From: an uncultured Paraprevotella sp.
Lineage (GTDB): Bacteria; Bacteroidota; Bacteroidia; Bacteroidales; Bacteroidaceae
DNA: 64,000 nucleotides
NCBI GenBank assembly: GCA_944321345.1
Contig: CALUKY010000008.1
Span: forward strand, 1 to 64,000
Direction: 5' to 3'
Under the pieces are notes generated by a model. The model was given only the letters and a program-made list of their open reading frames with translations, had not been told where the DNA came from and did no database searches. The position numbers were made by a program, and so were the translations under genes. Position 1 is the stretch's first letter. Every line of letters starts with the position of its first letter. Shown in pieces: positions 1 to 64,000 of the stretch.

Positions 1-42
1 GGTCTTAATTTTATGAAACGTAAGGAATACCGTAACGAATAG
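1..42 (+). CDS. possible 3' end of an upstream gene (partial)
   Basis: The first frame is open from the window edge to a TAG at 40-42, giving a short basic-acidic tail (KRKEYRNE). The other two forward frames stop at once. A tail this short could be chance, so the product is unknown. If real, it converges on the acetyltransferase that follows. Confidence 0.3.
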   Translation, partial: GLNFMKRKEYRNE

Positions 43-43
43 C

Positions 44-556
44 TTACAGACGTTTCCCCATTACCACACGCGGACTGTCGCCGTAAAGAGAAACTTCGGC
101 AAGTTCCTCGTATCCTATCGCCCGGATATTGTTCCGGGAATAAATATTATCGGGATGCACCGTGCATTGCAGATAGGCTATGCCTTGCTTCCTCAATTCA
201 GGCTCAGCTTCCAGCATCAGTCTCTGTTGCAGACGATGCCCCCGGAAATCCGGATTTACCGCCACAATGTCCATATAGGCCACCGAAAGTGCCGTATCAG
301 GCATCCAGGCATCCAGATAACGGTCAGCCACGGGCAACACAACAATCAGGACGGCAGCCATACGCTCTCCGCAAAAAGCTCCCCAAAGCAAGGTATGCTC
401 ATCCCGACACACCGTGTCAAGATAACCTTCCTCGTCTACAGCAAACCAGGATTTGTCGGATACCTGTTGCCACACATCCTGCACGAGACGGATCGCCTGC
501 GACGCTTCTTCCCGAGCGCACTGGCGAATACGAATTTCATCATTTTCTTTATTCAT
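44..556 (-). CDS. GNAT family N-acetyltransferase
   Basis: A 170-residue cytoplasmic protein of the GCN5-related acetyltransferase fold, which moves an acetyl group from acetyl-CoA to an amine; the substrate cannot be read from sequence. The acetyl-CoA loop is seen at residues about 98-114 (VAVNPDFRGHRLQQRLM, with the R/G-x-G/H pattern at 105-109). It is followed by a typical C-terminal strand-helix with HPDN at 134-137 and an Asn-rich helix leading to IGYE at 147-150. Length is normal for a single GNAT domain. The start codon lies only 25 bases from the divergent start of the next gene, so the two must share a very compact promoter region. Confidence 0.85.
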   Translation of the reverse strand: MNKENDEIRIRQCAREEASQAIRLVQDVWQQVSDKSWFAVDEEGYLDTVCRDEHTLLWGAFCGERMAAVLIVVLPVADRYLDAWMPDTALSVAYMDIVAVNPDFRGHRLQQRLMLEAEPELRKQGIAYLQCTVHPDNIYSRNNIRAIGYEELAEVSLYGDSPRVVMGKRL

Positions 557-581
557 GAATCAGTAACTTTATTATTACTTT

Positions 582-1202
582 ATGCCCAATACAAATTCAA
601 AAATCATCTTACTGGAAGTAGAAGAACACCCACTGGAACCTTTCTTGCCGCCCCATGCACGACTGCTGATGCTGGGTAGTTTTCCACCTCAGAAGAAACG
701 TTGGTGCATGGAATTTTTCTATCCGAACTGGATCAATGACATGTGGAGGCTGATGGGCTACATCTTCTACGGAAACCGTGAAGAATTTGTCAAAGCCGGA
801 GAAAAGACCTTTGACAAGGAAAAAATCATCCGCTTTCTGACACAACGCGGCATCGCACTCTACGATACTGCCAGTGCCGTACGCCGTCTGAAAGACAATG
901 CCTCGGACAAATTTCTGGAGATTGTACAGCCTACGGATCTCGACCTGCTGTTGCGACAGATACCGGAATGCCACACGATTGTGACCACCGGCGAAAAGGC
1001 CACTGAAACGATTTGCGCCTATTTCGGACAGACGCAGATGCCGGCAGTGGGTCAATACATCAGTTTCATGCACGGCGACCGTACCCTCCGTCTCTACCGG
1101 ATGCCTTCGAGTTCCAGAGCCTATCCCATGAAACTGGAACAGAAAGCCGTCTGCTATCGTGACATGATGATTCAAACGGGACTTCTCCGGGAAACTGAAT
1201 AA
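582..1202 (+). CDS. uracil-DNA glycosylase superfamily protein
   Basis: A 206-residue protein that looks like a member of the uracil-DNA glycosylase superfamily (Mug/UDG-like base-excision enzymes). Visible support is the N-terminal nucleotide-pocket segment LLMLGSFPP at residues 28-36, the FFYPNW segment at 45-50 in the position of the aromatic base-stacking residue, and the C-terminal motif MPSSSRAY at 174-181, which resembles the PSxSxxx DNA-intercalation motif of Mug-type enzymes. The exact base specificity is not evident. It is transcribed divergently from the acetyltransferase and ends inside a strong hairpin terminator. Family assignment is by motif resemblance only. Confidence 0.7.
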   Translation: MPNTNSKIILLEVEEHPLEPFLPPHARLLMLGSFPPQKKRWCMEFFYPNWINDMWRLMGYIFYGNREEFVKAGEKTFDKEKIIRFLTQRGIALYDTASAVRRLKDNASDKFLEIVQPTDLDLLLRQIPECHTIVTTGEKATETICAYFGQTQMPAVGQYISFMHGDRTLRLYRMPSSSRAYPMKLEQKAVCYRDMMIQTGLLRETE

Positions 1203-1228
1203 AGTTTCTCCGGAAAAGTCCCGTTTTT
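1175..1228 (+). terminator. rho-independent terminator
   Basis: Arms around ACGGGACTTCTCCGG and CCGGAAAAGTCCCGT form a long hairpin followed by five T. The left arm lies inside the last codons of the glycosylase-like gene, so stop codon and terminator overlap. Confidence 0.8.
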
Positions 1229-1232
1229 ATTT

Positions 1233-1652
1233 TCAAAACAGATTCTCCTTTTTGCGATAACCCGAACTGGTGAGCACGGCTACCAGCCTACCTTCTTCAT
1301 CAGTAATACGCACTTCGATAAAAGGTACCCGGGCGTGCGAAAAGACCTCTTCGGCCTCAGCATACACCCATCCACGGGCCACAGCACTCAGAAAAGTAAT
1401 CTGTGCATTCAGCGACAAGGTGAGCTGCCGGCGGCTGTTGGCCACAGCGGCAAAAGCCAGATCGGCCAGTGTAAACAGGGCACCTCCCTGACAAACGCCT
1501 CCTGCATTCAGATGCTTCTCGGTAACCAGCATGCGGGCCTTGGCATATCCCTCACGCACTTCCATCAACTCAACTCCTGCCTCGGCTGCAAATCGGTCGT
1601 GGAGGAGAATTTCTTTCAGTTTCTCCATAATCTGTTCTTTTTTAAAAATCAT
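1233..1652 (-). CDS. PaaI-type hotdog-fold thioesterase
   Basis: A 139-residue hotdog thioesterase that would hydrolyse acyl-CoA type thioesters in the cytoplasm. The signature helix is seen at GVCQGGALFTLADLAFAA. The catalytic-site HGG of PaaI relatives is QGG here, and the downstream Asp (LAD) is kept. Two starts are possible: ATG at 1652, directly after the receptor stop codon (TAAATG), or ATG at 1628 with an A/G-rich stretch before it. The second gives 131 residues beginning MEKLKEILL and fits the family better. The gene is the second of a two-gene unit with the TonB-dependent receptor. The CoA substrate is unknown. Confidence 0.85.
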   Translation of the reverse strand: MIFKKEQIMEKLKEILLHDRFAAEAGVELMEVREGYAKARMLVTEKHLNAGGVCQGGALFTLADLAFAAVANSRRQLTLSLNAQITFLSAVARGWVYAEAEEVFSHARVPFIEVRITDEEGRLVAVLTSSGYRKKENLF

Positions 1653-4169
1653 TTAGAAGCGGCAACGCAAGTCTATACCGATCTGCATCGGACGTCCCTG
1701 CTGCTCGAATCCGCGACTCATCGTTTCGAAATAGATCGTCTGATACTTGGTATTCAGGGCATTGTTGATCCACAGACCAATCTCTCCGTTGCCTTTATTC
1801 AGACTGATACGTCCGTTCAAGGTACCGTAAACCGACTGGCTCACATTATTCTGTTCCGTCCAGTAGATGCGTCCCGCACCACGGTAATTGGCATTTACGG
1901 TAATATTGTCCAGCCAGTTGCAATGCTTCAGGGCAAACACATACTGCGCTCCGGCACCAAAGGTGTGCATCGGCACGAACGGTACATATTTTCCGTTGTA
2001 GCTCACCTCATTTCCACTCTTGTCATTCGTCACATAGTCGGTAAAGGTAGCATGCGTATATCCATAGTTTCCATTCAGCGTAAAGGCATCGGTGATGCGT
2101 GCCACTACAGCAGCCTCAGCACCCACACTGCGGCTCTTGCCGGCGTTCACCGTAGTACGTCCCAGTCCGCTCTGCGCAAAACGGGAAATCTGCTGATTGC
2201 GGGTATCCATGTAATAAGCGGCTACATCAGCCTGCACCTTACCGTCGAACAGAGTTGTATGTGCGCCCACCTCATAGTTCCAGGAATATTCCGGCTTGTA
2301 CAAAGTGGCTTTCTCCACATCCGTTTCTACCGACTGCGACAAGCGGTTCAGAATACCGGTCACCTGGTCCTTGATATTCTGAGGTACCATCGGAGTAGCG
2401 TTTATCACGGGAATAGTTACATCAGCCACATCCTTCATGTTCATGCTCTGCATGTCACCCTGCAAGATATCCGAAAACATCTGAATGTTGTAGCCTCCCG
2501 AACGGTATCCTTTAGATACGGTGGCATAGATATTGTTCTGACTGTTGAAATCATATTTCAAGGCCACCTTCGGCAACCACTGCAAATAACCGTGGTTCAG
2601 TTCTCCCTGATAATAGATGCTCTTTTCAAAAGTCTGCGCCGGCACCATGGTGATTTCCTTATTGGCCGGAGTCAGTTTTCCGGAGAGCGCATAGGTATGC
2701 GTATATCCGCAACCGGTATTGTAGTCCAGGTTCAAATGTTCGTAATCCAAACGCATACCCAAGGTAAGCGAAAGTCCTTTGGCACCGAACAGGTCATTAA
2801 AGGTGGACTGATGGAACACGGCTCCGTTCCAGACCGGAGTGCTGAAGTTACCCTCTATCGGCAATGTCTGACCGTTGATGATATCACTGAACACAAAGTT
2901 CATGGTCATCGGTCCCATGCTGATCGGCGGCATATATTTATTGGCCATGCCGTTTACCATTCCGTTCAGCCATGCCAGTCCGTCTTTACGGAAGGTTACC
3001 GGTGCTTCGGTATCAAGCCACTGGTAGAATCCGTTCACTCCGGTGGTCCACTGCCAGCGATGACCGGGCTTGGACTTGAATACCAGTTCCTCACTGACGG
3101 TCTTGGAGTTCTGCTTCTGAACCATGGTATAGATGTCCTGCTCCGTGAAATCCTGATCCAGATCCATCTGATCTTTCAGATACTGAAATCCCGTCACACT
3201 GCTGAGGATAAAGTTATCTGCCTGATGCTCCAGGTTCAATCCACCATTCAACAGGTTACGTTTGTATCCGCTTTCGTTATTGTATGCAATCTTACCGATA
3301 TAGTCCTTGCGGTCTTCTTCCCCACTCACCAGTCCGGTGTAGGCATAAGGATAACCGCCCTGATCGGTAAATTCATAATTCAGGGTGAAGTCCAGCTTCA
3401 GATTCTCCTTCGGCAGATAGATGGCACGGAAACGACCTCCGAACTCATCTCCCTTGTCGATTTTATTGTTATTGCGCGCTACATTTTCAAAGAAACCGCC
3501 CTTATGCTCATAGAACAGGTTGGCCGAAAAGGCAAACTGATCCGAAATGCGGTGATAGTGACTCACGGAAGCCTTATAATTATTATAGGTAGCGGCACTC
3601 AAAGTCAAGTCAGTTCCCTGATAAGTGAACGGCGACTTGGTGTAGATACGGATCAAGCCACCCATCGTATTGCGTCCGTAAAGTGTTCCCTGAGGTCCGC
3701 GCAATACATCAATACGTTCAATATCTGAATAATTGAAGTCAAATGCCGACTTGTCTATGAAAGGAATATTATCCACATACAGTCCCACAGCCGGTGTGTT
3801 GATACGTGAACCGATACCACGCACATAAACCGAAGTGGTCAGTTTGGAGCCGTAATCCGGAATAAACAGATTGGGCACCAGTCCGGTAAGCGCTTTCACC
3901 GAGTTCACGCCGTTGTTCCGCATATCCTGTTGTGACAGTGAAGTTGAGGAAAGCGACTGCTGTCGCAAGCGATTATTCTCTTTAGGCGTAGCGATAATGA
4001 CCAGTTCTTCAATATCCATCAGTTTTGCCGTATCCGCTACGGCAGCCACGGGTACTGTCTTTTCCAAGACAGATTCAGTTTCAACGTGTGAAGCTGCCGC
4101 CATAGAACCGGCAGCCAGAGTTGCAGCAAAAGTGCAAAGCGGTCTTAAATTCTTATGTCCTTTCTTCAT
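1653..4169 (-). CDS. TonB-dependent outer-membrane receptor
   Basis: An 838-residue outer-membrane receptor that would import a scarce ligand, such as a metal chelate or vitamin, using TonB energy. Residues 1-26 are a signal peptide, DIEELVIIATP near 52-62 looks like a TonB box, and 62-180 is the plug domain with the typical YVRGIGS and RGPQGTLYGRNT segments. The rest is beta-barrel ending in an aromatic residue (RCRF). It has no carboxypeptidase-like N-terminal domain and no SusD neighbour, so it is not a SusC-type glycan importer. I chose the ATG at 4169 because the alternative at 4226 lies upstream of the -7 box and reads an atypical leader. The ligand is unknown. The thioesterase follows with no spacing. 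Confidence 0.9.
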   Translation of the reverse strand: MKKGHKNLRPLCTFAATLAAGSMAAASHVETESVLEKTVPVAAVADTAKLMDIEELVIIATPKENNRLRQQSLSSTSLSQQDMRNNGVNSVKALTGLVPNLFIPDYGSKLTTSVYVRGIGSRINTPAVGLYVDNIPFIDKSAFDFNYSDIERIDVLRGPQGTLYGRNTMGGLIRIYTKSPFTYQGTDLTLSAATYNNYKASVSHYHRISDQFAFSANLFYEHKGGFFENVARNNNKIDKGDEFGGRFRAIYLPKENLKLDFTLNYEFTDQGGYPYAYTGLVSGEEDRKDYIGKIAYNNESGYKRNLLNGGLNLEHQADNFILSSVTGFQYLKDQMDLDQDFTEQDIYTMVQKQNSKTVSEELVFKSKPGHRWQWTTGVNGFYQWLDTEAPVTFRKDGLAWLNGMVNGMANKYMPPISMGPMTMNFVFSDIINGQTLPIEGNFSTPVWNGAVFHQSTFNDLFGAKGLSLTLGMRLDYEHLNLDYNTGCGYTHTYALSGKLTPANKEITMVPAQTFEKSIYYQGELNHGYLQWLPKVALKYDFNSQNNIYATVSKGYRSGGYNIQMFSDILQGDMQSMNMKDVADVTIPVINATPMVPQNIKDQVTGILNRLSQSVETDVEKATLYKPEYSWNYEVGAHTTLFDGKVQADVAAYYMDTRNQQISRFAQSGLGRTTVNAGKSRSVGAEAAVVARITDAFTLNGNYGYTHATFTDYVTNDKSGNEVSYNGKYVPFVPMHTFGAGAQYVFALKHCNWLDNITVNANYRGAGRIYWTEQNNVSQSVYGTLNGRISLNKGNGEIGLWINNALNTKYQTIYFETMSRGFEQQGRPMQIGIDLRCRF

Positions 4170-4200
4170 CGATTTATTTTGTTCTTGTTTTTTCCGGGTG

Positions 4201-4208
4201 CAAAGTAA
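4201..4208 (-). promoter_or_regulatory. Bacteroides-type -7 box of the TonB receptor
   Basis: On the minus strand this reads TTACTTTG, close to the Bacteroides -7 consensus TAnnTTTG. It sits 32 bases before the chosen receptor start and supports that start over the longer one. Confidence 0.6.
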
Positions 4209-4229
4209 CGGAAAAAAGAAAGGCACGGC

Positions 4230-4249
4230 AATCCTAATTTATTAGGATT
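4230..4249. promoter_or_regulatory. 8-bp inverted repeat upstream of receptor promoter (candidate operator)
   Basis: AATCCTAA-TTTA-TTAGGATT is a perfect dyad centred about 35 bases upstream of the -7 box. No T-run follows in the minus direction, so it does not look like a terminator. It overlaps the expected -33 region, where a repressor or activator would bind. Confidence 0.4.
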
Positions 4250-4405
4250 TTTATCAGCACAGCTCTCTAGCGAATTGGCACAAACTTCAAAGGTTTATTC
4301 CATAAAACCAATCAAAGAGGATATGAATTACATAACAAAATTACTGAAAAAATCCAGCTCACAATATACCAAGCCATGATCTGAAAATGATATCAGAAGA
4401 ATTCA

Positions 4406-6886
4406 TTAAGGAACAGCCATGCGCAAAGTCTGATTTCCACAACGGAAAATATAAATTCCGGCAGGCAAGGCAAGATACCCGGCATTCTGTGTCTGATATA
4501 AAAGACTTCCATCCGGACTATAAACACAAAGCGGATCAGACATGAAAGAAGAAACAAAAATTCCTCCCGGAACTATTTTTATCTGTTCAAGAAGCCCTCT
4601 GTCAGTCTGCATATTCTCTATTCCTGTCGGCAGTTCTCTAATATCCAACCGATTCCACCCGTTTGCTTGCAGATACCCCATAATACTACCGGCCGGAACC
4701 AGCAATAGACAGGTCTCCGGAACATTTCCGAAAAGAAGGATATTGGCCTCTACCGGAACCGTCATCATACTTTGCACCTCCTGTAAAGACTGACAATTAT
4801 AAAAAGCCTTCTCACCGATTGCGGCCAATGTGGACGGCAAAGTCAGTTTCTGCATCTGTCTGCATTCAGCCAAAACATGACTACCCAATACGGTTAACCC
4901 TTCTGCAAAATGGAATTCCTGGAGTTTCGAATTGTAATAGAATGCAGAATCACCGACTTCCTTTAATGCTGTTTCCTTATTCTCGAAACCGATACGCTGC
5001 AAGCTGACACAATAAGCAAAAGCAGAACTTCCTATACGCTCAACAGTAGAAGGTAAGGTAATTTCAGGAAGCAGACGGCAATTCTCAAAGGCACGGTGGG
5101 GTATTTCCTTCAACTGGGTAGAGGGATCAAATTCCACAATCTTCACCGGCGCGTCCAACAAAAACTCCTGCGGCAAACGAATGACATCACGCCCAATAAC
5201 CACCTTGTCAAATTCATTTCCCGCCAAACAGCTTTCATCACACTCGGGAACATTCCATACCAAACCATTCCGGGCCGTGCATCCGTAAAAAGCTCCAGGA
5301 TCGGCATGGGGAATACAATGATTGACAACCACCTCGGATAAAATGCAACCACCGAATACCATATTGCCGATACTATCCAAAGTTGCCGGCAATACCATAT
5401 TCTGATTTAATCCGGAAGCTCTGAAAGCCATAGGCCCTAACACCTTCAGTTTCTGTGAGAACGGAAAGTTCTTCAACAGGGAGCATTCGCTGAAGGCATT
5501 TTCCGAAATAACCTCTACATTCTCTCCTCCTACAACTTCTTTTAAATTACCACAACGCAAAAACAAGGCATCAGGCAACACGCGAACTGTGTTTCCCAAA
5601 TGAACCGATGCGATCTGCTCGCAGAACTGAAAGATGGATTTTCCGGAAGCCTCGGGCACATGGTAATCTACATGTTCCAAAGAGGTACACCCTTGAAACG
5701 CCTCATCACCGACCTCTTCCAAAGAGGCTGGTAAGGATATGGTTTTCAAAGCGGATAGATCCCGAAAAGCCCATCTGCCAATATTCTTTATTCCCTCGGG
5801 CAATTTTATTTCCGAAAGTTCCCGACAGCCGTCAAAACACCTTTCGCCGATATATTTCAGAGACGACGGCAAGTTGATATGCTTCAAGCCGGACTCATAG
5901 AACAATTCATCCCCCAAACCTTTGGTATCCGGACGCAAATCAACAGTTCCACCGTTCTGCGCCGCAAATCCCCATTGCATTTCACAGGCAAAACCCTGAA
6001 TATAACGTATTCCCCCTTCATAAGGCAAGCTGTTAAACCAGGGAGTGGCGAAAAAGGCATCATTTCCTAATTTATCAATATCATTGCATAAGTATACAGA
6101 ATCCAACTTTTCACAACTGTAAAAAGAGCTCGCGCCTATCTCCTGCAAATACGGATCACCAACCAGACATTCCAAAGAAGAACACTGCCAGAAAGCCTGA
6201 TCGCCTATGCTTCGTACACCTTCCAGACGTAATGTATCCACCAAAGACTCACAAGCATAGAAAGCATAATCCTCAATGGTATCTGCCTGAAGAGTTTCTG
6301 AAGAAAGACGCAGGGATGAGCAATTCGTAAAAGCCGAATAACGGACACAAGAAAGATCCTCAGGCCACGTAACCTTCCTCAGATTGCTGCATTTATAAAA
6401 TGTTTGCTTCCCGATCACATTCAACATAGAAGGTAAACGGACCTCCTGCAAAGACTCATTTCCATAAAAAAGAGCACTTAAATCATTGGTATATATACGG
6501 TGCCACTGATTCAGGGTATGAGTTTCTGTACGCAATGTATCCGAATAGTAATAATAATTGGTATAGGTGTTTATCGTTTCTCCGGGAACCACACGATAAC
6601 AGAAGCCATCACCAGTCGGACGGGCATGCGTCATATCCAGAAAAACCATATCCTGAAGTTTCCCCTCAGCCTTAGCCAAAACAGCCAGATCCGCACCTCC
6701 CAACGGCCCGTTTATAGTAAGACTGTCAATCCTCTCCGACATACACTGGTCCAATAACTCAGAAAGTTGTCCGCTTTTTGTTGTCGTCAAATACTCATGT
6801 GTACCCTCTGCACACAGAGAAAAGGTTCCTAACCAAAAGGCCACTGTACAAAGCAGCCGATAAAAATTTTCGTTTACAATTCTCAT
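4406..6886 (-). CDS. BspA-like leucine-rich-repeat surface protein with C-terminal sorting-like tail
   Basis: An 826-residue exported protein. An N-terminal hydrophobic stretch (LLCTVAFWLGTFSLC) is a signal peptide. The bulk consists of treponemal/BspA-type leucine-rich repeats (LRR_5 family) with recurring LPSSLKYIGERCFDGC-like units, a family linked to surface binding. The last 70 residues are different: VYSPDGSLLYQTQ, then LPAGIYIFRCGNQTLRMAV, which resembles the C-terminal sorting domain seen on type IX secretion substrates and on many Bacteroides secreted proteins. It has its own promoter and about 180 bases of spacing to the receptor downstream. The binding partner is unknown. Confidence 0.85.
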   Translation of the reverse strand: MRIVNENFYRLLCTVAFWLGTFSLCAEGTHEYLTTTKSGQLSELLDQCMSERIDSLTINGPLGGADLAVLAKAEGKLQDMVFLDMTHARPTGDGFCYRVVPGETINTYTNYYYYSDTLRTETHTLNQWHRIYTNDLSALFYGNESLQEVRLPSMLNVIGKQTFYKCSNLRKVTWPEDLSCVRYSAFTNCSSLRLSSETLQADTIEDYAFYACESLVDTLRLEGVRSIGDQAFWQCSSLECLVGDPYLQEIGASSFYSCEKLDSVYLCNDIDKLGNDAFFATPWFNSLPYEGGIRYIQGFACEMQWGFAAQNGGTVDLRPDTKGLGDELFYESGLKHINLPSSLKYIGERCFDGCRELSEIKLPEGIKNIGRWAFRDLSALKTISLPASLEEVGDEAFQGCTSLEHVDYHVPEASGKSIFQFCEQIASVHLGNTVRVLPDALFLRCGNLKEVVGGENVEVISENAFSECSLLKNFPFSQKLKVLGPMAFRASGLNQNMVLPATLDSIGNMVFGGCILSEVVVNHCIPHADPGAFYGCTARNGLVWNVPECDESCLAGNEFDKVVIGRDVIRLPQEFLLDAPVKIVEFDPSTQLKEIPHRAFENCRLLPEITLPSTVERIGSSAFAYCVSLQRIGFENKETALKEVGDSAFYYNSKLQEFHFAEGLTVLGSHVLAECRQMQKLTLPSTLAAIGEKAFYNCQSLQEVQSMMTVPVEANILLFGNVPETCLLLVPAGSIMGYLQANGWNRLDIRELPTGIENMQTDRGLLEQIKIVPGGIFVSSFMSDPLCVYSPDGSLLYQTQNAGYLALPAGIYIFRCGNQTLRMAVP

Positions 6887-6934
6887 GGCACATTCATTTA
6901 AGGGGTAAAAAATAGATTTACAAACTCATCATTG

Positions 6935-6942
6935 CAAATGTA
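6935..6942 (-). promoter_or_regulatory. -7 box of the LRR protein gene
   Basis: Reads TACATTTG on the minus strand, an exact TAnnTTTG match 49 bases upstream of the start codon. Confidence 0.7.
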
Positions 6943-7395
6943 AATAAAATTATTCATAAAACCCATTATATATATTTTTTAACAGTATTCATGTTAACCA
7001 ATTTAATATTTTCCAAAATCAAGCTCTCAGAGTTCAAAATATACATCGTTGCTGGAGAAATCTTCAAAAAATCAAGATCTCAGCAAGCTAATTATAGAGC
7101 AAACCATTATATTACAACACCTTAAATTAATTATCCATACCATTTTCATCTGCCGAAATAGAGAAAAAAGCTGCCAGAAAGAAGCTAAGAAAAAAATCTT
7201 CCTGATGTTTTCAAATGATCTTCTCGATAACTTTTTTAAAACTTCAGGGAGTTTTTTTACTCACACCACTCATTTTTCCAAACAGAACGACAGTATAGTC
7301 CCGTCTTTTTTGCATAAAAAGCGTATATTTATCGCATACAACAAAGAATATACAATCCCACCCTGAATAAATATACTCTTTTCTTGGCAGAATAT

Positions 7396-7421
7396 CCTTT
7401 TTATCACAGCGGATAAAAAGG
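7396..7421. repeat. 10-bp perfect inverted repeat
   Basis: CCTTTTTATC-acagcg-GATAAAAAGG. No T-run follows directly, so it may be a protein-binding dyad or a structured RNA element rather than a terminator. Confidence 0.4.
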
Positions 7422-7562
7422 GTTACAGACAAGGAAACTTTAATAAACATTAAAAACCAATACTACGTTTTAGCATGGGAACTTTTCTAAAAACCCGATA
7501 AAAATTAGTCCTCAATAAAAACAGAAACCGATCTATTATTTGCAAATCCGTATGAATTTCAT

Positions 7563-7570
7563 TATTTTTG
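7563..7570 (+). promoter_or_regulatory. -7 box for the winged-helix regulator
   Basis: TATTTTTG matches TAnnTTTG, 88 bases before the ATG at 7658. This indicates that transcription begins upstream of the displaced N-terminal fragment rather than at the later ATG at 7779. Confidence 0.55.
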
Positions 7571-7657
7571 TAATAAAACCCAAAAGAAACGGTCCTATCA
7601 AAAAAAATACCCGATTGGTAAACCATGAATAAAAACATAAAGAAAATCTGAAAAGTT

Positions 7658-7753
7658 ATGAAACGCCCAATACTACCTCTTACCGTATTCCTGGCTTTAA
7701 TAACAAGCGCTATCCTTATCAGGAAACTACAACTACCGCATTGCCCAAAATGA
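7658..7753 (+). pseudogene. displaced N-terminal fragment of the winged-helix regulator (frameshift)
   Basis: An ATG at 7658 opens a 31-codon frame whose first 21 residues (MKRPILPLTVFLALITSAIL) form a membrane segment, then it stops at TGA 7751-7753. The regulator frame is open from 7704 onward and reads GNYNYRIAQNEITADLNQAL just before its first ATG at 7779. The two frames overlap between 7704 and 7750, and joining them needs a one-base skip. This is what an interrupted two-membrane-segment regulator would look like. It could also be an assembly error or, less likely, programmed frameshifting. Confidence 0.65.
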
Positions 7754-7778
7754 AATAACTGCCGATCTGAATCAGGCT

Positions 7779-8504
7779 TTGGCCAAACTGATTGAGGACA
7801 ATACAGTATCTGTAATCCCACAAGACACAATCATAGCCTACAAACAGCTACAGGAAACAGCTTGTGGTGAAGTCATGATAGCACTGTCAGACGAAAGATT
7901 CCGTCGCTATCTGAAAAAACTGAACGTGAAAGAATCGGCCTACCTTACTTTTTATATTGTAGGACAGGACAACCCTCATCTTCCACTATCGGAACAGAAC
8001 ATATACAGCGATACGATACTCCTTAAAAACAAACATTCGGGAGAAATCTTGGCCCTAAAGGGATACAGCCAGCTGTCATCAGCAGCAATCTTCAGTATGT
8101 CTGACCAACGCATGTCCATAGCCTTCATGATTGCCGCATTGCTTTGGGGCGCCTTTTCTTTTGCTTATCTGAAAAAGAATCAACAAACGGAAGAAATCAG
8201 TGTGACCAATTTCGGCGGCCTGTCTTATTCGGAAAACGAAGGACGCTTCTATGATGCCACCCAGCTTCCTATTCACTTCACCCCCATGCAACAACAGTTT
8301 ATGAGTTTGCTATGGGAAGCTCCATCACACACCCTCTCTAAAAAAGAGATTTGTGATGCACTCTGGCCCGGAAAAGAAGATGCCAATGATACCCTGTATA
8401 CCCTTGTGCGGAGACTGAAACCGGTTATAGAACAACATACTGACCTGAAAATAACCGCTGACAGATGTGGCAGATATATTCTGAAAATCAAAGATATAGA
8501 TTAA
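7779..8504 (+). CDS. membrane-anchored winged-helix transcriptional regulator (5' end frameshifted)
   Basis: As read from the ATG at 7779 this is 241 residues: an extracytoplasmic domain (1-110), a membrane segment at about 112-131 (MSIAFMIAALLWGAFSFAYL), and a C-terminal OmpR/PhoB-type winged-helix DNA-binding domain at 145-241. The true N-terminus, with a first membrane helix, lies in another frame (7658-7753). The intact form would be a one-component sensor: periplasmic domain, then cytoplasmic DNA-binding domain, like ToxR but in the opposite order. No receiver domain or phosphoacceptor is present. The last 64 codons are duplicated at 10224-10418. By position it probably controlled the outer-membrane protein and protease genes beyond the ATPase. 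Confidence 0.75.
   Translation: MAKLIEDNTVSVIPQDTIIAYKQLQETACGEVMIALSDERFRRYLKKLNVKESAYLTFYIVGQDNPHLPLSEQNIYSDTILLKNKHSGEILALKGYSQLSSAAIFSMSDQRMSIAFMIAALLWGAFSFAYLKKNQQTEEISVTNFGGLSYSENEGRFYDATQLPIHFTPMQQQFMSLLWEAPSHTLSKKEICDALWPGKEDANDTLYTLVRRLKPVIEQHTDLKITADRCGRYILKIKDID
8310..8504 (+). repeat. 195-bp direct repeat, copy 1 (3' end of regulator gene)
   Basis: Matches 10224-10418 with one difference (ATAACCGCTG here, ATAGCCGCTG there). It covers the last 64 codons and stop of the winged-helix domain. The offset between copies is 1914 bases. Confidence 0.95.
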
Positions 8505-8616
8505 CATCCGTATCTTTGTCCTTCCAAATAAAGTGTTTTATATCTTCATAAACTTATAGATTATCCGTTGGCGGAATTAAAATCCGTTGTTATACCTGTT
8601 TTCCAATAAAATTATT

Positions 8617-8624
8617 TATCTTTG
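8617..8624 (+). promoter_or_regulatory. -7 box of the AAA-ATPase gene
   Basis: TATCTTTG, an exact TAnnTTTG match 36 bases before the ATG at 8660. The ATPase gene therefore carries its own promoter within the repeat-bounded segment. Confidence 0.65.
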
Positions 8625-8659
8625 TTCTAATTGAATACAAAGTTTAATGTGCATCAATT

Positions 8660-10255
8660 ATGAAATACCCGATAGGCATACAAAGTTTTGACCAGATTAT
8701 CGAAGACGGTTATGTATATGTTGACAAAACCGATCTGGTATATCGCTTGGCTACAGAAGGAAAAATATATTTCCTCAGTCGGCCACGCCGTTTCGGAAAG
8801 AGCCTGCTGGTCTCTACCTTGAAAAACTATTTCTTAGGACGGAAAGAATTGTTCAAGGGACTGAAGATCGACACATTAGAACAAGACTGGAAGGTCTATC
8901 CCGTGTTCCATATTGACTTCAATGCTACCAATTACACCAATCCCGGTGAACTGGAAAGAAAGTTAAGTTATTATATCACTACTTGGGCCGATCAGTATTC
9001 CTTGCCGGAAAGAAGCAAGACTTTGGGATTGGGCGATCTGTTTGCTGAAGTGCTCCGTGCGGCTCATGAGCAGAGTGGCCGCCGTGCCGTGGTACTTGTC
9101 GATGAATACGACAAACCGGTGCTGGATGTGCTGGATGTGGACAAGAATCTGGAGGAAGAGCACCGCAACATTCTGAAAAGTTTCTACTCGGTGTTCAAGG
9201 GAGCCGACGAGCATCTGCAGTTCGTATTCCTTACCGGAGTGACTAAGTTCTCACAGGTCAGCGTGTTCAGCGGTTTCAACCAACCGTTGGATATCAGTAT
9301 GCACAGCAAGTATGAAACGCTTTGCGGTATCTCTCAGGAGGAACTGAATGCGGTTTTTCGGGAACCGATTGAAGAAATGGCAGCAGTATACAGATGTTCC
9401 TATGAAGAAATAATGGCTCAGCTTAAGGCACAATACGACGGGTATCATTTCAGCGATCTCATGACGGATATCTATAACCCGTTCAGTCTGCTGAACGCAT
9501 TCGAGTCCCAGCGCATCAGCGACTTTTGGTTCAAAAGCGGAACACCGACTTATCTCATCCGCCTTCTTTCGCATACGGACGAGAATATGAGCGAGATTAC
9601 CGGAAAGTACTACACAGCTGAAGAATTCATTGACTATAAGGCCAATATAGAGCAACCTCTACCGATGATTTATCAAAGCGGATATCTCACCATAAAGGAT
9701 TTTGATTTCCGTCGTAACGCCTTCCTGCTTGACTATCCCAATAATGAAGTCAAAAAAGGATTTTTGTCTTTGATTGCAGGTAGTTACTTCAATACGCGCG
9801 AGAGTATTTACTCTTGGATACAGAATGCAGCCTTTCAGTTACAGGACGGAAACCTCGACGACTTCCGCAGCGGCCTGACCTCATTCCTAGCCAGTATCCC
9901 CTACACCATGCGCCGGAAGGAAAATGAACGTGAAAGAGAACGCTATTTCCACTACACGTTCTATCTCATCATGCGCCTGATCAGTGTCTACACCGTATAT
10001 ACAGAAAAGGTGCAGAGTCACGGACGTGTAGATTGCATTGTGGAGACAAACGATTATGTCTATATCTTCGAATTCAAACTCGACGGTACGGCTGACGAGG
10101 CCATGCGCCAGATTGAAGAGAAAGGCTATGCCCGCGAATATGAAGCGGACAAGCGGAAGATTTATCTTATCGGTGCCGTATTCTCTTCAGAAACCGGAAC
10201 AATTAAAGAATGGAAATCTATTCCTATGGGAAGCTCCATCACACACCCTCTCTAA
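8660..10255 (+). CDS. AAA-ATPase-like / PD-(D/E)XK nuclease family protein
   Basis: A 531-residue protein of the widespread Bacteroidetes family with an N-terminal AAA-ATPase_like domain and a C-terminal PDDEXK_9 (DUF1703) nuclease-like domain. Walker A is at 43-49 (RRFGKSL), Walker B at 144-151 (VVLVDEYD) and the sensor-like LTGVTKFS at 191-198. The nuclease motif is D458 followed by E471-F-K473 (IFEFK), with QIEEKGY at 485-491. Members are often multicopy in one genome; their role is not established, though mobility or defence has been suggested. The last nine or ten residues (MGSSITHPL) are read from the downstream 195-bp repeat in a different frame, so the native C-terminus just after KEWK appears to have been replaced. 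It has its own promoter. Confidence 0.9.
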   Translation: MKYPIGIQSFDQIIEDGYVYVDKTDLVYRLATEGKIYFLSRPRRFGKSLLVSTLKNYFLGRKELFKGLKIDTLEQDWKVYPVFHIDFNATNYTNPGELERKLSYYITTWADQYSLPERSKTLGLGDLFAEVLRAAHEQSGRRAVVLVDEYDKPVLDVLDVDKNLEEEHRNILKSFYSVFKGADEHLQFVFLTGVTKFSQVSVFSGFNQPLDISMHSKYETLCGISQEELNAVFREPIEEMAAVYRCSYEEIMAQLKAQYDGYHFSDLMTDIYNPFSLLNAFESQRISDFWFKSGTPTYLIRLLSHTDENMSEITGKYYTAEEFIDYKANIEQPLPMIYQSGYLTIKDFDFRRNAFLLDYPNNEVKKGFLSLIAGSYFNTRESIYSWIQNAAFQLQDGNLDDFRSGLTSFLASIPYTMRRKENERERERYFHYTFYLIMRLISVYTVYTEKVQSHGRVDCIVETNDYVYIFEFKLDGTADEAMRQIEEKGYAREYEADKRKIYLIGAVFSSETGTIKEWKSIPMGSSITHPL

Positions 10256-10418
10256 AAAAGAGATTTGTGATGCACTCTGGCCCGGAAAAGAAGATGCCAA
10301 TGATACCCTGTATACCCTTGTGCGGAGACTGAAACCGGTTATAGAACAACATACTGACCTGAAAATAGCCGCTGACAGATGTGGCAGATATATTCTGAAA
10401 ATCAAAGATATAGATTAA
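10224..10418 (+). pseudogene. 195-bp direct repeat, copy 2: orphan winged-helix 3' fragment
   Basis: A near-identical copy of 8310-8504 encoding the last 64 residues of the regulator (LWEAPSHTLSKKEICD to IKDID) with one Thr-to-Ala change (KITAD to KIAAD). The reading frame continues 5' into antisense-like ATPase sequence with no plausible start, so it is a truncated fragment. It lies directly upstream of the promoter of the outer-membrane protein gene, which is where the intact regulator would be expected in an uninterrupted locus. Confidence 0.85.
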
Positions 10419-10489
10419 TATCAGCAGAATATCAGGTAATTGTCAGGAAAATGTCAGTATCTGTTTTTGCTCTCCATAATAAAGTATTC

Positions 10490-10497
10490 TACATTTG
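10490..10497 (+). promoter_or_regulatory. -7 box of the outer-membrane beta-barrel gene
   Basis: TACATTTG, an exact TAnnTTTG match 37 bases before the ATG at 10527. Confidence 0.65.
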
Positions 10498-10526
10498 TTC
10501 TATAAACTTCAAAAATTACAGAACAA

Positions 10527-12842
10527 ATGAAGAATCTTTTTATCTCTTTCATGGTGTTTTTGATTTATGGCACACCATCATTAGCTGAAAAACTTACAGG
10601 AACTATCTGCAACGAAAACAACAAGCCTATTTCCGGAGCAAACGTATATATCAGCACTCCAAATGACGGCAAAATTGTAACCGACACACAAACAACGTCT
10701 AAAGGAGTCTTTACAATAAATGACATTGAAGCCGGAAAATATATCTTATCATGTTCGCATGTAGGGTATTCAGACTACACGGCAGAAATTCATATATCCC
10801 AAGGTCAAGACTTGATTTTGGGTACGCTTATGATGTACTCCAGAAATATTCAATTGGACGAAGTGTCTGTTACCGTCAATCGCAACGTATTTACTACTAA
10901 CAAGCAATCTCTTTACCCTTCCGAACAACAAATCAAATCGTCAGGAAGCGGATTGGATCTGCTGCAAAAGCTCCCGATTCCTTTACTGAACATTAACCCT
11001 ATCAATCGTACAATTTCTTCTTGGGATCCTTCCGGTGGTGTTGCGGTGCTGATCAATGACATACCTGCGGAAGCTAACGATGTTGCCATCATTGACCCGA
11101 AGACTATAAAACGTGTAGAGGTAATTCGCAAACCGGGTATGGAATATGGTCCCAATTTATCCATGGCTATTAATATTGTAGTAAAGAGAGCACAAGATGG
11201 AATAAGTCTGGGAGTAAATAGTACAAACTCAATGAAACTGACCAATGGATATAATAACCTGTTTGCTACATACAGTCATAAAGACTCACAATTAACCATC
11301 AATCAAAGCGAAAATTATCAGAACTACTCGAAACAAGGTTTTGAAGATCAGCGCCAATATCTCTTACCTACCGGCAACTGGCACACCGTAAACATAAAAA
11401 GCCTGTCTGCACGCACACGTTCTGCCACACACGGAACCACACTGAAATATAATCTTACCAAAGAAAACAATTTTGTATTGCAGCTACAAGGACAACTGAA
11501 TTTGCATCGTAGTCCCCAACAAGACCGTTCTTATCTTGTGAGCGAAACGGGAAAGGAGGATTACATCAACAACTCCTATGTTAAAGACCGGTATCAGTCA
11601 CCAGCACTGAACATATATTTTAAAAAATATCTGCCAAAGTACCAAAGCTTTATTTTCAATGTAGTAGGAACACATATCGGCTCCGACTATAATTATTTGT
11701 ATGAACAGGCGGACAACTCCTTTAATACAGGTTACAGTGTAACTGGAAAGAAATCTTCTGTAATCGGTGAGATGAAATATACCAAAGGATTCAATTGGGG
11801 TAATATTGTTTCCGGTGTACGTTCTTTTTATGGCAATACCCAAAACAGTTATGCAGGAAATACAAACACTGAAGCAGTGATGGAGAATGTCAATTCTAAC
11901 CTCTATGCTCAGGTAAATGCCCGTTGGAAACAAATTTCCGGTAGTGCTACTTTTTCGTTAGATGATCAGTTTTATACGCAACAAGACAACGAGTATCACA
12001 AGCAGACCTTTAGTCCACGTATCAATCTTAATTATTCGTTCAATCCGAATTTAAGTCTGGGTTACGGATTTAACCTGTCATCCCGTCTACCCTCTTTGTC
12101 TTCCTTGAATGATATTACCTTTCAAATAGACCAATGGGAGCGCCGTACAGGAAATCCTTACCTAAAACCTTTCAATCATATTGAAAACTCGTTGTCCGCG
12201 ACCTATTATAATTCAAAATTATATACGATGCTTAACGTGGTCTATGCGACCAACAAAAACGCAATCATGCCTTCGATTACCCGTACAGACACCGATGGAC
12301 AGATTTACTTTGATAATGAGGTAGAAAATCAACGCGATATGAAACAATTCGTATTGACAGCTTTTATGCGCTATGCATTTTTGAATAACAAACTCATTGT
12401 GAGCGGCACTGGAAGCTACAATTTCTATCATGCTGACAGTGAATTCTATTCTAACAAACGCGGATTCTTTTTCGGCAATCTCAGAGCAGAAGGTTATCTT
12501 GACAAGTTCTATCTTGCAGCAAGTGTTCAAAGCCGCTACAATTCTCTTTTTGCGGAAACCATCTGGTATAACGAATACTCCAGCTCACTCAGTGCAACTT
12601 ACAGCTGGAAGAACCTTCGCATAGGCTTGACATGGGAGAACCCGTTACAACGGAACGGCACGAACAATCGTGTGGAAACAATTAACCATGTGATACAAAA
12701 GCAGGTCCGCCAATGTAATCCCGAAGCAGGCAACAATATTCTGCTTACGATATCATGGAATTGGAATCATGGTTTTAAAGCTAAAATACAGGATGCAGAA
12801 CTGAACAATAAGGACTCCGATGCTGGTATCCTGAAACAGTAA
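10527..12842 (+). CDS. outer-membrane beta-barrel protein, TonB-receptor-like
   Basis: A 771-residue outer-membrane protein. Residues 1-20 are a signal peptide (cleavage near SLA-EK). Residues 22-105 form a carboxypeptidase-regulatory-like beta-sandwich (GTICNENNKPISGANVYIS, GKYILSCSHVGY). Residues 110-230 form a TonB plug-like domain ending VEVIRKPGMEYG, and the rest is barrel of the outer-membrane beta-barrel type 3 family. It lacks a SusD partner. In this family the ligand is usually unknown; peptides and metal complexes are candidates. It follows the regulator fragment and precedes an aspartic-protease-like gene by 72 bases, likely one transcript. The lower GC content than the housekeeping genes suggests acquisition. 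Confidence 0.85.
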   Translation: MKNLFISFMVFLIYGTPSLAEKLTGTICNENNKPISGANVYISTPNDGKIVTDTQTTSKGVFTINDIEAGKYILSCSHVGYSDYTAEIHISQGQDLILGTLMMYSRNIQLDEVSVTVNRNVFTTNKQSLYPSEQQIKSSGSGLDLLQKLPIPLLNINPINRTISSWDPSGGVAVLINDIPAEANDVAIIDPKTIKRVEVIRKPGMEYGPNLSMAINIVVKRAQDGISLGVNSTNSMKLTNGYNNLFATYSHKDSQLTINQSENYQNYSKQGFEDQRQYLLPTGNWHTVNIKSLSARTRSATHGTTLKYNLTKENNFVLQLQGQLNLHRSPQQDRSYLVSETGKEDYINNSYVKDRYQSPALNIYFKKYLPKYQSFIFNVVGTHIGSDYNYLYEQADNSFNTGYSVTGKKSSVIGEMKYTKGFNWGNIVSGVRSFYGNTQNSYAGNTNTEAVMENVNSNLYAQVNARWKQISGSATFSLDDQFYTQQDNEYHKQTFSPRINLNYSFNPNLSLGYGFNLSSRLPSLSSLNDITFQIDQWERRTGNPYLKPFNHIENSLSATYYNSKLYTMLNVVYATNKNAIMPSITRTDTDGQIYFDNEVENQRDMKQFVLTAFMRYAFLNNKLIVSGTGSYNFYHADSEFYSNKRGFFFGNLRAEGYLDKFYLAASVQSRYNSLFAETIWYNEYSSSLSATYSWKNLRIGLTWENPLQRNGTNNRVETINHVIQKQVRQCNPEAGNNILLTISWNWNHGFKAKIQDAELNNKDSDAGILKQ

Positions 12843-12914
12843 TTTTCCTATATTCTTGTCTATATATCAAAAACACCTAAACAAACAATCAAAAAAATAA
12901 AAACCCTATTTGTT

Positions 12915-14291
12915 ATGAGAAACTTAGAAACTATTTTTTCACAACTTCGCAATACCATATGCGAAACATCAACTTTAGCCCAACAAACAATCCAAAGTAT
13001 CTTGAGGCAATTCAGAAAACCGTATCATCGTATGGAACATAAACATTGGGGAATTTATCTTCTGTGCTCATTGGCAGTATTACATATTAGCTGTGATAAT
13101 GCTAATAAAGTTGAAGAAAAACATATACCTTTTGAATTTGGCGAAGAGGCTCCAAGACTTTTAATACCCGTTACGTTGCAGGACAGCATTCCTGCTAAAT
13201 TAGTTCTTGACACAGGTATTGGGGGGACTCCACTTTTAGACTCAGCGTTTGTTTCTCAGCATCCTTCATTAGTACCAGAAGATATACCCTCACGAGAATG
13301 CGTATCCAGTTCGGCCTGGAATCCTACTTATACGACAAAAATCACATCGTATTATGCCCCCCTTAAGTTGAAGTTGGGCGAGAGTCCCATGGATTTTGGT
13401 AATTGGGGCGTTGGCAACTATCGTAAACTTGTTAATGAAAACGATGCGGATGGAATTACGGGAATTCCCAGTGCTGACAGTACAAAGGTTTGGGAACTCA
13501 ATTTCGAGAACAACTACATAACCATACAAGAAGCGGACAGCTTTAAGATGCCAAAAGGATATATGCAGTTTTCGATGAAAGTGGTCACTTATCCGGCAGG
13601 AGGTATGACTATCCATGTTAATCTTCCGCTGAAAGTACAAACCTCTGACGGAGATACGGTGACGATATACCGCGATTTCTTTGTTGATACCGGTGCGTGG
13701 AACGACATTATTCTTACATCTGAAGCTTCCGAACTTGCATTTTTTGACAACAAGAAAGATGCGGTATGGATTGCTACACCTTATAACGGACTGTACACAA
13801 GAAATCATGAGGTAAAAGTAAGTCTGGGAGAGTATGAGGATGATTCGTTCCGTGTGACTACATATGACCATAAGCATAAGACTACTGTATCCAGTCGTTA
13901 CCTTATAGGACTGAACTTTTTGAAGCATTTTAATGTTTATTTTGATTTTCAGAGGAAGGTGATGGGATTGAAACCTATTTCGAATTTTGAAAGAATCATA
14001 GACAAGCATGCAAGACGCTATCATATGGGATTCAATATGGAAATTATAACCAAGCAACAACGTTTCATTGTTGAGACCATTGCCGACAACAAGGAGAACA
14101 ACTACTATACAGCGGGTTTACGTGTAGGCGATGAAATTATTTCCGCAAATGGAATCTTATGGAAGGATATCACACCGGAACAAAAAGAAACATTGTACCA
14201 AGGGGACTTCATCAGATTTAAGATCATCCGGGACGGAAAGAACATGGAAATCCCGGTTCCTGTAAACAAGAATGAGCCTATCGGGTATTAA
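12915..14291 (+). CDS. aspartic-protease-like protein with PDZ domain, probable envelope lipoprotein
   Basis: A 458-residue protein with two aspartic-protease signatures, LVLDTGIGGTP (D99) and FFVDTGAWND (D258), so the two lobes of a pepsin-like fold appear to be in one chain. A C-terminal PDZ domain spans about 375-455 (AGLRVGDEIISANG). An internal ATG at 13032 begins MEHKHWGIYLLCSLAVLHISCDN, a hydrophobic segment ending in Cys like a lipoprotein signal, although the residue three before Cys is His rather than Leu/Val/Ile. The longer start adds 39 residues with no signal character, so the true start may be 13032 (419 residues). It probably acts in the periplasm or at the cell surface, cleaving or binding peptides related to the barrel protein upstream. 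Confidence 0.8.
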   Translation: MRNLETIFSQLRNTICETSTLAQQTIQSILRQFRKPYHRMEHKHWGIYLLCSLAVLHISCDNANKVEEKHIPFEFGEEAPRLLIPVTLQDSIPAKLVLDTGIGGTPLLDSAFVSQHPSLVPEDIPSRECVSSSAWNPTYTTKITSYYAPLKLKLGESPMDFGNWGVGNYRKLVNENDADGITGIPSADSTKVWELNFENNYITIQEADSFKMPKGYMQFSMKVVTYPAGGMTIHVNLPLKVQTSDGDTVTIYRDFFVDTGAWNDIILTSEASELAFFDNKKDAVWIATPYNGLYTRNHEVKVSLGEYEDDSFRVTTYDHKHKTTVSSRYLIGLNFLKHFNVYFDFQRKVMGLKPISNFERIIDKHARRYHMGFNMEIITKQQRFIVETIADNKENNYYTAGLRVGDEIISANGILWKDITPEQKETLYQGDFIRFKIIRDGKNMEIPVPVNKNEPIGY

Positions 14292-14300
14292 TAACATTAT

Positions 14301-14344
14301 AAAGTGCCCCCAAAAAGTTAAGCATAAACTTTTGGGGGCACTTT
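14301..14344. terminator. long hairpin after the protease gene
   Basis: Arms AAAGTGCCCCCAAAAAGTT and its near-perfect complement enclose a 7-base loop. It can terminate transcription of the preceding gene. The arm sequence also resembles terminal inverted repeats of IS3/IS150-group elements (TGnnCCCCnAAAAGTT), so it may be two abutted element ends or a small palindromic remnant. Confidence 0.6.
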
Positions 14345-14358
14345 ACTAGCCAAACAGC

Positions 14359-14538
14359 TCATTTCTTCTTATTGAAGTCCGGCAGAATACAATCATACAC
14401 ATTTTGCCAACAAGAACTATATCGGAGAGGATTCATCTCTTCAGCATGCCACAGAATCCGAACAAGCTTTCCTGCCTTAAAGCTCAATAATACCTCCGAA
14501 TTAACTTCTCTGAAGGGACTTGTCAAGTGAAGCGTGGC
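14359..14538 (-). pseudogene. 59-codon C-terminal remnant of an unrecognised protein
   Basis: On the minus strand the frame is open from just after a TAA to TGA at 14359-14361 and reads ...LVRILWHAEEMNPLRYSSCW and ...VYDCILPDFNKKK. No start with a ribosome site is visible. A shorter, related reading (YSFCRQKVYDYILPDNSKKK) occurs at 19956-20028, which shows that the frame was once coding and was copied. I do not recognise the family; a mobile-element protein is possible. Confidence 0.5.
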
Positions 14539-14566
14539 TTATGGCGTAATATATTTTATTACCTCC

Positions 14567-14622
14567 TTGTTCATTCATATCTTATTGTTCATTTATAATG
14601 AACATCACTAAAAAATGAACAA
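14567..14622. promoter_or_regulatory. nested palindromic GTTCATT array (candidate operator)
   Basis: A central dyad GTTCATT-tat-AATGAAC (14587-14603) is framed symmetrically by an outer pair TTGTTCATT (14567-14575) and AATGAACAA (14614-14622). Four half-sites in mirror order suggest cooperative binding of a dimeric regulator. No intact gene starts immediately next to it. Confidence 0.5.
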
Positions 14623-14788
14623 ATTATGATATTGACAGAACGCGAGACATTGAATCTGGCTGCATATTGCTGCTTTCCAAAAAAGCCGTGTATCAATGTT
14701 TCACGAACGATTGACACACAGCTTGCATAGTTCTGAATTCGTCGAACTCACGTTATTTAAGTATTAAAAAGATTGACAGAGTCAGATC

Positions 14789-14932
14789 TTAATTCCATAT
14801 ATTCTCATATATCAGTTCGTTGGAAAACTGATCACTTCCTTCTGAACCTGATACAGGCAGGCTCATAGAACAAATATCTGTTTCGCAATATGCTATAAGC
14901 TCCATTCGTGGAGTCATATATTCTTTTTTCAT
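14789..14932 (-). CDS. 47-residue small protein downstream of the large secreted protein
   Basis: ATG at 14932 to TAA at 14789-14791, 47 residues beginning MKKEYMTPRMELIAYCETDI and ending in an acidic-aromatic tail (YENIWN). Bacteroides genomes often carry such MKKEYxxPxME ORFs after large secreted or surface proteins. Their function is unknown to me. It starts 10 bases after the stop of the 1531-residue gene, so it is probably cotranscribed with it. A decayed copy of its 3' half is found at 19862-19935. Confidence 0.65.
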   Translation of the reverse strand: MKKEYMTPRMELIAYCETDICSMSLPVSGSEGSDQFSNELIYENIWN

Positions 14933-14942
14933 ATTATAATAA

Positions 14943-17900
14943 TTATTTGATTACTAATTTCTTACCATTTACTATATATACACCTGGACGCTTCATATCT
15001 GTTACCCGACGACCACTCAAATCATATATTTCAACATCATTTCCACCGAAGAGTTCATCTATACCAGTTACAGTTGAATCATCCCAAACTACACCACGAA
15101 TCTGTTTTCCTACAGGTAAATCAAGATAAGCCTTAAAGGCATTCAGAAGATTTCCGGAATACTTGAAGAAACCAAGCTGATTATCCACAATCTGCAAAGT
15201 ATAGGGATTCATTTCTTCACTTATTGACTTATCTGCAAAGATACCTCGTAAATCATTCTGCATAGAAATATTGTTTTCCGCATATCCGTCATACAGCAAT
15301 TGGTAGTTGCCTGGCATTCCTTTTATAATTACTGGGACAGCAGGAGGAACAATATCACCTTCCAACTTAGACATCTTTAACCAGCCATCTTCAATTCTTC
15401 CAACATAAGCCTCCATTCCATCTGTGAGTTTTACCGCAACAGGCAAGTAAAGAGTTGTATAACCATTATCTTCATAATTGCGTAACTCCACATTAAAGGC
15501 TGGAATATATTTATCGGAAACGTCCTCTACATACCAGTAACTATTATCTCCCGAATCATAAGATTCTTCTGATAAATAATAACCACGTCCTGTTAAATAA
15601 GAATTGTCAGGAGATACAATCTGCATAAGACCAAGTTTACCAAATACTTCTCTAAAGAAATACTCAGTACCAGTTGATTTATTCGCATAAGCAGCCCCAT
15701 TTAACTGCAAATGCATCATACTACCAGTTAAATGTCTGTCATTTCCATAATAGAATGTTGAACTTTCTATAGATGGAGAATCTGACAAAGTTAGATAATT
15801 ACCATCCGTATACGACTGCAAATATAATCCACTCTCCGAATTTTTAAAACGGTAAGCACGTCCCGATGTTGGTAAGTTTAAACGTAATGCTTCTCGTAAA
15901 CTCTTCAAACTATCTGCCATTTCATAAGCATTATCATCATCTATTGCATTCGGCCAAATTCGTGCAGTCTTGGTATATGTCTCGGCAAAATGGACAGTAT
16001 CAGTATATTGTCCTATTTTATCACCTAAATAACACAAATAGGTGGCACTACGATTTAATTCAGATAACAAATAATCTGAACCAATTAAACTCATGTTCGC
16101 ATAAGGAATAACTATAGACTTAGATTTAATCTCACTAGATACGACCCTATCTGGAACAAAATATACAAAATTATAGTTGTTATAAACATCTCCACTATAT
16201 TCGTTAGTAAACGATTGTGGCAAACCTTCACTCAACAAATAAGCATCTTCTGGAATTACAGAAGGAACAAGACTACCAGTTACCCCATTAACAGTTTTTT
16301 GGGCAGAAAAATCAACATTCATAGCTACCTGCAGTTTTAAAATAATACTATCATTGTCAGAAGCACTACTCATATTATTTCCTGGGATATAAAAGAATGG
16401 TTCACAAGCCCTCAAACAACTATTATTTTCCTTTGGAGATAACACAACCCCCATTTTACCCGTTTGAGTGATCTCATATGCAGCATTACCCAAAGAAGAG
16501 TCATCCGTTATTTTCTGTAATCCTACAGGAAAGTAACAAGGAAGTAATCTTCCTGAAGGTACTTTATCATAATTAATAATAGGAAACTCATAATCTCCAA
16601 CTAAAACTCCACTTTCTGTACAGTCTGTTGTATAAATATCCCAACAAGATCCTCCATCTAAATTACAATTATTCCAATAAACAACTTTCTGACCCAATGT
16701 CTGAGCATGCAACGGATACAGATATTCTCCATTAACATTGTAAGCATCTAAAATAAAAGAACCATAACCGATTTCACGAAGAGTAAAAAAATTGGGATTT
16801 AAACTAAGAGAAGCGCTATTACTATAAATATTCTCTCTAACAGCAGCACACGAAACGAACAGGCCAGTTGCTTTATTCTGAATAGCATAAGACGTATCAT
16901 TAACTTGAATAAAACGCCAAGTAGCATAATCCATGTCAGTAATCCCATTACGAAGCATATCAGCTTTAGTTCCAAAACGTAGTTCTGCATTATTCACAAC
17001 TCCATCTAATGATTTTACATACATCATTCCACGACGAATATAATATCCATCATCAGTCTGATGTTTATCTTGCTCCGTTCCAGTTATATCATAAAACCTT
17101 TGGTTTATAGAGATATAATACCAAACACCCGTTTTTTCAGAGTCTGCAGCTTGAATCCATCGTTGTTTTTCTCTAAAATCGCGATAATATCCCTTAAGAT
17201 CCCTTAAAATTAAATCAATATCTAACTGAGAGAAACTATTATTAAGCTCCATATTTCGAATACTGCTCTCGACTGATTCAATCTGACTATGCATTTTTTG
17301 TATATCAGCCTCTTTATATGTTCCTGGATCTGGGTATATTTCAATTCTGCCATCTGACATATTTTCACTGACAGTCATTGCAAAATAATCCTTTACGTCT
17401 TGTAAATAAGTCTTTAATTCAGTTGCATCTGGAAAGATTTTTTCATATTCTTCATAAGCCTTCTGTAATTGAATATAGGCTAGAAAAATATCATTTAATG
17501 TTGACAAACTGTCTTTTAAAACAGTTCTTGCCTCCAATATACTTCTATTTAAAGATGTAGCATACTCCTTAATATCACTTCTATAAATTAAAGAATTTGA
17601 TTCTATTTTAGCATCCTGAAAATGGAAACCGGCAAAATGTGTAAACCCGTTTTCTGATTTCCAAGTAACACGTACATATTGGTACTTTCCACCTAATTCA
17701 AACATATCAGACTGATAAGCCAAACTTGCATCATCATAGGAATAAATACTTGCAGGCAATCCAGTGATAGCACCAACATCAACCCATTCCCCACTGGTTG
17801 TATCATTTGTTACTTGAAAATAAATTTCTGTAGCTTGAGAAATATTTCTTCTACGAAGGATAGAAACAGCAAATGACTCAACAGCTTTATTCAATTTAAA

Positions 17901-19538
17901 CTGCAAATAAGGTTGCCCCACATCAACAGCCTCTCCCCAATTTGAATGCCAAAAAGTTTTTTCATATTGCCCTATCGCATTCATGCCCATTACAGTATCC
18001 GCATCCAAAAGTCCTTCATAACCTAAACCATCTTTATGGTTAGGATTCAAAGTATTATGATCTGCATTAGAAAATACAACCATAGAATCTGTTTTATAGT
18101 CATCTAAGGTAACCAACCAATGCTCCGGCAAAGTATCAATTGTTACATTACAGCCTCGCCTATATTTATCTTGCGCTTTATTAACTAATAATTCTAATTC
18201 TGCTTTTTGCAAATAAAATTCTGTCTCACGTAAACCAATGTTAATAAAAGCTTGAGCCGTATCAGCATCTAAAGGACGCAAATACCACGAAGAACCTGTC
18301 AAAGTCCCACCAGCATATTCAACAACATCACCTTCTTTCCCTAAACCATGAGAATGGCCTGCTGTATGCATTGGCAAAGCATTTTCTAATGCGATATTAA
18401 AATCACCATTTTCCAAAAGAGATATATTGACAATACGAGCTACAGAATCACGCCCTGTCACATATTTTGTGGATATACCATTTGATTCAGAAATATATTG
18501 CTGCGTGCCCAAATTTTTCATACGCCAACTACCGTCAGAATGTTTTATAAATTCCCATCCCATAGTCGGTTCATTTTGATCATACGTTTTCCATTTAACG
18601 TCTCCCTTATTTGTTGCATACATAGCCATTTCTACTCCTTGCAGATCTTTAAAATTGGAGTATCCACTAACAACACGATAATATCCAGGAGTTAGCTGTT
18701 TACATCCGGAAAAGATCAAATCATCCCATGCTTTCTTTAATGCATTGTAAGCATGCTCACATTCCAATAAATCAGCTTCCTCTTGCGCAATCAGTATTTT
18801 AGCATTTTCTCTACAATCGTTAAAGGCTGTAACTAAACCAACATCATAATCTCCCCAATCATTTCCAGAAACAAAATGCAAATTGGCAACTTGTTCATAT
18901 AAAAATTTAAGATCCTCTATATAATCAACCTCTGAAACAGTTCTATAAACCTGAATAGTACCGTTACTTGAAATATATGAACTTACATAAGGATTCTCTT
19001 TGCTAAAATCCAAACATAAAAAGGAACGATATTCTAAACATTCTTTACATTGAGTTAAAAGAAATAAGTGATTCACCCAAGTAACCTTATCTTGTGAATA
19101 ATCAGGTACGGAACGGGAATAAACTACAAACTGACTAGCATTCTTTTTATCATCTGCATAAACCAAGCGGTAATTCTTCATTCCTCTAATGCCCATATTC
19201 GGATCATATACCAAATACTTACCTGTTACCTCATTTTTTAAATAATAATAAGGAAAACCTTCATACATTCCCCCAGCACTCTCCAAAACAAATACAATGG
19301 TGGGATGAGTAAATGATTCCGGCAATTCTCTCCAAATCAAACTATCACCGGCAGAACCTAAAAAACGATAACTTGGCTGATTGCCATTATAAACAGATTC
19401 AGTATACCGAATCGCAATTTTATCACCCGACTTTAGTTCTAAAGGATTGGTTATTTGCCCAATAAGATTCACCTTCCCATGAGCAACAAAAGTCAAACTC
19501 AAGAAATAAGTCAAACAAATAAACAGTAGTCTTCTCAT
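14943..19538 (-). CDS. large secreted multidomain protein with discoidin-like domain and sorting-like tail
   Basis: A 1531-residue exported protein. Residues 1-21 form a signal peptide (cleavage near AHG-KV). A region near 530-670 looks like an F5/8-type C (discoidin) sugar-binding domain (SNWGEAVDVGQPYLQFKL, KYQYVRVTWKSENGFTHFAGF). Helical spacers (near 240-280 and 650-780) and ricin-like or beta-trefoil-like segments may be present, but I cannot define them. The C-terminus, VEIYDLSGRRVTD to PGVYIVNGKKLVIK, is the canonical Prevotella/Bacteroides C-terminal sorting-type tail. No catalytic motif is recognised. AT-rich codon use sets it apart from the neighbouring carB. The 47-residue ORF follows it. 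Confidence 0.75.
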   Translation of the reverse strand: MRRLLFICLTYFLSLTFVAHGKVNLIGQITNPLELKSGDKIAIRYTESVYNGNQPSYRFLGSAGDSLIWRELPESFTHPTIVFVLESAGGMYEGFPYYYLKNEVTGKYLVYDPNMGIRGMKNYRLVYADDKKNASQFVVYSRSVPDYSQDKVTWVNHLFLLTQCKECLEYRSFLCLDFSKENPYVSSYISSNGTIQVYRTVSEVDYIEDLKFLYEQVANLHFVSGNDWGDYDVGLVTAFNDCRENAKILIAQEEADLLECEHAYNALKKAWDDLIFSGCKQLTPGYYRVVSGYSNFKDLQGVEMAMYATNKGDVKWKTYDQNEPTMGWEFIKHSDGSWRMKNLGTQQYISESNGISTKYVTGRDSVARIVNISLLENGDFNIALENALPMHTAGHSHGLGKEGDVVEYAGGTLTGSSWYLRPLDADTAQAFINIGLRETEFYLQKAELELLVNKAQDKYRRGCNVTIDTLPEHWLVTLDDYKTDSMVVFSNADHNTLNPNHKDGLGYEGLLDADTVMGMNAIGQYEKTFWHSNWGEAVDVGQPYLQFKLNKAVESFAVSILRRRNISQATEIYFQVTNDTTSGEWVDVGAITGLPASIYSYDDASLAYQSDMFELGGKYQYVRVTWKSENGFTHFAGFHFQDAKIESNSLIYRSDIKEYATSLNRSILEARTVLKDSLSTLNDIFLAYIQLQKAYEEYEKIFPDATELKTYLQDVKDYFAMTVSENMSDGRIEIYPDPGTYKEADIQKMHSQIESVESSIRNMELNNSFSQLDIDLILRDLKGYYRDFREKQRWIQAADSEKTGVWYYISINQRFYDITGTEQDKHQTDDGYYIRRGMMYVKSLDGVVNNAELRFGTKADMLRNGITDMDYATWRFIQVNDTSYAIQNKATGLFVSCAAVRENIYSNSASLSLNPNFFTLREIGYGSFILDAYNVNGEYLYPLHAQTLGQKVVYWNNCNLDGGSCWDIYTTDCTESGVLVGDYEFPIINYDKVPSGRLLPCYFPVGLQKITDDSSLGNAAYEITQTGKMGVVLSPKENNSCLRACEPFFYIPGNNMSSASDNDSIILKLQVAMNVDFSAQKTVNGVTGSLVPSVIPEDAYLLSEGLPQSFTNEYSGDVYNNYNFVYFVPDRVVSSEIKSKSIVIPYANMSLIGSDYLLSELNRSATYLCYLGDKIGQYTDTVHFAETYTKTARIWPNAIDDDNAYEMADSLKSLREALRLNLPTSGRAYRFKNSESGLYLQSYTDGNYLTLSDSPSIESSTFYYGNDRHLTGSMMHLQLNGAAYANKSTGTEYFFREVFGKLGLMQIVSPDNSYLTGRGYYLSEESYDSGDNSYWYVEDVSDKYIPAFNVELRNYEDNGYTTLYLPVAVKLTDGMEAYVGRIEDGWLKMSKLEGDIVPPAVPVIIKGMPGNYQLLYDGYAENNISMQNDLRGIFADKSISEEMNPYTLQIVDNQLGFFKYSGNLLNAFKAYLDLPVGKQIRGVVWDDSTVTGIDELFGGNDVEIYDLSGRRVTDMKRPGVYIVNGKKLVIK

Positions 19539-19746
19539 AAGAATATTTTTTTAAAAATTAATAACATCAAAAACTATTTATTACAATAATCATTGTATAA
19601 AATTCAATTGAACATATAAATACAATCAATATATTTTTACAAATAAAAAGAAAATTCATTCAATATACAAAACAATAAACTTAAAAATTGTTTCTTTATC
19701 TACAAACATCTCTCAGGAAGTACTTTTATTATCAAATCACAAAAAT

Positions 19747-19810
19747 AAAATGAATCTTCATGACCCAAAATCCCTTTAGGAAGAAACCCTTTATCATGAA
19801 GATTCATTTT
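19747..19810. repeat. 17-bp perfect inverted repeat (hairpin)
   Basis: AAAATGAATCTTCATGA and its exact complement are separated by 30 bases. It may be a stem-loop in the leader region or a relic of a terminator. It is not followed by a long T-run. Confidence 0.5.
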
Positions 19811-19861
19811 AAACTATACTATCTGAAACAATGAATTAATCTTTATATTTAGAATTCATTT

Positions 19862-19935
19862 TCAAATATTCTCATACATCAGCTGGTTGACAAACTGATT
19901 ACTTCCCTTCTAAAGCTGATAGAGACAGACTCTAG
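19862..19935 (-). pseudogene. decayed copy of the 47-residue small ORF
   Basis: The minus strand reads KGSNQFVNQLMYENI before a TGA, matching EGSDQFSNELIYENI of the intact ORF at 14789-14932. Upstream the frame is shifted and broken. Confidence 0.6.
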
Positions 19936-19955
19936 GCACTTTCTAACCAAACAGA

Positions 19956-20028
19956 TCATTTCTTCTTACTGTTGTCCGGAAGAATATAATCATACACTTT
20001 TTGTCTACAAAAGCTATATTGGAAAGCA
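19956..20028 (-). pseudogene. decayed copy of the 59-codon remnant
   Basis: Reads FQYSFCRQKVYDYILPDNSKKK and then stops. It aligns with the tail of the remnant at 14359-14538. The DNA of the two loci (14338-14437 and 19938-20030) is clearly related. Confidence 0.6.
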
Positions 20029-20036
20029 TAAAAAAA

Positions 20037-20074
20037 CTCTCTCCGACAAATCCTGTGATTGTCGGAGAGAGTTT
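20037..20074 (-). terminator. rho-independent terminator of carB
   Basis: On the minus strand AAACTCTCTCCGACAA pairs with TTGTCGGAGAGAGTTT and is followed by a T-run. It lies 30 bases beyond the carB stop. Confidence 0.85.
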
Positions 20075-20103
20075 ATAGTGTTTCAAAAAACGGGTCAGAG
20101 TGA

Positions 20104-23100
20104 TTATTTATACTCCTGCCAGCTCTTGATCTGGATGTCTTCCATATTCATCTCGCAGAAGGCTTCGATGAAGGCCTTGGCCAGACGGGCATTGGTCATC
20201 AACGGAATGTTGTGATCGATGGCACCACGACGGATGCGGTAACCGTTGGTCAGCTCGCGCTTGCTGTGATTCTTCGGAATGTTCACAATCAGGTCGAACT
20301 TATGATCGGCAATCATCTTCATCACATTATTTTCATCCTGCGGATTCTCATCCGGCCAGTGCACGGTAACAGCCGGCACATTGTTCTCGTTCAGGAAGGT
20401 TGCAGTGCCCGGAGTAGCGTAAATTTCATAACCCTTGGCAGCCAGCATACGGCTTGCGTCGAGCAGATCCACCTTAGACTTGGCAGCGCCGGAAGAGAAC
20501 ATGACAGACTTCTTCGGAATCTTGTAACCGGTAGCGATGAGCGCGTTCAACAGAGCTTCGTTGAAGTCATCGCCCAAACAACCTACCTCACCGGTTGAAG
20601 ACATGTCTACACCCAATACCGGGTCGGCATTCTGCAAACGGGCAAATGAGAACTGAGAAGCCTTCACACCGATACGGTCGATATCGAATGCAGACTTGTC
20701 CGGCTGGCTGTATGGAGCATCAAGCATAATGCGGGTTGCGGTTTCGATGAAGTTGCGCTTCAGAATCTTCGATACGAACGGGAAGCTTCGTGAAGCACGC
20801 AGGTTACACTCAATAACCTTCACCTGACGGCCCTTGGCCAGGAACTGGATGTTGAACGGTCCGGAGATGTTCAATTCCTTGGCAATCTGACGGCTGATCT
20901 TCTTGATAGCACGTGCCGTTGAGAAGTAGATCTGCTGTGCCGGGAATACCAGTGTAGCGTCACCGGAATGCACACCGGCAAACTCAACGTGCTCGGAAAT
21001 AGCGTATTCCACCACCTCACCGTTCTGAGCTACCGCGTCGAACTCAATCTCCTTGGTCTCCTGCATGAACTGAGAAACCACAACCGGATATTCCTTAGAT
21101 ACCTCGGTAGCCATCTGCAGGAATCGGGTCAGCTCTTCTTCGTTGTGACATACGTTCATGGCAGCACCGGAAAGCACGTATGACGGACGAACCAGAACCG
21201 GATAACCTACCTTGTCGATAAAGGCTTTCATCTCATCCAGGCTGGTCAGCTCCTGCCATGCCGGCTGGTCAATACCCAGCTGGTCGAGCATTGCAGAGAA
21301 CTTGTTACGGTTTTCGGCACGGTCGATAGATACCGGAGAGGTACCCAGAATAGGCACAGACTGACGATGCAGCTTCATGGCCAAGTTGTTCGGAATCTGA
21401 CCACCCACAGATACAATCACACCGCGTGGCTGCTCCAGATCGATGACATCGAGTACGCGCTCGAAAGACAGTTCATCGAAGTACAGACGGTCGCACATGT
21501 CGTAGTCGGTAGAAACAGTTTCCGGGTTGTAGTTGATCATGATAGACTTGTAACCCAGCTTGCGGGCTGTCTGAATGGCATTTACAGAGCACCAGTCAAA
21601 CTCTACGGAAGAACCGATGCGGTAAGCTCCTGATCCCAGTACGACGACTGATTTCTCGTTCTTATAATAGTTCACGTCGTAACCCTCTACGGCGTAAGTC
21701 ATATACAGATAGTTGGTCAGTTCCGGATGTTCTGAAGCAACGGTATTGATGCGCTTCACAGCCGGCAGGATACCCAGCTGCTTGCGGTAAGCACGCACCT
21801 GAAGGTTTTCCTTCTCCATATTCCCCTGCTGTGGTTTCAGCACGAAACGGGCAATCTGGAAATCAGAGAAGCCCAGCACCTTTGCCTCACGCAACAGCTC
21901 GGCAGAAATATCTTCCAGTTTGTTGTGTTCCTGCAAACGGGCCTTCATGTCCACAATGTTCTTCAGCTTATCGATGAACCAAGGGTCAATCTTAGTCAGT
22001 TCGAAGATGCGCTCAATGGTATATCCTTCTTCCAAAGCCTGGGCCATGGCAAAGATACGCAAGTCGGTCGGATTGGCCAGTTCATCGTCCAGATTGTCGA
22101 AGTGAATATTTTCATTGCCCACAAATCCGTGCATACCCTGACCGATCATACGGAGTCCCTTCTGGATGATTTCCTCGAAAGAACGGCCGATAGACATGAT
22201 TTCGCCCACAGACTTCATGCTGGAACCGATATGACGGGATACACCGGCAAACTTGGTGAGGTCCCAACGTGGAATCTTACAAATCAGATAGTCCAGAGAA
22301 GGGGCTACATATGCTGAGTTCGGAGTGCCCATCTCACCGATCTGATCCAAAGTATAACCCAAACCGATCTTGGCGGCTACGAAAGCCAACGGATAACCGG
22401 TTGCCTTGGAAGCCAGAGCTGATGAACGGCTCAAACGGGCATTTACCTCGATGACACGATAGTCGTCGGTATCGGCGTTGAACGCATACTGGATGTTACA
22501 CTCACCCACAATACCCAAATGACGGATACATTTCTTGGAGAGTTCCTGAAGCATGCTCACCTGATCTTCGGTCAGGGAGCAGGTCGGAGCCACGACGATA
22601 GACTCACCGGTGTGGATACCCAGCGGGTCGAAGTTTTCCATGCTGGCCACTGTGAAGCAGTGGTCGTTGGCATCGCGGATCACCTCAAACTCGATTTCCT
22701 TCCAGCCTTTCAGAGACTCCTCTACCAAGATCTGCGGAGAGAAAGTAAAGGCGCTCTCGGCCAGTTCGATGAATTTCTCTTCGTTCGGACAGATACCGCT
22801 ACCCAAACCTCCCAAAGCATAAGCCGAGCGGATCATCACCGGATAACCGATGCGACGGGCGGCAGCCAAGGCGTCTTCCATGTTTTCCACGGCCTGGCTC
22901 ACCGGAGTCTTCATCTTGATCTCGTCCAGTTTCTTCACGAACAGGTCGCGGTCCTCTGTATACATAATCGCCTCGACGGAAGTACCCAGTACTTCAACTC
23001 CATATTCCTTCAGAATACCCTTCTGATAGAGTTCCGTACCACAGTTCAATGCGGTCTGTCCTCCAAAAGCGAGCAGAATACCGTCCGGACGCTCTTTCTT

Positions 23101-23328
23101 GATGATTTCGGTTACAAAATAAGGGGTAACCGGCAGGAAATACACCTGATCGGCAATACCTTCCGAGGTCTGGATGGTGGCAATATTCGGATTTACCAGA
23201 ACGGAGCGGATTCCTTCCTCACGCAAGGCCTTCAATGCCTGCGAACCTGAATAGTCAAACTCACCGGCCTGACCGATTTTCAAGGCACCGGAACCCAGTA
23301 CCAGTACTTTCTTCAATTGTTTCTTCAT
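20104..23328 (-). CDS. carB: carbamoyl-phosphate synthase large subunit
   Basis: A 1074-residue large subunit that makes carbamoyl phosphate from bicarbonate, ATP and ammonia delivered by the CarA glutaminase, for pyrimidine and arginine synthesis. The two homologous ATP-grasp halves are seen (VLVLGSGALKIGQAGEFDYSG and VVVLGSGAYRIGSSVEFDWCS), and the C-terminal MGS-like regulatory domain spans about 940-1074. I chose ATG at 23328 because the longer frame begins at 23358, between the -7 box and the expected transcription start. The gene stands alone: no carA is adjacent, which is unusual for a synthase pair. A strong terminator follows. Confidence 0.97.
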   Translation of the reverse strand: MKKQLKKVLVLGSGALKIGQAGEFDYSGSQALKALREEGIRSVLVNPNIATIQTSEGIADQVYFLPVTPYFVTEIIKKERPDGILLAFGGQTALNCGTELYQKGILKEYGVEVLGTSVEAIMYTEDRDLFVKKLDEIKMKTPVSQAVENMEDALAAARRIGYPVMIRSAYALGGLGSGICPNEEKFIELAESAFTFSPQILVEESLKGWKEIEFEVIRDANDHCFTVASMENFDPLGIHTGESIVVAPTCSLTEDQVSMLQELSKKCIRHLGIVGECNIQYAFNADTDDYRVIEVNARLSRSSALASKATGYPLAFVAAKIGLGYTLDQIGEMGTPNSAYVAPSLDYLICKIPRWDLTKFAGVSRHIGSSMKSVGEIMSIGRSFEEIIQKGLRMIGQGMHGFVGNENIHFDNLDDELANPTDLRIFAMAQALEEGYTIERIFELTKIDPWFIDKLKNIVDMKARLQEHNKLEDISAELLREAKVLGFSDFQIARFVLKPQQGNMEKENLQVRAYRKQLGILPAVKRINTVASEHPELTNYLYMTYAVEGYDVNYYKNEKSVVVLGSGAYRIGSSVEFDWCSVNAIQTARKLGYKSIMINYNPETVSTDYDMCDRLYFDELSFERVLDVIDLEQPRGVIVSVGGQIPNNLAMKLHRQSVPILGTSPVSIDRAENRNKFSAMLDQLGIDQPAWQELTSLDEMKAFIDKVGYPVLVRPSYVLSGAAMNVCHNEEELTRFLQMATEVSKEYPVVVSQFMQETKEIEFDAVAQNGEVVEYAISEHVEFAGVHSGDATLVFPAQQIYFSTARAIKKISRQIAKELNISGPFNIQFLAKGRQVKVIECNLRASRSFPFVSKILKRNFIETATRIMLDAPYSQPDKSAFDIDRIGVKASQFSFARLQNADPVLGVDMSSTGEVGCLGDDFNEALLNALIATGYKIPKKSVMFSSGAAKSKVDLLDASRMLAAKGYEIYATPGTATFLNENNVPAVTVHWPDENPQDENNVMKMIADHKFDLIVNIPKNHSKRELTNGYRIRRGAIDHNIPLMTNARLAKAFIEAFCEMNMEDIQIKSWQEYK

Positions 23329-23359
23329 GATTAATAGGTTTTTAAAGTTGTTCATCATG

Positions 23360-23367
23360 CAAATGTA
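23360..23367 (-). promoter_or_regulatory. -7 box of carB
   Basis: Reads TACATTTG on the minus strand, 32 bases before the chosen ATG, and settles the start choice. Confidence 0.7.
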
Positions 23368-23407
23368 AAAAATAAAACGGATTACCGGAACTCTTTCCGC
23401 ATAAAAA

Positions 23408-24199
23408 TCACAGAATTTCCAGTGTACGCAGAGCGTACTCTATTCCGTCATCATCCACACTGCGGGTAACAAATCCGGCGGCCGCCTTTACCTCGTCGGA
23501 AGCATTGCCCATGGCAATGCCCAGACCGACATGACGCAACATATCGATATCATTTCCGCCATCGCCGAAAGCTATAGTCTGATTCAAGGAAATGCCCTCA
23601 TGTTCCAACATACGGTCAATGCCGTAACTCTTGCTTACTCCCCGGGTAATGATGTCGGCAAAGGTGTGATGCCAGCGCATGGCCACACAACCGGGCATCA
23701 GCTGCTCCATATAGCGGGCTTCGTCCTGAGGCGGGAAGAAGGCGATAATCTGCAGAATGTCTTTCTCCAACGCATGAGCCACCGGCAGCACGGCCGGAAT
23801 CTCGAAATTCAACAGACGGGACAGATCTTCCAGCTCGGGCGACAGACCGGTAACGAAAAGTTCATCCTGCGCCACAAAAATAATAGGGAAAGCTTCCTGA
23901 GGGCAGGTTTCATGATGATGAACCAGACGTTCTATATCACTGCGGTCTACCGTGCGCAAAGCGAATGAATTTCCTTCGCGGTCAATGCAGTGGGCTCCGG
24001 TTGTCGTCACCAGACCGTCATACTCCAACTCTCCCAAATTGTCAATAAAGAGCAAGGGGCGACCGGTCGCCACATAAACTTTAATACCTTTACGGCGTAC
24101 GGCTTTTACGGCTTCAAGTGTCGAAGCGGGAATGGCATGAGTCTTGAAAGACACCAAGGTGCCGTCAATATCTAAAAAAATCGCTTTACAATCCATCAT
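23408..24199 (-). CDS. HAD superfamily (Cof-type) hydrolase
   Basis: A 263-residue phosphatase of the haloacid dehalogenase superfamily, Cof/HAD-IIB type, which usually dephosphorylates sugar phosphates or nucleotide-related metabolites. Motif I is FLDIDGTLVSF near residues 8-18 with the nucleophile Asp, motif II is the Thr in YVATGRP, and motif IV is FGDGGNDIDML. The large cap between motifs II and III fits type IIB. The substrate cannot be predicted. It precedes carB in the same direction with about 80 bases between, but carB has its own promoter. Confidence 0.9.
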   Translation of the reverse strand: MMDCKAIFLDIDGTLVSFKTHAIPASTLEAVKAVRRKGIKVYVATGRPLLFIDNLGELEYDGLVTTTGAHCIDREGNSFALRTVDRSDIERLVHHHETCPQEAFPIIFVAQDELFVTGLSPELEDLSRLLNFEIPAVLPVAHALEKDILQIIAFFPPQDEARYMEQLMPGCVAMRWHHTFADIITRGVSKSYGIDRMLEHEGISLNQTIAFGDGGNDIDMLRHVGLGIAMGNASDEVKAAAGFVTRSVDDDGIEYALRTLEIL

Positions 24200-24225
24200 A
24201 ATATTTCCATGTATTATTCAAAAAA

Positions 24226-24268
24226 AAAACTCATTTCCGAATGCTTGGACATTCTGAAATGAGTTTTT
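24226..24268 (-). terminator. terminator of the DUF1573 gene
   Basis: AAAACTCATTTC pairs with GAAATGAGTTTT, with A/T runs on both sides, so it can work in both directions. It lies just beyond the DUF1573 stop. Confidence 0.8.
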
Positions 24269-24300
24269 CGTGGTTTATTTCTTTAGTTCAAATATGCGTT

Positions 24301-24702
24301 TTATTTCTTTGAAGCTTCCATCGTGCCTTCTACATACAGACGTACCATCTTGGTCTTGCCGTTCGTGCGCACGGTGATGGACTTCTTGAAGTGTCCCGGG
24401 AACTTACCGGCACCGTTATAGCGGATTTCCAGTTTTCCTTTCTCTCCCGGCTTTACCGGTTCCTTGGTATAAGTAGGCACGGCACATCCGCAAGAAGGAA
24501 CGGCCTGATGAATGATCAGCGGCGCAGTTCCGGTATTGGTAAAAGTAAACACACAGGTCACCACGGGATCGTCCTCTGAGAAGGTGCCGAAGTTGTGGCT
24601 TGTTTTGTCAAACTTGATGTCGGCCTGTTTGGCAGCATTTTGGGCAAACGCCGTGGTCAACATCACAAAACACAGGAGAGTAAAAACTAGAACCTTCTTC
24701 AT
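24301..24702 (-). CDS. DUF1573 domain-containing exported protein
   Basis: A 133-residue protein with a clear signal peptide (MKKVLVFTLLCFVMLTTAFA) and one DUF1573 domain: FDKTSHNFGTFSEDDPV, TNTGTAPLIIHQAVPSCGCAVPTYTK, KGKLEIRYNGAGKFPGHFKKSITVRTN. The domain is an immunoglobulin-like beta-sandwich common in Bacteroidetes periplasm and related to ASH/MSP-type folds. The PSCGC motif is characteristic. I chose the internal ATG at 24702, since the longer frame from 24738 overlaps the -7 box. The role is unknown. It is a single-gene unit with its own promoter and terminator. Confidence 0.9.
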   Translation of the reverse strand: MKKVLVFTLLCFVMLTTAFAQNAAKQADIKFDKTSHNFGTFSEDDPVVTCVFTFTNTGTAPLIIHQAVPSCGCAVPTYTKEPVKPGEKGKLEIRYNGAGKFPGHFKKSITVRTNGKTKMVRLYVEGTMEASKK

Positions 24703-24735
24703 AATCTTCTTTTTAGGTTTAAAATTATTCCGATG

Positions 24736-24743
24736 CAAAAGTA
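24736..24743 (-). promoter_or_regulatory. -7 box of the DUF1573 gene
   Basis: Reads TACTTTTG on the minus strand, 34 bases before the start at 24702. Confidence 0.65.
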
Positions 24744-24839
24744 AAACTAAAAAATGAAACTGTCTACATTTTATTCTTAAAAAATAACATTTTACCTACA
24801 GTTTAAGATTTTTGCCCCTGCTGTTTTCTATTTTTATTA

Positions 24840-24847
24840 TAACTTTG
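24840..24847 (+). promoter_or_regulatory. -7 box of the DUF4286-ruvC unit
   Basis: TAACTTTG, an exact TAnnTTTG match 31 bases before the ATG at 24878. It excludes the longer start at 24812. Confidence 0.65.
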
Positions 24848-24877
24848 CACTTCATTACAAACAAATTATCAGAAAAT

Positions 24878-25189
24878 ATGTTAGTCTACAACATTACTTT
24901 CCAGGTGGATTTCAACGAAGCGCGCAACTTCGTCATCTGGGCTCATCAGGTATATATCCAGAAAACGCTCGAAACCGGTATGCTTCAGAAGGCCCGCCTG
25001 AGCAAGATCCTCTCACACCGCGATGAGGACACCGAGTGCTTCTCCCTGCAGTTTGAGGTGGAAAGCTCGGCCGTGCTCCACCAATGGTATACCAAAGTGG
25101 GCAAACAGTTGCACGACGAAATGGTGGCTCTGTTCAATGAAAAGGTGGTAGCCTTCTCTACCCTGATGGAAATCATCGAAGAAGCATGA
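24878..25189 (+). CDS. DUF4286 family protein
   Basis: A 103-residue soluble protein beginning [21 protein letters not shown], typical of the small DUF4286 family of Bacteroidetes. It has an antiparallel alpha/beta look and no catalytic motif. Its TGA overlaps the ruvC ATG by four bases (ATGA at 25186-25189), so translation is coupled to ruvC. This suggests a connected function or only shared expression. The longer frame from 24812 starts upstream of the -7 box and is rejected. Confidence 0.8.
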
Positions 25190-25761
25190 CACCAAAGAAA
25201 GACTGCGAAAAAATCATTCTGGGGGTGGACCCGGGTACCAATCTCATGGGATATGGTATTTTAAAAGTAAAAGGCAACCGTGCGGAAATGATCGCTATGG
25301 GAGTGATTGACCTGAGAAAATATACCGACCCGTACCTCAAACTGGGGCGCATTTTCGACCGTCTGAGCGGTATCATTGAGGCTTATCTGCCCGATGAGCT
25401 GGCTATCGAAGCTCCTTTCTTCGGAAAAAACGTACAGAGTATGCTCAAACTGGGGCGTGCGCAGGGAGTGGCCATTGCCGCGGCCATGAAGCATGAGGTA
25501 CCGATCACGGAGTATGCTCCCCTGAAAATCAAGATGGCCATTACCGGAAACGGGCAGGCCAGCAAGGAGCAGGTGGCGGGCATGCTGCAACGCATCCTGA
25601 AAATAGCCAACGCCGACATGCTTCCTTATCTGGACGCTACGGACGGACTGGCGGCTGCCTACTGCCATTTCCTGCAGATGGGACGCCCCGACACCACCAA
25701 AGCCTACTCGGGATGGAAGGATTTCATACAGAAGAATCCGGATAAGATCAAAGGATTATAA
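25186..25761 (+). CDS. ruvC: Holliday junction resolvase RuvC
   Basis: A 191-residue crossover-junction endonuclease that cuts four-way junctions made during recombination, working with RuvAB. The acidic quartet is visible: D15 in LGVDPGTN, E75 in [11 protein letters not shown], and D150 and D153 in [14 protein letters not shown]. Length and motif spacing match the family. It is coupled to DUF4286 by a four-base overlap and followed 9 bases later by a tandem ABC ATPase gene. ruvA and ruvB are not in the window. Confidence 0.97.
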
Positions 25762-25770
25762 AGAAACATC

Positions 25771-27282
25771 ATGGAGAAAAAAGTAATAGAAATAGTTCAG
25801 GGAGTGACCCGACATCCGCTTTACCGCACCAAGACTCCGGTAGATCTGTGCATCCGCAAGGGAGAACAGATTGCCATCGTGGGCGAAAACGGTAGTGGAA
25901 AGACCCGCCTGGTGGATATCATCACGGGAAAACTGCCGCTGTTGCGGAACGAAGTGGCTTACGATTTCTCCCCGTCCCCCTACCCGCTCATCAGCGACAA
26001 TATCAAGTCCATCACGTTCCGCGACTCGTATGGCGACCATGACGGAACCTATTATTACCAGCAGCGGTGGAACCAGCACGACATTGACGAGTCGGTACCT
26101 ACCGTAGGCACCCTGCTCGAAGAGTGCTTCCGCAACAACTGCCGTCAGGAAGAAGCCGGCAACCGGCGCAAGGAAGAATTGCGTGACAAACTGTACCAGT
26201 TGTTCCACTTGGAGGAACTGGAGGACAAGCGCATCATCACCCTGTCCAGCGGTGAGCTGCGCAAGTTCCAGCTGACCAAAACGCTGTTGGCCGCCCCGAA
26301 GGTGCTGATCATGGACAATCCCTATATCGGTTTGGACAGCACGGCACGCGAACAGCTGACCGACCTGCTGAAAAAACTGATTGCCGAAACGGACTTGCAG
26401 GTGATTCTCGTGCTTTCACGCAACAGTGACATTCCGGATTTCATCACGCACGTGATTCCGGTAAAAGACCTGGAGGTTCTGCCGAAAACGGAGCGTAACG
26501 CCTTCTTGGAACAAAACCCGGAAAGCGCTCACTTTGATGCACGTGCCATCGAGTTCATGCTCAGCGAGTTGCAAAAAGGCGAAAAGCCAGAAGAAAATCC
26601 GGGAGGGGATATTCTGAAATTCAACAATATTCATATCCAATATGGTAAACGGGTGATTCTGGACTGTCTGGACTGGCAGGTAAAAAAAGGAGAAAAATGG
26701 GCCTTGAAAGGACAGAACGGCTCCGGAAAATCCACGCTGCTCAGCCTGGTATGCGCTGACAATCCGCAAAGCTATGCCTGCGACATCGAGCTGTTCGGAA
26801 AAAAGAGAGGAACGGGCGAAAGTATCTGGGACATCAAAAAGCAGATCGGATATGTCAGTCCGGAAATGCACCGTGCTTATCTGAAGGACATGCCGGCACT
26901 GGACATCGTGGCCAGCGGACTGAATGACTCGGTTGGTCTTTATGTGCGCCCTAAACCGGAACAGAAGGAAATCTGCGTGAAATGGATGGAGCTGTTCGGT
27001 ATCGCTCATCTGAAGGACAGCACCTTCCTGAAAATTTCCAGCGGCGAACAGCGGCTCTGCCTGCTGGCACGGGCCTTCGTCAAGAACCCACCGCTGCTTA
27101 TCCTCGACGAACCGTTGCACGGACTGGATCATTCCAACCGCGAACGGGTGAAATTCATCATCGGAAAATTTGCGGAGAAAGCGGGCAAAACGCTCATTAT
27201 GGTCACTCATTATACCGAAGACCTCCCTCCGGTCATTGACCATGAACTGGTTTTACGCAAACAGGGAGGCAACAACGCCTGA
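25771..27282 (+). CDS. tandem-ABC ATPase (ModF/PhrA-like)
   Basis: A 503-residue protein with two ATP-binding cassettes and no membrane segments. Cassette 1 has Walker A GENGSGKTRL (about 37-46), signature LSSGELRKF and Walker B LIMDNP, so the usual catalytic Glu after Asp is Asn. Cassette 2 has Walker A GQNGSGKSTLL, signature ISSGEQR and a normal Walker B LILDEP. This layout matches the ModF/PhrA group rather than ABC-F translation factors, which carry a longer linker. The function of the group is poorly known. It lies in the ruvC transcript and ends at a hairpin. Confidence 0.85.
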   Translation: MEKKVIEIVQGVTRHPLYRTKTPVDLCIRKGEQIAIVGENGSGKTRLVDIITGKLPLLRNEVAYDFSPSPYPLISDNIKSITFRDSYGDHDGTYYYQQRWNQHDIDESVPTVGTLLEECFRNNCRQEEAGNRRKEELRDKLYQLFHLEELEDKRIITLSSGELRKFQLTKTLLAAPKVLIMDNPYIGLDSTAREQLTDLLKKLIAETDLQVILVLSRNSDIPDFITHVIPVKDLEVLPKTERNAFLEQNPESAHFDARAIEFMLSELQKGEKPEENPGGDILKFNNIHIQYGKRVILDCLDWQVKKGEKWALKGQNGSGKSTLLSLVCADNPQSYACDIELFGKKRGTGESIWDIKKQIGYVSPEMHRAYLKDMPALDIVASGLNDSVGLYVRPKPEQKEICVKWMELFGIAHLKDSTFLKISSGEQRLCLLARAFVKNPPLLILDEPLHGLDHSNRERVKFIIGKFAEKAGKTLIMVTHYTEDLPPVIDHELVLRKQGGNNA

Positions 27283-27303
27283 ATCACCTGAAAATAAGTA
27301 CAG

Positions 27304-27340
27304 AAAGCAGTTTTGAATCCAAAGGATTCGAAGCTGCTTT
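27304..27340 (+). terminator. terminator after the ABC ATPase gene
   Basis: AAAGCAG...GAATCC pairs with GGATTC...GCTGCTTT, followed shortly by a run of seven T. Confidence 0.75.
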
Positions 27341-27382
27341 TACTTTTTTTGAAGCAAAAGGACCTACTTACTATTTTTTTCG

Positions 27383-27390
27383 TATATTTG
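27383..27390 (+). promoter_or_regulatory. -7 box of the his-lys operon
   Basis: TATATTTG, an exact TAnnTTTG match 36 bases before hisH. No internal terminator is seen until well beyond lysA. Confidence 0.65.
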
Positions 27391-27425
27391 CACCTAAATA
27401 GCTCATAATGTAATTTAAAGACTGA

Positions 27426-28016
27426 ATGAAAGTAGCCATTGTAAAGTATAATGCCGGAAATATATGCTCCGTTGTCAACGCGCTGAACCGTGTGGGGGTA
27501 TCACCGCTCGTTACAGACAATCCGGAAGAACTACTCTCGGCAGACAAGATTCTGTTTCCGGGACAAGGGGAAGCCAAAAACACCATGGCCTATCTGAAAG
27601 AGCACAAACTGGACCAACTGATCCGTGATCTGAAGCAACCGGTATTAGGCATCTGCATCGGGCAGCAGCTCATGTGCCGCCATTCGGAAGAAGGAGATGT
27701 GGACTGTCTGGGCATATTCGATGTGGACGTACTGAAGTTCAGACCGCAAAGACACGAAGACAAGGTGCCTCACATGGGATGGAACACACTGAAACAACCC
27801 AAAGACGCCCTGTTCAAAGGCTTTGAAGAAAATGAGTTTGTTTATTTCGTTCACAGTTTCTATGTGCCGGTATGCGCACAGACAACGGCTGTTACCGAAT
27901 ATATCCAGCCGTTCAGCGCCTCGCTGCACAAAGACAATTTCTATGCCACTCAGTTTCATCCGGAAAAGAGCGGTAACGTAGGTGAACGGATTATCCGGAA
28001 TTTCTTGGACCTCTAA
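27426..28016 (+). CDS. hisH: imidazole glycerol phosphate synthase, glutaminase subunit HisH
   Basis: A 196-residue class I glutamine amidotransferase that supplies ammonia to HisF in histidine synthesis. The catalytic triad is C77 in LGICIGQQ, H178 and E180 in QFHPEKSG. The oxyanion segment PGQGEA is at 45-50. It heads a run hisH-hisA-hisF-hisIE with short gaps (10, 2 and 14 bases), so stoichiometric expression with its partner hisF is expected. The upstream genes hisG, hisD, hisC and hisB are not in the window. Confidence 0.96.
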   Translation: MKVAIVKYNAGNICSVVNALNRVGVSPLVTDNPEELLSADKILFPGQGEAKNTMAYLKEHKLDQLIRDLKQPVLGICIGQQLMCRHSEEGDVDCLGIFDVDVLKFRPQRHEDKVPHMGWNTLKQPKDALFKGFEENEFVYFVHSFYVPVCAQTTAVTEYIQPFSASLHKDNFYATQFHPEKSGNVGERIIRNFLDL

Positions 28017-28026
28017 CCCTTAGAAT

Positions 28027-28758
28027 ATGATAGAACTGATTCCTGCTATAGACCTGATCGGAGGGAAGTGTGTGCGCCTGACAAAAGGTGACTACGACAC
28101 CCAGAAAGTATATAACGAGGACCCTGTGGCTGTGGCCCGGGAATTTGAAGAATACGGTTTCAAACGACTGCACGTGGTGGATTTGGACGGTGCCCGCTCC
28201 AAACATGTGGTAAACCATAAAGTTCTGGAACGCATGGCTCAGGCAACGGATCTGATTATTGATTTCGGCGGCGGAATCAAAACGGACGAAGATATCCGCA
28301 TCGCTACGGAAAGCGGTGCACAGATGGTTACCATAGGCAGTGTGGCCGTAACCCAGCCGGAACTTTTTCTGGGATGGCTCCAACAACTGGGCAGCGAGCG
28401 CATCATCCTCGGAGCAGATGCCAAAAACGGACGCATCTCCATCAACGGATGGAAAGAAGACAGCAGCGACGAGCTGATTCCGTTTCTGGACAAATACATC
28501 CAAAAAGGTGTACAGAAAGTACTCTGCACAGAGATCAGCAAAGACGGTACCCTCCAGGGACCGGCAACCGCTCTGTACCGGGAAATCATGACACAGTTTC
28601 CGCAATGCCATCTCATTGCCAGCGGAGGCGTGAGCTCCATGAATGATCTGAAAGAACTGGATCAGGCCGGCATCCCGGCCGTAGTGTTTGGAAAAGCTAT
28701 TTACGAGGGACGCATCGCGCTGAAGGATCTGGCTCTCTGGATGGAAGAAAACCGATAA
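28027..28758 (+). CDS. hisA: ProFAR isomerase HisA
   Basis: A 243-residue TIM-barrel enzyme that isomerises the ribosyl imidazole carboxamide intermediate (Amadori rearrangement) in histidine synthesis. The N-terminal [14 protein letters not shown] holds the catalytic Asp. Phosphate-binding loops are seen at DFGGGIK and ASGGVSS, and the second-half Asp is in ILGADAKNG. Length is standard. It starts 10 bases after hisH and ends 2 bases before hisF. Confidence 0.96.
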
Positions 28759-28760
28759 TT

Positions 28761-29519
28761 ATGGCATTAGCGAAAAGAATCATACCGTGTCTGGACATCA
28801 AGGACGGACAGACCGTAAAAGGAACGAACTTTATAAATCTGCGCCAGGCAGGCGACCCGGTGGAGCTGGGCAAGGCTTACAGCGAACAGGGAGCCGACGA
28901 ACTGGTGTATCTGGATATTACCGCCAGCCATGAGGGAAGAAAGACCTTTACCTCCATGGTACAGCAGGTGGCCGCACAGATTTCCATCCCCTTTACCGTG
29001 GGAGGAGGAATCAACGAACTGGCGGACGTGGACCGGTTGCTGAATGCCGGAGCCGACAAGATCAGCATCAACTCGGCCGCACTGCGACGCCCGGAACTCA
29101 TTGACGAAATTGCCCGTCATTTCGGTTCACAAGTATGTGTGGTGGCCATTGACGCCAAACAGACCGAAGAGGGCTGGTTCTGTTATCTGAACGGCGGACG
29201 CGTGAAGACAGAACGCAAGTTGCTGGAATGGGCACGCGAAGTGAATGATCGTGGCGCCGGGGAAATTCTCTTCACCTCGATGGATCACGACGGAGTAAAA
29301 ACCGGATTTGCCAACGAAGCGCTGGCGCAACTGGCCGACAGCCTGAGCATCCCCGTAATCGCTTCGGGAGGAGCCGGAAATATGGAGCATTTCAAGGATG
29401 CCTTTACTTTAGGAAAAAGCGACGCGGCATTGGCTGCAAGTGTATTCCACTTTGGAGAAATTAAAATACCCGACCTGAAACAGTATCTGAGAAACGAGGG
29501 TATTGAAGTCAGACTATAA
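28761..29519 (+). CDS. hisF: imidazole glycerol phosphate synthase, cyclase subunit HisF
   Basis: A 252-residue TIM-barrel cyclase that joins ammonia from HisH to the HisA product, giving imidazole glycerol phosphate and AICAR (a purine precursor). Catalytic Asp residues are in [13 protein letters not shown] (D12) and VVAIDAKQ. Phosphate loops are at TVGGGI and ASGGAGN. It partners HisH, three genes upstream in the same transcript. Confidence 0.96.
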
Positions 29520-29533
29520 AAACAAGCGTAAAA

Positions 29534-30148
29534 ATGAAAATTGACTTTGACAAAATGGGAGGACTGGTTCCCGCCATCATACAAGATGATCAAACCAAGA
29601 ACGTATTGATGCTGGGATACATGAACCAGGAAGCATACGATAAAACCGTGGAAACAGGTAAGGTTACTTTCTACAGCCGGACCAAGCAAAGACTGTGGAC
29701 CAAAGGCGAAGAAAGCGGAAACTTTCTGAACGTGGTTTCCATCAAGAACGACTGCGACCAGGACACTCTGCTCATCCGTGTCAATCCGGTGGGACCGGTT
29801 TGCCACACCGGAACAGACACCTGTTGGGGAGAGGAAAACCGGATGAACCCGCTGCTGTTCCTCAGCGAATTGCAGGACTTTATCGAAAAAAGACACCGCG
29901 AAATGCCGGAAGGCTCTTATACGACCAGCCTGTTTAAGGACGGTCTGAACCGTATGGCACAGAAGGTGGGCGAAGAAGCTCTGGAGGCTGTTATTGAAGC
30001 CGTAAACGGAAGCAACGACCGACTCATCTACGAAGGATCGGACATGATTTACCATCTTATCGTTTTACTGACTGCCAAAGGACTGCGCATCGAAGATATG
30101 GCTCAGGAATTGATGGTGCGTCATAATCCGGGATGGAAAAAACATTAA
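29534..30148 (+). CDS. hisI: bifunctional phosphoribosyl-AMP cyclohydrolase / PRATP pyrophosphatase HisIE
   Basis: A 204-residue fusion carrying steps 2 and 3 of histidine synthesis. The N-terminal HisI domain (about 1-105) has the metal-binding NDCDQDTLL and the Cys-bearing GPVCHTG and DTCWGEE. The C-terminal HisE domain (about 110-204) has the MazG-like helices with GEEALEAVIEA and LIYEGSDMIYH. It ends the his block; ftsE starts 22 bases later. Confidence 0.95.
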   Translation: MKIDFDKMGGLVPAIIQDDQTKNVLMLGYMNQEAYDKTVETGKVTFYSRTKQRLWTKGEESGNFLNVVSIKNDCDQDTLLIRVNPVGPVCHTGTDTCWGEENRMNPLLFLSELQDFIEKRHREMPEGSYTTSLFKDGLNRMAQKVGEEALEAVIEAVNGSNDRLIYEGSDMIYHLIVLLTAKGLRIEDMAQELMVRHNPGWKKH

Positions 30149-30170
30149 TCGGACTTTTAGCATCATTTTT

Positions 30171-30860
30171 ATGTTAGTGGATTTTGATCAGGTGCAGATC
30201 TATCAGGAAGATCATTTGATCTTGAAAGATGTGAAACTGCAAATCAATGAAGGAGAGTTTGTCTACATCATCGGCAAAGTGGGCACCGGAAAGACTTCCT
30301 TACTGAAAACGCTTTACGGCGAACTCGACGTAAACAAAGGAAAGGCTATGGTGCTGGATACAGACATGTGCCGAGTAAAAAGAAAGCAACTCCCCACCTT
30401 ACGACGCCAGTTGGGCATCGTGTTTCAGGACTTTCAGCTGCTGCTCGATCGAAATGTAGAAGAAAACCTGAATTTTGTGCTGCGCGCCACCGGATGGAAA
30501 AAGAAAAAGGAACGGAAAGAACGCATTGACCGGGTACTGCAACTGGTGGAGATGGAAGAGTACAAAAAATGTATGCCTTATGAGCTCTCCGGAGGAGAAC
30601 AGCAAAGAATATGTATTGCCCGCGCACTGCTCAACAGACCCAAACTCATCATCGCCGATGAAGCGACCGGAAATCTGGACGCCGAAACCGGACGAAAGAC
30701 AGCCGCACTTCTTTATGAAATCTGCAAGAACGGTACTGCCGTAATCATGAGTACGCATAACGAACAGCTGATTCAGGAGTTTCCGGGTGCCGTGTACCGT
30801 TGCAAAGACGCACAGTTGGAAGAGTGTACGGAAAGCTTCCGCAAACAGGCATCTCTTTAA
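30171..30860 (+). CDS. ftsE: cell-division ABC ATPase FtsE
   Basis: A 229-residue ABC ATPase that with FtsX controls peptidoglycan hydrolases at the septum. Walker A is IGKVGTGKTSL (33-43), a variant common in Bacteroidetes instead of GPSGAGKST. The signature is ELSGGEQQR and Walker B LIIADEATGNLD, which has the FtsE-type ATGNLD. No ftsX follows. It sits between hisIE and lysC, so division and amino-acid genes share one transcript. A generic LolD-like role cannot be excluded. Confidence 0.85.
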   Translation: MLVDFDQVQIYQEDHLILKDVKLQINEGEFVYIIGKVGTGKTSLLKTLYGELDVNKGKAMVLDTDMCRVKRKQLPTLRRQLGIVFQDFQLLLDRNVEENLNFVLRATGWKKKKERKERIDRVLQLVEMEEYKKCMPYELSGGEQQRICIARALLNRPKLIIADEATGNLDAETGRKTAALLYEICKNGTAVIMSTHNEQLIQEFPGAVYRCKDAQLEECTESFRKQASL

Positions 30861-30901
30861 ACAAAGATTTTAATAATAACCATTTTACGATAAGGAATAA
30901 T

Positions 30902-32224
30902 ATGAAAGTTTTAAAATTTGGTGGAACATCTGTTGGCTCTGCTCAGAGAATGAAAGATGTATCTAAACTGATTACAAGTGACGGAGAAGCTAAAATCGTA
31001 GTATTATCTGCCATGTCGGGAACTACCAACACTCTGGTAGAAATCTCAGACTATCTGTACAAGAAAAATCCGGAAGGCGCAAACAATATCATCAACCGCC
31101 TGGAACAGAAATATATCGACCATGTGGATGAATTGTATGCCACAGAAGAATACAAGCAGAAGACTCTGGAGTTTCTGAAAGAAGAGTTCAACTACATCAG
31201 AACCTTCACTAAGGTGATGTTCACTTCTTTTGAGGAAAAGATCATTCTGGCTCAGGGTGAAATCATCAGCACCAACATGGTAACCAACTACCTGAAAGAG
31301 TGTGGCGTGAAGACAATTCTGTTGCCGGCACTGGAGTTCATGCGTACTGACAAGAACGCAGAACCGGACATGAACTTCATCAAGGAGAAGACCAATGAGA
31401 TCATGGAGAAGAACCCGGGTTACGAAATCTATATCACTCAGGGATTCATCTGCAAGAACGCTTACGGAGAGGTGGACAACCTGTTGCGCGGCGGTTCTGA
31501 CTACACTGCCTGCCTGATCGGTGCTGTGCTGAACTCAGAAGAGATCCAGATCTGGACCGACATCGACGGTATGCACAACAACGACCCGAGAATCGTTGAC
31601 CACACCGAGCCAGTACGTCAGCTGCACTTCGAAGAGGCTGCCGAGTTGGCTTATTTCGGTGCCAAGATCCTGCACCCGACCTGTATCCAGCCTGCCAAGT
31701 TTGCCGGTGTTCCGGTACGTCTGTTGAACACCATGGATCCGACAGCTCCGGGTACCATCATCAACAACAAGATCGAGAAAGGTGTTATCAAGGCCGTAGC
31801 AGCCAAAGACAATATCGTATCCATCCAGATCCAGTCAAGCCGCATGCTGCTGGCTTACGGTTTCCTGAGAAAGGTATTCGAGATCTTCGAAAGCTACAAG
31901 ACCAGTATCGACATGGTATGTACTTCTGAGGTTGGTGTATCAATCACTATTGACAACACCTCTTATCTGAAGGACATCATCGCCGACCTGATGAAATACG
32001 GAACCGTAACCGTAGACGAGAACATGTGTATCATCTGTGTAGTCGGTGATCTCTCTTGGAGCAATGTAGGTTTCGAAACATTGGCTACAGAAGCCCTGAA
32101 GGATATTCCGGTACGTATGATTTCTTATGGAGGAAGCAACCACAACATTTCATTCCTGGTTAAGGGAGAAGACAAGAAGCGCACCTTGCAGGCTTTGAGT
32201 GACACATTATTCTATAAGAAATAA
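30902..32224 (+). CDS. lysC: aspartokinase (monofunctional)
   Basis: A 440-residue kinase that phosphorylates aspartate, the first step to lysine, threonine and methionine. The N-terminal VLKFGGTSVGSAQRM is the family signature, RGGSDYTACLIGA binds substrate, and two C-terminal ACT domains (about 305-440) allow feedback control by an end-product amino acid. I chose ATG at 30902, since the longer frame overlaps ftsE and has no family match. There is no homoserine dehydrogenase domain. lysA follows 17 bases later, which suggests a lysine-directed isozyme. Confidence 0.95.
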   Translation: MKVLKFGGTSVGSAQRMKDVSKLITSDGEAKIVVLSAMSGTTNTLVEISDYLYKKNPEGANNIINRLEQKYIDHVDELYATEEYKQKTLEFLKEEFNYIRTFTKVMFTSFEEKIILAQGEIISTNMVTNYLKECGVKTILLPALEFMRTDKNAEPDMNFIKEKTNEIMEKNPGYEIYITQGFICKNAYGEVDNLLRGGSDYTACLIGAVLNSEEIQIWTDIDGMHNNDPRIVDHTEPVRQLHFEEAAELAYFGAKILHPTCIQPAKFAGVPVRLLNTMDPTAPGTIINNKIEKGVIKAVAAKDNIVSIQIQSSRMLLAYGFLRKVFEIFESYKTSIDMVCTSEVGVSITIDNTSYLKDIIADLMKYGTVTVDENMCIICVVGDLSWSNVGFETLATEALKDIPVRMISYGGSNHNISFLVKGEDKKRTLQALSDTLFYKK

Positions 32225-32241
32225 GACAACATCATTTCATT

Positions 32242-33399
32242 ATGCACAAAATATCCGCAGACAAATTTAAAGACATACGCACTCCGTTCTACTATTATGA
32301 CACCGAGATCCTGCAACAGACTCTGGATGCCATCAAGAAAGAAATCGGAGACAAACCAAACTATCATTTGCACTATGCCGTAAAGGCCAATGCAAACCCT
32401 AAGGTTCTGAAACAGATCAGCCAGGCAGGATTTGGCGCCGACTGTGTAAGTGGCGGTGAGATCCGTGCCAGTCTGGCAGCAGGATTTCCGGCAAAGGAAA
32501 TCGTGTACGCCGGAGTAGGAAAAAGCGATTGGGAAATCAATCTGGGACTGGACGCTGACATTGCTTACTTCAACGTGGAAAGCATTGCCGAACTGGAAGT
32601 CATCAATGATCTGGCAGCCCAAAAACAGAAAGTAGCTCGCGTGTCTTTCCGTATCAACCCGAATGTAGGAGCCCATACGCATGCCAACATCACCACCGGA
32701 TTGGCTGAAAACAAATTCGGTATCGCCATGGAGGACATGGAGAAAGTGATCGGCATCGCTGCTAAGATGGAGCACGTACAATTCATCGGACTGCACTTCC
32801 ATATCGGCTCACAAATTCTGGAAATGGAAGACTTCGAAGCATTGTGCGTCCGCATCAATGAATTGCAGGATCGTCTGGAGCAGGAAGGTATCCGTGTGGA
32901 GAATATCAACGTGGGCGGTGGACTTGGTATTGACTACCAGGCACCGGACGCTCATCCGATTCCGGACTTCAAGGCATACTTCGAAACTTACGAAAAGAAT
33001 CTGAAGTTGCGCGGAGGACAACATCTGCATTTTGAGTTGGGACGCGCTGTAGTAGGACAATGCGGAAGCCTCATCACCCGGGTGCTCTACGTAAAGCAAG
33101 CTACTGTAAAGCAATTTGCCATTGTAGATGCCGGTATGACCGACCTGCTCCGCCCTGCCCTTTATCAGGCTTATCATCAGATAGACAACCTGACCAGCGA
33201 GGAACCGGAAGAGGTTTATGACGTTGTAGGTCCGATTTGCGAATCAAGCGATGTCTTTGCCAAAGAGTATAAATTAAACAAATGTCATCGGGGTGATCTG
33301 ATTGCGTTGCGTTCTGCCGGAGCTTATGGAGAAATCATGGCTTCGCAATACAACTGCCGAGAGTTACCTCTAGGATATACCACAGAAGATCTTTTATAA
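32242..33399 (+). CDS. lysA: diaminopimelate decarboxylase
   Basis: A 385-residue PLP enzyme of the alanine-racemase-like barrel type that makes L-lysine from meso-diaminopimelate. The PLP lysine is K48 in HYAVKANANP, the phosphate loop is NVGGGLGIDY, and the C-terminal catalytic Cys is in GPICESSD. The length is a little short for the family but all core motifs are present. It is directly downstream of lysC. The glycosyltransferase ATG follows its TAA with no gap. Confidence 0.95.
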   Translation: MHKISADKFKDIRTPFYYYDTEILQQTLDAIKKEIGDKPNYHLHYAVKANANPKVLKQISQAGFGADCVSGGEIRASLAAGFPAKEIVYAGVGKSDWEINLGLDADIAYFNVESIAELEVINDLAAQKQKVARVSFRINPNVGAHTHANITTGLAENKFGIAMEDMEKVIGIAAKMEHVQFIGLHFHIGSQILEMEDFEALCVRINELQDRLEQEGIRVENINVGGGLGIDYQAPDAHPIPDFKAYFETYEKNLKLRGGQHLHFELGRAVVGQCGSLITRVLYVKQATVKQFAIVDAGMTDLLRPALYQAYHQIDNLTSEEPEEVYDVVGPICESSDVFAKEYKLNKCHRGDLIALRSAGAYGEIMASQYNCRELPLGYTTEDLL

Positions 33400-34575
33400 A
33401 TGTTTTTTCTGACAAATCCAATGGAAATCACTGCCTACACAAGTTTTCTGCTTGTGTGGGCAGTTAATTTGTTCAGAGTATGCCGTCCAAATGCCCTGAA
33501 CAAAAAAATGAGAAGGGAAAAAGATATAACAGGTACAACCAGTCGTCAAACAGAGAAACCTGGGGTTTCTGTAGTTATTCTGACTCAGAACCAGGAAAAG
33601 GAATTGATGACTCTGCTCTCTCATGTTCTGAAACAGACATATGACCCGTTTGAGATCATTGTCGTAGACATGAATTCGACAGACAATACCCGCATCCAAC
33701 TGGAAAATATGGAAAAGCGGTATGACAATCTTCAATATACCTTTGTTCCGAAAGATACACGTCAGGTAAGCCTACACACACTGGCACTGATTTTAGGAGT
33801 CAAAGCCGCACGCTATTCCTGGATCACCCTACTCACTCCGGACTTTCTGCCTCGGTCGGCAAACTGGCTGGAGCGTATGTCTGTCTCAATGACAAAAGAC
33901 AAAGATTTCGTATTGGGAGCACGCTCGGTACATCCGGAAAGCAGTTCCCTACGTTCTTTCTATTACCTGGCAGAACAAAGCCGTTCTCTTTCCTGGTCTT
34001 TACGTCATCACACCTGTCATTGTAATGATATAAATCTGGCCTTTCGAAAAGAAATGCTGTTGTCCAGCAAAAACCTGGGTGAATACGGGATTCTGCTTTC
34101 GGGCATCGAAAATGTATTTGTAAACCGTTTCAGCATCCCGGAACGGACAGCTGTGTGCATAGCACCGGAAACCTTATTAGAGGAAATACACAAAAAGGGA
34201 AACAAAGACTGGAAAAAAGAAATGCTTTACCGAAAAGAGGCGAAATGTTTCTATAAATACAAGGCATACTACAGCTTTTGCAGCGGTTTCCGCATGGGAA
34301 CAATGTGGATGTTGTTTGTTTTAGGAATCATCTCCCTGGCGCTAAGTATTTGGGCACAACACTGGATATATACAGCCATAATCGTTTTTCTGCTGGGCCT
34401 TTGGAGCGGATTACGTTGCCGAAGACTCAAAAGCATGGCAAACCTGTTCTCCTTGAAAACAGCCGGCGTATATCTCCCATTCTATGAACTGCGCTTATCG
34501 TGCATCTATCTGGGCAACAGCATCCGATATGCCTTTCAGGACAAAAAAATATTTTACCGGAAACTGACCCACTAG
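33400..34575 (+). CDS. glycosyltransferase family 2, membrane-associated
   Basis: A 391-residue GT-A type transferase. After an N-terminal membrane segment (TSFLLVWAVNLFRV) the nucleotide-sugar domain begins SVVILTQNQEKEL and continues with IIVVDMNSTDNT. The DxD metal site is less clear (LLTPDFLP). Two C-terminal membrane segments lie near 305-350. It could add sugars to a membrane lipid or envelope glycan. The ATG abuts the lysA stop (TAAATG); a second ATG at 33421 gives 384 residues. The last four bases overlap the convergent PHP gene. Confidence 0.8.
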   Translation: MFFLTNPMEITAYTSFLLVWAVNLFRVCRPNALNKKMRREKDITGTTSRQTEKPGVSVVILTQNQEKELMTLLSHVLKQTYDPFEIIVVDMNSTDNTRIQLENMEKRYDNLQYTFVPKDTRQVSLHTLALILGVKAARYSWITLLTPDFLPRSANWLERMSVSMTKDKDFVLGARSVHPESSSLRSFYYLAEQSRSLSWSLRHHTCHCNDINLAFRKEMLLSSKNLGEYGILLSGIENVFVNRFSIPERTAVCIAPETLLEEIHKKGNKDWKKEMLYRKEAKCFYKYKAYYSFCSGFRMGTMWMLFVLGIISLALSIWAQHWIYTAIIVFLLGLWSGLRCRRLKSMANLFSLKTAGVYLPFYELRLSCIYLGNSIRYAFQDKKIFYRKLTH

Positions 34576-35291
34576 GCCAGTTGCAATCCGGTAAAATGAT
34601 TAAAGCGCTGCATGTCTGTATTCACAATCAGTTCTTCGGGAAACGAAGTTTCCTGAAGTAACTCGTAAACGTAGGCATAATCAGCGATAGAAAAGGATAT
34701 ATGGGCATCACTACCCAGAATCACCGGAGTATTATATTTGCGGCACAGCTGCAACAGTTCCAGATTCAGTTCACGGGCAACGGCATTTTTACGCAAAGGA
34801 TTCAACGAACTGTTGTTGACCTCAAGCAATGTCCCCGTATCACGGGAAACCCGCACCAACGCTTCCAAATCCAATGTAGCCGCTCCGTCGGCCGGGTGAC
34901 TGATAATATTGACCCGGGAATTATGCATGGCCGCCAATACAGCATCTGTATTTTTCAATTTGGTTGATGCCGGGAAGCATACCTTATGCACTCCGGCCAC
35001 AACATGATCAAAGCGTTTGTAATATTCTTCGCCCAAATCCAGATTTCCCTGCAGGTCACAGATATTCAATTCGGCACCATGCAGGATACGCACCCCGGAA
35101 ATAAATTTGGGAATGCAATGCAGGTTTCTGAAATAAATAGGATCGGGTGCTCCGGGAATCAAAGGACCGTGTTCTGTAATCCCCAAAAAACTCAGCTCTT
35201 TTTCGGCAGCCGCAGCAGCCATTTCCTGAATGGTACTGTATGCATGGCCCGAAGCAACGGTATGAGTATGTAAATCCAATACGATCTTCAT
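34572..35291 (-). CDS. PHP-domain phosphoesterase (YcdX-like)
   Basis: A 239-residue hydrolase of the polymerase-and-histidinol-phosphatase family. Metal ligands are visible in LDLHTHTVASGHA (HxH), ITEHGP, HGAELNI and ILGSDAHIS. It resembles the YcdX group more than the histidinol phosphatase HisK, although its position near his genes makes a histidinol-phosphate role worth testing. It converges on the glycosyltransferase with a 4-base overlap and has its own promoter. Confidence 0.85.
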   Translation of the reverse strand: MKIVLDLHTHTVASGHAYSTIQEMAAAAAEKELSFLGITEHGPLIPGAPDPIYFRNLHCIPKFISGVRILHGAELNICDLQGNLDLGEEYYKRFDHVVAGVHKVCFPASTKLKNTDAVLAAMHNSRVNIISHPADGAATLDLEALVRVSRDTGTLLEVNNSSLNPLRKNAVARELNLELLQLCRKYNTPVILGSDAHISFSIADYAYVYELLQETSFPEELIVNTDMQRFNHFTGLQLA

Positions 35292-35314
35292 AATTTCTTT
35301 ATTCTTGGCTGATG

Positions 35315-35322
35315 CAAAGATA
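35315..35322 (-). promoter_or_regulatory. -7 box of the PHP gene
   Basis: Reads TATCTTTG on the minus strand, 24 bases before the start. Confidence 0.6.
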
Positions 35323-35357
35323 CCAAAAAATCATCGGCTATAAAATGAAAACAAAAA

Positions 35358-36704
35358 ATGAATCACACTTCTGTTTTAAGTTACAAGAATCATATCCGTT
35401 CCCTTATCGCTTTGGGATTTCCGATTATCGTCGGACAAATCGGTACCATAGTACAGGGACTGGCGGACACGATCATGACCGGACAATACAGTTCGCAGGC
35501 ACTGGCCGCTGCCGGGTTTGTCAACAACGTCATGACGTTGGTCCTCATCTTTGCCATGGGATATTCTTACGGACTCACCCCGGTTGTTGGAGCCTATCAT
35601 GCAAGGCAGGAGCATCAGCATATCGGACAATCACTGCGTTGCAGCCTGCAAACAAACGGCATTCTGGCCACTATCATCTTTTTGCTGATGGGAAGCCTGT
35701 ATTTCTTCCTCGACCGGTTGGGACAACCGGAAGAACTGCTTCCCATTATCCGTCCTTACTACCTGGTCATTCTGCTGTCGCTACCCTTTCAGATTCTGTT
35801 CAATGCCTACAAACAGTTCTTTGACGGAATCGGAAAAACGCAGATAGCCATGTGGATCATGATCGGTGCCAATATTTTCAATATCATCGGAAACTGGTTT
35901 CTGATTTATGGTTGGGGCCCTTTCCCCGAACTGGGACTGCTCGGTGCCGGAATCTCCACTTGCCTGTCACGCATTGGCATGTTGCTCTGTATGACCTTTA
36001 TTTTCTACCGTTCAACATCCTTCCGAATCTATCAGGAAGGGTTCCGCCTTCGTGAAGGCAATCGCGAACTGCGTAAAAGACTGAACCGATTGGGACTTCC
36101 TATCGGGTTACAGATGGGCATGGAATGCGCTTCATTCGCTCTATGTGCCGTCATGCAGGGTTGGATAGGCACCTCTGCACTGGCAGCCCATCAGATCATG
36201 ACCAATGTAGCCTCGGTATGCTATATGATCTATTACGGCATCGGTGCATCTGTAGCCATACGCATCAGCCACTTTACCGGATTGAAAGATACAGGAAACG
36301 TGCGCCGCTGTGCTTTTGCCGGTTACCGCATGATTCTGTTCTGCGGTATCGTTCTGTCGGGCCTGATGGTACTCTGTCGCAACCATATCAGTTCATTCTT
36401 CACGGACGATCCGGCAGTCAGTGCCATTGTCATCAGTCTGATGGTTCCTTTTGTACTCTATCAATTGGGAGACGGATTACAAACAAACTTTGCCAATGCT
36501 CTGAGAGGTATTGCCGACGTAAAACCCATGATGCGTTATGCATTTATCAGCTACATTATCATATCTCTGCCGTTAAGCTATTTTCTGGGAATTCTGTTCG
36601 GATGGGGACCGGTAGGTATTTGGATGGCCTTCCCTATAGCGCTGACTGTTGCCGGTATGCTTTTCTATTGGAGATTCAATAAAAAGATCTCCAGGGGTAT
36701 ATAA
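35358..36704 (+). CDS. MATE family efflux transporter
   Basis: A 448-residue inner-membrane exporter with about 12 membrane segments, driven by Na+ or H+ and usually active on cationic drugs or metabolites. The first half begins LGFPIIVGQIGTIVQGLADTI, with the MATE-typical QG/AD elements; the second half restarts at LGLPIGLQMGMECASF. A repeat-type layout of two six-helix halves is evident. Divergent from the PHP gene and followed by a good terminator, it is a single-gene unit. The substrate is unknown. A second MATE gene (57841-59172) is only distantly similar. Confidence 0.92.
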   Translation: MNHTSVLSYKNHIRSLIALGFPIIVGQIGTIVQGLADTIMTGQYSSQALAAAGFVNNVMTLVLIFAMGYSYGLTPVVGAYHARQEHQHIGQSLRCSLQTNGILATIIFLLMGSLYFFLDRLGQPEELLPIIRPYYLVILLSLPFQILFNAYKQFFDGIGKTQIAMWIMIGANIFNIIGNWFLIYGWGPFPELGLLGAGISTCLSRIGMLLCMTFIFYRSTSFRIYQEGFRLREGNRELRKRLNRLGLPIGLQMGMECASFALCAVMQGWIGTSALAAHQIMTNVASVCYMIYYGIGASVAIRISHFTGLKDTGNVRRCAFAGYRMILFCGIVLSGLMVLCRNHISSFFTDDPAVSAIVISLMVPFVLYQLGDGLQTNFANALRGIADVKPMMRYAFISYIIISLPLSYFLGILFGWGPVGIWMAFPIALTVAGMLFYWRFNKKISRGI

Positions 36705-36710
36705 AAAAAG

Positions 36711-36747
36711 AATCCTACTTGCAATCACTGCAGGTAGGATTTTTTTA
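36711..36747 (+). terminator. terminator of the first MATE gene
   Basis: AATCCTACTTGCA pairs with TGCAGGTAGGATT and is followed by T7. Confidence 0.85.
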
Positions 36748-36886
36748 GATCTTCGCTAAGATCTCACCTTTGTTAACCTTAAATCTAATACTATGAAAAA
36801 CACATTGCAAATATAATATTTTATTTTATCAATGCAATATAAATGCAAGAAAAAATCAATTCGGTAACAATATTTAACTTACGATC

Positions 36887-37648
36887 TTATAAAACATCGA
36901 TTTCCAGGCCATCATAAGCCGCATGAACTCCGTCTGGAAGGAGTTTCTCCAAATCGGCATGCACCCCGGCCTGATGACTCATATGAATCAAATACGTGCG
37001 ATGTGCCTTGACCTTGCCTGCAAAATCACAAGCCTCGGTTATCGTCTGGTGAGAATAATGCTCTTTATACCGGAGTCCGTTAACCACCAACAAATCCAAA
37101 TCCTGTAAAAACTCCAACTCAGACTCAGGAATGGTTTTCATATCCGTAATATAAGCCATATTGTTTACCCTGTATCCTAATATCGGAAGGGCTGCATGCA
37201 TGACCCGGACAGGAGTAACCTGAAAACCTGCCGCACAAAAAGTTTCATGCAAACGTACCGGATGCAATTCTATATTTGGAACTCCGGGATATTTGTTTTC
37301 CAGAAAACAATAAGGCAGTCGGGTGCGTATCCGCTCGGCTACATATTCTTCCATATATAAAGGTATAGACCCTAACGCGCAGAAAGGACGTAAATCATCT
37401 ATTCCTCCTACATGATCATAATGTTCATGCGAAACAAGAACACCATCAATTTTTCCAAATGGAATGCGCAACATCTGCTGTCGGAAATCAGGACCGCAAT
37501 CCAACAGCAACCGATTTCCGTTTTCTTCCAAAAGAACAGAAGTTCTTAAGCGTTTGTCACGAAAATCCGGACTTGTACAAACGGTACAGTTACATCCCAC
37601 TTGAGGCACCCCTGTACTCGTACCCGTGCCCAAAAAGGTTATTTTCAT
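36887..37648 (-). CDS. MBL-fold metallohydrolase (PhnP-like)
   Basis: A 253-residue metallo-beta-lactamase-fold phosphodiesterase. The zinc motif HEHYDH is at 74-79 and a cysteine-rich loop near the N-terminus (PQVGCNCTVC, 15-24) matches the extra zinc site of PhnP, which opens cyclic ribosyl phosphates. No phosphonate genes are nearby, so its substrate may be another cyclic phosphate. It is the last gene of a lipoprotein-murB-MBL operon and starts 4 bases after the murB stop. Confidence 0.88.
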   Translation of the reverse strand: MKITFLGTGTSTGVPQVGCNCTVCTSPDFRDKRLRTSVLLEENGNRLLLDCGPDFRQQMLRIPFGKIDGVLVSHEHYDHVGGIDDLRPFCALGSIPLYMEEYVAERIRTRLPYCFLENKYPGVPNIELHPVRLHETFCAAGFQVTPVRVMHAALPILGYRVNNMAYITDMKTIPESELEFLQDLDLLVVNGLRYKEHYSHQTITEACDFAGKVKAHRTYLIHMSHQAGVHADLEKLLPDGVHAAYDGLEIDVL

Positions 37649-37652
37649 ATGA

Positions 37653-38687
37653 TTATGAAGCTATAAAATTCACTTCCGGATGCAAGTCAATATCAAATTT
37701 TTCCTTAACGCTCTGACATACGGCAGTCGCCAGATCTGCTACATCCTGCCCCGTGGCTCCACCATGATTGACCAAAACCAAGGGTTGCTTGCCATACACC
37801 CCCACCGGTCCCTGCGTCTTTCCTTTCCAGCCACACTGCTCAATAAGCCATGCAGCCGGAATCTTAACATGATCCGTATCCACCTCATAAAAAGGTACAT
37901 GAGTATAGGCTTGCTGGATACGTTCCAGAACCTGTCTTTCCACAACAGGATTCATAAAGAAGCTTCCGGCATTACCCAATACATTCGGATCCGGCAGTTT
38001 TTCGTCGCGCAAATGAATTACCTCCTTACGGATATCCTTTGGCGTGAGCTGACGCCGTTCATATTTCACATCTATTACCGTTTTCAGGGCTTTATACGAC
38101 AAGTTCGGTACAAATTTCTTGGAAAGCTTATAATGCACATAGGTTACGGCATAGCGACCCTTAAATTCATTTTTGAAAATACTGTCACGATAGCCATACT
38201 GACAATCTTTTTTGGAAATAAGCCGTTTTTTTCCGGTATGCAGATCAACAACCTCTACACGCAGAATAGTATCCGAGGCTTCTACCCCATATGCTCCGAT
38301 ATTTTGAACGGCACTGGCTCCAACCTCTCCGGGAATCCCGGAAAGGTTCTCAATACCGCAAAAACCGTTCAAGGTACAATAAGCCACAAAATCATCCCAT
38401 TTCAATCCGCTTCCTACGCGCAATACAATCACATTCTTCCGTTCAGATATGCGTTGGATATTCTTAATCTGAGAATGCAACACGATTCCCTTAAAATTAT
38501 CCAAAAACAAAAGATTACTTCCTTCGCCGATATGTAGAACAGGTTTTTGTGCGTCAGGAGTATGCCGCAATGTAACAATATAATCACACAGCTCTTCTAC
38601 ACTGCTGTATTCAAAAAAGGTGTCTGCGGCTACATTAATGCCAAATGTATTATGCTTTAATAATGAGTAATTGTATTTTGTATTCAT
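37653..38687 (-). CDS. murB: UDP-N-acetylenolpyruvoylglucosamine reductase
   Basis: A 344-residue FAD enzyme that makes UDP-MurNAc for peptidoglycan. FAD-binding segments are IGEGSNLLF and NLSGIPGEVGASAVQNIGAYG. The catalytic Ser is in NAGSFFMNP, and the C-terminal substrate loop is LVNHGGATGQDV. Length and the Tyr-loop region (DCQYGYRDSIFK) fit the E. coli-type (type I) enzyme. It lies 6 bases after the lipoprotein gene and 4 before the metallohydrolase, clearly one operon. Confidence 0.96.
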   Translation of the reverse strand: MNTKYNYSLLKHNTFGINVAADTFFEYSSVEELCDYIVTLRHTPDAQKPVLHIGEGSNLLFLDNFKGIVLHSQIKNIQRISERKNVIVLRVGSGLKWDDFVAYCTLNGFCGIENLSGIPGEVGASAVQNIGAYGVEASDTILRVEVVDLHTGKKRLISKKDCQYGYRDSIFKNEFKGRYAVTYVHYKLSKKFVPNLSYKALKTVIDVKYERRQLTPKDIRKEVIHLRDEKLPDPNVLGNAGSFFMNPVVERQVLERIQQAYTHVPFYEVDTDHVKIPAAWLIEQCGWKGKTQGPVGVYGKQPLVLVNHGGATGQDVADLATAVCQSVKEKFDIDLHPEVNFIAS

Positions 38688-38693
38688 TCAATA

Positions 38694-39572
38694 TTAATTT
38701 TCGTAAGAAACAAATTTCCAGCGTCCGTTTTTTTTCACAAAGGTCAGTATATCAAGCATACCGTTAGAAATCCCCCGCTTCACCAACACGATCTCGTTAG
38801 GGTTCTTATAAGTCTGTCCGTATCGTACGTTGGTCAATTCGCCTTCCGGAAGCGCGGGTTTGAAAGCAAACCATTGATCTACCGATAAAGTTCCTTCTAT
38901 GGCAGCAAAATCATTTTCCGGATCTGCCGTAACAAAACGTAGAGGATCCTCTATGGCATTTCTCTGCTGTAAGGAATCACTGGCAAATGCACCATAAAAT
39001 TTCAGGAAACCGGCAAGTGGCGATTGATCCAATGAAGTTTCCCTTTCTTGACAGAGCATCCACAAGCCTTTGACTTTTTCAAAGTGAAACACCTTGATAG
39101 AGTTCTTATTCAAATTGATTTTTTCAATATCCACCACCTTCGTATCCGTACTGTTCTCCAGTTCCATCTGGTCTTCATTATTGAAAAAGACCGTATAATA
39201 CTCCGGAGAAATAAAGATCGGTTCATGTTTCCATGAATTCTTTTCAATAGCAGAAACGGTCTGCCCTCCGGCAGTTTCTCTAACATATTTCAGTGGGAAG
39301 AGCACCCGCTGCTTCTGCAAATGGTGATCTTGAACGAAACTGAAGATAAAATCACCAAAAAATTCGTCTACATTCTTATAAGTCAGTCCGTCATTATCCG
39401 GAATTTCGCTTTCAGCAGACAGTTCCGAGTCAGAATCGGCCGAATAAGTGCTGTCTGCCATTTCGTTCTGATTTTTGACATCCTGAGAGCCAGATTTTCC
39501 GGTATCACAAGCAGCCAGAAATAAAACCAAGAAGAATAAATTTCCTATTTTTTTCATCATTCTACTATTCAA
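38694..39572 (-). CDS. DUF4348-type lipoprotein
   Basis: A 292-residue lipoprotein: a basic start, a hydrophobic core and lipobox FLAACD near residue 22, followed by a Ser/Asp/Glu-rich linker (TYSADSDSELSAESE) and a globular domain with VDEFFGDFIFSFVQD and GRWKFVSYE, as in DUF4348 proteins. It should sit in the periplasm or outer membrane. Starts at 39572 (MNSRMM), 39560 and 39557 are all close, and the sequence does not decide. It is the first gene of the operon with murB, so an envelope role is likely. The precise function is unknown. Confidence 0.82.
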   Translation of the reverse strand: MNSRMMKKIGNLFFLVLFLAACDTGKSGSQDVKNQNEMADSTYSADSDSELSAESEIPDNDGLTYKNVDEFFGDFIFSFVQDHHLQKQRVLFPLKYVRETAGGQTVSAIEKNSWKHEPIFISPEYYTVFFNNEDQMELENSTDTKVVDIEKINLNKNSIKVFHFEKVKGLWMLCQERETSLDQSPLAGFLKFYGAFASDSLQQRNAIEDPLRFVTADPENDFAAIEGTLSVDQWFAFKPALPEGELTNVRYGQTYKNPNEIVLVKRGISNGMLDILTFVKKNGRWKFVSYEN

Positions 39573-39600
39573 GATTCAAAACCTTTTCTAAAAAAACGCA

Positions 39601-39608
39601 CAAATTTA
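39601..39608 (-). promoter_or_regulatory. -7 box of the lipoprotein-murB operon
   Basis: Reads TAAATTTG on the minus strand, about 30 bases before the lipoprotein start. It is divergent from the pheS promoter. Confidence 0.6.
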
Positions 39609-39652
39609 CGCTTTTATTTTTAAAAGGAGTGAAAGTTTTGAGTATAAATGAT

Positions 39653-39660
39653 TACCTTTG
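39653..39660 (+). promoter_or_regulatory. -7 box of pheS
   Basis: TACCTTTG, an exact TAnnTTTG match 37 bases before the pheS ATG. Confidence 0.65.
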
Positions 39661-39696
39661 TCATATTTTAAAACGAAAACTATTTTCTGAACATTT

Positions 39697-40716
39697 ATGA
39701 TAGCTAAAATTCAACAACTTCTTGAAGAAGTAGCAGCTCTACAAGCAAACAGTATTGAAGAGGTAGAAGCTCTGAGAATCAAATACCTGAGCAAGAAAGG
39801 TGTGATCAATGCGTTAATGGCAGACTTCAGAAATGTACCTGCTGAAGAGAAAAAGGAAGTAGGTATGAAACTGAACGAACTTAAAAACAAAGCGCAGGAG
39901 CAGATCAATGCGTTGAAAGAAGCTGTAGCCATACAAGACAACAGTCACGATGATCTGGATCTTACCCGTACCGCTTATCCGATTCAGCTGGGAACCCGCC
40001 ATCCGCTGACCATCGTAAAGAATGAAATCGTTGATATTTTTTCACGTCTGGGATTCACCATGGCCGAAGGTCCTGAAGTAGAAGACGACTGGCACGTATA
40101 TTCATCCATGAACTTTGCCGACGATCATCCGGCACGCGATATGCAGGATACCTTCTTCGTTGAGGCTCATCCCGATATCATCCTGCGCTCACACACTTCA
40201 TCCGTACAGGCTCGTGTTATGGAGACCCAGCAGCCTCCTATCCGCGTAATCTGCCCGGGACGTGTATACCGTAACGAGGCTATCTCAGCCCGTGCTCACT
40301 GCTTCTTCCACCAGGTAGAAGGTCTGTACATTGACAAGAACGTATCTTTCACCGACCTGAAACAGGTACTTCTGCTCTTTGCGCAGGAAATGTTCGGCAA
40401 CGACACCAAGATCCGTCTGCGTCCGTCATATTTCCCATTTACCGAGCCTTCTGCCGAAATGGATATCAGCTGTAACATCTGTGGCGGCAAAGGATGTTCT
40501 TTCTGCAAACACACCGGATGGGTTGAGATTTTGGGTTGCGGTATGGTGGATCCTGCCGTACTGGAAGCCAACGGCATAGACAGCAGCGTTTACACAGGAT
40601 ATGCTTTCGGTATGGGTATCGAACGAATCACCAACCTGAAATATCAGGTAAAAGACTTACGTATGTTCTCTGAAAATGATACCAGATTCCTTGAAGAATT
40701 TGAATCAGCCAACTGA
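39697..40716 (+). CDS. pheS: phenylalanyl-tRNA synthetase alpha subunit
   Basis: A 339-residue class II synthetase subunit charging tRNA-Phe with PheT. An N-terminal coiled-coil (1-85) precedes the catalytic core. Motif 2 is RVICPGRVYRNEAISARAH and motif 3 is YAFGMGIERITNL. A CxxC...CxxC cluster near 265-276 (CNICGGKGCSFC) is present, as in many bacterial PheS. pheT is not adjacent, which is common in Bacteroidetes. The 3' end overlaps the next gene by 41 bases. Confidence 0.97.
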   Translation: MIAKIQQLLEEVAALQANSIEEVEALRIKYLSKKGVINALMADFRNVPAEEKKEVGMKLNELKNKAQEQINALKEAVAIQDNSHDDLDLTRTAYPIQLGTRHPLTIVKNEIVDIFSRLGFTMAEGPEVEDDWHVYSSMNFADDHPARDMQDTFFVEAHPDIILRSHTSSVQARVMETQQPPIRVICPGRVYRNEAISARAHCFFHQVEGLYIDKNVSFTDLKQVLLLFAQEMFGNDTKIRLRPSYFPFTEPSAEMDISCNICGGKGCSFCKHTGWVEILGCGMVDPAVLEANGIDSSVYTGYAFGMGIERITNLKYQVKDLRMFSENDTRFLEEFESAN

Positions 40717-41929
40717 TCCGACTCTTTTACAAAACACTCAAAAACTGTTTACGAGCAGTTATATTTGTATATTAGCAGCCAACTTCCTATTGTATTTCGG
40801 GTTTTGGCTGCTAATACCCGTTTTACCCTTTTATCTGAAAGAGAGTTTCCAGTGCCCGGAAAGCACCATTGGCGTGGTGCTCTGCGCCTACACCATATCT
40901 TCACTGTGCACCCGTCCGTTCATGGGCTACCTCTACGACGGTTTCCCGCGCAAACCGCTCTATCTGTTCGCTTACCTTATTTTCATGCTTATCTTTGCCG
41001 GTTACGTCGGCACGGAGAGTCTGCTGCTCTTCATTGTGCTACGCGTGTTGCATGGCATCGCTTTCGGTACGGTAACTGTAGGTGGAAACACTCTGGTGAT
41101 CGACATCACTCCTTCTCAGCGACGAGGTACAGCTTTGGGGTTCTACGGACTGACAAACAACATTGCCATGAGCATCGGTCCGATGACCGGACTGTTGCTG
41201 CACGACCATCATGTGTCGTTCGAAGCCATTTTCTGTTGTGGACTGGGCAGCTGTATCATCGGACTGCTGGCAGCCTCGGCTGTCAAGGCACCGATAAAAC
41301 AAACCATAAAGCGCCCGCCCATATCTCTGGACCGCTTTTTCCTTATTAAAGGTATTCCGGCCAGTATCGCCCTGTTTCTGCTCTCCATCCCCTATGGAGC
41401 CACCACCAACTATGTGGCCATGTATGCCGACCAGATCGGACTGACGGCCCCCACCGGCTTTTTCTTCACGCTGATGGCTGCCGGTATGGGAGTGAGTCGC
41501 CTGTTTGCCGGCCGATACGTAGATCGCGGATACGTTACCGAAACCATCTCCTACGGATTCTATCTGGTCACAGCCGCCTTTCTGTTGCTCTCGGCCTGCG
41601 GATGGATTCAAAGCATGAATCCTGCAGTTTGCCTTGTGGTGTTCTACACGATTCCTTTTATGTTAGGCATTGGCTTCGGCACTATGTTCCCGGCCTATAA
41701 TACGCTTTATGTGAATCTGGCTCCCAACAATCAGCGGGGCACTGCCACCAGCAGTTACCTTACGGCCTGGGATGTAGGTGTGGGATTAGGTATTCTGACC
41801 GGAGGTCTGATCGCCGAATGGCTCTCCTTCTCTAGGGTCTACCTTTTCGGAACAGGTCTGTGTCTGATCTCCATGGTTTATTTCAACCGAGTGGTCACGC
41901 CCCATTTCCACAGAAACAAACTCAGATAA
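40676..41929 (+). CDS. major facilitator superfamily transporter
   Basis: A 417-residue transporter with 12 predicted membrane segments. The loop 2-3 signature appears as GYLYDGFPRKPLYL, and the family-typical GIGFGTMFPAYNTLYVN lies late in the protein. It resembles drug/metabolite exporters; no substrate is predictable. The ATG at 40676 overlaps pheS by 41 bases, giving a polar N-terminus of about 30 residues before the first helix. A later TTG start near 40691 cannot be excluded. The kinase gene begins 27 bases downstream, so pheS, exporter, kinase and HTH gene are probably one transcript. Confidence 0.88.
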   Translation: MIPDSLKNLNQPTDPTLLQNTQKLFTSSYICILAANFLLYFGFWLLIPVLPFYLKESFQCPESTIGVVLCAYTISSLCTRPFMGYLYDGFPRKPLYLFAYLIFMLIFAGYVGTESLLLFIVLRVLHGIAFGTVTVGGNTLVIDITPSQRRGTALGFYGLTNNIAMSIGPMTGLLLHDHHVSFEAIFCCGLGSCIIGLLAASAVKAPIKQTIKRPPISLDRFFLIKGIPASIALFLLSIPYGATTNYVAMYADQIGLTAPTGFFFTLMAAGMGVSRLFAGRYVDRGYVTETISYGFYLVTAAFLLLSACGWIQSMNPAVCLVVFYTIPFMLGIGFGTMFPAYNTLYVNLAPNNQRGTATSSYLTAWDVGVGLGILTGGLIAEWLSFSRVYLFGTGLCLISMVYFNRVVTPHFHRNKLR

Positions 41930-41956
41930 TCTAACAGTTCAGCAAAAAAAGCGTCT

Positions 41957-43273
41957 ATGGATATAAACTCCAAGTCATCTTCCGATTTTATCTATCAGGT
42001 ACCGGACAAACAGTCCGAAGAAATTTTCACAGCGTTTCAGGAACTTCCAAGCCATGGTTTCAACATACTGATTAAAGCCAAACGCTTTGGCAAATGGTTC
42101 CTGCTGAAAGGACTGAAAGAAGAATACCGGCAAGACCCGGTATTCCAGAAAGTGCTGCACAAGGAGTTTGAGATTATGGCCAGCCTGTCGCACCCGTCAA
42201 TTGTGTCGGTCTTCTCCAAGGAAGAAGTAGCTCCCTATGGAATGTGTATTGTCATGGAATATATTGACGGCATCACACTGACCGAGTTTATGCTGCAACA
42301 ACACACTGAAGAGCAACGCCTGCGCATATTTTACAGTATTCTGGATGCCACACGCTATATCCACACCCGGCAAGTAGTGCACCGCGATCTGAAACCGTCA
42401 AACATTCTGGTCACCCACAATAACCGGAATGTAAAGATCATCGATTTCGGTCTTTCCGACACAGACTATTATACCATACTGAAAGAACCCGCAGGCACCC
42501 GCAAATACATGTCCCCGGAGCAGCAACTCGGCAATACGCCCGATGTACGCAACGACATCTACAGTCTGGGCGTCATTCTAATGAACTTGAACTTGGGCAA
42601 AAGTTATCAGGGAATCATCAAACGGTGCGTTGCCCCAATAGAACAGCGTTTTTCGGATATAGACCAGCTGGAGAAAGCCTTACAGGATGTTTCCAACCGC
42701 AAAAAACGCCGTTGGCTGTTTAGTCTGACCGCCGTAACCATCATTCTGGCTTCACTCATCATTTGGCAGAGCGTGCAGTTGCAACAGCTTTCAGACGAAC
42801 GTTCCCTATCAGCCGACAGTATCAGCGCCATGAAACAGATGATCATACTGACCAACAGAAATTATAATGAAAAACTGAAAAATCAGGAAAAGGTCATTAC
42901 AGAAATCAGCGACAGTCTGGAACGTGTCAATCTCCTTAATCAGAAACTAAGTCATCTGGAGAAACATGACATGAAAGTAAAACAAAGTATTGAGGAGAGC
43001 AAAAAAGAAATGGACCGATACATACTGAATACCGGAGTTCCACAATACTTGGATACTCTGTCTTCTTTATTGTATTATAGAAAAGAAAGATATATCGATC
43101 CACTTACGGAGTTATGGGAATATATAAAAACATACTGTCGGAAAGAGCTTCCCGAACTCACAGAAAACGAACGTAGTCAAATTGAATATTTGCTTAACAA
43201 CTATGTATATGAAAAGTATACAAAAAAATGGGCAGACAAAATAACCAAACTTTCAAACCAACAAACTCCATGA
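41957..43273 (+). CDS. transmembrane Ser/Thr protein kinase (Hanks type)
   Basis: A 438-residue kinase. The catalytic domain spans about 35-250 with K51 (LLKGLK), HRDLKPSN at 142-149, DFG at 163-165 and SPEQ at 186-189, all the residues needed for phosphotransfer. The glycine-rich loop is degenerate (AKRFGK). A membrane helix follows at 252-270, then a coiled-coil (275-345) and a C-terminal extracytoplasmic part with no PASTA repeats. Its TGA overlaps the ATG of the next gene by four bases, so the DNA-binding-like protein downstream is a candidate substrate or partner. Confidence 0.88.
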   Translation: MDINSKSSSDFIYQVPDKQSEEIFTAFQELPSHGFNILIKAKRFGKWFLLKGLKEEYRQDPVFQKVLHKEFEIMASLSHPSIVSVFSKEEVAPYGMCIVMEYIDGITLTEFMLQQHTEEQRLRIFYSILDATRYIHTRQVVHRDLKPSNILVTHNNRNVKIIDFGLSDTDYYTILKEPAGTRKYMSPEQQLGNTPDVRNDIYSLGVILMNLNLGKSYQGIIKRCVAPIEQRFSDIDQLEKALQDVSNRKKRRWLFSLTAVTIILASLIIWQSVQLQQLSDERSLSADSISAMKQMIILTNRNYNEKLKNQEKVITEISDSLERVNLLNQKLSHLEKHDMKVKQSIEESKKEMDRYILNTGVPQYLDTLSSLLYYRKERYIDPLTELWEYIKTYCRKELPELTENERSQIEYLLNNYVYEKYTKKWADKITKLSNQQTP

Positions 43274-43848
43274 ATATCCCTACAGACAACGACAAACAGA
43301 TTATAGAAATATTGAAAGAACAAATAGAGCGGATGATCGGCCAACCGGTCAAAACGCCCAAAGACTTCACGCTTCTGACAGAAAAGATCTTCGGACGCAT
43401 TCACGTGCAGATCAGCCCCACCACTCTGAAACGCCTTTGGGGGTATCTGAACGAACCGGTAGCCCCACGCCCGTCCACACTGAACTATCTGGCTCAATTT
43501 CTAGGCTACTCCAATCTGGCTTCATTCTGCGAAAGCATGCAGTGCCCGCTCGATCCGCAAAGCCATCTGGTGATCAGCCGTATGATCGCCTCCGAACAGA
43601 TTCCCTTGCGCGCCCATATCCGTCTGACCTGGGCTCCTGAACGTGTCTGCGAAATCGTTCACGAAGGCAACGGAAAATTTTCTGTGCTCCATTCACAGAA
43701 AACCAAACTGCGAGCCGGAGATACGTTCGAATGCAAACTGTTTATCGAAAAGGAGCCGCTGTATCTTTACAATCTGACACATCAGGGACAGGAAATCCCG
43801 GCATATGTGGCCGGAAAAAAGGACGGAATCTACTTTGAATATATCTAA
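43270..43848 (+). CDS. putative HTH-like DNA-binding protein coupled to the kinase
   Basis: A 192-residue protein. Residues 45-85 (ISPTTLKRLWGYLNE ... PRPSTLNYLAQFLGYSNLASF) match a helix-turn-helix-like module frequent in Bacteroidetes regulators. The C-terminal half (105-192) is beta-rich (RAHIRLTWAPERVCEIVH, AGDTFECKLFIEKEPLYLY) and of unknown role. The start at 43270 was chosen because it forms an ATGA overlap with the kinase stop; a longer frame from 43228 is less likely. The kinase may regulate it by phosphorylation, as inferred from the coupling. Confidence 0.7.
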   Translation: MNIPTDNDKQIIEILKEQIERMIGQPVKTPKDFTLLTEKIFGRIHVQISPTTLKRLWGYLNEPVAPRPSTLNYLAQFLGYSNLASFCESMQCPLDPQSHLVISRMIASEQIPLRAHIRLTWAPERVCEIVHEGNGKFSVLHSQKTKLRAGDTFECKLFIEKEPLYLYNLTHQGQEIPAYVAGKKDGIYFEYI

Positions 43849-43913
43849 CCGGTTACAAACCGTCTACAACTCTATGAACAATTTATTTTGTAATCGTAAC
43901 AAAGGTGTATATA

Positions 43914-43929
43914 ATTGACATAAGTCAAT
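43914..43929. promoter_or_regulatory. 6-bp inverted repeat upstream of the small membrane protein promoter
   Basis: ATTGAC-ATAA-GTCAAT, a perfect dyad about 60 bases upstream of the -7 box at 43990. It is a possible activator site. Confidence 0.35.
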
Positions 43930-43989
43930 AAATACGCCTTTTTATGCTGAAAAACATATTTTCGTTTGGAAATGGTGCTTTTGGGGTTG

Positions 43990-43997
43990 TATCTTTG
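43990..43997 (+). promoter_or_regulatory. -7 box of the 47-residue membrane protein
   Basis: TATCTTTG, an exact TAnnTTTG match 91 bases before the ATG at 44088, leaving a leader of about 85 bases. Confidence 0.6.
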
Positions 43998-44087
43998 CAG
44001 TGCAAAACAAAGGATAACACAAATAAAAGGACTGCCGATAGAGATCGAAGTCAACGAAAGATTGTTTAATACAAAAAATTGAGAATT

Positions 44088-44231
44088 ATGGCATTTTTTA
44101 TGTTTGTAATTATCGCTGTCGGTGCTAGTGCAGCAGTAGTAGAGTTTAACAAGAGTAATGGTAAGTTCTTCAAGAAAGGAACAACAATGTTTTTCCGTGA
44201 TGAGGACTTGAAAAACAGTGCAGCCTGCTAA
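44088..44231 (+). CDS. 47-residue single-pass membrane protein
   Basis: ATG at 44088 to TAA at 44229-44231. Residues 2-19 (AFFMFVIIAVGASAAVVE) form one membrane helix, followed by a basic, Phe-rich tail (NKSNGKFFKKGTTMFFRDED) and ending in Cys. The gene has a clear -7 box, an A/G-rich ribosome site region (TTGAGAATT) and a terminator, so it is an independent unit. I do not recognise it. Its coding nature is supported by the organised promoter-ORF-terminator layout rather than by homology. Confidence 0.65.
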   Translation: MAFFMFVIIAVGASAAVVEFNKSNGKFFKKGTTMFFRDEDLKNSAAC

Positions 44232-44281
44232 AAAACGGGGCTTTGCACTTTAAAATTGAGATTTATTAATTTGTAGATATG

Positions 44282-44310
44282 AGCGGAACCTTTTCAGGCT
44301 CCGTTTTTTT
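44282..44310 (+). terminator. terminator of the small membrane protein gene
   Basis: CGGAACC pairs with GGCTCCG (one mismatch) around a short loop, followed by T7. Confidence 0.7.
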
Positions 44311-44394
44311 GTACCCTTTTCTTTCTTATTTCCTCTCTCTGAAAACTTTTCGGAAAATAAAGACACCCTATCTTGTTTTATTGCAATTTATCTC

Positions 44395-44402
44395 TATCTT
44401 TG
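44395..44402 (+). promoter_or_regulatory. -7 box of the deaminase gene
   Basis: TATCTTTG, an exact match 26 bases before the ATG at 44428. Confidence 0.65.
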
Positions 44403-44427
44403 CCTGAAACAGAAAAAAAGAAGACTT

Positions 44428-44895
44428 ATGGAAAAAGAAGATTTCATGAAGCTAGCCATCTCCCTGTCTATTGAAAATGTAAAAAATGGAGGGGGACCTT
44501 TTGGGGCTGTCATTGTAAAAGACAATCAGGTCATTGCCACAGGGGTAAACCGGGTAACCAGCAGTCATGACCCCACAGCTCATGCCGAGGTGAGCGCCAT
44601 ACGAAGTGCCTGCTCCCAGTTGCATACTTTTGATCTGAGCGGATGCGATATCTACACGTCATGCGAGCCCTGCCCCATGTGTCTGGGAGCCATCTATTGG
44701 GCGCATATCGATCATATTTATTATGGAAACAACAAGAACGATGCTGCCGCCATCGGTTTTGACGATTCTTTTATCTATGAGGAAATGGCACTGGACCGTC
44801 AGGACCGGAAAAAGAAAATGACCGAACTGTTACATGATGAAGCACTCCAGGCTTTTGAAGCGTGGAAAGAAAAAAGTGACAAAGTGGAATACTAG
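44428..44895 (+). CDS. nucleoside/guanine deaminase (CDA family)
   Basis: A 155-residue zinc deaminase of the cytidine-deaminase fold. Zinc ligands and the catalytic Glu are in THAHAEVSAI-type AHAEVSAI (about 52-59) and SCEPCPMC (about 82-89). The segment GNNKNDAAAIGFDD and a C-terminal aromatic tail resemble guanine deaminase GuaD (guanine to xanthine) more than the tRNA deaminase TadA. The exact substrate is an inference. It is a single-gene unit with its own promoter. Confidence 0.85.
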   Translation: MEKEDFMKLAISLSIENVKNGGGPFGAVIVKDNQVIATGVNRVTSSHDPTAHAEVSAIRSACSQLHTFDLSGCDIYTSCEPCPMCLGAIYWAHIDHIYYGNNKNDAAAIGFDDSFIYEEMALDRQDRKKKMTELLHDEALQAFEAWKEKSDKVEY

Positions 44896-45015
44896 CCAGA
44901 CAATACTTAAAAATCAGGATTATTCTCCTGTTAAAATCATGGAAAAAAGGTATTGACCGACTCATGAATATCATGTTATTTTGCAGACGCCAAACCAATA
45001 ACAGATATTGACGAA

Positions 45016-45399
45016 ATGAGTACCATTGATTTTCCAGATTTGAATATCCCAGAAATAAAAGTTCTGTTCAACCACATTTATGAGTTGAAGAAAGGAGTGC
45101 GTCGCATGGCGCTTTACACCATGAACAAGAAAAACCAGGCGTATGCTGTGGCACGCGTGGAAAGCCAGGGATTGTCTTATGCCATTCAGGAGATTGACGG
45201 ATGCCGCATCAATCTGTTTATCGGATGCGAGGAATGCATTGCTGCCATCCGTATGTTTGTTGACCGTCCTCTGAATCAACTTACTCCCGAAGAGGACTTC
45301 ATTCTGGGAGCCTTATTAGGCTATGATGTCTGCATGCAGTGCAAGCGTTTCTGTTCCCGCAAATCGGAGCAGATCAGAAACAGTCAGGATATAGCCTGA
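45016..45399 (+). CDS. DUF2023 family protein
   Basis: A 127-residue soluble protein. The C-terminal part carries a Cys-rich set, GCEECIAA and CMQCKRFC, which could bind metal or an iron-sulfur cluster, as expected for DUF2023. In relatives this family is often found near a flavodoxin gene; none is present here. The function is unknown. It converges on the SMR gene with a shared bidirectional hairpin between them. Confidence 0.8.
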   Translation: MSTIDFPDLNIPEIKVLFNHIYELKKGVRRMALYTMNKKNQAYAVARVESQGLSYAIQEIDGCRINLFIGCEECIAAIRMFVDRPLNQLTPEEDFILGALLGYDVCMQCKRFCSRKSEQIRNSQDIA

Positions 45400-45495
45400 A
45401 AGCATTTTGCAAAGTAACTCCATGAAATAGCACCAGACGCAAACGCAGAAAAGCTACCGGGCAAATGTTGCTTTGCCTGATGCAAAATACAAATA

Positions 45496-45536
45496 AAAAA
45501 ATCATCACGAGGAAAAATCTTCGTGATGATTTTTTA
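45496..45536. terminator. bidirectional terminator between convergent genes
   Basis: AAAATCATCACGA pairs with TCGTGATGATTTT, with A-run and T-run on the two sides. It serves DUF2023 (plus) and the SMR gene (minus). Confidence 0.9.
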
Positions 45537-45553
45537 TTTTTTGATCGGAACCA

Positions 45554-45877
45554 TTATCCCACCATCTTCAGACCAACAATTGAGAAAATCAGCGTAACAA
45601 TAAAAAACAGGCGCCTGAAAGTAGCCGGTTCGTGAAAGAAGATGATGCCCAGAAGCACCGTCCCCACCGCACCGATGCCGGTCCACACGGGATAGGCTGT
45701 ACCGATGGGGAGGGTCTGCACCGCCTTGGCCAACAGCAGCATGCTCAAAGTCAGGCTGACCAGGAAACCTGCTCCCCATAAATAGAACTCCATGCCGGAA
45801 ACACCTTTCATCTTGCCCAGACAAAAGGCAAAGCATGATTCAAAGCATCCTGCGATAATCAAGATAATCCAACTCAT
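45554..45877 (-). CDS. SMR family transporter (SugE/Gdx-like)
   Basis: A 107-residue, four-helix small multidrug resistance protein that works as a dual-topology dimer. The essential Glu is E13 (AGCFESCFAF) and the GTAYPVWTGIGAVGT segment matches the Gdx/SugE subtype, which exports guanidinium, rather than EmrE. No guanidine riboswitch is visible, since the gene follows YbjQ by only 16 bases. It is the last gene of the M64-YbjQ-SMR operon. Confidence 0.9.
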   Translation of the reverse strand: MSWIILIIAGCFESCFAFCLGKMKGVSGMEFYLWGAGFLVSLTLSMLLLAKAVQTLPIGTAYPVWTGIGAVGTVLLGIIFFHEPATFRRLFFIVTLIFSIVGLKMVG

Positions 45878-45893
45878 ATAGCCGTCTGTTTTT

Positions 45894-46214
45894 TTATTCT
45901 ACCCACACAGCCGTACCGCTGCAAGTCACCATCAGCATACTGGAATTGGAACCTACGGTTTCATAATCCAGATCTATGCCCACAATGGCATTGGCACCCA
46001 GTCGCTCGGCTTCCTGCTGCATCTCGCTCAGTGCCGTGGCTTTGGCTTCGCGCAGCACTTCTTCGTACGAACCGGAACGGCCTCCGAAAATATCGCGCAC
46101 CGAAGCAAACAGGTCACGCATGAAATTGGCACCGATAATGGTTTCGCCGCTCACAATACCATAATAGCGGACAATTCTTTTTCCTTCGATCGAAGGAGTT
46201 GTCGTTACAATCAT
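45894..46214 (-). CDS. YbjQ family heavy-metal-binding-domain protein
   Basis: A 106-residue member of the YbjQ (DUF74) family, a pentameric fold of unknown function. Family segments are [45 protein letters not shown], and [13 protein letters not shown]. The original metal-binding label rests on weak evidence. It lies between the M64 peptidase gene (18 bases upstream) and the SMR gene. Confidence 0.9.
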
Positions 46215-46232
46215 ATCTTTCTGTTTTTTAGG

Positions 46233-47522
46233 TTATTCAGTATAGAAACGGATCAGACGGTCCAGAATGCGTACACAAACGGGACAGAACACCGGAGCGT
46301 CGTTCGTCTTCATGCGGCAGTCCTGAAAAGCGCGGTACACGCCCTTTGACTGATAGCCGGCACCTTCGTACACTCCGATTTTGGTGTAGAGGTCTTTTCC
46401 CGTAGCCGGTGTCGGTATGGGGGTGCCTTCGGGCAGCATGTCCTTCCACTTGCTGTCAAAATCCGTCAGCGTGGTGATGTTCTGTTCGTAAGGCTCCACA
46501 CCGGCCGGATACATCGGTTCAAACTCATCGTCATAGTAATACTCATCGGCCAGCCCCGCAAAACTGTGTCCGAATTCATGCACCACCACCGAGCGATAGC
46601 TCTCATGGCGCGATGAAGTCAGCGTGTAGGCATTATAGATGCCGCCCCCGCCATAATTCTCCGTATTGGCCAGAATCACAATATGCTCATAGGGCACTCC
46701 GGCCAACAGATTGTGTAGCTGCTTCAAGTGCAGCGTGGTGAGGTAACGGTCGGAATAGAAGGTGTCGAAATGCGAATCGACTGCCGTTTTTTTCCAGATG
46801 CCTTTTCCGGGAATGCTTACCCCCGAATCGTCCGACTCCGAAGCCACGGCCACAAAGTTGAAATGCTTCTGCTGCGATTGGAAAGGTTCGTGGTCGAGCA
46901 GCGCTTCCACAGCCACCTCGCAGTCTTTGTAGAACTGGGGCATCTGCTCGGCCGTATAGCCTTCGGCCACAAAAGCCACGTCGATGCACTGCTCCGGACT
47001 GCCGTTCTGACGGATATAGCGGTGCGGAGTGACAGGCAGCGAATCGAGCCGGCGGATCAGAATATCCTTCGGATCAACAGGATGCGTGAGCGAGGAGGAG
47101 ATTTTTCCCCGATTGTCGAACAAGGACACAGTGATGTTCACTTTGTTTTTGGGATAAGGCACTAAGAAACAGTTCTCAAAGGATTTGGCCACCCGGGTAG
47201 CCTCCTCGGTGCCCTGCCACTCCTGAAACAGAGTAGCGAAGGAATTGCGGTAAATCGTATCGCCCGTGGCGGCATCGCACATCGTGATCTGTCCGTAGCC
47301 GCGCAGGTTCAGGTCCTTCAGATGATGACGGCGCCCGGCCCATCCCGGAAACGAACAAAGTTGGTCTACAAACAGTTGCTGTTGCTTGTCTGTACCGGAG
47401 AAGGTATAGTCCAGACGCAAAGTACGGTTCTCAAAATAGGTGTCAAAATTCTGGCACCACGCTCCCGAAATGCCCAGACAGGACAGCAGAAGAGCGGCCA
47501 GCATGCTTTTCTTTCTTTTCAT
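46233..47522 (-). CDS. M64 family metallopeptidase, exported
   Basis: A 429-residue secreted zinc peptidase of the M64 (IgA-peptidase-like) family. A signal peptide is at 1-23 (SMLAALLLSCLGISGAWC). An N-terminal beta domain covers about 25-160, then the catalytic domain with CIDVAFVAEGYTAEQM and the zinc site HEFGHSFAGLADEYYYDDE. The conserved PVCVRILDRLI lies near the end. I chose ATG at 47522, 22 bases from the -7 box; the longer frame begins upstream of it. Although named for IgA cleavage in a relative, the substrate here is unknown. Confidence 0.9.
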   Translation of the reverse strand: MKRKKSMLAALLLSCLGISGAWCQNFDTYFENRTLRLDYTFSGTDKQQQLFVDQLCSFPGWAGRRHHLKDLNLRGYGQITMCDAATGDTIYRNSFATLFQEWQGTEEATRVAKSFENCFLVPYPKNKVNITVSLFDNRGKISSSLTHPVDPKDILIRRLDSLPVTPHRYIRQNGSPEQCIDVAFVAEGYTAEQMPQFYKDCEVAVEALLDHEPFQSQQKHFNFVAVASESDDSGVSIPGKGIWKKTAVDSHFDTFYSDRYLTTLHLKQLHNLLAGVPYEHIVILANTENYGGGGIYNAYTLTSSRHESYRSVVVHEFGHSFAGLADEYYYDDEFEPMYPAGVEPYEQNITTLTDFDSKWKDMLPEGTPIPTPATGKDLYTKIGVYEGAGYQSKGVYRAFQDCRMKTNDAPVFCPVCVRILDRLIRFYTE

Positions 47523-47543
47523 AACAGTATATTGGTTTTGTCG

Positions 47544-47551
47544 CAAAAATA
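47544..47551 (-). promoter_or_regulatory. -7 box of the M64-YbjQ-SMR operon
   Basis: Reads TATTTTTG on the minus strand, 22 bases before the chosen ATG. Confidence 0.6.
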
Positions 47552-47713
47552 AAGAGTTTTCGGGACTTCGCCAAGCTTTGTTTTTAAATGTAGTTGCGGA
47601 AGAAGTGAGAAACAAGAGGAAGTTTTCTTGCCGGATTCCGAAAAAATTGCGAATATTGCATCATGTTTTTCGGGAGGCAGCCTCATGTCTTCCTCCAAAA
47701 ATCCAATCATTCT

Positions 47714-48373
47714 ATGACTAAAAAAGAACTGTATCAACATATTATCGACTATTTTGAGGAGGCCATGCCTGTGGCCGAAACCGAACTGCATTATTCCAAT
47801 CCCTTCGAACTGTTAGTGGCGGTCATCCTGTCGGCGCAATGTACCGACAAAAGGGTGAACCAGATCACTCCGCCTCTGTTCGAGGCTTTTCCCGACGCGG
47901 CGACTCTGGCCGCCCAAAGCCCCGACACGGTGTTTGAATATATCCGCAGTGTGAGCTATCCCAACAACAAGGCGAAGCATCTGGTGGGCATGGCGCGCAT
48001 GCTGCTGGAAGACTATCAGGGCGAGGTTCCGTCGGACCTGGACCAATTAGTGCGCCTGCCGGGAGTAGGACGCAAAACGGCCAATGTGATTCAGGCCGTG
48101 ATCTTCCAGAAGGCAGCCATGGCGGTAGACACGCATGTGTTCCGCGTGAGCCACCGCATCGGTCTGGTGACCGACCGCTGCACCACCCCGCTGAGCGTGG
48201 AAAAACAGCTGGTGCGCTATTTCCCCGAAGAGCTGATTCCCAAGGCGCACCACTGGCTCATCCTGCACGGACGCTACACCTGCACGGCGCGAAATCCCAA
48301 ATGCGATGCCTGCGGACTGAAAGCCTATTGTCGCGAATACCGCAAGAAGTATAAATTGTCGGAAAAGAAGTAA
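47714..48373 (+). CDS. nth: endonuclease III
   Basis: A 219-residue bifunctional DNA glycosylase/AP lyase removing oxidised pyrimidines. The helix-hairpin-helix LPGVGRKTANVI holds the catalytic Lys, VDTHVFRVSHR holds the catalytic Asp, and the 4Fe-4S loop is C-x6-C-x2-C-x5-C (CTARNPKCDACGLKAYC). The ATG at 47714 was chosen because the longer frame from 47663 reads no conserved sequence. The Crp-type regulator starts 17 bases later, so the two may be cotranscribed. Confidence 0.96.
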   Translation: MTKKELYQHIIDYFEEAMPVAETELHYSNPFELLVAVILSAQCTDKRVNQITPPLFEAFPDAATLAAQSPDTVFEYIRSVSYPNNKAKHLVGMARMLLEDYQGEVPSDLDQLVRLPGVGRKTANVIQAVIFQKAAMAVDTHVFRVSHRIGLVTDRCTTPLSVEKQLVRYFPEELIPKAHHWLILHGRYTCTARNPKCDACGLKAYCREYRKKYKLSEKK

Positions 48374-48390
48374 CCGGAAAGCCTCAGCTC

Positions 48391-48957
48391 ATGGCTCCAT
48401 ACAATCGTTATATGTCGGAAATAGACACCGACTTCTTTCGGACTATCTGTCTGCAGCATGGCGAAGTGCGTTCGTACCGGAAAGGGGAATATCTGCTTCA
48501 TAAGGAGGTGTTTCCCTACGTCGGTCTGGTAGAAAGCGGGGTGTTCAAATATGCCTGCCCGGGCACGGAAGGCAAGACGCACACCATCGGCTTCGCCTTC
48601 GAAGGTGAATTTGTGGGCGATTATCCCAACTGCCTGTATCATCGGAAGCCGGAAGTGCAGATTCAGGCCCTTACCCCCTGCCGGGTGATTCTGTGTCCGG
48701 CAGAAAAATTAATGCGTCACTTCGAACAGAGTCTGGAGAATCAGACACACGCCCGCATTGCGGCAGAGCAACTGTTCATGCAGATTTATTCCCGCTATAT
48801 GGACCTGTACCGTTTCACTCCCGAAGAGCGTTACCAACAGCTCTTACGGCAGCATCGGGAAATGGTCCAGCGGATACCGCTCAAGGAAATCGCCTCGTTC
48901 CTGCGCATCACTCCCATACACATGAGCCGTATCCGAAAGAAACTTTTGCAGGAATAA
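48391..48957 (+). CDS. Crp/Fnr family transcriptional regulator
   Basis: A 188-residue regulator: an N-terminal cyclic-nucleotide-binding-like beta-barrel (about 20-125, with EYLLHKEVFPYVGLVESGVFK) and a C-terminal winged helix (about 145-188, IPLKEIASFLRITPIHMSRIRKK). The nucleotide-contact residues of Crp (RxxS) are not evident and there are no N-terminal Fe-S cysteines, so the ligand is unknown. A second ATG at 48412 (MSEIDTDFF) would give 181 residues. Confidence 0.88.
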   Translation: MAPYNRYMSEIDTDFFRTICLQHGEVRSYRKGEYLLHKEVFPYVGLVESGVFKYACPGTEGKTHTIGFAFEGEFVGDYPNCLYHRKPEVQIQALTPCRVILCPAEKLMRHFEQSLENQTHARIAAEQLFMQIYSRYMDLYRFTPEERYQQLLRQHREMVQRIPLKEIASFLRITPIHMSRIRKKLLQE

Positions 48958-49036
48958 GCGCTAAACATTTGTTTAGTTTTTAATAAGGTAAAAAGGATTT
49001 TCTCTCCATAAGTTTTGTCTCCCCAAGGAAACTGAC

Positions 49037-49044
49037 TACTTTTG
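49037..49044 (+). promoter_or_regulatory. -7 box of the MutS-like gene
   Basis: TACTTTTG, an exact TAnnTTTG match 30 bases before the ATG at 49067. Confidence 0.65.
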
Positions 49045-49066
49045 AAAATAAAAACACTTGTTTCTT

Positions 49067-50869
49067 ATGGAGAAAAGATACACGGAAACCATCGGTCGCT
49101 TACAGACCGAACGAAGAAAAAGAAAAAAGAAAAGCCAGTTTCTGCTCTCGCTGAAGCTGGTTTCATTCCTGGCTATGGCTGCATTTATCTATGGCGCCTG
49201 CACCATGCCTTATGTTTTACTCTTCAGTGCCTTGGCTTTGATCAGTGCTGCGGTCTATGTATTCGCACTGATCCTTGACGGGCGTTGCGTCCGGGAAATG
49301 GAACAGATGGACGCTCTGATCAAGGTGTGTCAGAATGAATTGAGTTATCTAAAGGGGGATTTCCGGGCATTCGACGACGGAGCGCGTTATGCCTCACCGG
49401 AACATGAATTTACATACGACTTGGATATTTTCGGCCGGGACTCACTGTTCCAGCGCATCAACCGTACCCGTACCGAGGAAGGCAGCGACCGGCTGGCCCG
49501 CAAATTGTCGGTTCTGGAAACGGATATCGAAACCATCAGAGCCAACCAGAAGGCTGTAAACGATCTGAGCGGACGATTTGAGTGGCGTCTGCGCTTCATG
49601 GCCGGAGAAAAGATAGAAAGCAAGTTTGCGCAACTGTGTCGGGAAATGTCGTCAAAATCCCAAGGCAATGCGCCGGTTTCTCCTGCCGGAAAAGTACTGA
49701 AAATGATTCCTTACGCTTCTTCCGCACTGACCTTACTGGCCCTGCTCGGTTATATCTGCGCCTGGTGTCCGGGAGTGTGGTTTTCTCTGCTCTTCTTCGT
49801 TCAGTTGGCTGTCTGCATCATCCGGGGCAAGAAGATGCAACATACGGTTCTCGCCACTGACAAGCTGCACCATGAATTTAAAGGCTATCTGGACCTTTTG
49901 CGCGAAATCCAACAGGAACCGTTTCAGGCCGAAGCTCTGAAACTTCTTCAAAAGCAACTGTTTGAAGGACCGGAAAACAGTATCCGCGCCTTCAAACAAC
50001 TGACACGTCTGCAGAATCTGTTCGACCAGCGAAGCAACGCACTGATGTACGTCATCCTGAACGGACTTTTTCTTTATGACCTTCTCCTCCAACGGAAATT
50101 TGACGAATGGATGACGCGATACCTGCCACACGTGGAAACGTGGGTGGATCAGGTTTCGGAATTTGACGCTCTGGTCAGTCTGGGAAACTATGCCGCCAAC
50201 AACCCGAACAACACCATTCCACAAATCCTTACGGAAGCGACCGATCCGGTGATTCGGGCCTGCGACACCTATCACCCTTTCCTGGCCCACAAGCAACCGG
50301 TGGCCAACAGCTTTACCTTAGGAAAAAAGAGAATCGCCATCGTTACGGGAGCGAACATGGCCGGCAAGAGCACCTTCCTGCGCACCATAGGCATGAACTA
50401 CATTCTGGCCACCACCGGAGCACCGGTCTGCGCCCGTGAGTTCGGTTTCTCCATCGTATCGCTTTTCTCCAGTATGCGCACCGCCGACAATCTCTCGCGC
50501 GACATCTCCTATTTCCACGCCGAACTGCTCCGCCTGAAACAGCTCATTCAGCATGTCCGTAGACATGAATATACGCTCATCATCCTTGATGAAATTCTGA
50601 AAGGTACCAACTCTAAGGACAAGCTACAGGGTTCTATCCTCTTCCTGAACGAAATATCCCGCTACAACATGTCGGCTCTGATCGCCACACACGACCTGGA
50701 ACTGGCACGACTGGAAGAAAAAGATGCCTTGCTCTATCAGAACTATTGCTTTGAAATCGAACTGTCGCACGATATCCGTTACAGTTACCGCATCCAAAAA
50801 GGAGTGGCTCAAAACCTCAACGCTTCATTTTTGCTTCAGGACATTCTGAAAGCATGCCGGAAAGACTAA
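49067..50869 (+). CDS. membrane-anchored MutS-like ATPase
   Basis: A 600-residue protein. The C-terminal third is a MutS domain V ATPase: Walker A TGANMAGKSTFLRTIG, a SMRTADNLSRDISYFHAEL segment, Walker B TLIILDEILKGTNS and ATHDLELA. The middle (about 85-350) resembles the MutS core/lever helices. Unlike MutS there is no mismatch-recognition domain I, and two hydrophobic clusters (about 27-70 and 222-260) look like membrane segments. It is therefore not a standard repair MutS or MutS2. Related proteins are common in Bacteroidetes and uncharacterised. It forms a single-gene unit. Confidence 0.85.
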   Translation: MEKRYTETIGRLQTERRKRKKKSQFLLSLKLVSFLAMAAFIYGACTMPYVLLFSALALISAAVYVFALILDGRCVREMEQMDALIKVCQNELSYLKGDFRAFDDGARYASPEHEFTYDLDIFGRDSLFQRINRTRTEEGSDRLARKLSVLETDIETIRANQKAVNDLSGRFEWRLRFMAGEKIESKFAQLCREMSSKSQGNAPVSPAGKVLKMIPYASSALTLLALLGYICAWCPGVWFSLLFFVQLAVCIIRGKKMQHTVLATDKLHHEFKGYLDLLREIQQEPFQAEALKLLQKQLFEGPENSIRAFKQLTRLQNLFDQRSNALMYVILNGLFLYDLLLQRKFDEWMTRYLPHVETWVDQVSEFDALVSLGNYAANNPNNTIPQILTEATDPVIRACDTYHPFLAHKQPVANSFTLGKKRIAIVTGANMAGKSTFLRTIGMNYILATTGAPVCAREFGFSIVSLFSSMRTADNLSRDISYFHAELLRLKQLIQHVRRHEYTLIILDEILKGTNSKDKLQGSILFLNEISRYNMSALIATHDLELARLEEKDALLYQNYCFEIELSHDIRYSYRIQKGVAQNLNASFLLQDILKACRKD

Positions 50870-51000
50870 CTCTCAGAAATACAAGCTTATCAGAGACTTG
50901 ACCGACATCAATACAGAACGATTCCACAAAAAGCCCGTCTGCCGGTAAAAATTTTACTAGATTTTATCTTCCAAAAAAACAGACCTATTATTTTTTTTAT

Positions 51001-51008
51001 TAAATTTG
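51001..51008 (+). promoter_or_regulatory. -7 box of pgk
   Basis: TAAATTTG, an exact TAnnTTTG match 56 bases before the ATG. Confidence 0.65.
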
Positions 51009-51063
51009 CAAGGACTTGAAAAAAGAACAAGAAAAACCATTTTAATAACTAAATAAAAGAATT

Positions 51064-52314
51064 ATGACTATCGACAGTTACAAATTTGCCGGCAAAAAGG
51101 CAATTGTTCGTGTGGACTTCAATGTTCCATTGGATGAGAATGGTAAAATCACAGATGACACCCGTATCCGCGGTGCCCTCCCTACTCTGACTAAGATCCT
51201 GAAGGACGGTGGTGCTCTGATCATCATGTCACACATGGGTAAGCCAAAAGGTAAGGTAAATGCTAAATATTCTTTGAGCCAGATCGTAGACGCTGTTTCT
51301 GAGAAATTGGGTGTACCTGTACAGTTCGCACCGGACTGCGCTAAGGCTGCTGAAGCTGCTGCAGCTTTGAAGCCGGGTGAAGTTCTGCTGTTGGAGAACC
51401 TGCGTTTCTATCCTGAAGAAGAAGGAAAGCCAGTAGGTATCGACAAGGAAGATCCTGCTTACGAGGATGCTAAGAAGGCTATGAAGGCTGCTCAGAAAGA
51501 ATTTGCCAAGACTTTGGCTTCTTACGCAGACTGCTATGTAATGGACGCATTCGGTACAGCTCACCGCAAGCACGCTTCTACAGCTGTTATCGCTGACTAC
51601 TTCGATGCAGACAGCAAGATGTTGGGTTATCTGATGGAGAAGGAAGTTCAGGCTGTTGACAATGTATTGAAAGATATCAAGCGCCCATTTACCGCTATCA
51701 TGGGTGGTTCTAAGGTTTCTACCAAGATCGGTATCATCGAGAACTTGATGGACAAGGTAGACAATCTGATTCTGTGTGGTGGTATGGCCTTCACATTCGC
51801 TAAAGCTCAGGGCGGTCACATCGGTAACTCTTTGGTAGAGGACGACAAGTTGCAGCTGGCTTTGGATATCATCGCCAAAGCTAAGGCTAGGGGTGTAAAT
51901 CTGGTATTGGGTTGCGATTGTATCGCTGCTGACAAATTTGCCAACGATGCCAATACTCAGGTTTGCGCAGACAGCAATATTCCTGACGGATGGATGGGTC
52001 TGGATGCAGGTCCTAAGACTCAGGAAGAGTTCAAGGCTGCCATCAAGGGTGCCAAGACTATCCTGTGGAACGGTCCTGCCGGTGTATTCGAAATGGATAA
52101 CTTCGCAGCTGGTTCAAAAGCTATCGCTGATGCTATCGCAGAAGCAACCAAAGAAGGTGCTTTCTCTCTGATCGGTGGTGGTGACTCTGTTGCATGTATC
52201 AACAAGTTCGGTATGGCAGACCAGGTTTCTTACATCTCTACCGGTGGTGGTGCTCTGTTGGAAGCTATCGAAGGTAAGATCCTTCCGGGTATCGCAGCCA
52301 TCAAAGGCGAATAA
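51064..52314 (+). CDS. pgk: phosphoglycerate kinase
   Basis: A 416-residue glycolytic enzyme that makes ATP from 1,3-bisphosphoglycerate. The N-terminal [15 protein letters not shown] is the substrate-binding signature, MSHMGKPKG is a conserved loop and the C-terminal [16 protein letters not shown] binds nucleotide. Codon use is strongly biased toward GCT, GGT and AAG compared with neighbours, as expected for a highly expressed gene. It has its own promoter and terminator. Confidence 0.98.
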
Positions 52315-52340
52315 TCATTTTATTTGATAATCCATATAGG

Positions 52341-52378
52341 AAAGGGTAACTTGTTTTATCGGGTTACCCTTTCTTTTA
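52341..52378 (+). terminator. terminator of pgk
   Basis: AAAGGGTAAC pairs with GTTACCCTTT and is followed by a T-rich tract. It lies 12 bases before the start of the lipoprotein gene. Confidence 0.8.
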
Positions 52379-52389
52379 ATTCTACATTC

Positions 52390-53346
52390 ATGAAAAAGGT
52401 CTTTCTATTCCTGATTGTTGCTGTTAGTCTGGCAGCATGCCAACAATCCCATGAAAAACAGTCTGAAAAAAAGGCATTGACCAAAGATTCTGTTGCACTC
52501 ACTGTAGCTTTAATGCCAACTGCAGACTGTCTTCCATTTTATTATGCCAAGGAACAGGGCATCTATGACAGCCTGAATGCCAACATCAAGATTCTGAGTT
52601 TTATGGCACAGATGGATTGCGATACCGCATTCTGTCGGAAACATGTTGATGTGACATATACAGACCTGATCCGGGCTGCACTCCTGCAAAGCAAAGACAC
52701 AGCCTTGAATGTAATCATGCAGACTGACGGTAATCATGAGCTGATAACCGCATTCAGCAAACGAATCAAGTCTCCCAAACAACTAAAGGAAAAAATGGTA
52801 GGCATGGCACGCCACTCCATTACGGACTACCTTTGTAGTGAAATTGTGAAAAAAGGCAACGTTAGTCCGGACGAATTATACAAGCCACAAATCAACGATA
52901 TAGCCTTGCGTGCGGCCATGGTACAAAATGCCACCATCGACGCTGCATTTCTACCTGAACCATATGCCACGCAGGCACGCCTTCTGAAGAACAGAAGCAT
53001 CTACTCCACCCGAAAAGAAAATATACATCTGATGGCCATGATGGCAAACTGGAAAGCACAGAAAGATCCGCAAAAAGCGGAATTGCTGCAGAAATTGGTC
53101 CAAGGATATAATCTGGCTGTAAAAGAACTGAAAGATAAAGAAAAACAACATATGGCACACAACGTGTTCAAATCCTTCGGATTGAAACAGAACGTGCTGG
53201 ATTCATTACGGCTTCCACAATATAAAGAAGCTTCAGTACCAGATCCCAAACAAGTAGAGAAAGCCATAGAATGGCTCAAAACCCAGGAACTTATCCCCAA
53301 TAACTATAACGGAGATACTTTGGTAACTTCATCGCTCACAAAATAA
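52390..53346 (+). CDS. ABC-type substrate-binding lipoprotein (NMT1/SsuA-like)
   Basis: A 318-residue lipoprotein: signal MKKVFLFLIVAVSLAACQQ with lipobox SLAAC near residue 17, a Lys/Ser linker, then a type II periplasmic binding fold (VALMPTADCLPFYYAKEQGIY, KMVGMARHSITDYL, IDAAFLPEPYATQAR) like those binding sulfonates, nitrate or thiamine precursors. No permease or ATPase is nearby, so it is an orphan binding protein. The ATG at 52390 was chosen because the longer frame lacks a signal and overlaps the pgk terminator. A TPR-like gene starts 5 bases later. Confidence 0.82.
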   Translation: MKKVFLFLIVAVSLAACQQSHEKQSEKKALTKDSVALTVALMPTADCLPFYYAKEQGIYDSLNANIKILSFMAQMDCDTAFCRKHVDVTYTDLIRAALLQSKDTALNVIMQTDGNHELITAFSKRIKSPKQLKEKMVGMARHSITDYLCSEIVKKGNVSPDELYKPQINDIALRAAMVQNATIDAAFLPEPYATQARLLKNRSIYSTRKENIHLMAMMANWKAQKDPQKAELLQKLVQGYNLAVKELKDKEKQHMAHNVFKSFGLKQNVLDSLRLPQYKEASVPDPKQVEKAIEWLKTQELIPNNYNGDTLVTSSLTK

Positions 53347-53351
53347 GCATC

Positions 53352-55535
53352 ATGAATACGGAAAACTATAAAGATTTATATGATCGTGCCGTAAAGGCAT
53401 TAGGCTCTTTTCAGCTCTTCAATGCATTGAATGCCATTAAAAAGGCTTCGCTGGATCTGAAACAAAGTGATCTGCTCACAGAAGAAGAAAGCATCAGAAA
53501 CGATTATGAACGGATGCTCCAGTTTATGGCACAGGGAGGAAATGATCCACAGAAGGAAAGTATGCACCAGACTTTTCTTCTGAGAGGTTGTAATCTGCTT
53601 TATCGCATGCATCATCAATATCTGAAGCTTTTCGGCAGCAATCACATCGGTGAAATCATGCGGACCGACAAGACTCTTACCTCTGATGATCCGAATGTAT
53701 ATATTCACGAAATGCAAAAACTCTTGTCATTACTGGAAGATTATACCCGTGAACAGAATGGCAACCCAGAAAGTACAGCCCTTCTCTATCAGGATCTTTA
53801 TCGGGAACTAAACCGTTTTTTCAACTATCTGCTCACAGCCGATCTGTTTACTGAAAGCAAAAAGCAAGCAGTCATTTCCTGTATGGACCAATTACCGGAG
53901 ACATATGCCTGCATGCTGATCGAAGCTCTTTATCTGAACTGTACAGAAGCTGCTGATCTGAATAAAATCAAGATACTTTTCCATTTTATCAGAAGTTCAT
54001 CCCCATGCCTGCACATTCAGGCTCTGACCGGATTCCTGATTGTATACCATCAGCATCATAGTCTGATCGAATTGGATGAGGCATTTCATAAGGAAGTTCT
54101 TATGCTGAAAGAAGAACCGGACATGGAAAAAGACATTATAGGCATACAGAAACAACTGTTCCTGAGCAAGGAAACCGAAAAAGCATCCCAAATCCTCAAT
54201 CAGGATATTCTACCCAATATGATGCGCTCCGGACTGGGTAATCTGAACCAGTTGGATCCGAACATGAGCATCGACAGTCTGTTGCAAGGAAACATGGGAG
54301 GTATGGGCTCCGCACTGGAAAACAATATGGAGCACCTCACCAGAATGACACAAACAGGATATGACATCAACTACAATCTGTTCAGTTCCATGTGCCGTAA
54401 TCTGTTCTTCTCCAAATTCAATAACTGGTTCTGTTGCTTTGACCTGCATCATCCGGATCTGAACGATCTGAGAAAAAACAATCAGGGCGAAAAAATGCTG
54501 GAAACATTAGGACGTTCCAAAAGACTCTGTGAACTGGACAAATATGCGATGGGATATATTCTGAACCACATGCCGGAAAGCATGCGTGGGGCCATGCTTG
54601 AAGGAAGCATGCAAGCCGAAATGGAGGATCAGAGCCTACCGGATCGGGAAAAAGAAAAACAAATAACTATCCGAAGCCATATTCAGGATCTTTATCGTTT
54701 CTATACCAAAAGCCTGCAAAAGAAGAATCTGAAAAATCCGTTTGCTCCGGTACCCTTCTTCGCAGACTGTAGTGCCATCATGCAAATCGTACAGAAAGGC
54801 GATTTCCTGAATGAGATGGCTCATTTTTTCATGGAAACGGAATTATACCAACAAGCCCAGGAAGCTTTGCTGGCCTTACTGGAAATCCGCTCGGCTGACG
54901 CATGGGTGCTACACGCCCTGGCAATGACCTACAAACAACAAGACGCCCTCCCTCGGGCACTACAATTCGAACAACAGGCCGAACTGCTTGATCCGGATAA
55001 CCTGAATATACTTTTAAGCATCCAGCAACTTTGTCTGCATCTGGAGAAACATGCCATGCGTGTCGGCTACCTGAAACGAATCGAAGAAAAACAACCTTTG
55101 GACGAAGATCTGGAAATCGGTATGGTTTATAGCCTGATAGAAAGCGAACAGTATGAAGAGGCTCTGAAACGATGTTACAAGATGAAATATCTGGATCAGA
55201 ACTCTTCTTTCGCCGACCGGAGTATTGCCTGGTGTTCTCTGCTTACCGAGAAACCGGAAACGGCACAGAAATATTATGAAAAAATTCTCTCGGGTACAGA
55301 AATCATTTGGGGGGATTATCTGAATGCAGGAAACACCGCCTGGATCAACCACGACATTCAGAAAGCCATCGGTTACTACAAAGTCTTCATCCGTGAGTTC
55401 AATAAAAGTGAAGATGCTCGGATCGGATCCTGGATTGATGCTTTCGAAGAGAGCGAGGAGATTCTGGAAAGTTACCACATAAGCCACCGGGATATCTGTC
55501 TGATAAAAGAAATTATCAGACCGGAACAAGAATAA
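53352..55535 (+). CDS. large TPR-like cytoplasmic protein of unknown function
   Basis: A 727-residue, helix-rich protein with no signal peptide. The C-terminal third (about 480-720) carries tetratricopeptide-like repeats: ELYQQAQEALLALLEIRSADAWVLHALAMTYKQQ, DALPRALQFEQQAELLDPDNLNILLSIQQL, ESEQYEEALKRCYKMKYLD and DIQKAIGYYKVFIREF. The N-terminal part is helical with no match I recognise, and a Met/Asn/Gly-rich stretch lies near 290-335. It starts 5 bases after the binding-lipoprotein gene and is probably cotranscribed. It may be a scaffold; its role is unknown. Confidence 0.8.
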   Translation: MNTENYKDLYDRAVKALGSFQLFNALNAIKKASLDLKQSDLLTEEESIRNDYERMLQFMAQGGNDPQKESMHQTFLLRGCNLLYRMHHQYLKLFGSNHIGEIMRTDKTLTSDDPNVYIHEMQKLLSLLEDYTREQNGNPESTALLYQDLYRELNRFFNYLLTADLFTESKKQAVISCMDQLPETYACMLIEALYLNCTEAADLNKIKILFHFIRSSSPCLHIQALTGFLIVYHQHHSLIELDEAFHKEVLMLKEEPDMEKDIIGIQKQLFLSKETEKASQILNQDILPNMMRSGLGNLNQLDPNMSIDSLLQGNMGGMGSALENNMEHLTRMTQTGYDINYNLFSSMCRNLFFSKFNNWFCCFDLHHPDLNDLRKNNQGEKMLETLGRSKRLCELDKYAMGYILNHMPESMRGAMLEGSMQAEMEDQSLPDREKEKQITIRSHIQDLYRFYTKSLQKKNLKNPFAPVPFFADCSAIMQIVQKGDFLNEMAHFFMETELYQQAQEALLALLEIRSADAWVLHALAMTYKQQDALPRALQFEQQAELLDPDNLNILLSIQQLCLHLEKHAMRVGYLKRIEEKQPLDEDLEIGMVYSLIESEQYEEALKRCYKMKYLDQNSSFADRSIAWCSLLTEKPETAQKYYEKILSGTEIIWGDYLNAGNTAWINHDIQKAIGYYKVFIREFNKSEDARIGSWIDAFEESEEILESYHISHRDICLIKEIIRPEQE

Positions 55536-55565
55536 AAAAGAAAGGCAGAAATACCTTTTAGCACA

Positions 55566-55627
55566 AACAAGAAGAGCTTCTTTACACGCAAGACAGATGA
55601 TCTTGCCGTAAAGAAGCTCTTCTTGTT
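55566..55627. terminator. long bidirectional hairpin between convergent genes
   Basis: ACAAGAAGAGCTTCTTTAC pairs exactly with its complement, and an inner dyad GCAAGA-cagatga-TCTTGC lies in the loop. It separates the TPR gene (plus) from the phospholipase-D-type gene (minus). Confidence 0.85.
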
Positions 55628-55647
55628 TCGCATATACCGCTATCCGG

Positions 55648-56925
55648 TTAAATCAGCGGAACCAGAATCTGGAAGAACCAACCTTTGAAACGTTGCCAGA
55701 CATTTCGCCGCTGCTTCCAGTTTTCAGGAGTCAAGCGGGTAGACTGTTCCTTATCCTTCTCAAAAATGTTCTGAAGCTGACGGGTGGTACAGGTATCCAT
55801 AATAAAGGCATTGACCTCATAATCGAAAGTGAGACTTCGGCTATTCAGATTGGCCGATCCTACCGTACAGAAAGAATCATCCACCATCATCACTTTAGTG
55901 TGATGAAATCCGGTCTCATAATAATAGATCTCCGCCCCGCGTTTCATCAGCTTATGTACATTATAAGCCACCACATCGGGCACAATCCTGACATCTGATT
56001 TGGTAGAAACCATAATCTCTACACGCACCCCACGTTCCAGGGCTCGGTACAGGGCCTTGCGCACGCTGCGCACCAAAGTGAGATACGGATTCACTATCTG
56101 CACCCGATAACGGGCATTGTCTATGGCATATTGATAAGAACGGCGCATGATTTCAGGACGAATGCGCGGAACACGATCAACCACCCCCACCATCTTTTCA
56201 CCGGCCCGGACACAAGTATCGGGCTTCAGCCCGGAATATCCCAACGTATCCTGTTGCATATCCTGCAAAAACAATGAATCCTCGGGCACGGGATCTCCGG
56301 TTGTCTTTTGCCACATGGTACTGAAAATCTCCTCGTAATCCTCTACAGCAGAGCCTTCAATACGTACATGCATATCACGCCATTCTCCGAATTCCGGTTT
56401 ACCGTATATATAATAATCAGCCACATTCATCCCTCCCGTATATACCATCTTTCCATCAATAATCACAATTTTTCTATGATCACGATGCAAGGCATGATTG
56501 ATCCAGGGAAAGACGATCGGATCAAAAGCATAAATTTCTATACCGGCCGAACGGATTTTGTTCAAGTCATGCTTCTTGAGCGGACGACTGTTGCTGCTGT
56601 TTCCAAAACTGTCGAACAGAGCACGCACCTGCACTCCCTCTCGGGCTTTCTGGGCCAACAAGGTAAAAAGTACATTTCCTATGGAATCGTTTCTGAAATT
56701 AAAATATTCAAGATGCACATAATAGCGTGCCTGGCTGATGGCGGAAAGCATGTCGTCGAACTTTTCCTTTCCGCTTTGAAGCAGAACCACACGGTTGTCA
56801 TGCGTAAAATCCACTCCCATCTCTTCCAAAGATTCTACGGTGAGCGAATCACTACGTTCCTGAGAGAAGGCCGAAACCAGCCCCACAAACCAGACGCATA
56901 AAATGATAATCCACCTACTCTTCAT
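55648..56925 (-). CDS. phospholipase D-type cardiolipin synthase-like protein
   Basis: A 425-residue enzyme with two HKD motifs. The first (H150-R-K152 ... D157, HRKIVIIDG) is followed by MVYTGGMNVAD; the second is HTKVMMVDDSFCTVGSANLNSRS. Together they form the active site of cardiolipin synthases, which condense two phosphatidylglycerols. An N-terminal hydrophobic stretch ending AFSQ (about 5-21) looks like a signal peptide or anchor. Its 5' end overlaps a 57-residue leader ORF by 11 bases. An outer phospholipase role is an alternative. Confidence 0.88.
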   Translation of the reverse strand: MKSRWIIILCVWFVGLVSAFSQERSDSLTVESLEEMGVDFTHDNRVVLLQSGKEKFDDMLSAISQARYYVHLEYFNFRNDSIGNVLFTLLAQKAREGVQVRALFDSFGNSSNSRPLKKHDLNKIRSAGIEIYAFDPIVFPWINHALHRDHRKIVIIDGKMVYTGGMNVADYYIYGKPEFGEWRDMHVRIEGSAVEDYEEIFSTMWQKTTGDPVPEDSLFLQDMQQDTLGYSGLKPDTCVRAGEKMVGVVDRVPRIRPEIMRRSYQYAIDNARYRVQIVNPYLTLVRSVRKALYRALERGVRVEIMVSTKSDVRIVPDVVAYNVHKLMKRGAEIYYYETGFHHTKVMMVDDSFCTVGSANLNSRSLTFDYEVNAFIMDTCTTRQLQNIFEKDKEQSTRLTPENWKQRRNVWQRFKGWFFQILVPLI

Positions 56926-57088
56926 AGAACACGGGCATAAAATGATTCATACAGCCCGACTTATCCCTCCCCGATCGATTTAAAACATCGGTTTCACAGG
57001 CAGAAAGCACTTGGATTTCCGTAGCTATGGTCTGCCATATCATCCCGAGCTGAACCTTATATGGGCTGTTTGATAAAATGGATCTCAT
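56915..57088 (-). CDS. possible 57-residue leader ORF upstream of the phospholipase-D-type gene
   Basis: ATG at 57088 to TAG at 56915-56917, reading MRSILSNSPYKVQLGMIWQT and on to a C-terminus FMPVFYEE. It lies in the 180-base leader between the -7 box (57112-57119) and the enzyme start, and its stop overlaps the enzyme ATG, which is a classic arrangement for translational coupling. No homology is recognised and no membrane segment is seen. A frame of this length can arise by chance. Confidence 0.35.
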   Translation of the reverse strand: MRSILSNSPYKVQLGMIWQTIATEIQVLSACETDVLNRSGRDKSGCMNHFMPVFYEE

Positions 57089-57111
57089 AAAAAATAAATT
57101 GATTTAGAGAA

Positions 57112-57119
57112 CAAAGATA
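57112..57119 (-). promoter_or_regulatory. -7 box of the phospholipase-D-type gene
   Basis: Reads TATCTTTG on the minus strand. It predicts an unusually long leader of about 180 bases. Confidence 0.6.
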
Positions 57120-57224
57120 TTATTTTTTCATGGATTGCCCCCTTAAGAGCATACCAAAAATATTAAATCACCCAATTTAAAGAAGGAAAGACGCTAAATT
57201 TTAGCTTATTCGGCACAAATTTCT

Positions 57225-57232
57225 TATCTTTG
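57225..57232 (+). promoter_or_regulatory. -7 box of the MaoC gene
   Basis: TATCTTTG, an exact TAnnTTTG match 29 bases before the ATG at 57261. Confidence 0.7.
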
Positions 57233-57260
57233 CAAATCATTCAAATAAACCTAAACAATC

Positions 57261-57728
57261 ATGAACAAACTTGTTATCAATTCTTACGAAGAGTTTGAAA
57301 AATACGTAGGTCAGGAGTTGGGCACTTCCGAGTATCTGAAAGTTGATCAGGACCGCATTAACCTATTTGCCGATGCGACATTGGATCATCAGTGGATTCA
57401 CGTGGACACAGAGCGTGCCAAGACAGAAAGTCCTTTCAAGAGCACCATTGCCCACGGTTATCTCACTTTGTCTCTGCTTCCTTACATGTGGAACGAGATC
57501 ATCGAAGTAAACAACCTGAAAATGATGATCAACTACGGTATTGACAAGATGAAATTCGGCCAGGCTGTTTTGAGCGGTGACAGCATCCGTCTGAAAACCA
57601 AGCTGCAGTCACTGGCTAATCTGCGTGGAGCCGCAAAAGCAGAAATCAAGTTTACCATTGAAATAAAAGACAGCAACAAAAAAGCCCTGGAGGGTGTTGC
57701 CATTTTCATCTATTATTTCAACAATTAA
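57261..57728 (+). CDS. MaoC family (R)-hydratase-like protein
   Basis: A 155-residue hotdog-fold protein of the MaoC type, which hydrates enoyl-CoA or related thioesters. The hydratase motif is seen as LFADATLDHQWIHVD (catalytic Asp/His pair near 36-42) and the helix motif as IAHGYLTLSLLP. It is a single domain of normal length with no fatty-acid genes beside it. It has its own promoter and terminator. Confidence 0.9.
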   Translation: MNKLVINSYEEFEKYVGQELGTSEYLKVDQDRINLFADATLDHQWIHVDTERAKTESPFKSTIAHGYLTLSLLPYMWNEIIEVNNLKMMINYGIDKMKFGQAVLSGDSIRLKTKLQSLANLRGAAKAEIKFTIEIKDSNKKALEGVAIFIYYFNN

Positions 57729-57757
57729 GGATTTTACTTGATTCCCCCCTTATAAGG

Positions 57758-57800
57758 ATCTTGCTATTAAAGTATTTCATGCTTGGTAGCAAGATTTTTT
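57758..57800 (+). terminator. terminator of the MaoC gene
   Basis: ATCTTGCTA pairs with TAGCAAGAT and is followed by a T-run. Confidence 0.8.
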
Positions 57801-57840
57801 GTTCGCTACAAACAACAAACCATTTCCAAAACTTAGTCTT

Positions 57841-59172
57841 ATGGCAAGAGCCTTTAACAATAAGGAAATCTTACAGGTGGCCTACCCCATTCTGATCAGC
57901 CTTATCATGGAACATATGATCAGTATGACCGACACCGCCTTTTTGGGACGTGTGGGCGAGGTGGAACTCGGAGCATCGGCCATTGGTGGCATTTTTTATC
58001 TGGCCATCTTCATGATCGGGTTCGGCTTCAGTATCGGCTCACAAATCCTGATCGCACGCCGCAACGGTGAACAGCATTATCAGGAAATCGGAGAGATTTT
58101 CTATCAGGGACTGTATTTTATGATCTTTTTAGCAGCAGTTACCTTCACAGCCACCAAATTACTGGCTCCATACATTCTTCCAAACATTGTGTCGTCGCCC
58201 CATGTCAGCCAGGCAGCCTTGAGCTATCTGCACTTTCGCGTCATCGGCTTTTTCTTTTCTTTCATAGCCATGATGTTCCGTGCCTTCTTTGTCGGCACGA
58301 CACAGACCAAGACGCTCACCCTGAACTCCATGGTCATGGTAGGATCGAATATCGTGTTCAACTATATCCTGATCTTCGGAAAATTCGGTTTTCCGCAAAT
58401 GGGTATTGCCGGAGCAGCCTTAGGATCTTCCTTGGCCGAGATGATTTCGGCCATATTCTTCATCATCTACACGATGAAAAAAATAGATCTGGAGAAATAC
58501 GGCCTGAACCGCATTTGCCGCTTCAACCGCCGGCGTCTGGGCAAGATACTGAACATTTCATTCTGGACCATGATCCAGAATTTCATTTCACTGTCCACCT
58601 GGTTTCTGTTCTTCCTCTTCGTGGAGCATTTAGGAGAACGGTCATTAGCCATCACCAACATAATCCGTAACATATCGGGTATTCTGTTTTTGGTCATATC
58701 GGCCTTCTCGGCAACGTGCAGTTCACTGGTCAGCAATCTGATAGGGCGCGGTGACACCGCACTCGTACGCACCACAATCTGGCAGCATGTACGCCTGACC
58801 TATTACATCATTCTGCCACTGGCCTGCCTCTTCGCTTGTTTTCCGCATCTGATTTTGCGCATCTATACGGATATGCCGGATCTGATTGAGGCGGCGACCC
58901 CATCCTTATGGGTATTCTGCACCACACCTTTCATCACCGCATTGGGCAACATATTTTTCCAGTCTGTTTCCGGAACAGGAAACACACGGACCGCCTTCAT
59001 ACTGGAGCTGATCACTCTGTGCATTTATGTGCTTTACATCTATGTCATCATCATGCACCTGCGCATGGATGTGGCTTTCTGCTGGACATCCGAACACGTT
59101 TACGGTCTGGTGATCTTCCTGTTCTGCTTCCATTACATCCGAAAAGACAAGTGGGTGGGCAAGCAGATCTGA
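57841..59172 (+). CDS. MATE family efflux transporter
   Basis: A 443-residue exporter with about 12 membrane segments. The N-terminal half begins ILQVAYPILISLIMEHMISMTDTAFLG, a typical MATE start, and continues with IGFGFSIGSQILIARRNGEQ. The second half restarts near LGKILNISFWTMIQNF. The ATG at 57841 was chosen because the longer frame reads into the MaoC terminator. It belongs to a different MATE subgroup from the gene at 35358. It ends 2 bases before the convergent antiporter gene, with no room for a terminator between them. Confidence 0.92.
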   Translation: MARAFNNKEILQVAYPILISLIMEHMISMTDTAFLGRVGEVELGASAIGGIFYLAIFMIGFGFSIGSQILIARRNGEQHYQEIGEIFYQGLYFMIFLAAVTFTATKLLAPYILPNIVSSPHVSQAALSYLHFRVIGFFFSFIAMMFRAFFVGTTQTKTLTLNSMVMVGSNIVFNYILIFGKFGFPQMGIAGAALGSSLAEMISAIFFIIYTMKKIDLEKYGLNRICRFNRRRLGKILNISFWTMIQNFISLSTWFLFFLFVEHLGERSLAITNIIRNISGILFLVISAFSATCSSLVSNLIGRGDTALVRTTIWQHVRLTYYIILPLACLFACFPHLILRIYTDMPDLIEAATPSLWVFCTTPFITALGNIFFQSVSGTGNTRTAFILELITLCIYVLYIYVIIMHLRMDVAFCWTSEHVYGLVIFLFCFHYIRKDKWVGKQI

Positions 59173-59174
59173 TA

Positions 59175-61247
59175 TCAGATAAGGAAAGGACGTTTTTCCG
59201 TTTCCTCATCTTGCTGCGGATAAATCAGAATGAAATTATTGTTTTGCAGATAACGGTTCAGATAACCCGGAATTTTCGGCATGATAGGATGATAAGACAA
59301 TCCGTCGCGCCGGCTCAACAGAATCCAGAGGCAATCGTTTGCCTTGACTTCACGAAAAGCGATCAGAAAATCATTCCAGTCGTCAAAATCACGGAAATCC
59401 ATCTTGGAAGCATCTTCTCCAAAGAATTTCCGGATCAGGGTAAACGTTTCTTCGGCAGCATAAATCACCACGGCCGCCCCGGTATTGGCTGTGATGGTCT
59501 TTATCTTCTGCAGTACATGTGAGAATCCGGTTTCTTTCTCTGCATTGGTGGGCATCAGGAAAATATTCCGCCTTACCGTAGCCAGCGGCTGTATGGCCTT
59601 GTAGATAAAGGCGTTTACACCGCTCCGTCCGATCACCCCGTCGTTGATCTTTCCCAAGAAGTCGGCCGGTACGGAATGTTTCTGATGAAGCCCGAGCACA
59701 ATATCGGTGATGTCATTCTCACGCACCACACTGGTGATAGCGTTGGAAACACTCAGATCGTAACGGATCAGATCGTGCACATGCACATCGGCTGCGGCGG
59801 CCGTATGCACCGCCTGATCCAGCAAGGCCTTCGAAGCTTTAAGTTCCCGCTCATCGGACTCGTTGGCATTGATTACACGCAAGGCATAAATGCCGTCGCG
59901 GTTCTGCGGATGCTTCACCGCCAGACTCAGATTGATCAATTCCTCTACCGTATGGCGGTTGCTCACCGGAATCAGGATATGCTCCCGATAAACGTCTTTC
60001 TTATCCTTGGTACTGATATGTTTCATTTCTTCCAATGCGATATTGCGCGCTCCCTTTTGGGCAATGACCGTAGCGATGATGCAGGTAACGAGAATCATCA
60101 GAATGGTACCGTTGAGCACACTGTCGTTGAGCAAACGGATGGGATTTCCCTGAGCATCTTCTCCAAGAATAATATTATATCCCACCAACACCGCCGCCAG
60201 TGTGGCGGCAGCCTGAGCATTGCTCAAGCCGAAAATCACTCTCCGTTGATCAACTGTAAAATGGAATGTGCGCTGTGTGAGCCATGCGGCCGCCAGTTTG
60301 GTACCCGTAGCCACCAGAATCATGACAACACCCACCATCAGTGTGTCCCAACTTTCAAAAAAGGCACGGTAATCGATGAGCATTCCCACACTCAGCAGAA
60401 AGAAAGGGATAAAGAGAGCGTTTCCCACAAACTCCACACGGTTCATGAGCGGAGAACTCCTCGGAATAAGGCGGTTGAGCGATAGCCCCACCAGGAAGGC
60501 TCCGATAATGCCTTCTATTCCTGCCAGCTGAGCCAGAAAGGCCCCGAGGAACAACAGCGATAGTACATAGATGTATTGCGAAATGGAATCACTCACATGC
60601 TTGAAGAAATGACGCGTGAGCAAAGGGAAAAGAAACAGGATAATGGCCGTAAAAAGCACAATAGAAATGCCCAGACGCACCCAGAAGGCAGAATTTACCT
60701 CGCCGGTGGTCATTCCCACAACAATGGTCAGCACGAGCAGGGCCAGCACATCGGTCACCATTGTACCGCCCACGGTTATACCAACCGCCGGATTCTTGAC
60801 AATTCCGTATTTGCTGATTATGGGATAGGCAATCAGCGTGTGCGAGGCGAACATACTGGCCAGCAGCACGGAAGTGAGCCATGAAAATCCCAACACCCAC
60901 CGGCCGACAACCGTTCCCACCAGCATCGGAATCAGGAAAGTATACATTCCAAAAGTCAGACTCTTCAGACTGTTTCTTTTGAAATCGTTCATGTCAATTT
61001 CCATACCGGCCAGAAACATGATATACAGAAGACCGGCCGTTCCGGACATGATAATGCTGCTGTCGCGCAATACCAGATTGAATCCATGCGGACCGATAAT
61101 GGCTCCCGCTATAATCAGGCCCAACAAATGGGGAATCTTCAGTTTGTTCAGCAGCAAAGGTGCCCCTAAAATAATCAGAAGGATAATGAGGAACTTCAGA
61201 ATAGGATCCTCTAGAGGCAAGGTAAGGTTTAAAGCATAGTATAACAT
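59175..61247 (-). CDS. CPA2-type cation:proton antiporter with C-terminal stress-protein domain
   Basis: A 690-residue membrane protein. About 1-410 is an Na+/H+ exchanger (Kef/CPA2) domain with 12 or so membrane segments. Family segments are AGMEIDMNDFKRN, SHTLIAYPIISKYG, VGGTMVTDVLALLVL and GAFLVGLSLNRLIP. The rest (about 425-690) is a cytoplasmic universal-stress-protein-like region (EHILIPVSNRHTVEELINLSLAVK) that may sense nucleotides. It should exchange Na+ or K+ for protons at the inner membrane. Confidence 0.9.
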   Translation of the reverse strand: MLYYALNLTLPLEDPILKFLIILLIILGAPLLLNKLKIPHLLGLIIAGAIIGPHGFNLVLRDSSIIMSGTAGLLYIMFLAGMEIDMNDFKRNSLKSLTFGMYTFLIPMLVGTVVGRWVLGFSWLTSVLLASMFASHTLIAYPIISKYGIVKNPAVGITVGGTMVTDVLALLVLTIVVGMTTGEVNSAFWVRLGISIVLFTAIILFLFPLLTRHFFKHVSDSISQYIYVLSLLFLGAFLAQLAGIEGIIGAFLVGLSLNRLIPRSSPLMNRVEFVGNALFIPFFLLSVGMLIDYRAFFESWDTLMVGVVMILVATGTKLAAAWLTQRTFHFTVDQRRVIFGLSNAQAAATLAAVLVGYNIILGEDAQGNPIRLLNDSVLNGTILMILVTCIIATVIAQKGARNIALEEMKHISTKDKKDVYREHILIPVSNRHTVEELINLSLAVKHPQNRDGIYALRVINANESDERELKASKALLDQAVHTAAAADVHVHDLIRYDLSVSNAITSVVRENDITDIVLGLHQKHSVPADFLGKINDGVIGRSGVNAFIYKAIQPLATVRRNIFLMPTNAEKETGFSHVLQKIKTITANTGAAVVIYAAEETFTLIRKFFGEDASKMDFRDFDDWNDFLIAFREVKANDCLWILLSRRDGLSYHPIMPKIPGYLNRYLQNNNFILIYPQQDEETEKRPFLI

Positions 61248-61330
61248 AGGCCACCTTTTTTGAGGGTTTATAGTGCGAAGTTATACTTTTTCTTTACATA
61301 AGCAAGCAAAACGCCGTTTTTTCTACCGGT

Positions 61331-61873
61331 TCAGTCCTGACATAAAGTATAAAGAACCACACTCTTATACTCTCCGGCCTCCTGAATCCAATCCTTCAGA
61401 AGGGCCGTCCGTTCAAAACCGATCCGTTCAAACAATCCGGCCGCCGCATGATTTGCCGCAGACACATAGGCATATACCTGATGCAGTTTGAGAAAGGCAA
61501 AGGCATAACGTAAAAGCAGCGACAAGGCCTCACGCCCCAGTCCGCTCCGCTGGAAAGGTTTGCTGATTACCAGTCCGACCTCGGCACGCTGATGACGTAT
61601 GCTGTAATCAAACAGATCGGCACATCCCACCGCTTCGCCAGTTTCCTTCAACTCAACAATCAGACGTAACTGACGGTCGACATAAATGTCATTCTGGCTC
61701 TCGCTGATGAACCGTCGCAGAGCATAGCGCGAATAAGGTACATTGGAAATACCATGCACCCATAAAGCGGTGTCGTTCTCTATATGATATAAAAAATCCA
61801 GATCTTCGGGTTCCATGGCCCGAAGTACCACTCGCTTACCTTCAAAAAACAGTTGGTCGTCAATCTTTTCCAT
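61331..61873 (-). CDS. GNAT family N-acetyltransferase (RimJ/SpeG-like)
   Basis: A 180-residue acetyltransferase with the RimJ/RimL layout: GKRVVLRAMEPEDLDFLYHIEND at the N-terminus, acetyl-CoA loop VGLVISKPFQRSGLGREALSLL near 111-132, and the C-terminal AANHAAAGLFERIGFERTALL. The substrate may be a ribosomal protein N-terminus or a polyamine. The start at 61873 was chosen because the longer frame runs antisense-like through the glycosyltransferase gene. It overlaps that gene by 14 bases and is the last of the recR operon. Confidence 0.85.
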   Translation of the reverse strand: MEKIDDQLFFEGKRVVLRAMEPEDLDFLYHIENDTALWVHGISNVPYSRYALRRFISESQNDIYVDRQLRLIVELKETGEAVGCADLFDYSIRHQRAEVGLVISKPFQRSGLGREALSLLLRYAFAFLKLHQVYAYVSAANHAAAGLFERIGFERTALLKDWIQEAGEYKSVVLYTLCQD

Positions 61874-63053
61874 ACCATATTTTCTTATGGGTAACCAGAT
61901 GCCTCCACTGACGGGAATAAGTACCCAAATATAAAGGTTTCCGCCCAAATCCTTCCTGCAGAAGGGATAAAATGCGCCGATAGGAATAGGCATCCACATC
62001 ATAAACCACCCAATCATAATCCGTAAAACACAGACCTTCCGTAAGGTGCCCCTGTGGCATTGTCTTTTCATCAGCCTCAACAAAGGCAGCGGTCATTCCG
62101 TTAGCATGAAGTATCTGTTCCATTTCACACAAAGCCTCCTTGGCCCCCAGACAGAGAATTCTCTTCCCGAGCATATCTTCCTCGCGTTTCTTCCCGCAAC
62201 GAAGCTGCACCTTGTTTTTCAACAAATCTATCCCTCCCCGAAGCACTACAGCGATATGGATCAATGATGACAACAACAGATGTTTCTTACGGAAATGCTT
62301 GTTGAAAAAGATCAGCATGGCATTATAAAAAGTGTGCACATAGCGATAAGAACTCTTTTGCGTACTTTCTCCTTTATAATGTATGATACGTACCGGCAAA
62401 TAATAATTCTTATATCCACCCAACAGAATGCGGTACGACAAGTCAATGTCCTCACCATACATAAAGAAAGTTTCATCCAGCAATCCGACACGGTCCAATG
62501 CGGAACGGCGGATCATATTGAAAGCTCCGGAAATAATTTCAATCTCATTAACTTGAGTCTCGTCCAGATAACGCATATAATATTTACCAAAGGTACGCGA
62601 TTTCGGAAACAGGCTTCCCAGACCACTCATCTTGCAAAAGGAAGTGAACGGAGTAGGCACTCCTCGCCTTGATTCCCAGGCAAAACCGCCATTATCCTTA
62701 AGCATAGCCACTCCCAATGCTCCGGCCTGAGGATTTTCATCCAGAAAACGCACACCGGCTTCAAGCACATCCTCTCCCACAATCGTATCAGGATTCAGCA
62801 ACAGCACATATTCTCCCTCTGATAAGCGGATAGCCTGATTGTTGGCTCGCGAAAAACCTACATTCTCTTCATTATAAAGATAATGCACTTTTGGGAAACG
62901 CTGCAGAATATACTCTTTCGATCCGTCTGTTGAGGCATTATCCACCACCCAGACCTCAGCTTCCAGATTCCGAACAGCACGATAAACCGAAAAGATGGTC
63001 TGCTCTAAATAATACTTTACGTTATAGTTTACAATAATAACCGACAATTTCAT
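61860..63053 (-). CDS. glycosyltransferase family 2 (rhamnosyltransferase-like)
   Basis: A 397-residue GT-A transferase. The N-terminal SVIIVNYNVKYYLEQTI and VWVVDNASTDGSKEYI bind the nucleotide-sugar, LLNPDTIVGEDVL holds the DxD-like metal site (NPD), and MYGEDIDLSYRI carries the catalytic base. This is typical of dTDP-rhamnosyltransferases of the envelope. The C-terminal 100 residues (from about 295) are a Rossmann-like extension without a clear match. It overlaps the GNAT gene by 14 bases. Confidence 0.85.
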   Translation of the reverse strand: MKLSVIIVNYNVKYYLEQTIFSVYRAVRNLEAEVWVVDNASTDGSKEYILQRFPKVHYLYNEENVGFSRANNQAIRLSEGEYVLLLNPDTIVGEDVLEAGVRFLDENPQAGALGVAMLKDNGGFAWESRRGVPTPFTSFCKMSGLGSLFPKSRTFGKYYMRYLDETQVNEIEIISGAFNMIRRSALDRVGLLDETFFMYGEDIDLSYRILLGGYKNYYLPVRIIHYKGESTQKSSYRYVHTFYNAMLIFFNKHFRKKHLLLSSLIHIAVVLRGGIDLLKNKVQLRCGKKREEDMLGKRILCLGAKEALCEMEQILHANGMTAAFVEADEKTMPQGHLTEGLCFTDYDWVVYDVDAYSYRRILSLLQEGFGRKPLYLGTYSRQWRHLVTHKKIWYGKD

Positions 63054-63081
63054 AGTTTCCTGTTATCCTCCTATAACATTC

Positions 63082-63519
63082 TTATTCAGCAGGCTCCATT
63101 TCCGCATCCTTTTTTGTCTGTGTAGGCCAGCAAAAACAGTAAGCAAAAAGCAATATCAAGACGCATAGCGCATTAGTCTTTTCCAGAGTACAATAATATA
63201 GCAACAAATTGAAAAACAGAACAATTCCCAACAGACTGCAACGCAAGCTACTCCATTTTAAATAAGCCTCTTCGGCTCCATCCTTTCCTCTGACAATCTG
63301 TTTGCGTACGTAACGCCAGTTGAGCAGTTTCAACGCAACAGGTATGACACAAAGAGTCAATAATATTGATCCTGTTTGAAGAGAAAAGAGAATATCATTC
63401 ATCTCCATGCCAGCCCAAATACCAGGCATATATAATTCAAACTCAAAAAGGGCCAGTGTGACTAAAGCCAAAAACAGCCACACAAAGAAAGTCAAACGTA
63501 AAGTAAAAATAATCTTCAT
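63082..63519 (-). CDS. small multi-pass membrane protein
   Basis: A 145-residue protein with about four membrane segments (near 8-28, 47-65, 93-112 and 115-132) and an acidic C-terminal tail (KKDAEMEPAE). No motif is recognised. It lies between recR (8 bases upstream) and the glycosyltransferase (28 bases downstream) in one transcript. The position suggests either an envelope role with the glycosyltransferase or only shared expression. Confidence 0.75.
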   Translation of the reverse strand: MKIIFTLRLTFFVWLFLALVTLALFEFELYMPGIWAGMEMNDILFSLQTGSILLTLCVIPVALKLLNWRYVRKQIVRGKDGAEEAYLKWSSLRCSLLGIVLFFNLLLYYCTLEKTNALCVLILLFAYCFCWPTQTKKDAEMEPAE

Positions 63520-63527
63520 ATCATTTT

Positions 63528-64000
63528 CTAGATTTGTCCTGTAAAAACGATTCTATTCAGAATAGAACGCCCTAAAGTAATTTCATCGGTATACTGTAAT
63601 TCATCGTTTTGCGCCACTCCGCGCGCAATAATACTCAGTTTCACTCCGGTATCCGCCAGTTTACGGAAGATATAAAAATTGGTAGTATCTCCTTCCATGG
63701 TCGGGCTCAATGCCAGAATCACTTCCTTGACTTCCGATTGTACCACACGGTCTACCAAGGAAGCAATCTGCAAATCAGAAGGTCCGACTCCATCCATCGG
63801 AGAAATAACACCTCCCAACACATGATATACCCCATGAAACTGATGGGTATTTTCTATGGCCATCACATCCTGTATGTTTTCTACAACACAAATTGTCTGA
63901 TGATCTCGATTGGCTTCACTGCAAATATTACAGATGTCCGTATCCGACAAGTTATGGCATATCTTGCAATATTTAATCTCATGTTTAAGTTTGATGATGG
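63528..64000 (-). CDS. recR: recombination protein RecR (5' end beyond window)
   Basis: A partial gene: the frame is open to the window edge, covering about 157 residues. RecR with RecFO loads RecA on gaps. The C4 zinc finger is complete across [16 protein letters not shown]. The Toprim domain follows, with [28 protein letters not shown] and [12 protein letters not shown], and the C-terminal [22 protein letters not shown]. It is the first visible gene of the operon recR-membrane protein-GT2-GNAT. Confidence 0.95.

Follow-up and report, generated by a model that had tools for sequence, protein, structure and literature searches.

The window analysed here is a 64,000-nt stretch from one draft Paraprevotella genome (G000; 2.9 Mb, 78 contigs, 91 per cent complete). 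It carries, on the forward strand, a regulator gene, an ATPase/PD-(D/E)XK nuclease gene, an outer-membrane gene and a putative protease gene, and the 3' end of the regulator gene recurs at the end of the ATPase gene (Table 1). The initial annotation had positions 8310–8504 recurring at 10224–10418 with one mismatch, which the repeat alignment confirmed as part of a direct repeat of 202 nt with three mismatches (8309, 8454 and 8505 in copy A). Chance can be dismissed as its origin because the two copies match with a BLAST E-value of 8e-97. The 1712 nt between them (8509–10220) hold one long open reading frame, that of the ATPase. The copies had also been described as marking both borders of the ATPase segment exactly; the repeat is real, but its right border lies 4 nt beyond the regulator stop, its left border is a deletion junction, and the recombined tract in the left-hand regulator starts ∼27 nt further upstream, near 8280.

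Table 1. Features of the repeat-bounded ATPase locus and its surroundings (window coordinates).
Feature	Position	Strand	Basis or remark
Variable island	6950..20030	.	13 kb, compared with about 2.1 kb in sister species G016
Left-hand regulator A, C-terminal winged helix	7660..8504	+	ORF from TTG 7779 (7779–8504); PF00486 match
Putative recombined 3' tract of regulator A	8280..8508	+	Few synonymous differences from the G009 regulator
Repeat copy A	8307..8508	+	BLAST/self-comparison; 3' end of the left-hand regulator ORF
Spacer and ATPase leader	8509..8658	+	150 nt
DUF1703-type ATPase/PD-(D/E)XK gene	8660..10255	+	PF09820 and PF08011 profile matches
Putative deletion junction, ATPase 3' end/second regulator	10219..10224	+	Comparison with G009 locus L015
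Repeat copy B	10221..10422	+	Putative 3' remnant of second regulator, by comparison with G009
Promoter region and first codons of outer-membrane gene	10423..10561	+	Contiguous with copy B; homologous to G009 post-regulator DNA
Outer-membrane beta-barrel gene, carboxypeptidase-regulatory-like N-terminal domain	10527..12842	+	Profile search
Putative aspartyl protease, PDZ-like C-terminus	12915..14291	+	All matches under curated cut-offs
Block 94–96 per cent identical to G009 DNA, equivalent post-operon position	14303..14661	-	Comparison with G009

The assignment of the gene between the repeats to the ATPase/PD-(D/E)XK class was borne out by full-length matches to both domains of the DUF1703 family, an N-terminal PF09820 (239 bits against a cut-off of 26.1, profile positions 1–201 of 201) and a C-terminal PF08011 nuclease domain (83.8 bits, cut-off 25.5). 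The reading frame enters the right-hand repeat in a frame differing from that of the regulator, and the last 11 residues (I, then PMGSSITHPL) are almost entirely encoded by repeat DNA, replacing the usual protein end; relatives have their C-terminus a few codons beyond a conserved W. Codons 62–131 form a divergent mosaic patch, nearest among the fetched copies to one from another genus (L186, 77 per cent amino acid identity), and would be a further exchanged patch. Defence-system models gave only weak matches at the locus, and IMG/VR held no match to the junction pattern or to the ATPase peptide patterns. Plasmid and phage records (four and seven, respectively) matched parts of the 7.1-kb query at just 60–80 per cent.

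Regulator A, which we take from its layout to be a ToxR/CadC-like one-component regulator, matches PF00486 just below the cut-off (25.7 bits against 26.2; E 1.2e-5). Its N-terminal anchor segment, read from ATG 7660, is out of frame with the remainder, so that this regulator is possibly not intact. Both Paraprevotella regulators found (G000 and G009) have their anchor out of frame, in different senses, and it is in frame in the relatives shown, of which L105 has its anchor start outside the displayed stretch; this suggests decay or an internal start. Four TCAG words spaced exactly 11 nt apart (10421, 10432, 10443 and 10454; window 10421–10457) precede the outer-membrane gene and are possibly a candidate binding site for the regulator.

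Because G000 and G009 alone, among 18 genomes searched in the genus, carry the regulator, the sole comparison for gene order is G009, an uncultured Paraprevotella MAG (record CALUIV010000015.1, contig G009:C15) that may itself be recombinant. There a whole regulator comes immediately after an orthologous ATPase gene (89 per cent nucleotide identity) and leads into the promoter DNA also seen in the window. Window 10221–10561, the regulator end and the DNA beyond it, is collinear with positions 7441–7780 of the G009 locus (L015) at 89 per cent, and the promoter segment was found outside the window in G009 only (86 per cent) among the 18 genomes searched. The preceding 705 nt in G009 (L015 6736–7440) have no equivalent in the window. 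Given this order in G009, with ATPase, whole regulator and promoter DNA in succession, copy B is best read as the leftover of a second regulator that lost ∼705 nt by deletion, and not as a target duplication. No repeat flanks the G009 ATPase copy itself within 1.5 kb; a second, partial junction of ATPase 3' end and regulator 5' end, 93 per cent identical to the first, lies past the operon, 6.6 kb away. A circle with ATPase and regulator on it, inserted by simple Campbell integration, was considered and rejected: the DNA after the stop of regulator A does not correspond to the G009 post-regulator promoter DNA. It is very unlikely that two strains or loci were merged at the repeat during assembly; the draft does consist of 78 contigs, with other family copies at contig ends, but the flanks of the two repeat copies differ on either side, and the flank of copy B is seen independently in G009.

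The ATPase homology to G009 begins sharply, one base ahead of the ATG, and the 150-nt spacer has only short matches elsewhere (20–37 query bases) in the 18 genus genomes, its own among them. Because the spacer is unmatched and homology starts at the ATG, recombination followed by deletion does not account for the joining of regulator A to the ATPase leader.

Regulator A itself appears to be a mosaic. Over the first 166 codons aligned with the G009 regulator, 84.4 of 110 synonymous sites differ (77 per cent), and over the last 72 codons 6 of 47.3 (13 per cent), a contrast between the N- and C-terminal parts with odds of 22 (Fisher p 6e-14). Between the same genomes the share of synonymous sites that differ is 83 per cent in carB and 27 per cent in the ATPase from codon 135 onwards. 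Four regulator pairs from other genera served as controls and all lean in the same direction, more weakly (L099/L100, odds 2.0, p 0.09; L103/L107, odds 1.8, p 0.18; L099/L101, odds 2.1, p 0.09; and the close pair L101/L102, odds 8.6, p 0.017, with one change in the C part; all by Fisher test). Because of this shared lean, slower change of the C domain may account for part of the contrast. In the three divergent controls, though, the C part differs at 67–72 per cent of synonymous sites, compared with 13 per cent here, and the change of synonymous divergence within regulator A is sharp and well beyond that of the controls. The low-divergence tract starts near 8280, upstream of the left end of copy B, and the donor or second regulator must therefore have been longer than the present copy B when regulator A acquired the tract. 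Recombination between regulator copies, which the initial annotation had offered as one explanation, is supported by this mosaic with its exchanged 3' third.

The locus lies within a variable island. G016 is the sister species of G000 (carB 98 per cent identical, compared with 80 per cent for G009), and window 1–6949 and 20031–27240 are collinear with its contig C2 at 92 and 96 per cent, respectively. The island holds the regulator, the ATPase, the outer-membrane gene, the putative protease and a gene of 1531 amino acids; G016 lacks it at this place, and the regulator was not found in the G016 genome. Family ATPases are present elsewhere in G016, one of them 88 per cent identical to that of the window. 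The G009 and G016 homologues differ at 26 per cent of synonymous sites (codons from 135 on), against 81 per cent for carB, and because they are too alike for that divergence the ATPase gene appears to have been exchanged between species.

Further traces of rearrangement are seen downstream. When window 10527–14291 is set beside L015 7671–12727, the DNA before and after the operon is shared and the genes inside differ. G009 has an F5/8C-M60 peptidase and an aspartyl protease where the window has the outer-membrane gene and the putative protease, a difference that looks like cargo exchange. The block after the operon contains a lipoprotein-gene remnant with an internal deletion (about 14368–14538). 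Remnants of the 3' end of a lipoprotein-like gene (14337–14432 and 19935–20029, 83 per cent mutual identity) flank the segment with the 1531-amino-acid gene, and the G016 locus has a 359-amino-acid open version.

The survey for flank repeats took in 72 ATPase copies at 55 chosen loci (25 from the genus, including the window, and 30 from five genomes of other genera), a selection from the family copies listed, and compared the 1.5-kb flanks on the two sides of each copy for direct repeats. Before counting, the window was set aside together with 27 copies from the 12 array loci and two contig-end copies (L008 and L088), which leaves 42 free-standing copies; for the divergent copies L194–L198 detection covers part of the gene, so that their flanks begin within it. 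Flank repeats were found at three of the 42 (L090, 24 nt at 96 per cent; L094, 55 nt at 76 per cent; L186, 61 nt at 80 per cent), and at none was there one longer than 61 nt or comparable to that of the window. Near-identical duplications of differing targets around several copies were absent from this set. Insertion with target duplication, the other explanation initially offered, with duplicated flanks at other copies as its suggested check, was rejected: any flank repeats were short or weak, none resembled that of the window, and G009 joins ATPase and regulator in the other order.

A more elaborate form of insertion is a small element, with the ATPase as recombinase, that integrated at the 3' end of a gene and brought a replacement 3' end, keeping its target whole. 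The anatomy would fit such an element (one gene, with a longer gene copy to its left and a displaced 3' fragment to its right), as would the sharp start of ATPase homology at the start codon and the frequent occurrence elsewhere of the regulator–outer-membrane order free of the ATPase. Its improbability follows from the survey, in which a comparable flank duplication was seen at none of the 42 other free-standing copies, from the lack of an integrase gene between the repeats by ORF and profile search, and from the G009 copy, whose own 1.5-kb flanks share no repeat, though its 3'-end/regulator-5' junction recurs 6.6 kb away. In addition, G000 and G016 both appear to have inherited two further loci of the family. 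The match extends to the two flanks of L096, spanning a contig break, and to a single flank of L009, where the G016 contig ends on the other side.

A search of 301 family genomes gave regulator matches in 75 in addition to G000 and G009, and 20 of the best-ranked loci (6.7–13 kb each) were fetched from other genera. An outer-membrane homologue follows the regulator on the same strand in 14 of the 20, with an alignment that runs from near residue 100 through to its end, and the ATPase is present in none. In these loci a regulator normally stands directly before the outer-membrane gene. The empty site expected of an insertion thus has a counterpart in other genera, but in G016 regulator, ATPase and outer-membrane gene are missing together and a clean site lacking the ATPase alone was not found.

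Tandem or partial arrays were present at 12 of the 55 loci, and in 11 of the 12 there were repeats outside the ATPase, mostly leader DNA of tandem copies. At L079 a unit of 2.4 kb is repeated, which puts about 900 nt of non-ATPase upstream DNA on both sides of one ATPase copy. It is possible, though rather unlikely, that the window holds the relic of such an array formed without any import, in which an ATPase-regulator-operon unit was repeated, the first operon was lost, the regulators underwent gene conversion and the second lost its 5' part. The frequency of arrays, the L079 repeat and the second, truncated junction past the G009 operon would all agree with this. However, the 5' part of regulator A stands at species-level divergence from G009, whereas its 3' part and most of the ATPase do not; plain duplication leaves this split unexplained, and exchange with another lineage is therefore still needed.

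Several other family loci are rearranged in their own ways. The tandem ATPases at L087 (1452–3006 and 3110–4664) are 98.8 per cent identical from start codon to near the end despite different leaders, as though gene conversion had homogenised them. At L083 (G016:C6) an ATPase 3' end (6974–7040) recurs at 81 per cent identity upstream of the next ATPase (9449–9516), the two surrounding a PP2C homologue and an aspartyl-protease gene, and the shared blocks of this region differ in order between G009 and G016. The G000 locus syntenic to the second G016:C6 ATPase (L152, G000:C47, 12072–13765) has no ATPase and a 110-nt stretch 75 per cent identical to an ATPase 3' end; this contig stops short of where the first would lie. 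Another ATPase copy is immediately preceded by an internally deleted 3' fragment of a sulfatase gene (G000:C10:73567–73827; L008 4568–4828), an arrangement also seen in G016:C31 (L096), and a whole sulfatase gene is at G000:C10:50982–52520.

The duplicated regulator end is probably the scar of homologous recombination and a later deletion within a horizontally exchanged, decaying island. A native regulator, belonging before the outer-membrane gene, would have met DNA of another lineage in the order ATPase-regulator-promoter that G009 has kept. Recombination within the winged-helix part would have produced a hybrid regulator A upstream, with native 5' and incoming 3' parts, and, downstream of the ATPase, a second regulator. 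A subsequent deletion of ∼700 nt would then have joined the ATPase 3' end to what remained of the second regulator, its last 195 nt. As read from the sequences, comparison supplies the G009 order, the change of divergence inside regulator A, the missing 705 nt and the absence of the island from the corresponding place in G016; we infer the order of events, the donor lineage and ordinary host recombination as the agent. The ATPase would most likely be a passenger, its family growing locally through tandem duplication, and a self-mobile ATPase is unlikely. We also infer that the repeats would permit RecA-type recombination that removes the ATPase and restores the regulator–outer-membrane order.

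A bolder proposal is that DUF1703 ATPase/nucleases drive recombination at the 3' ends of their neighbours and move with captured gene ends, such as the regulator end here, the sulfatase 3' end (G000:C10) and the ATPase 3' end (G016:C6), the 195-nt repeats being a live, reversible excision pair. We regard this as highly doubtful. If the ATPase did drive such exchanges, the DUF1703 form would gain a function; no assayed function for it is given in the available portions of PMC6387759, PMC1913061 and PMC10952713. The locus is a clear but fairly ordinary case of gene shuffling. A tidy repeat-bounded gene is not necessarily an insertion, and relatives can reveal the scar of exchange and deletion behind it. 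At the loci examined, copies of the family sit in exchanged, rearranged DNA and multiply locally in tandem, with no footprint of transposition.

Certain integrative elements insert at tRNA genes or at the 3' ends of genes, restoring the gene. The window resembles the result in having a longer gene copy and a displaced 3' fragment around cargo, but differs in that no integrase lies between the repeats, the exchanged tract exceeds the repeat, and the pattern is absent at the other family copies examined. Target duplication by the DUF1703 family is not mentioned in the titles and opening parts of abstracts retrieved under its names and accessions, and a literature search combining mosaic and tandem themes gave no paper that matched five or more of its six terms. 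PF09820 is, as far as the accessible text goes, listed among the domains of phage defence systems (PMC10952713). The window ATPase is typical of its family in having both full domains (PF09820 AAA-ATPase_like and PF08011 PDDEXK_9) and the RPRRFGKS variant of Walker A with a DEYD Walker B, as given in the accessible part of PMC1913061, and departs from it in its last codons, which are neighbouring DNA, and in codons 62–131, which appear exchanged. A parallel in these sources is the Cardinium cCpun genome, with an expanded DUF1703 family (PMC6387759). Neither duplicated neighbouring genes nor a survey of arrays figures in the part of that description available, but its paralogues, like the copies described here, are multicopy, recombining and thought to be horizontally acquired (PMC6387759).
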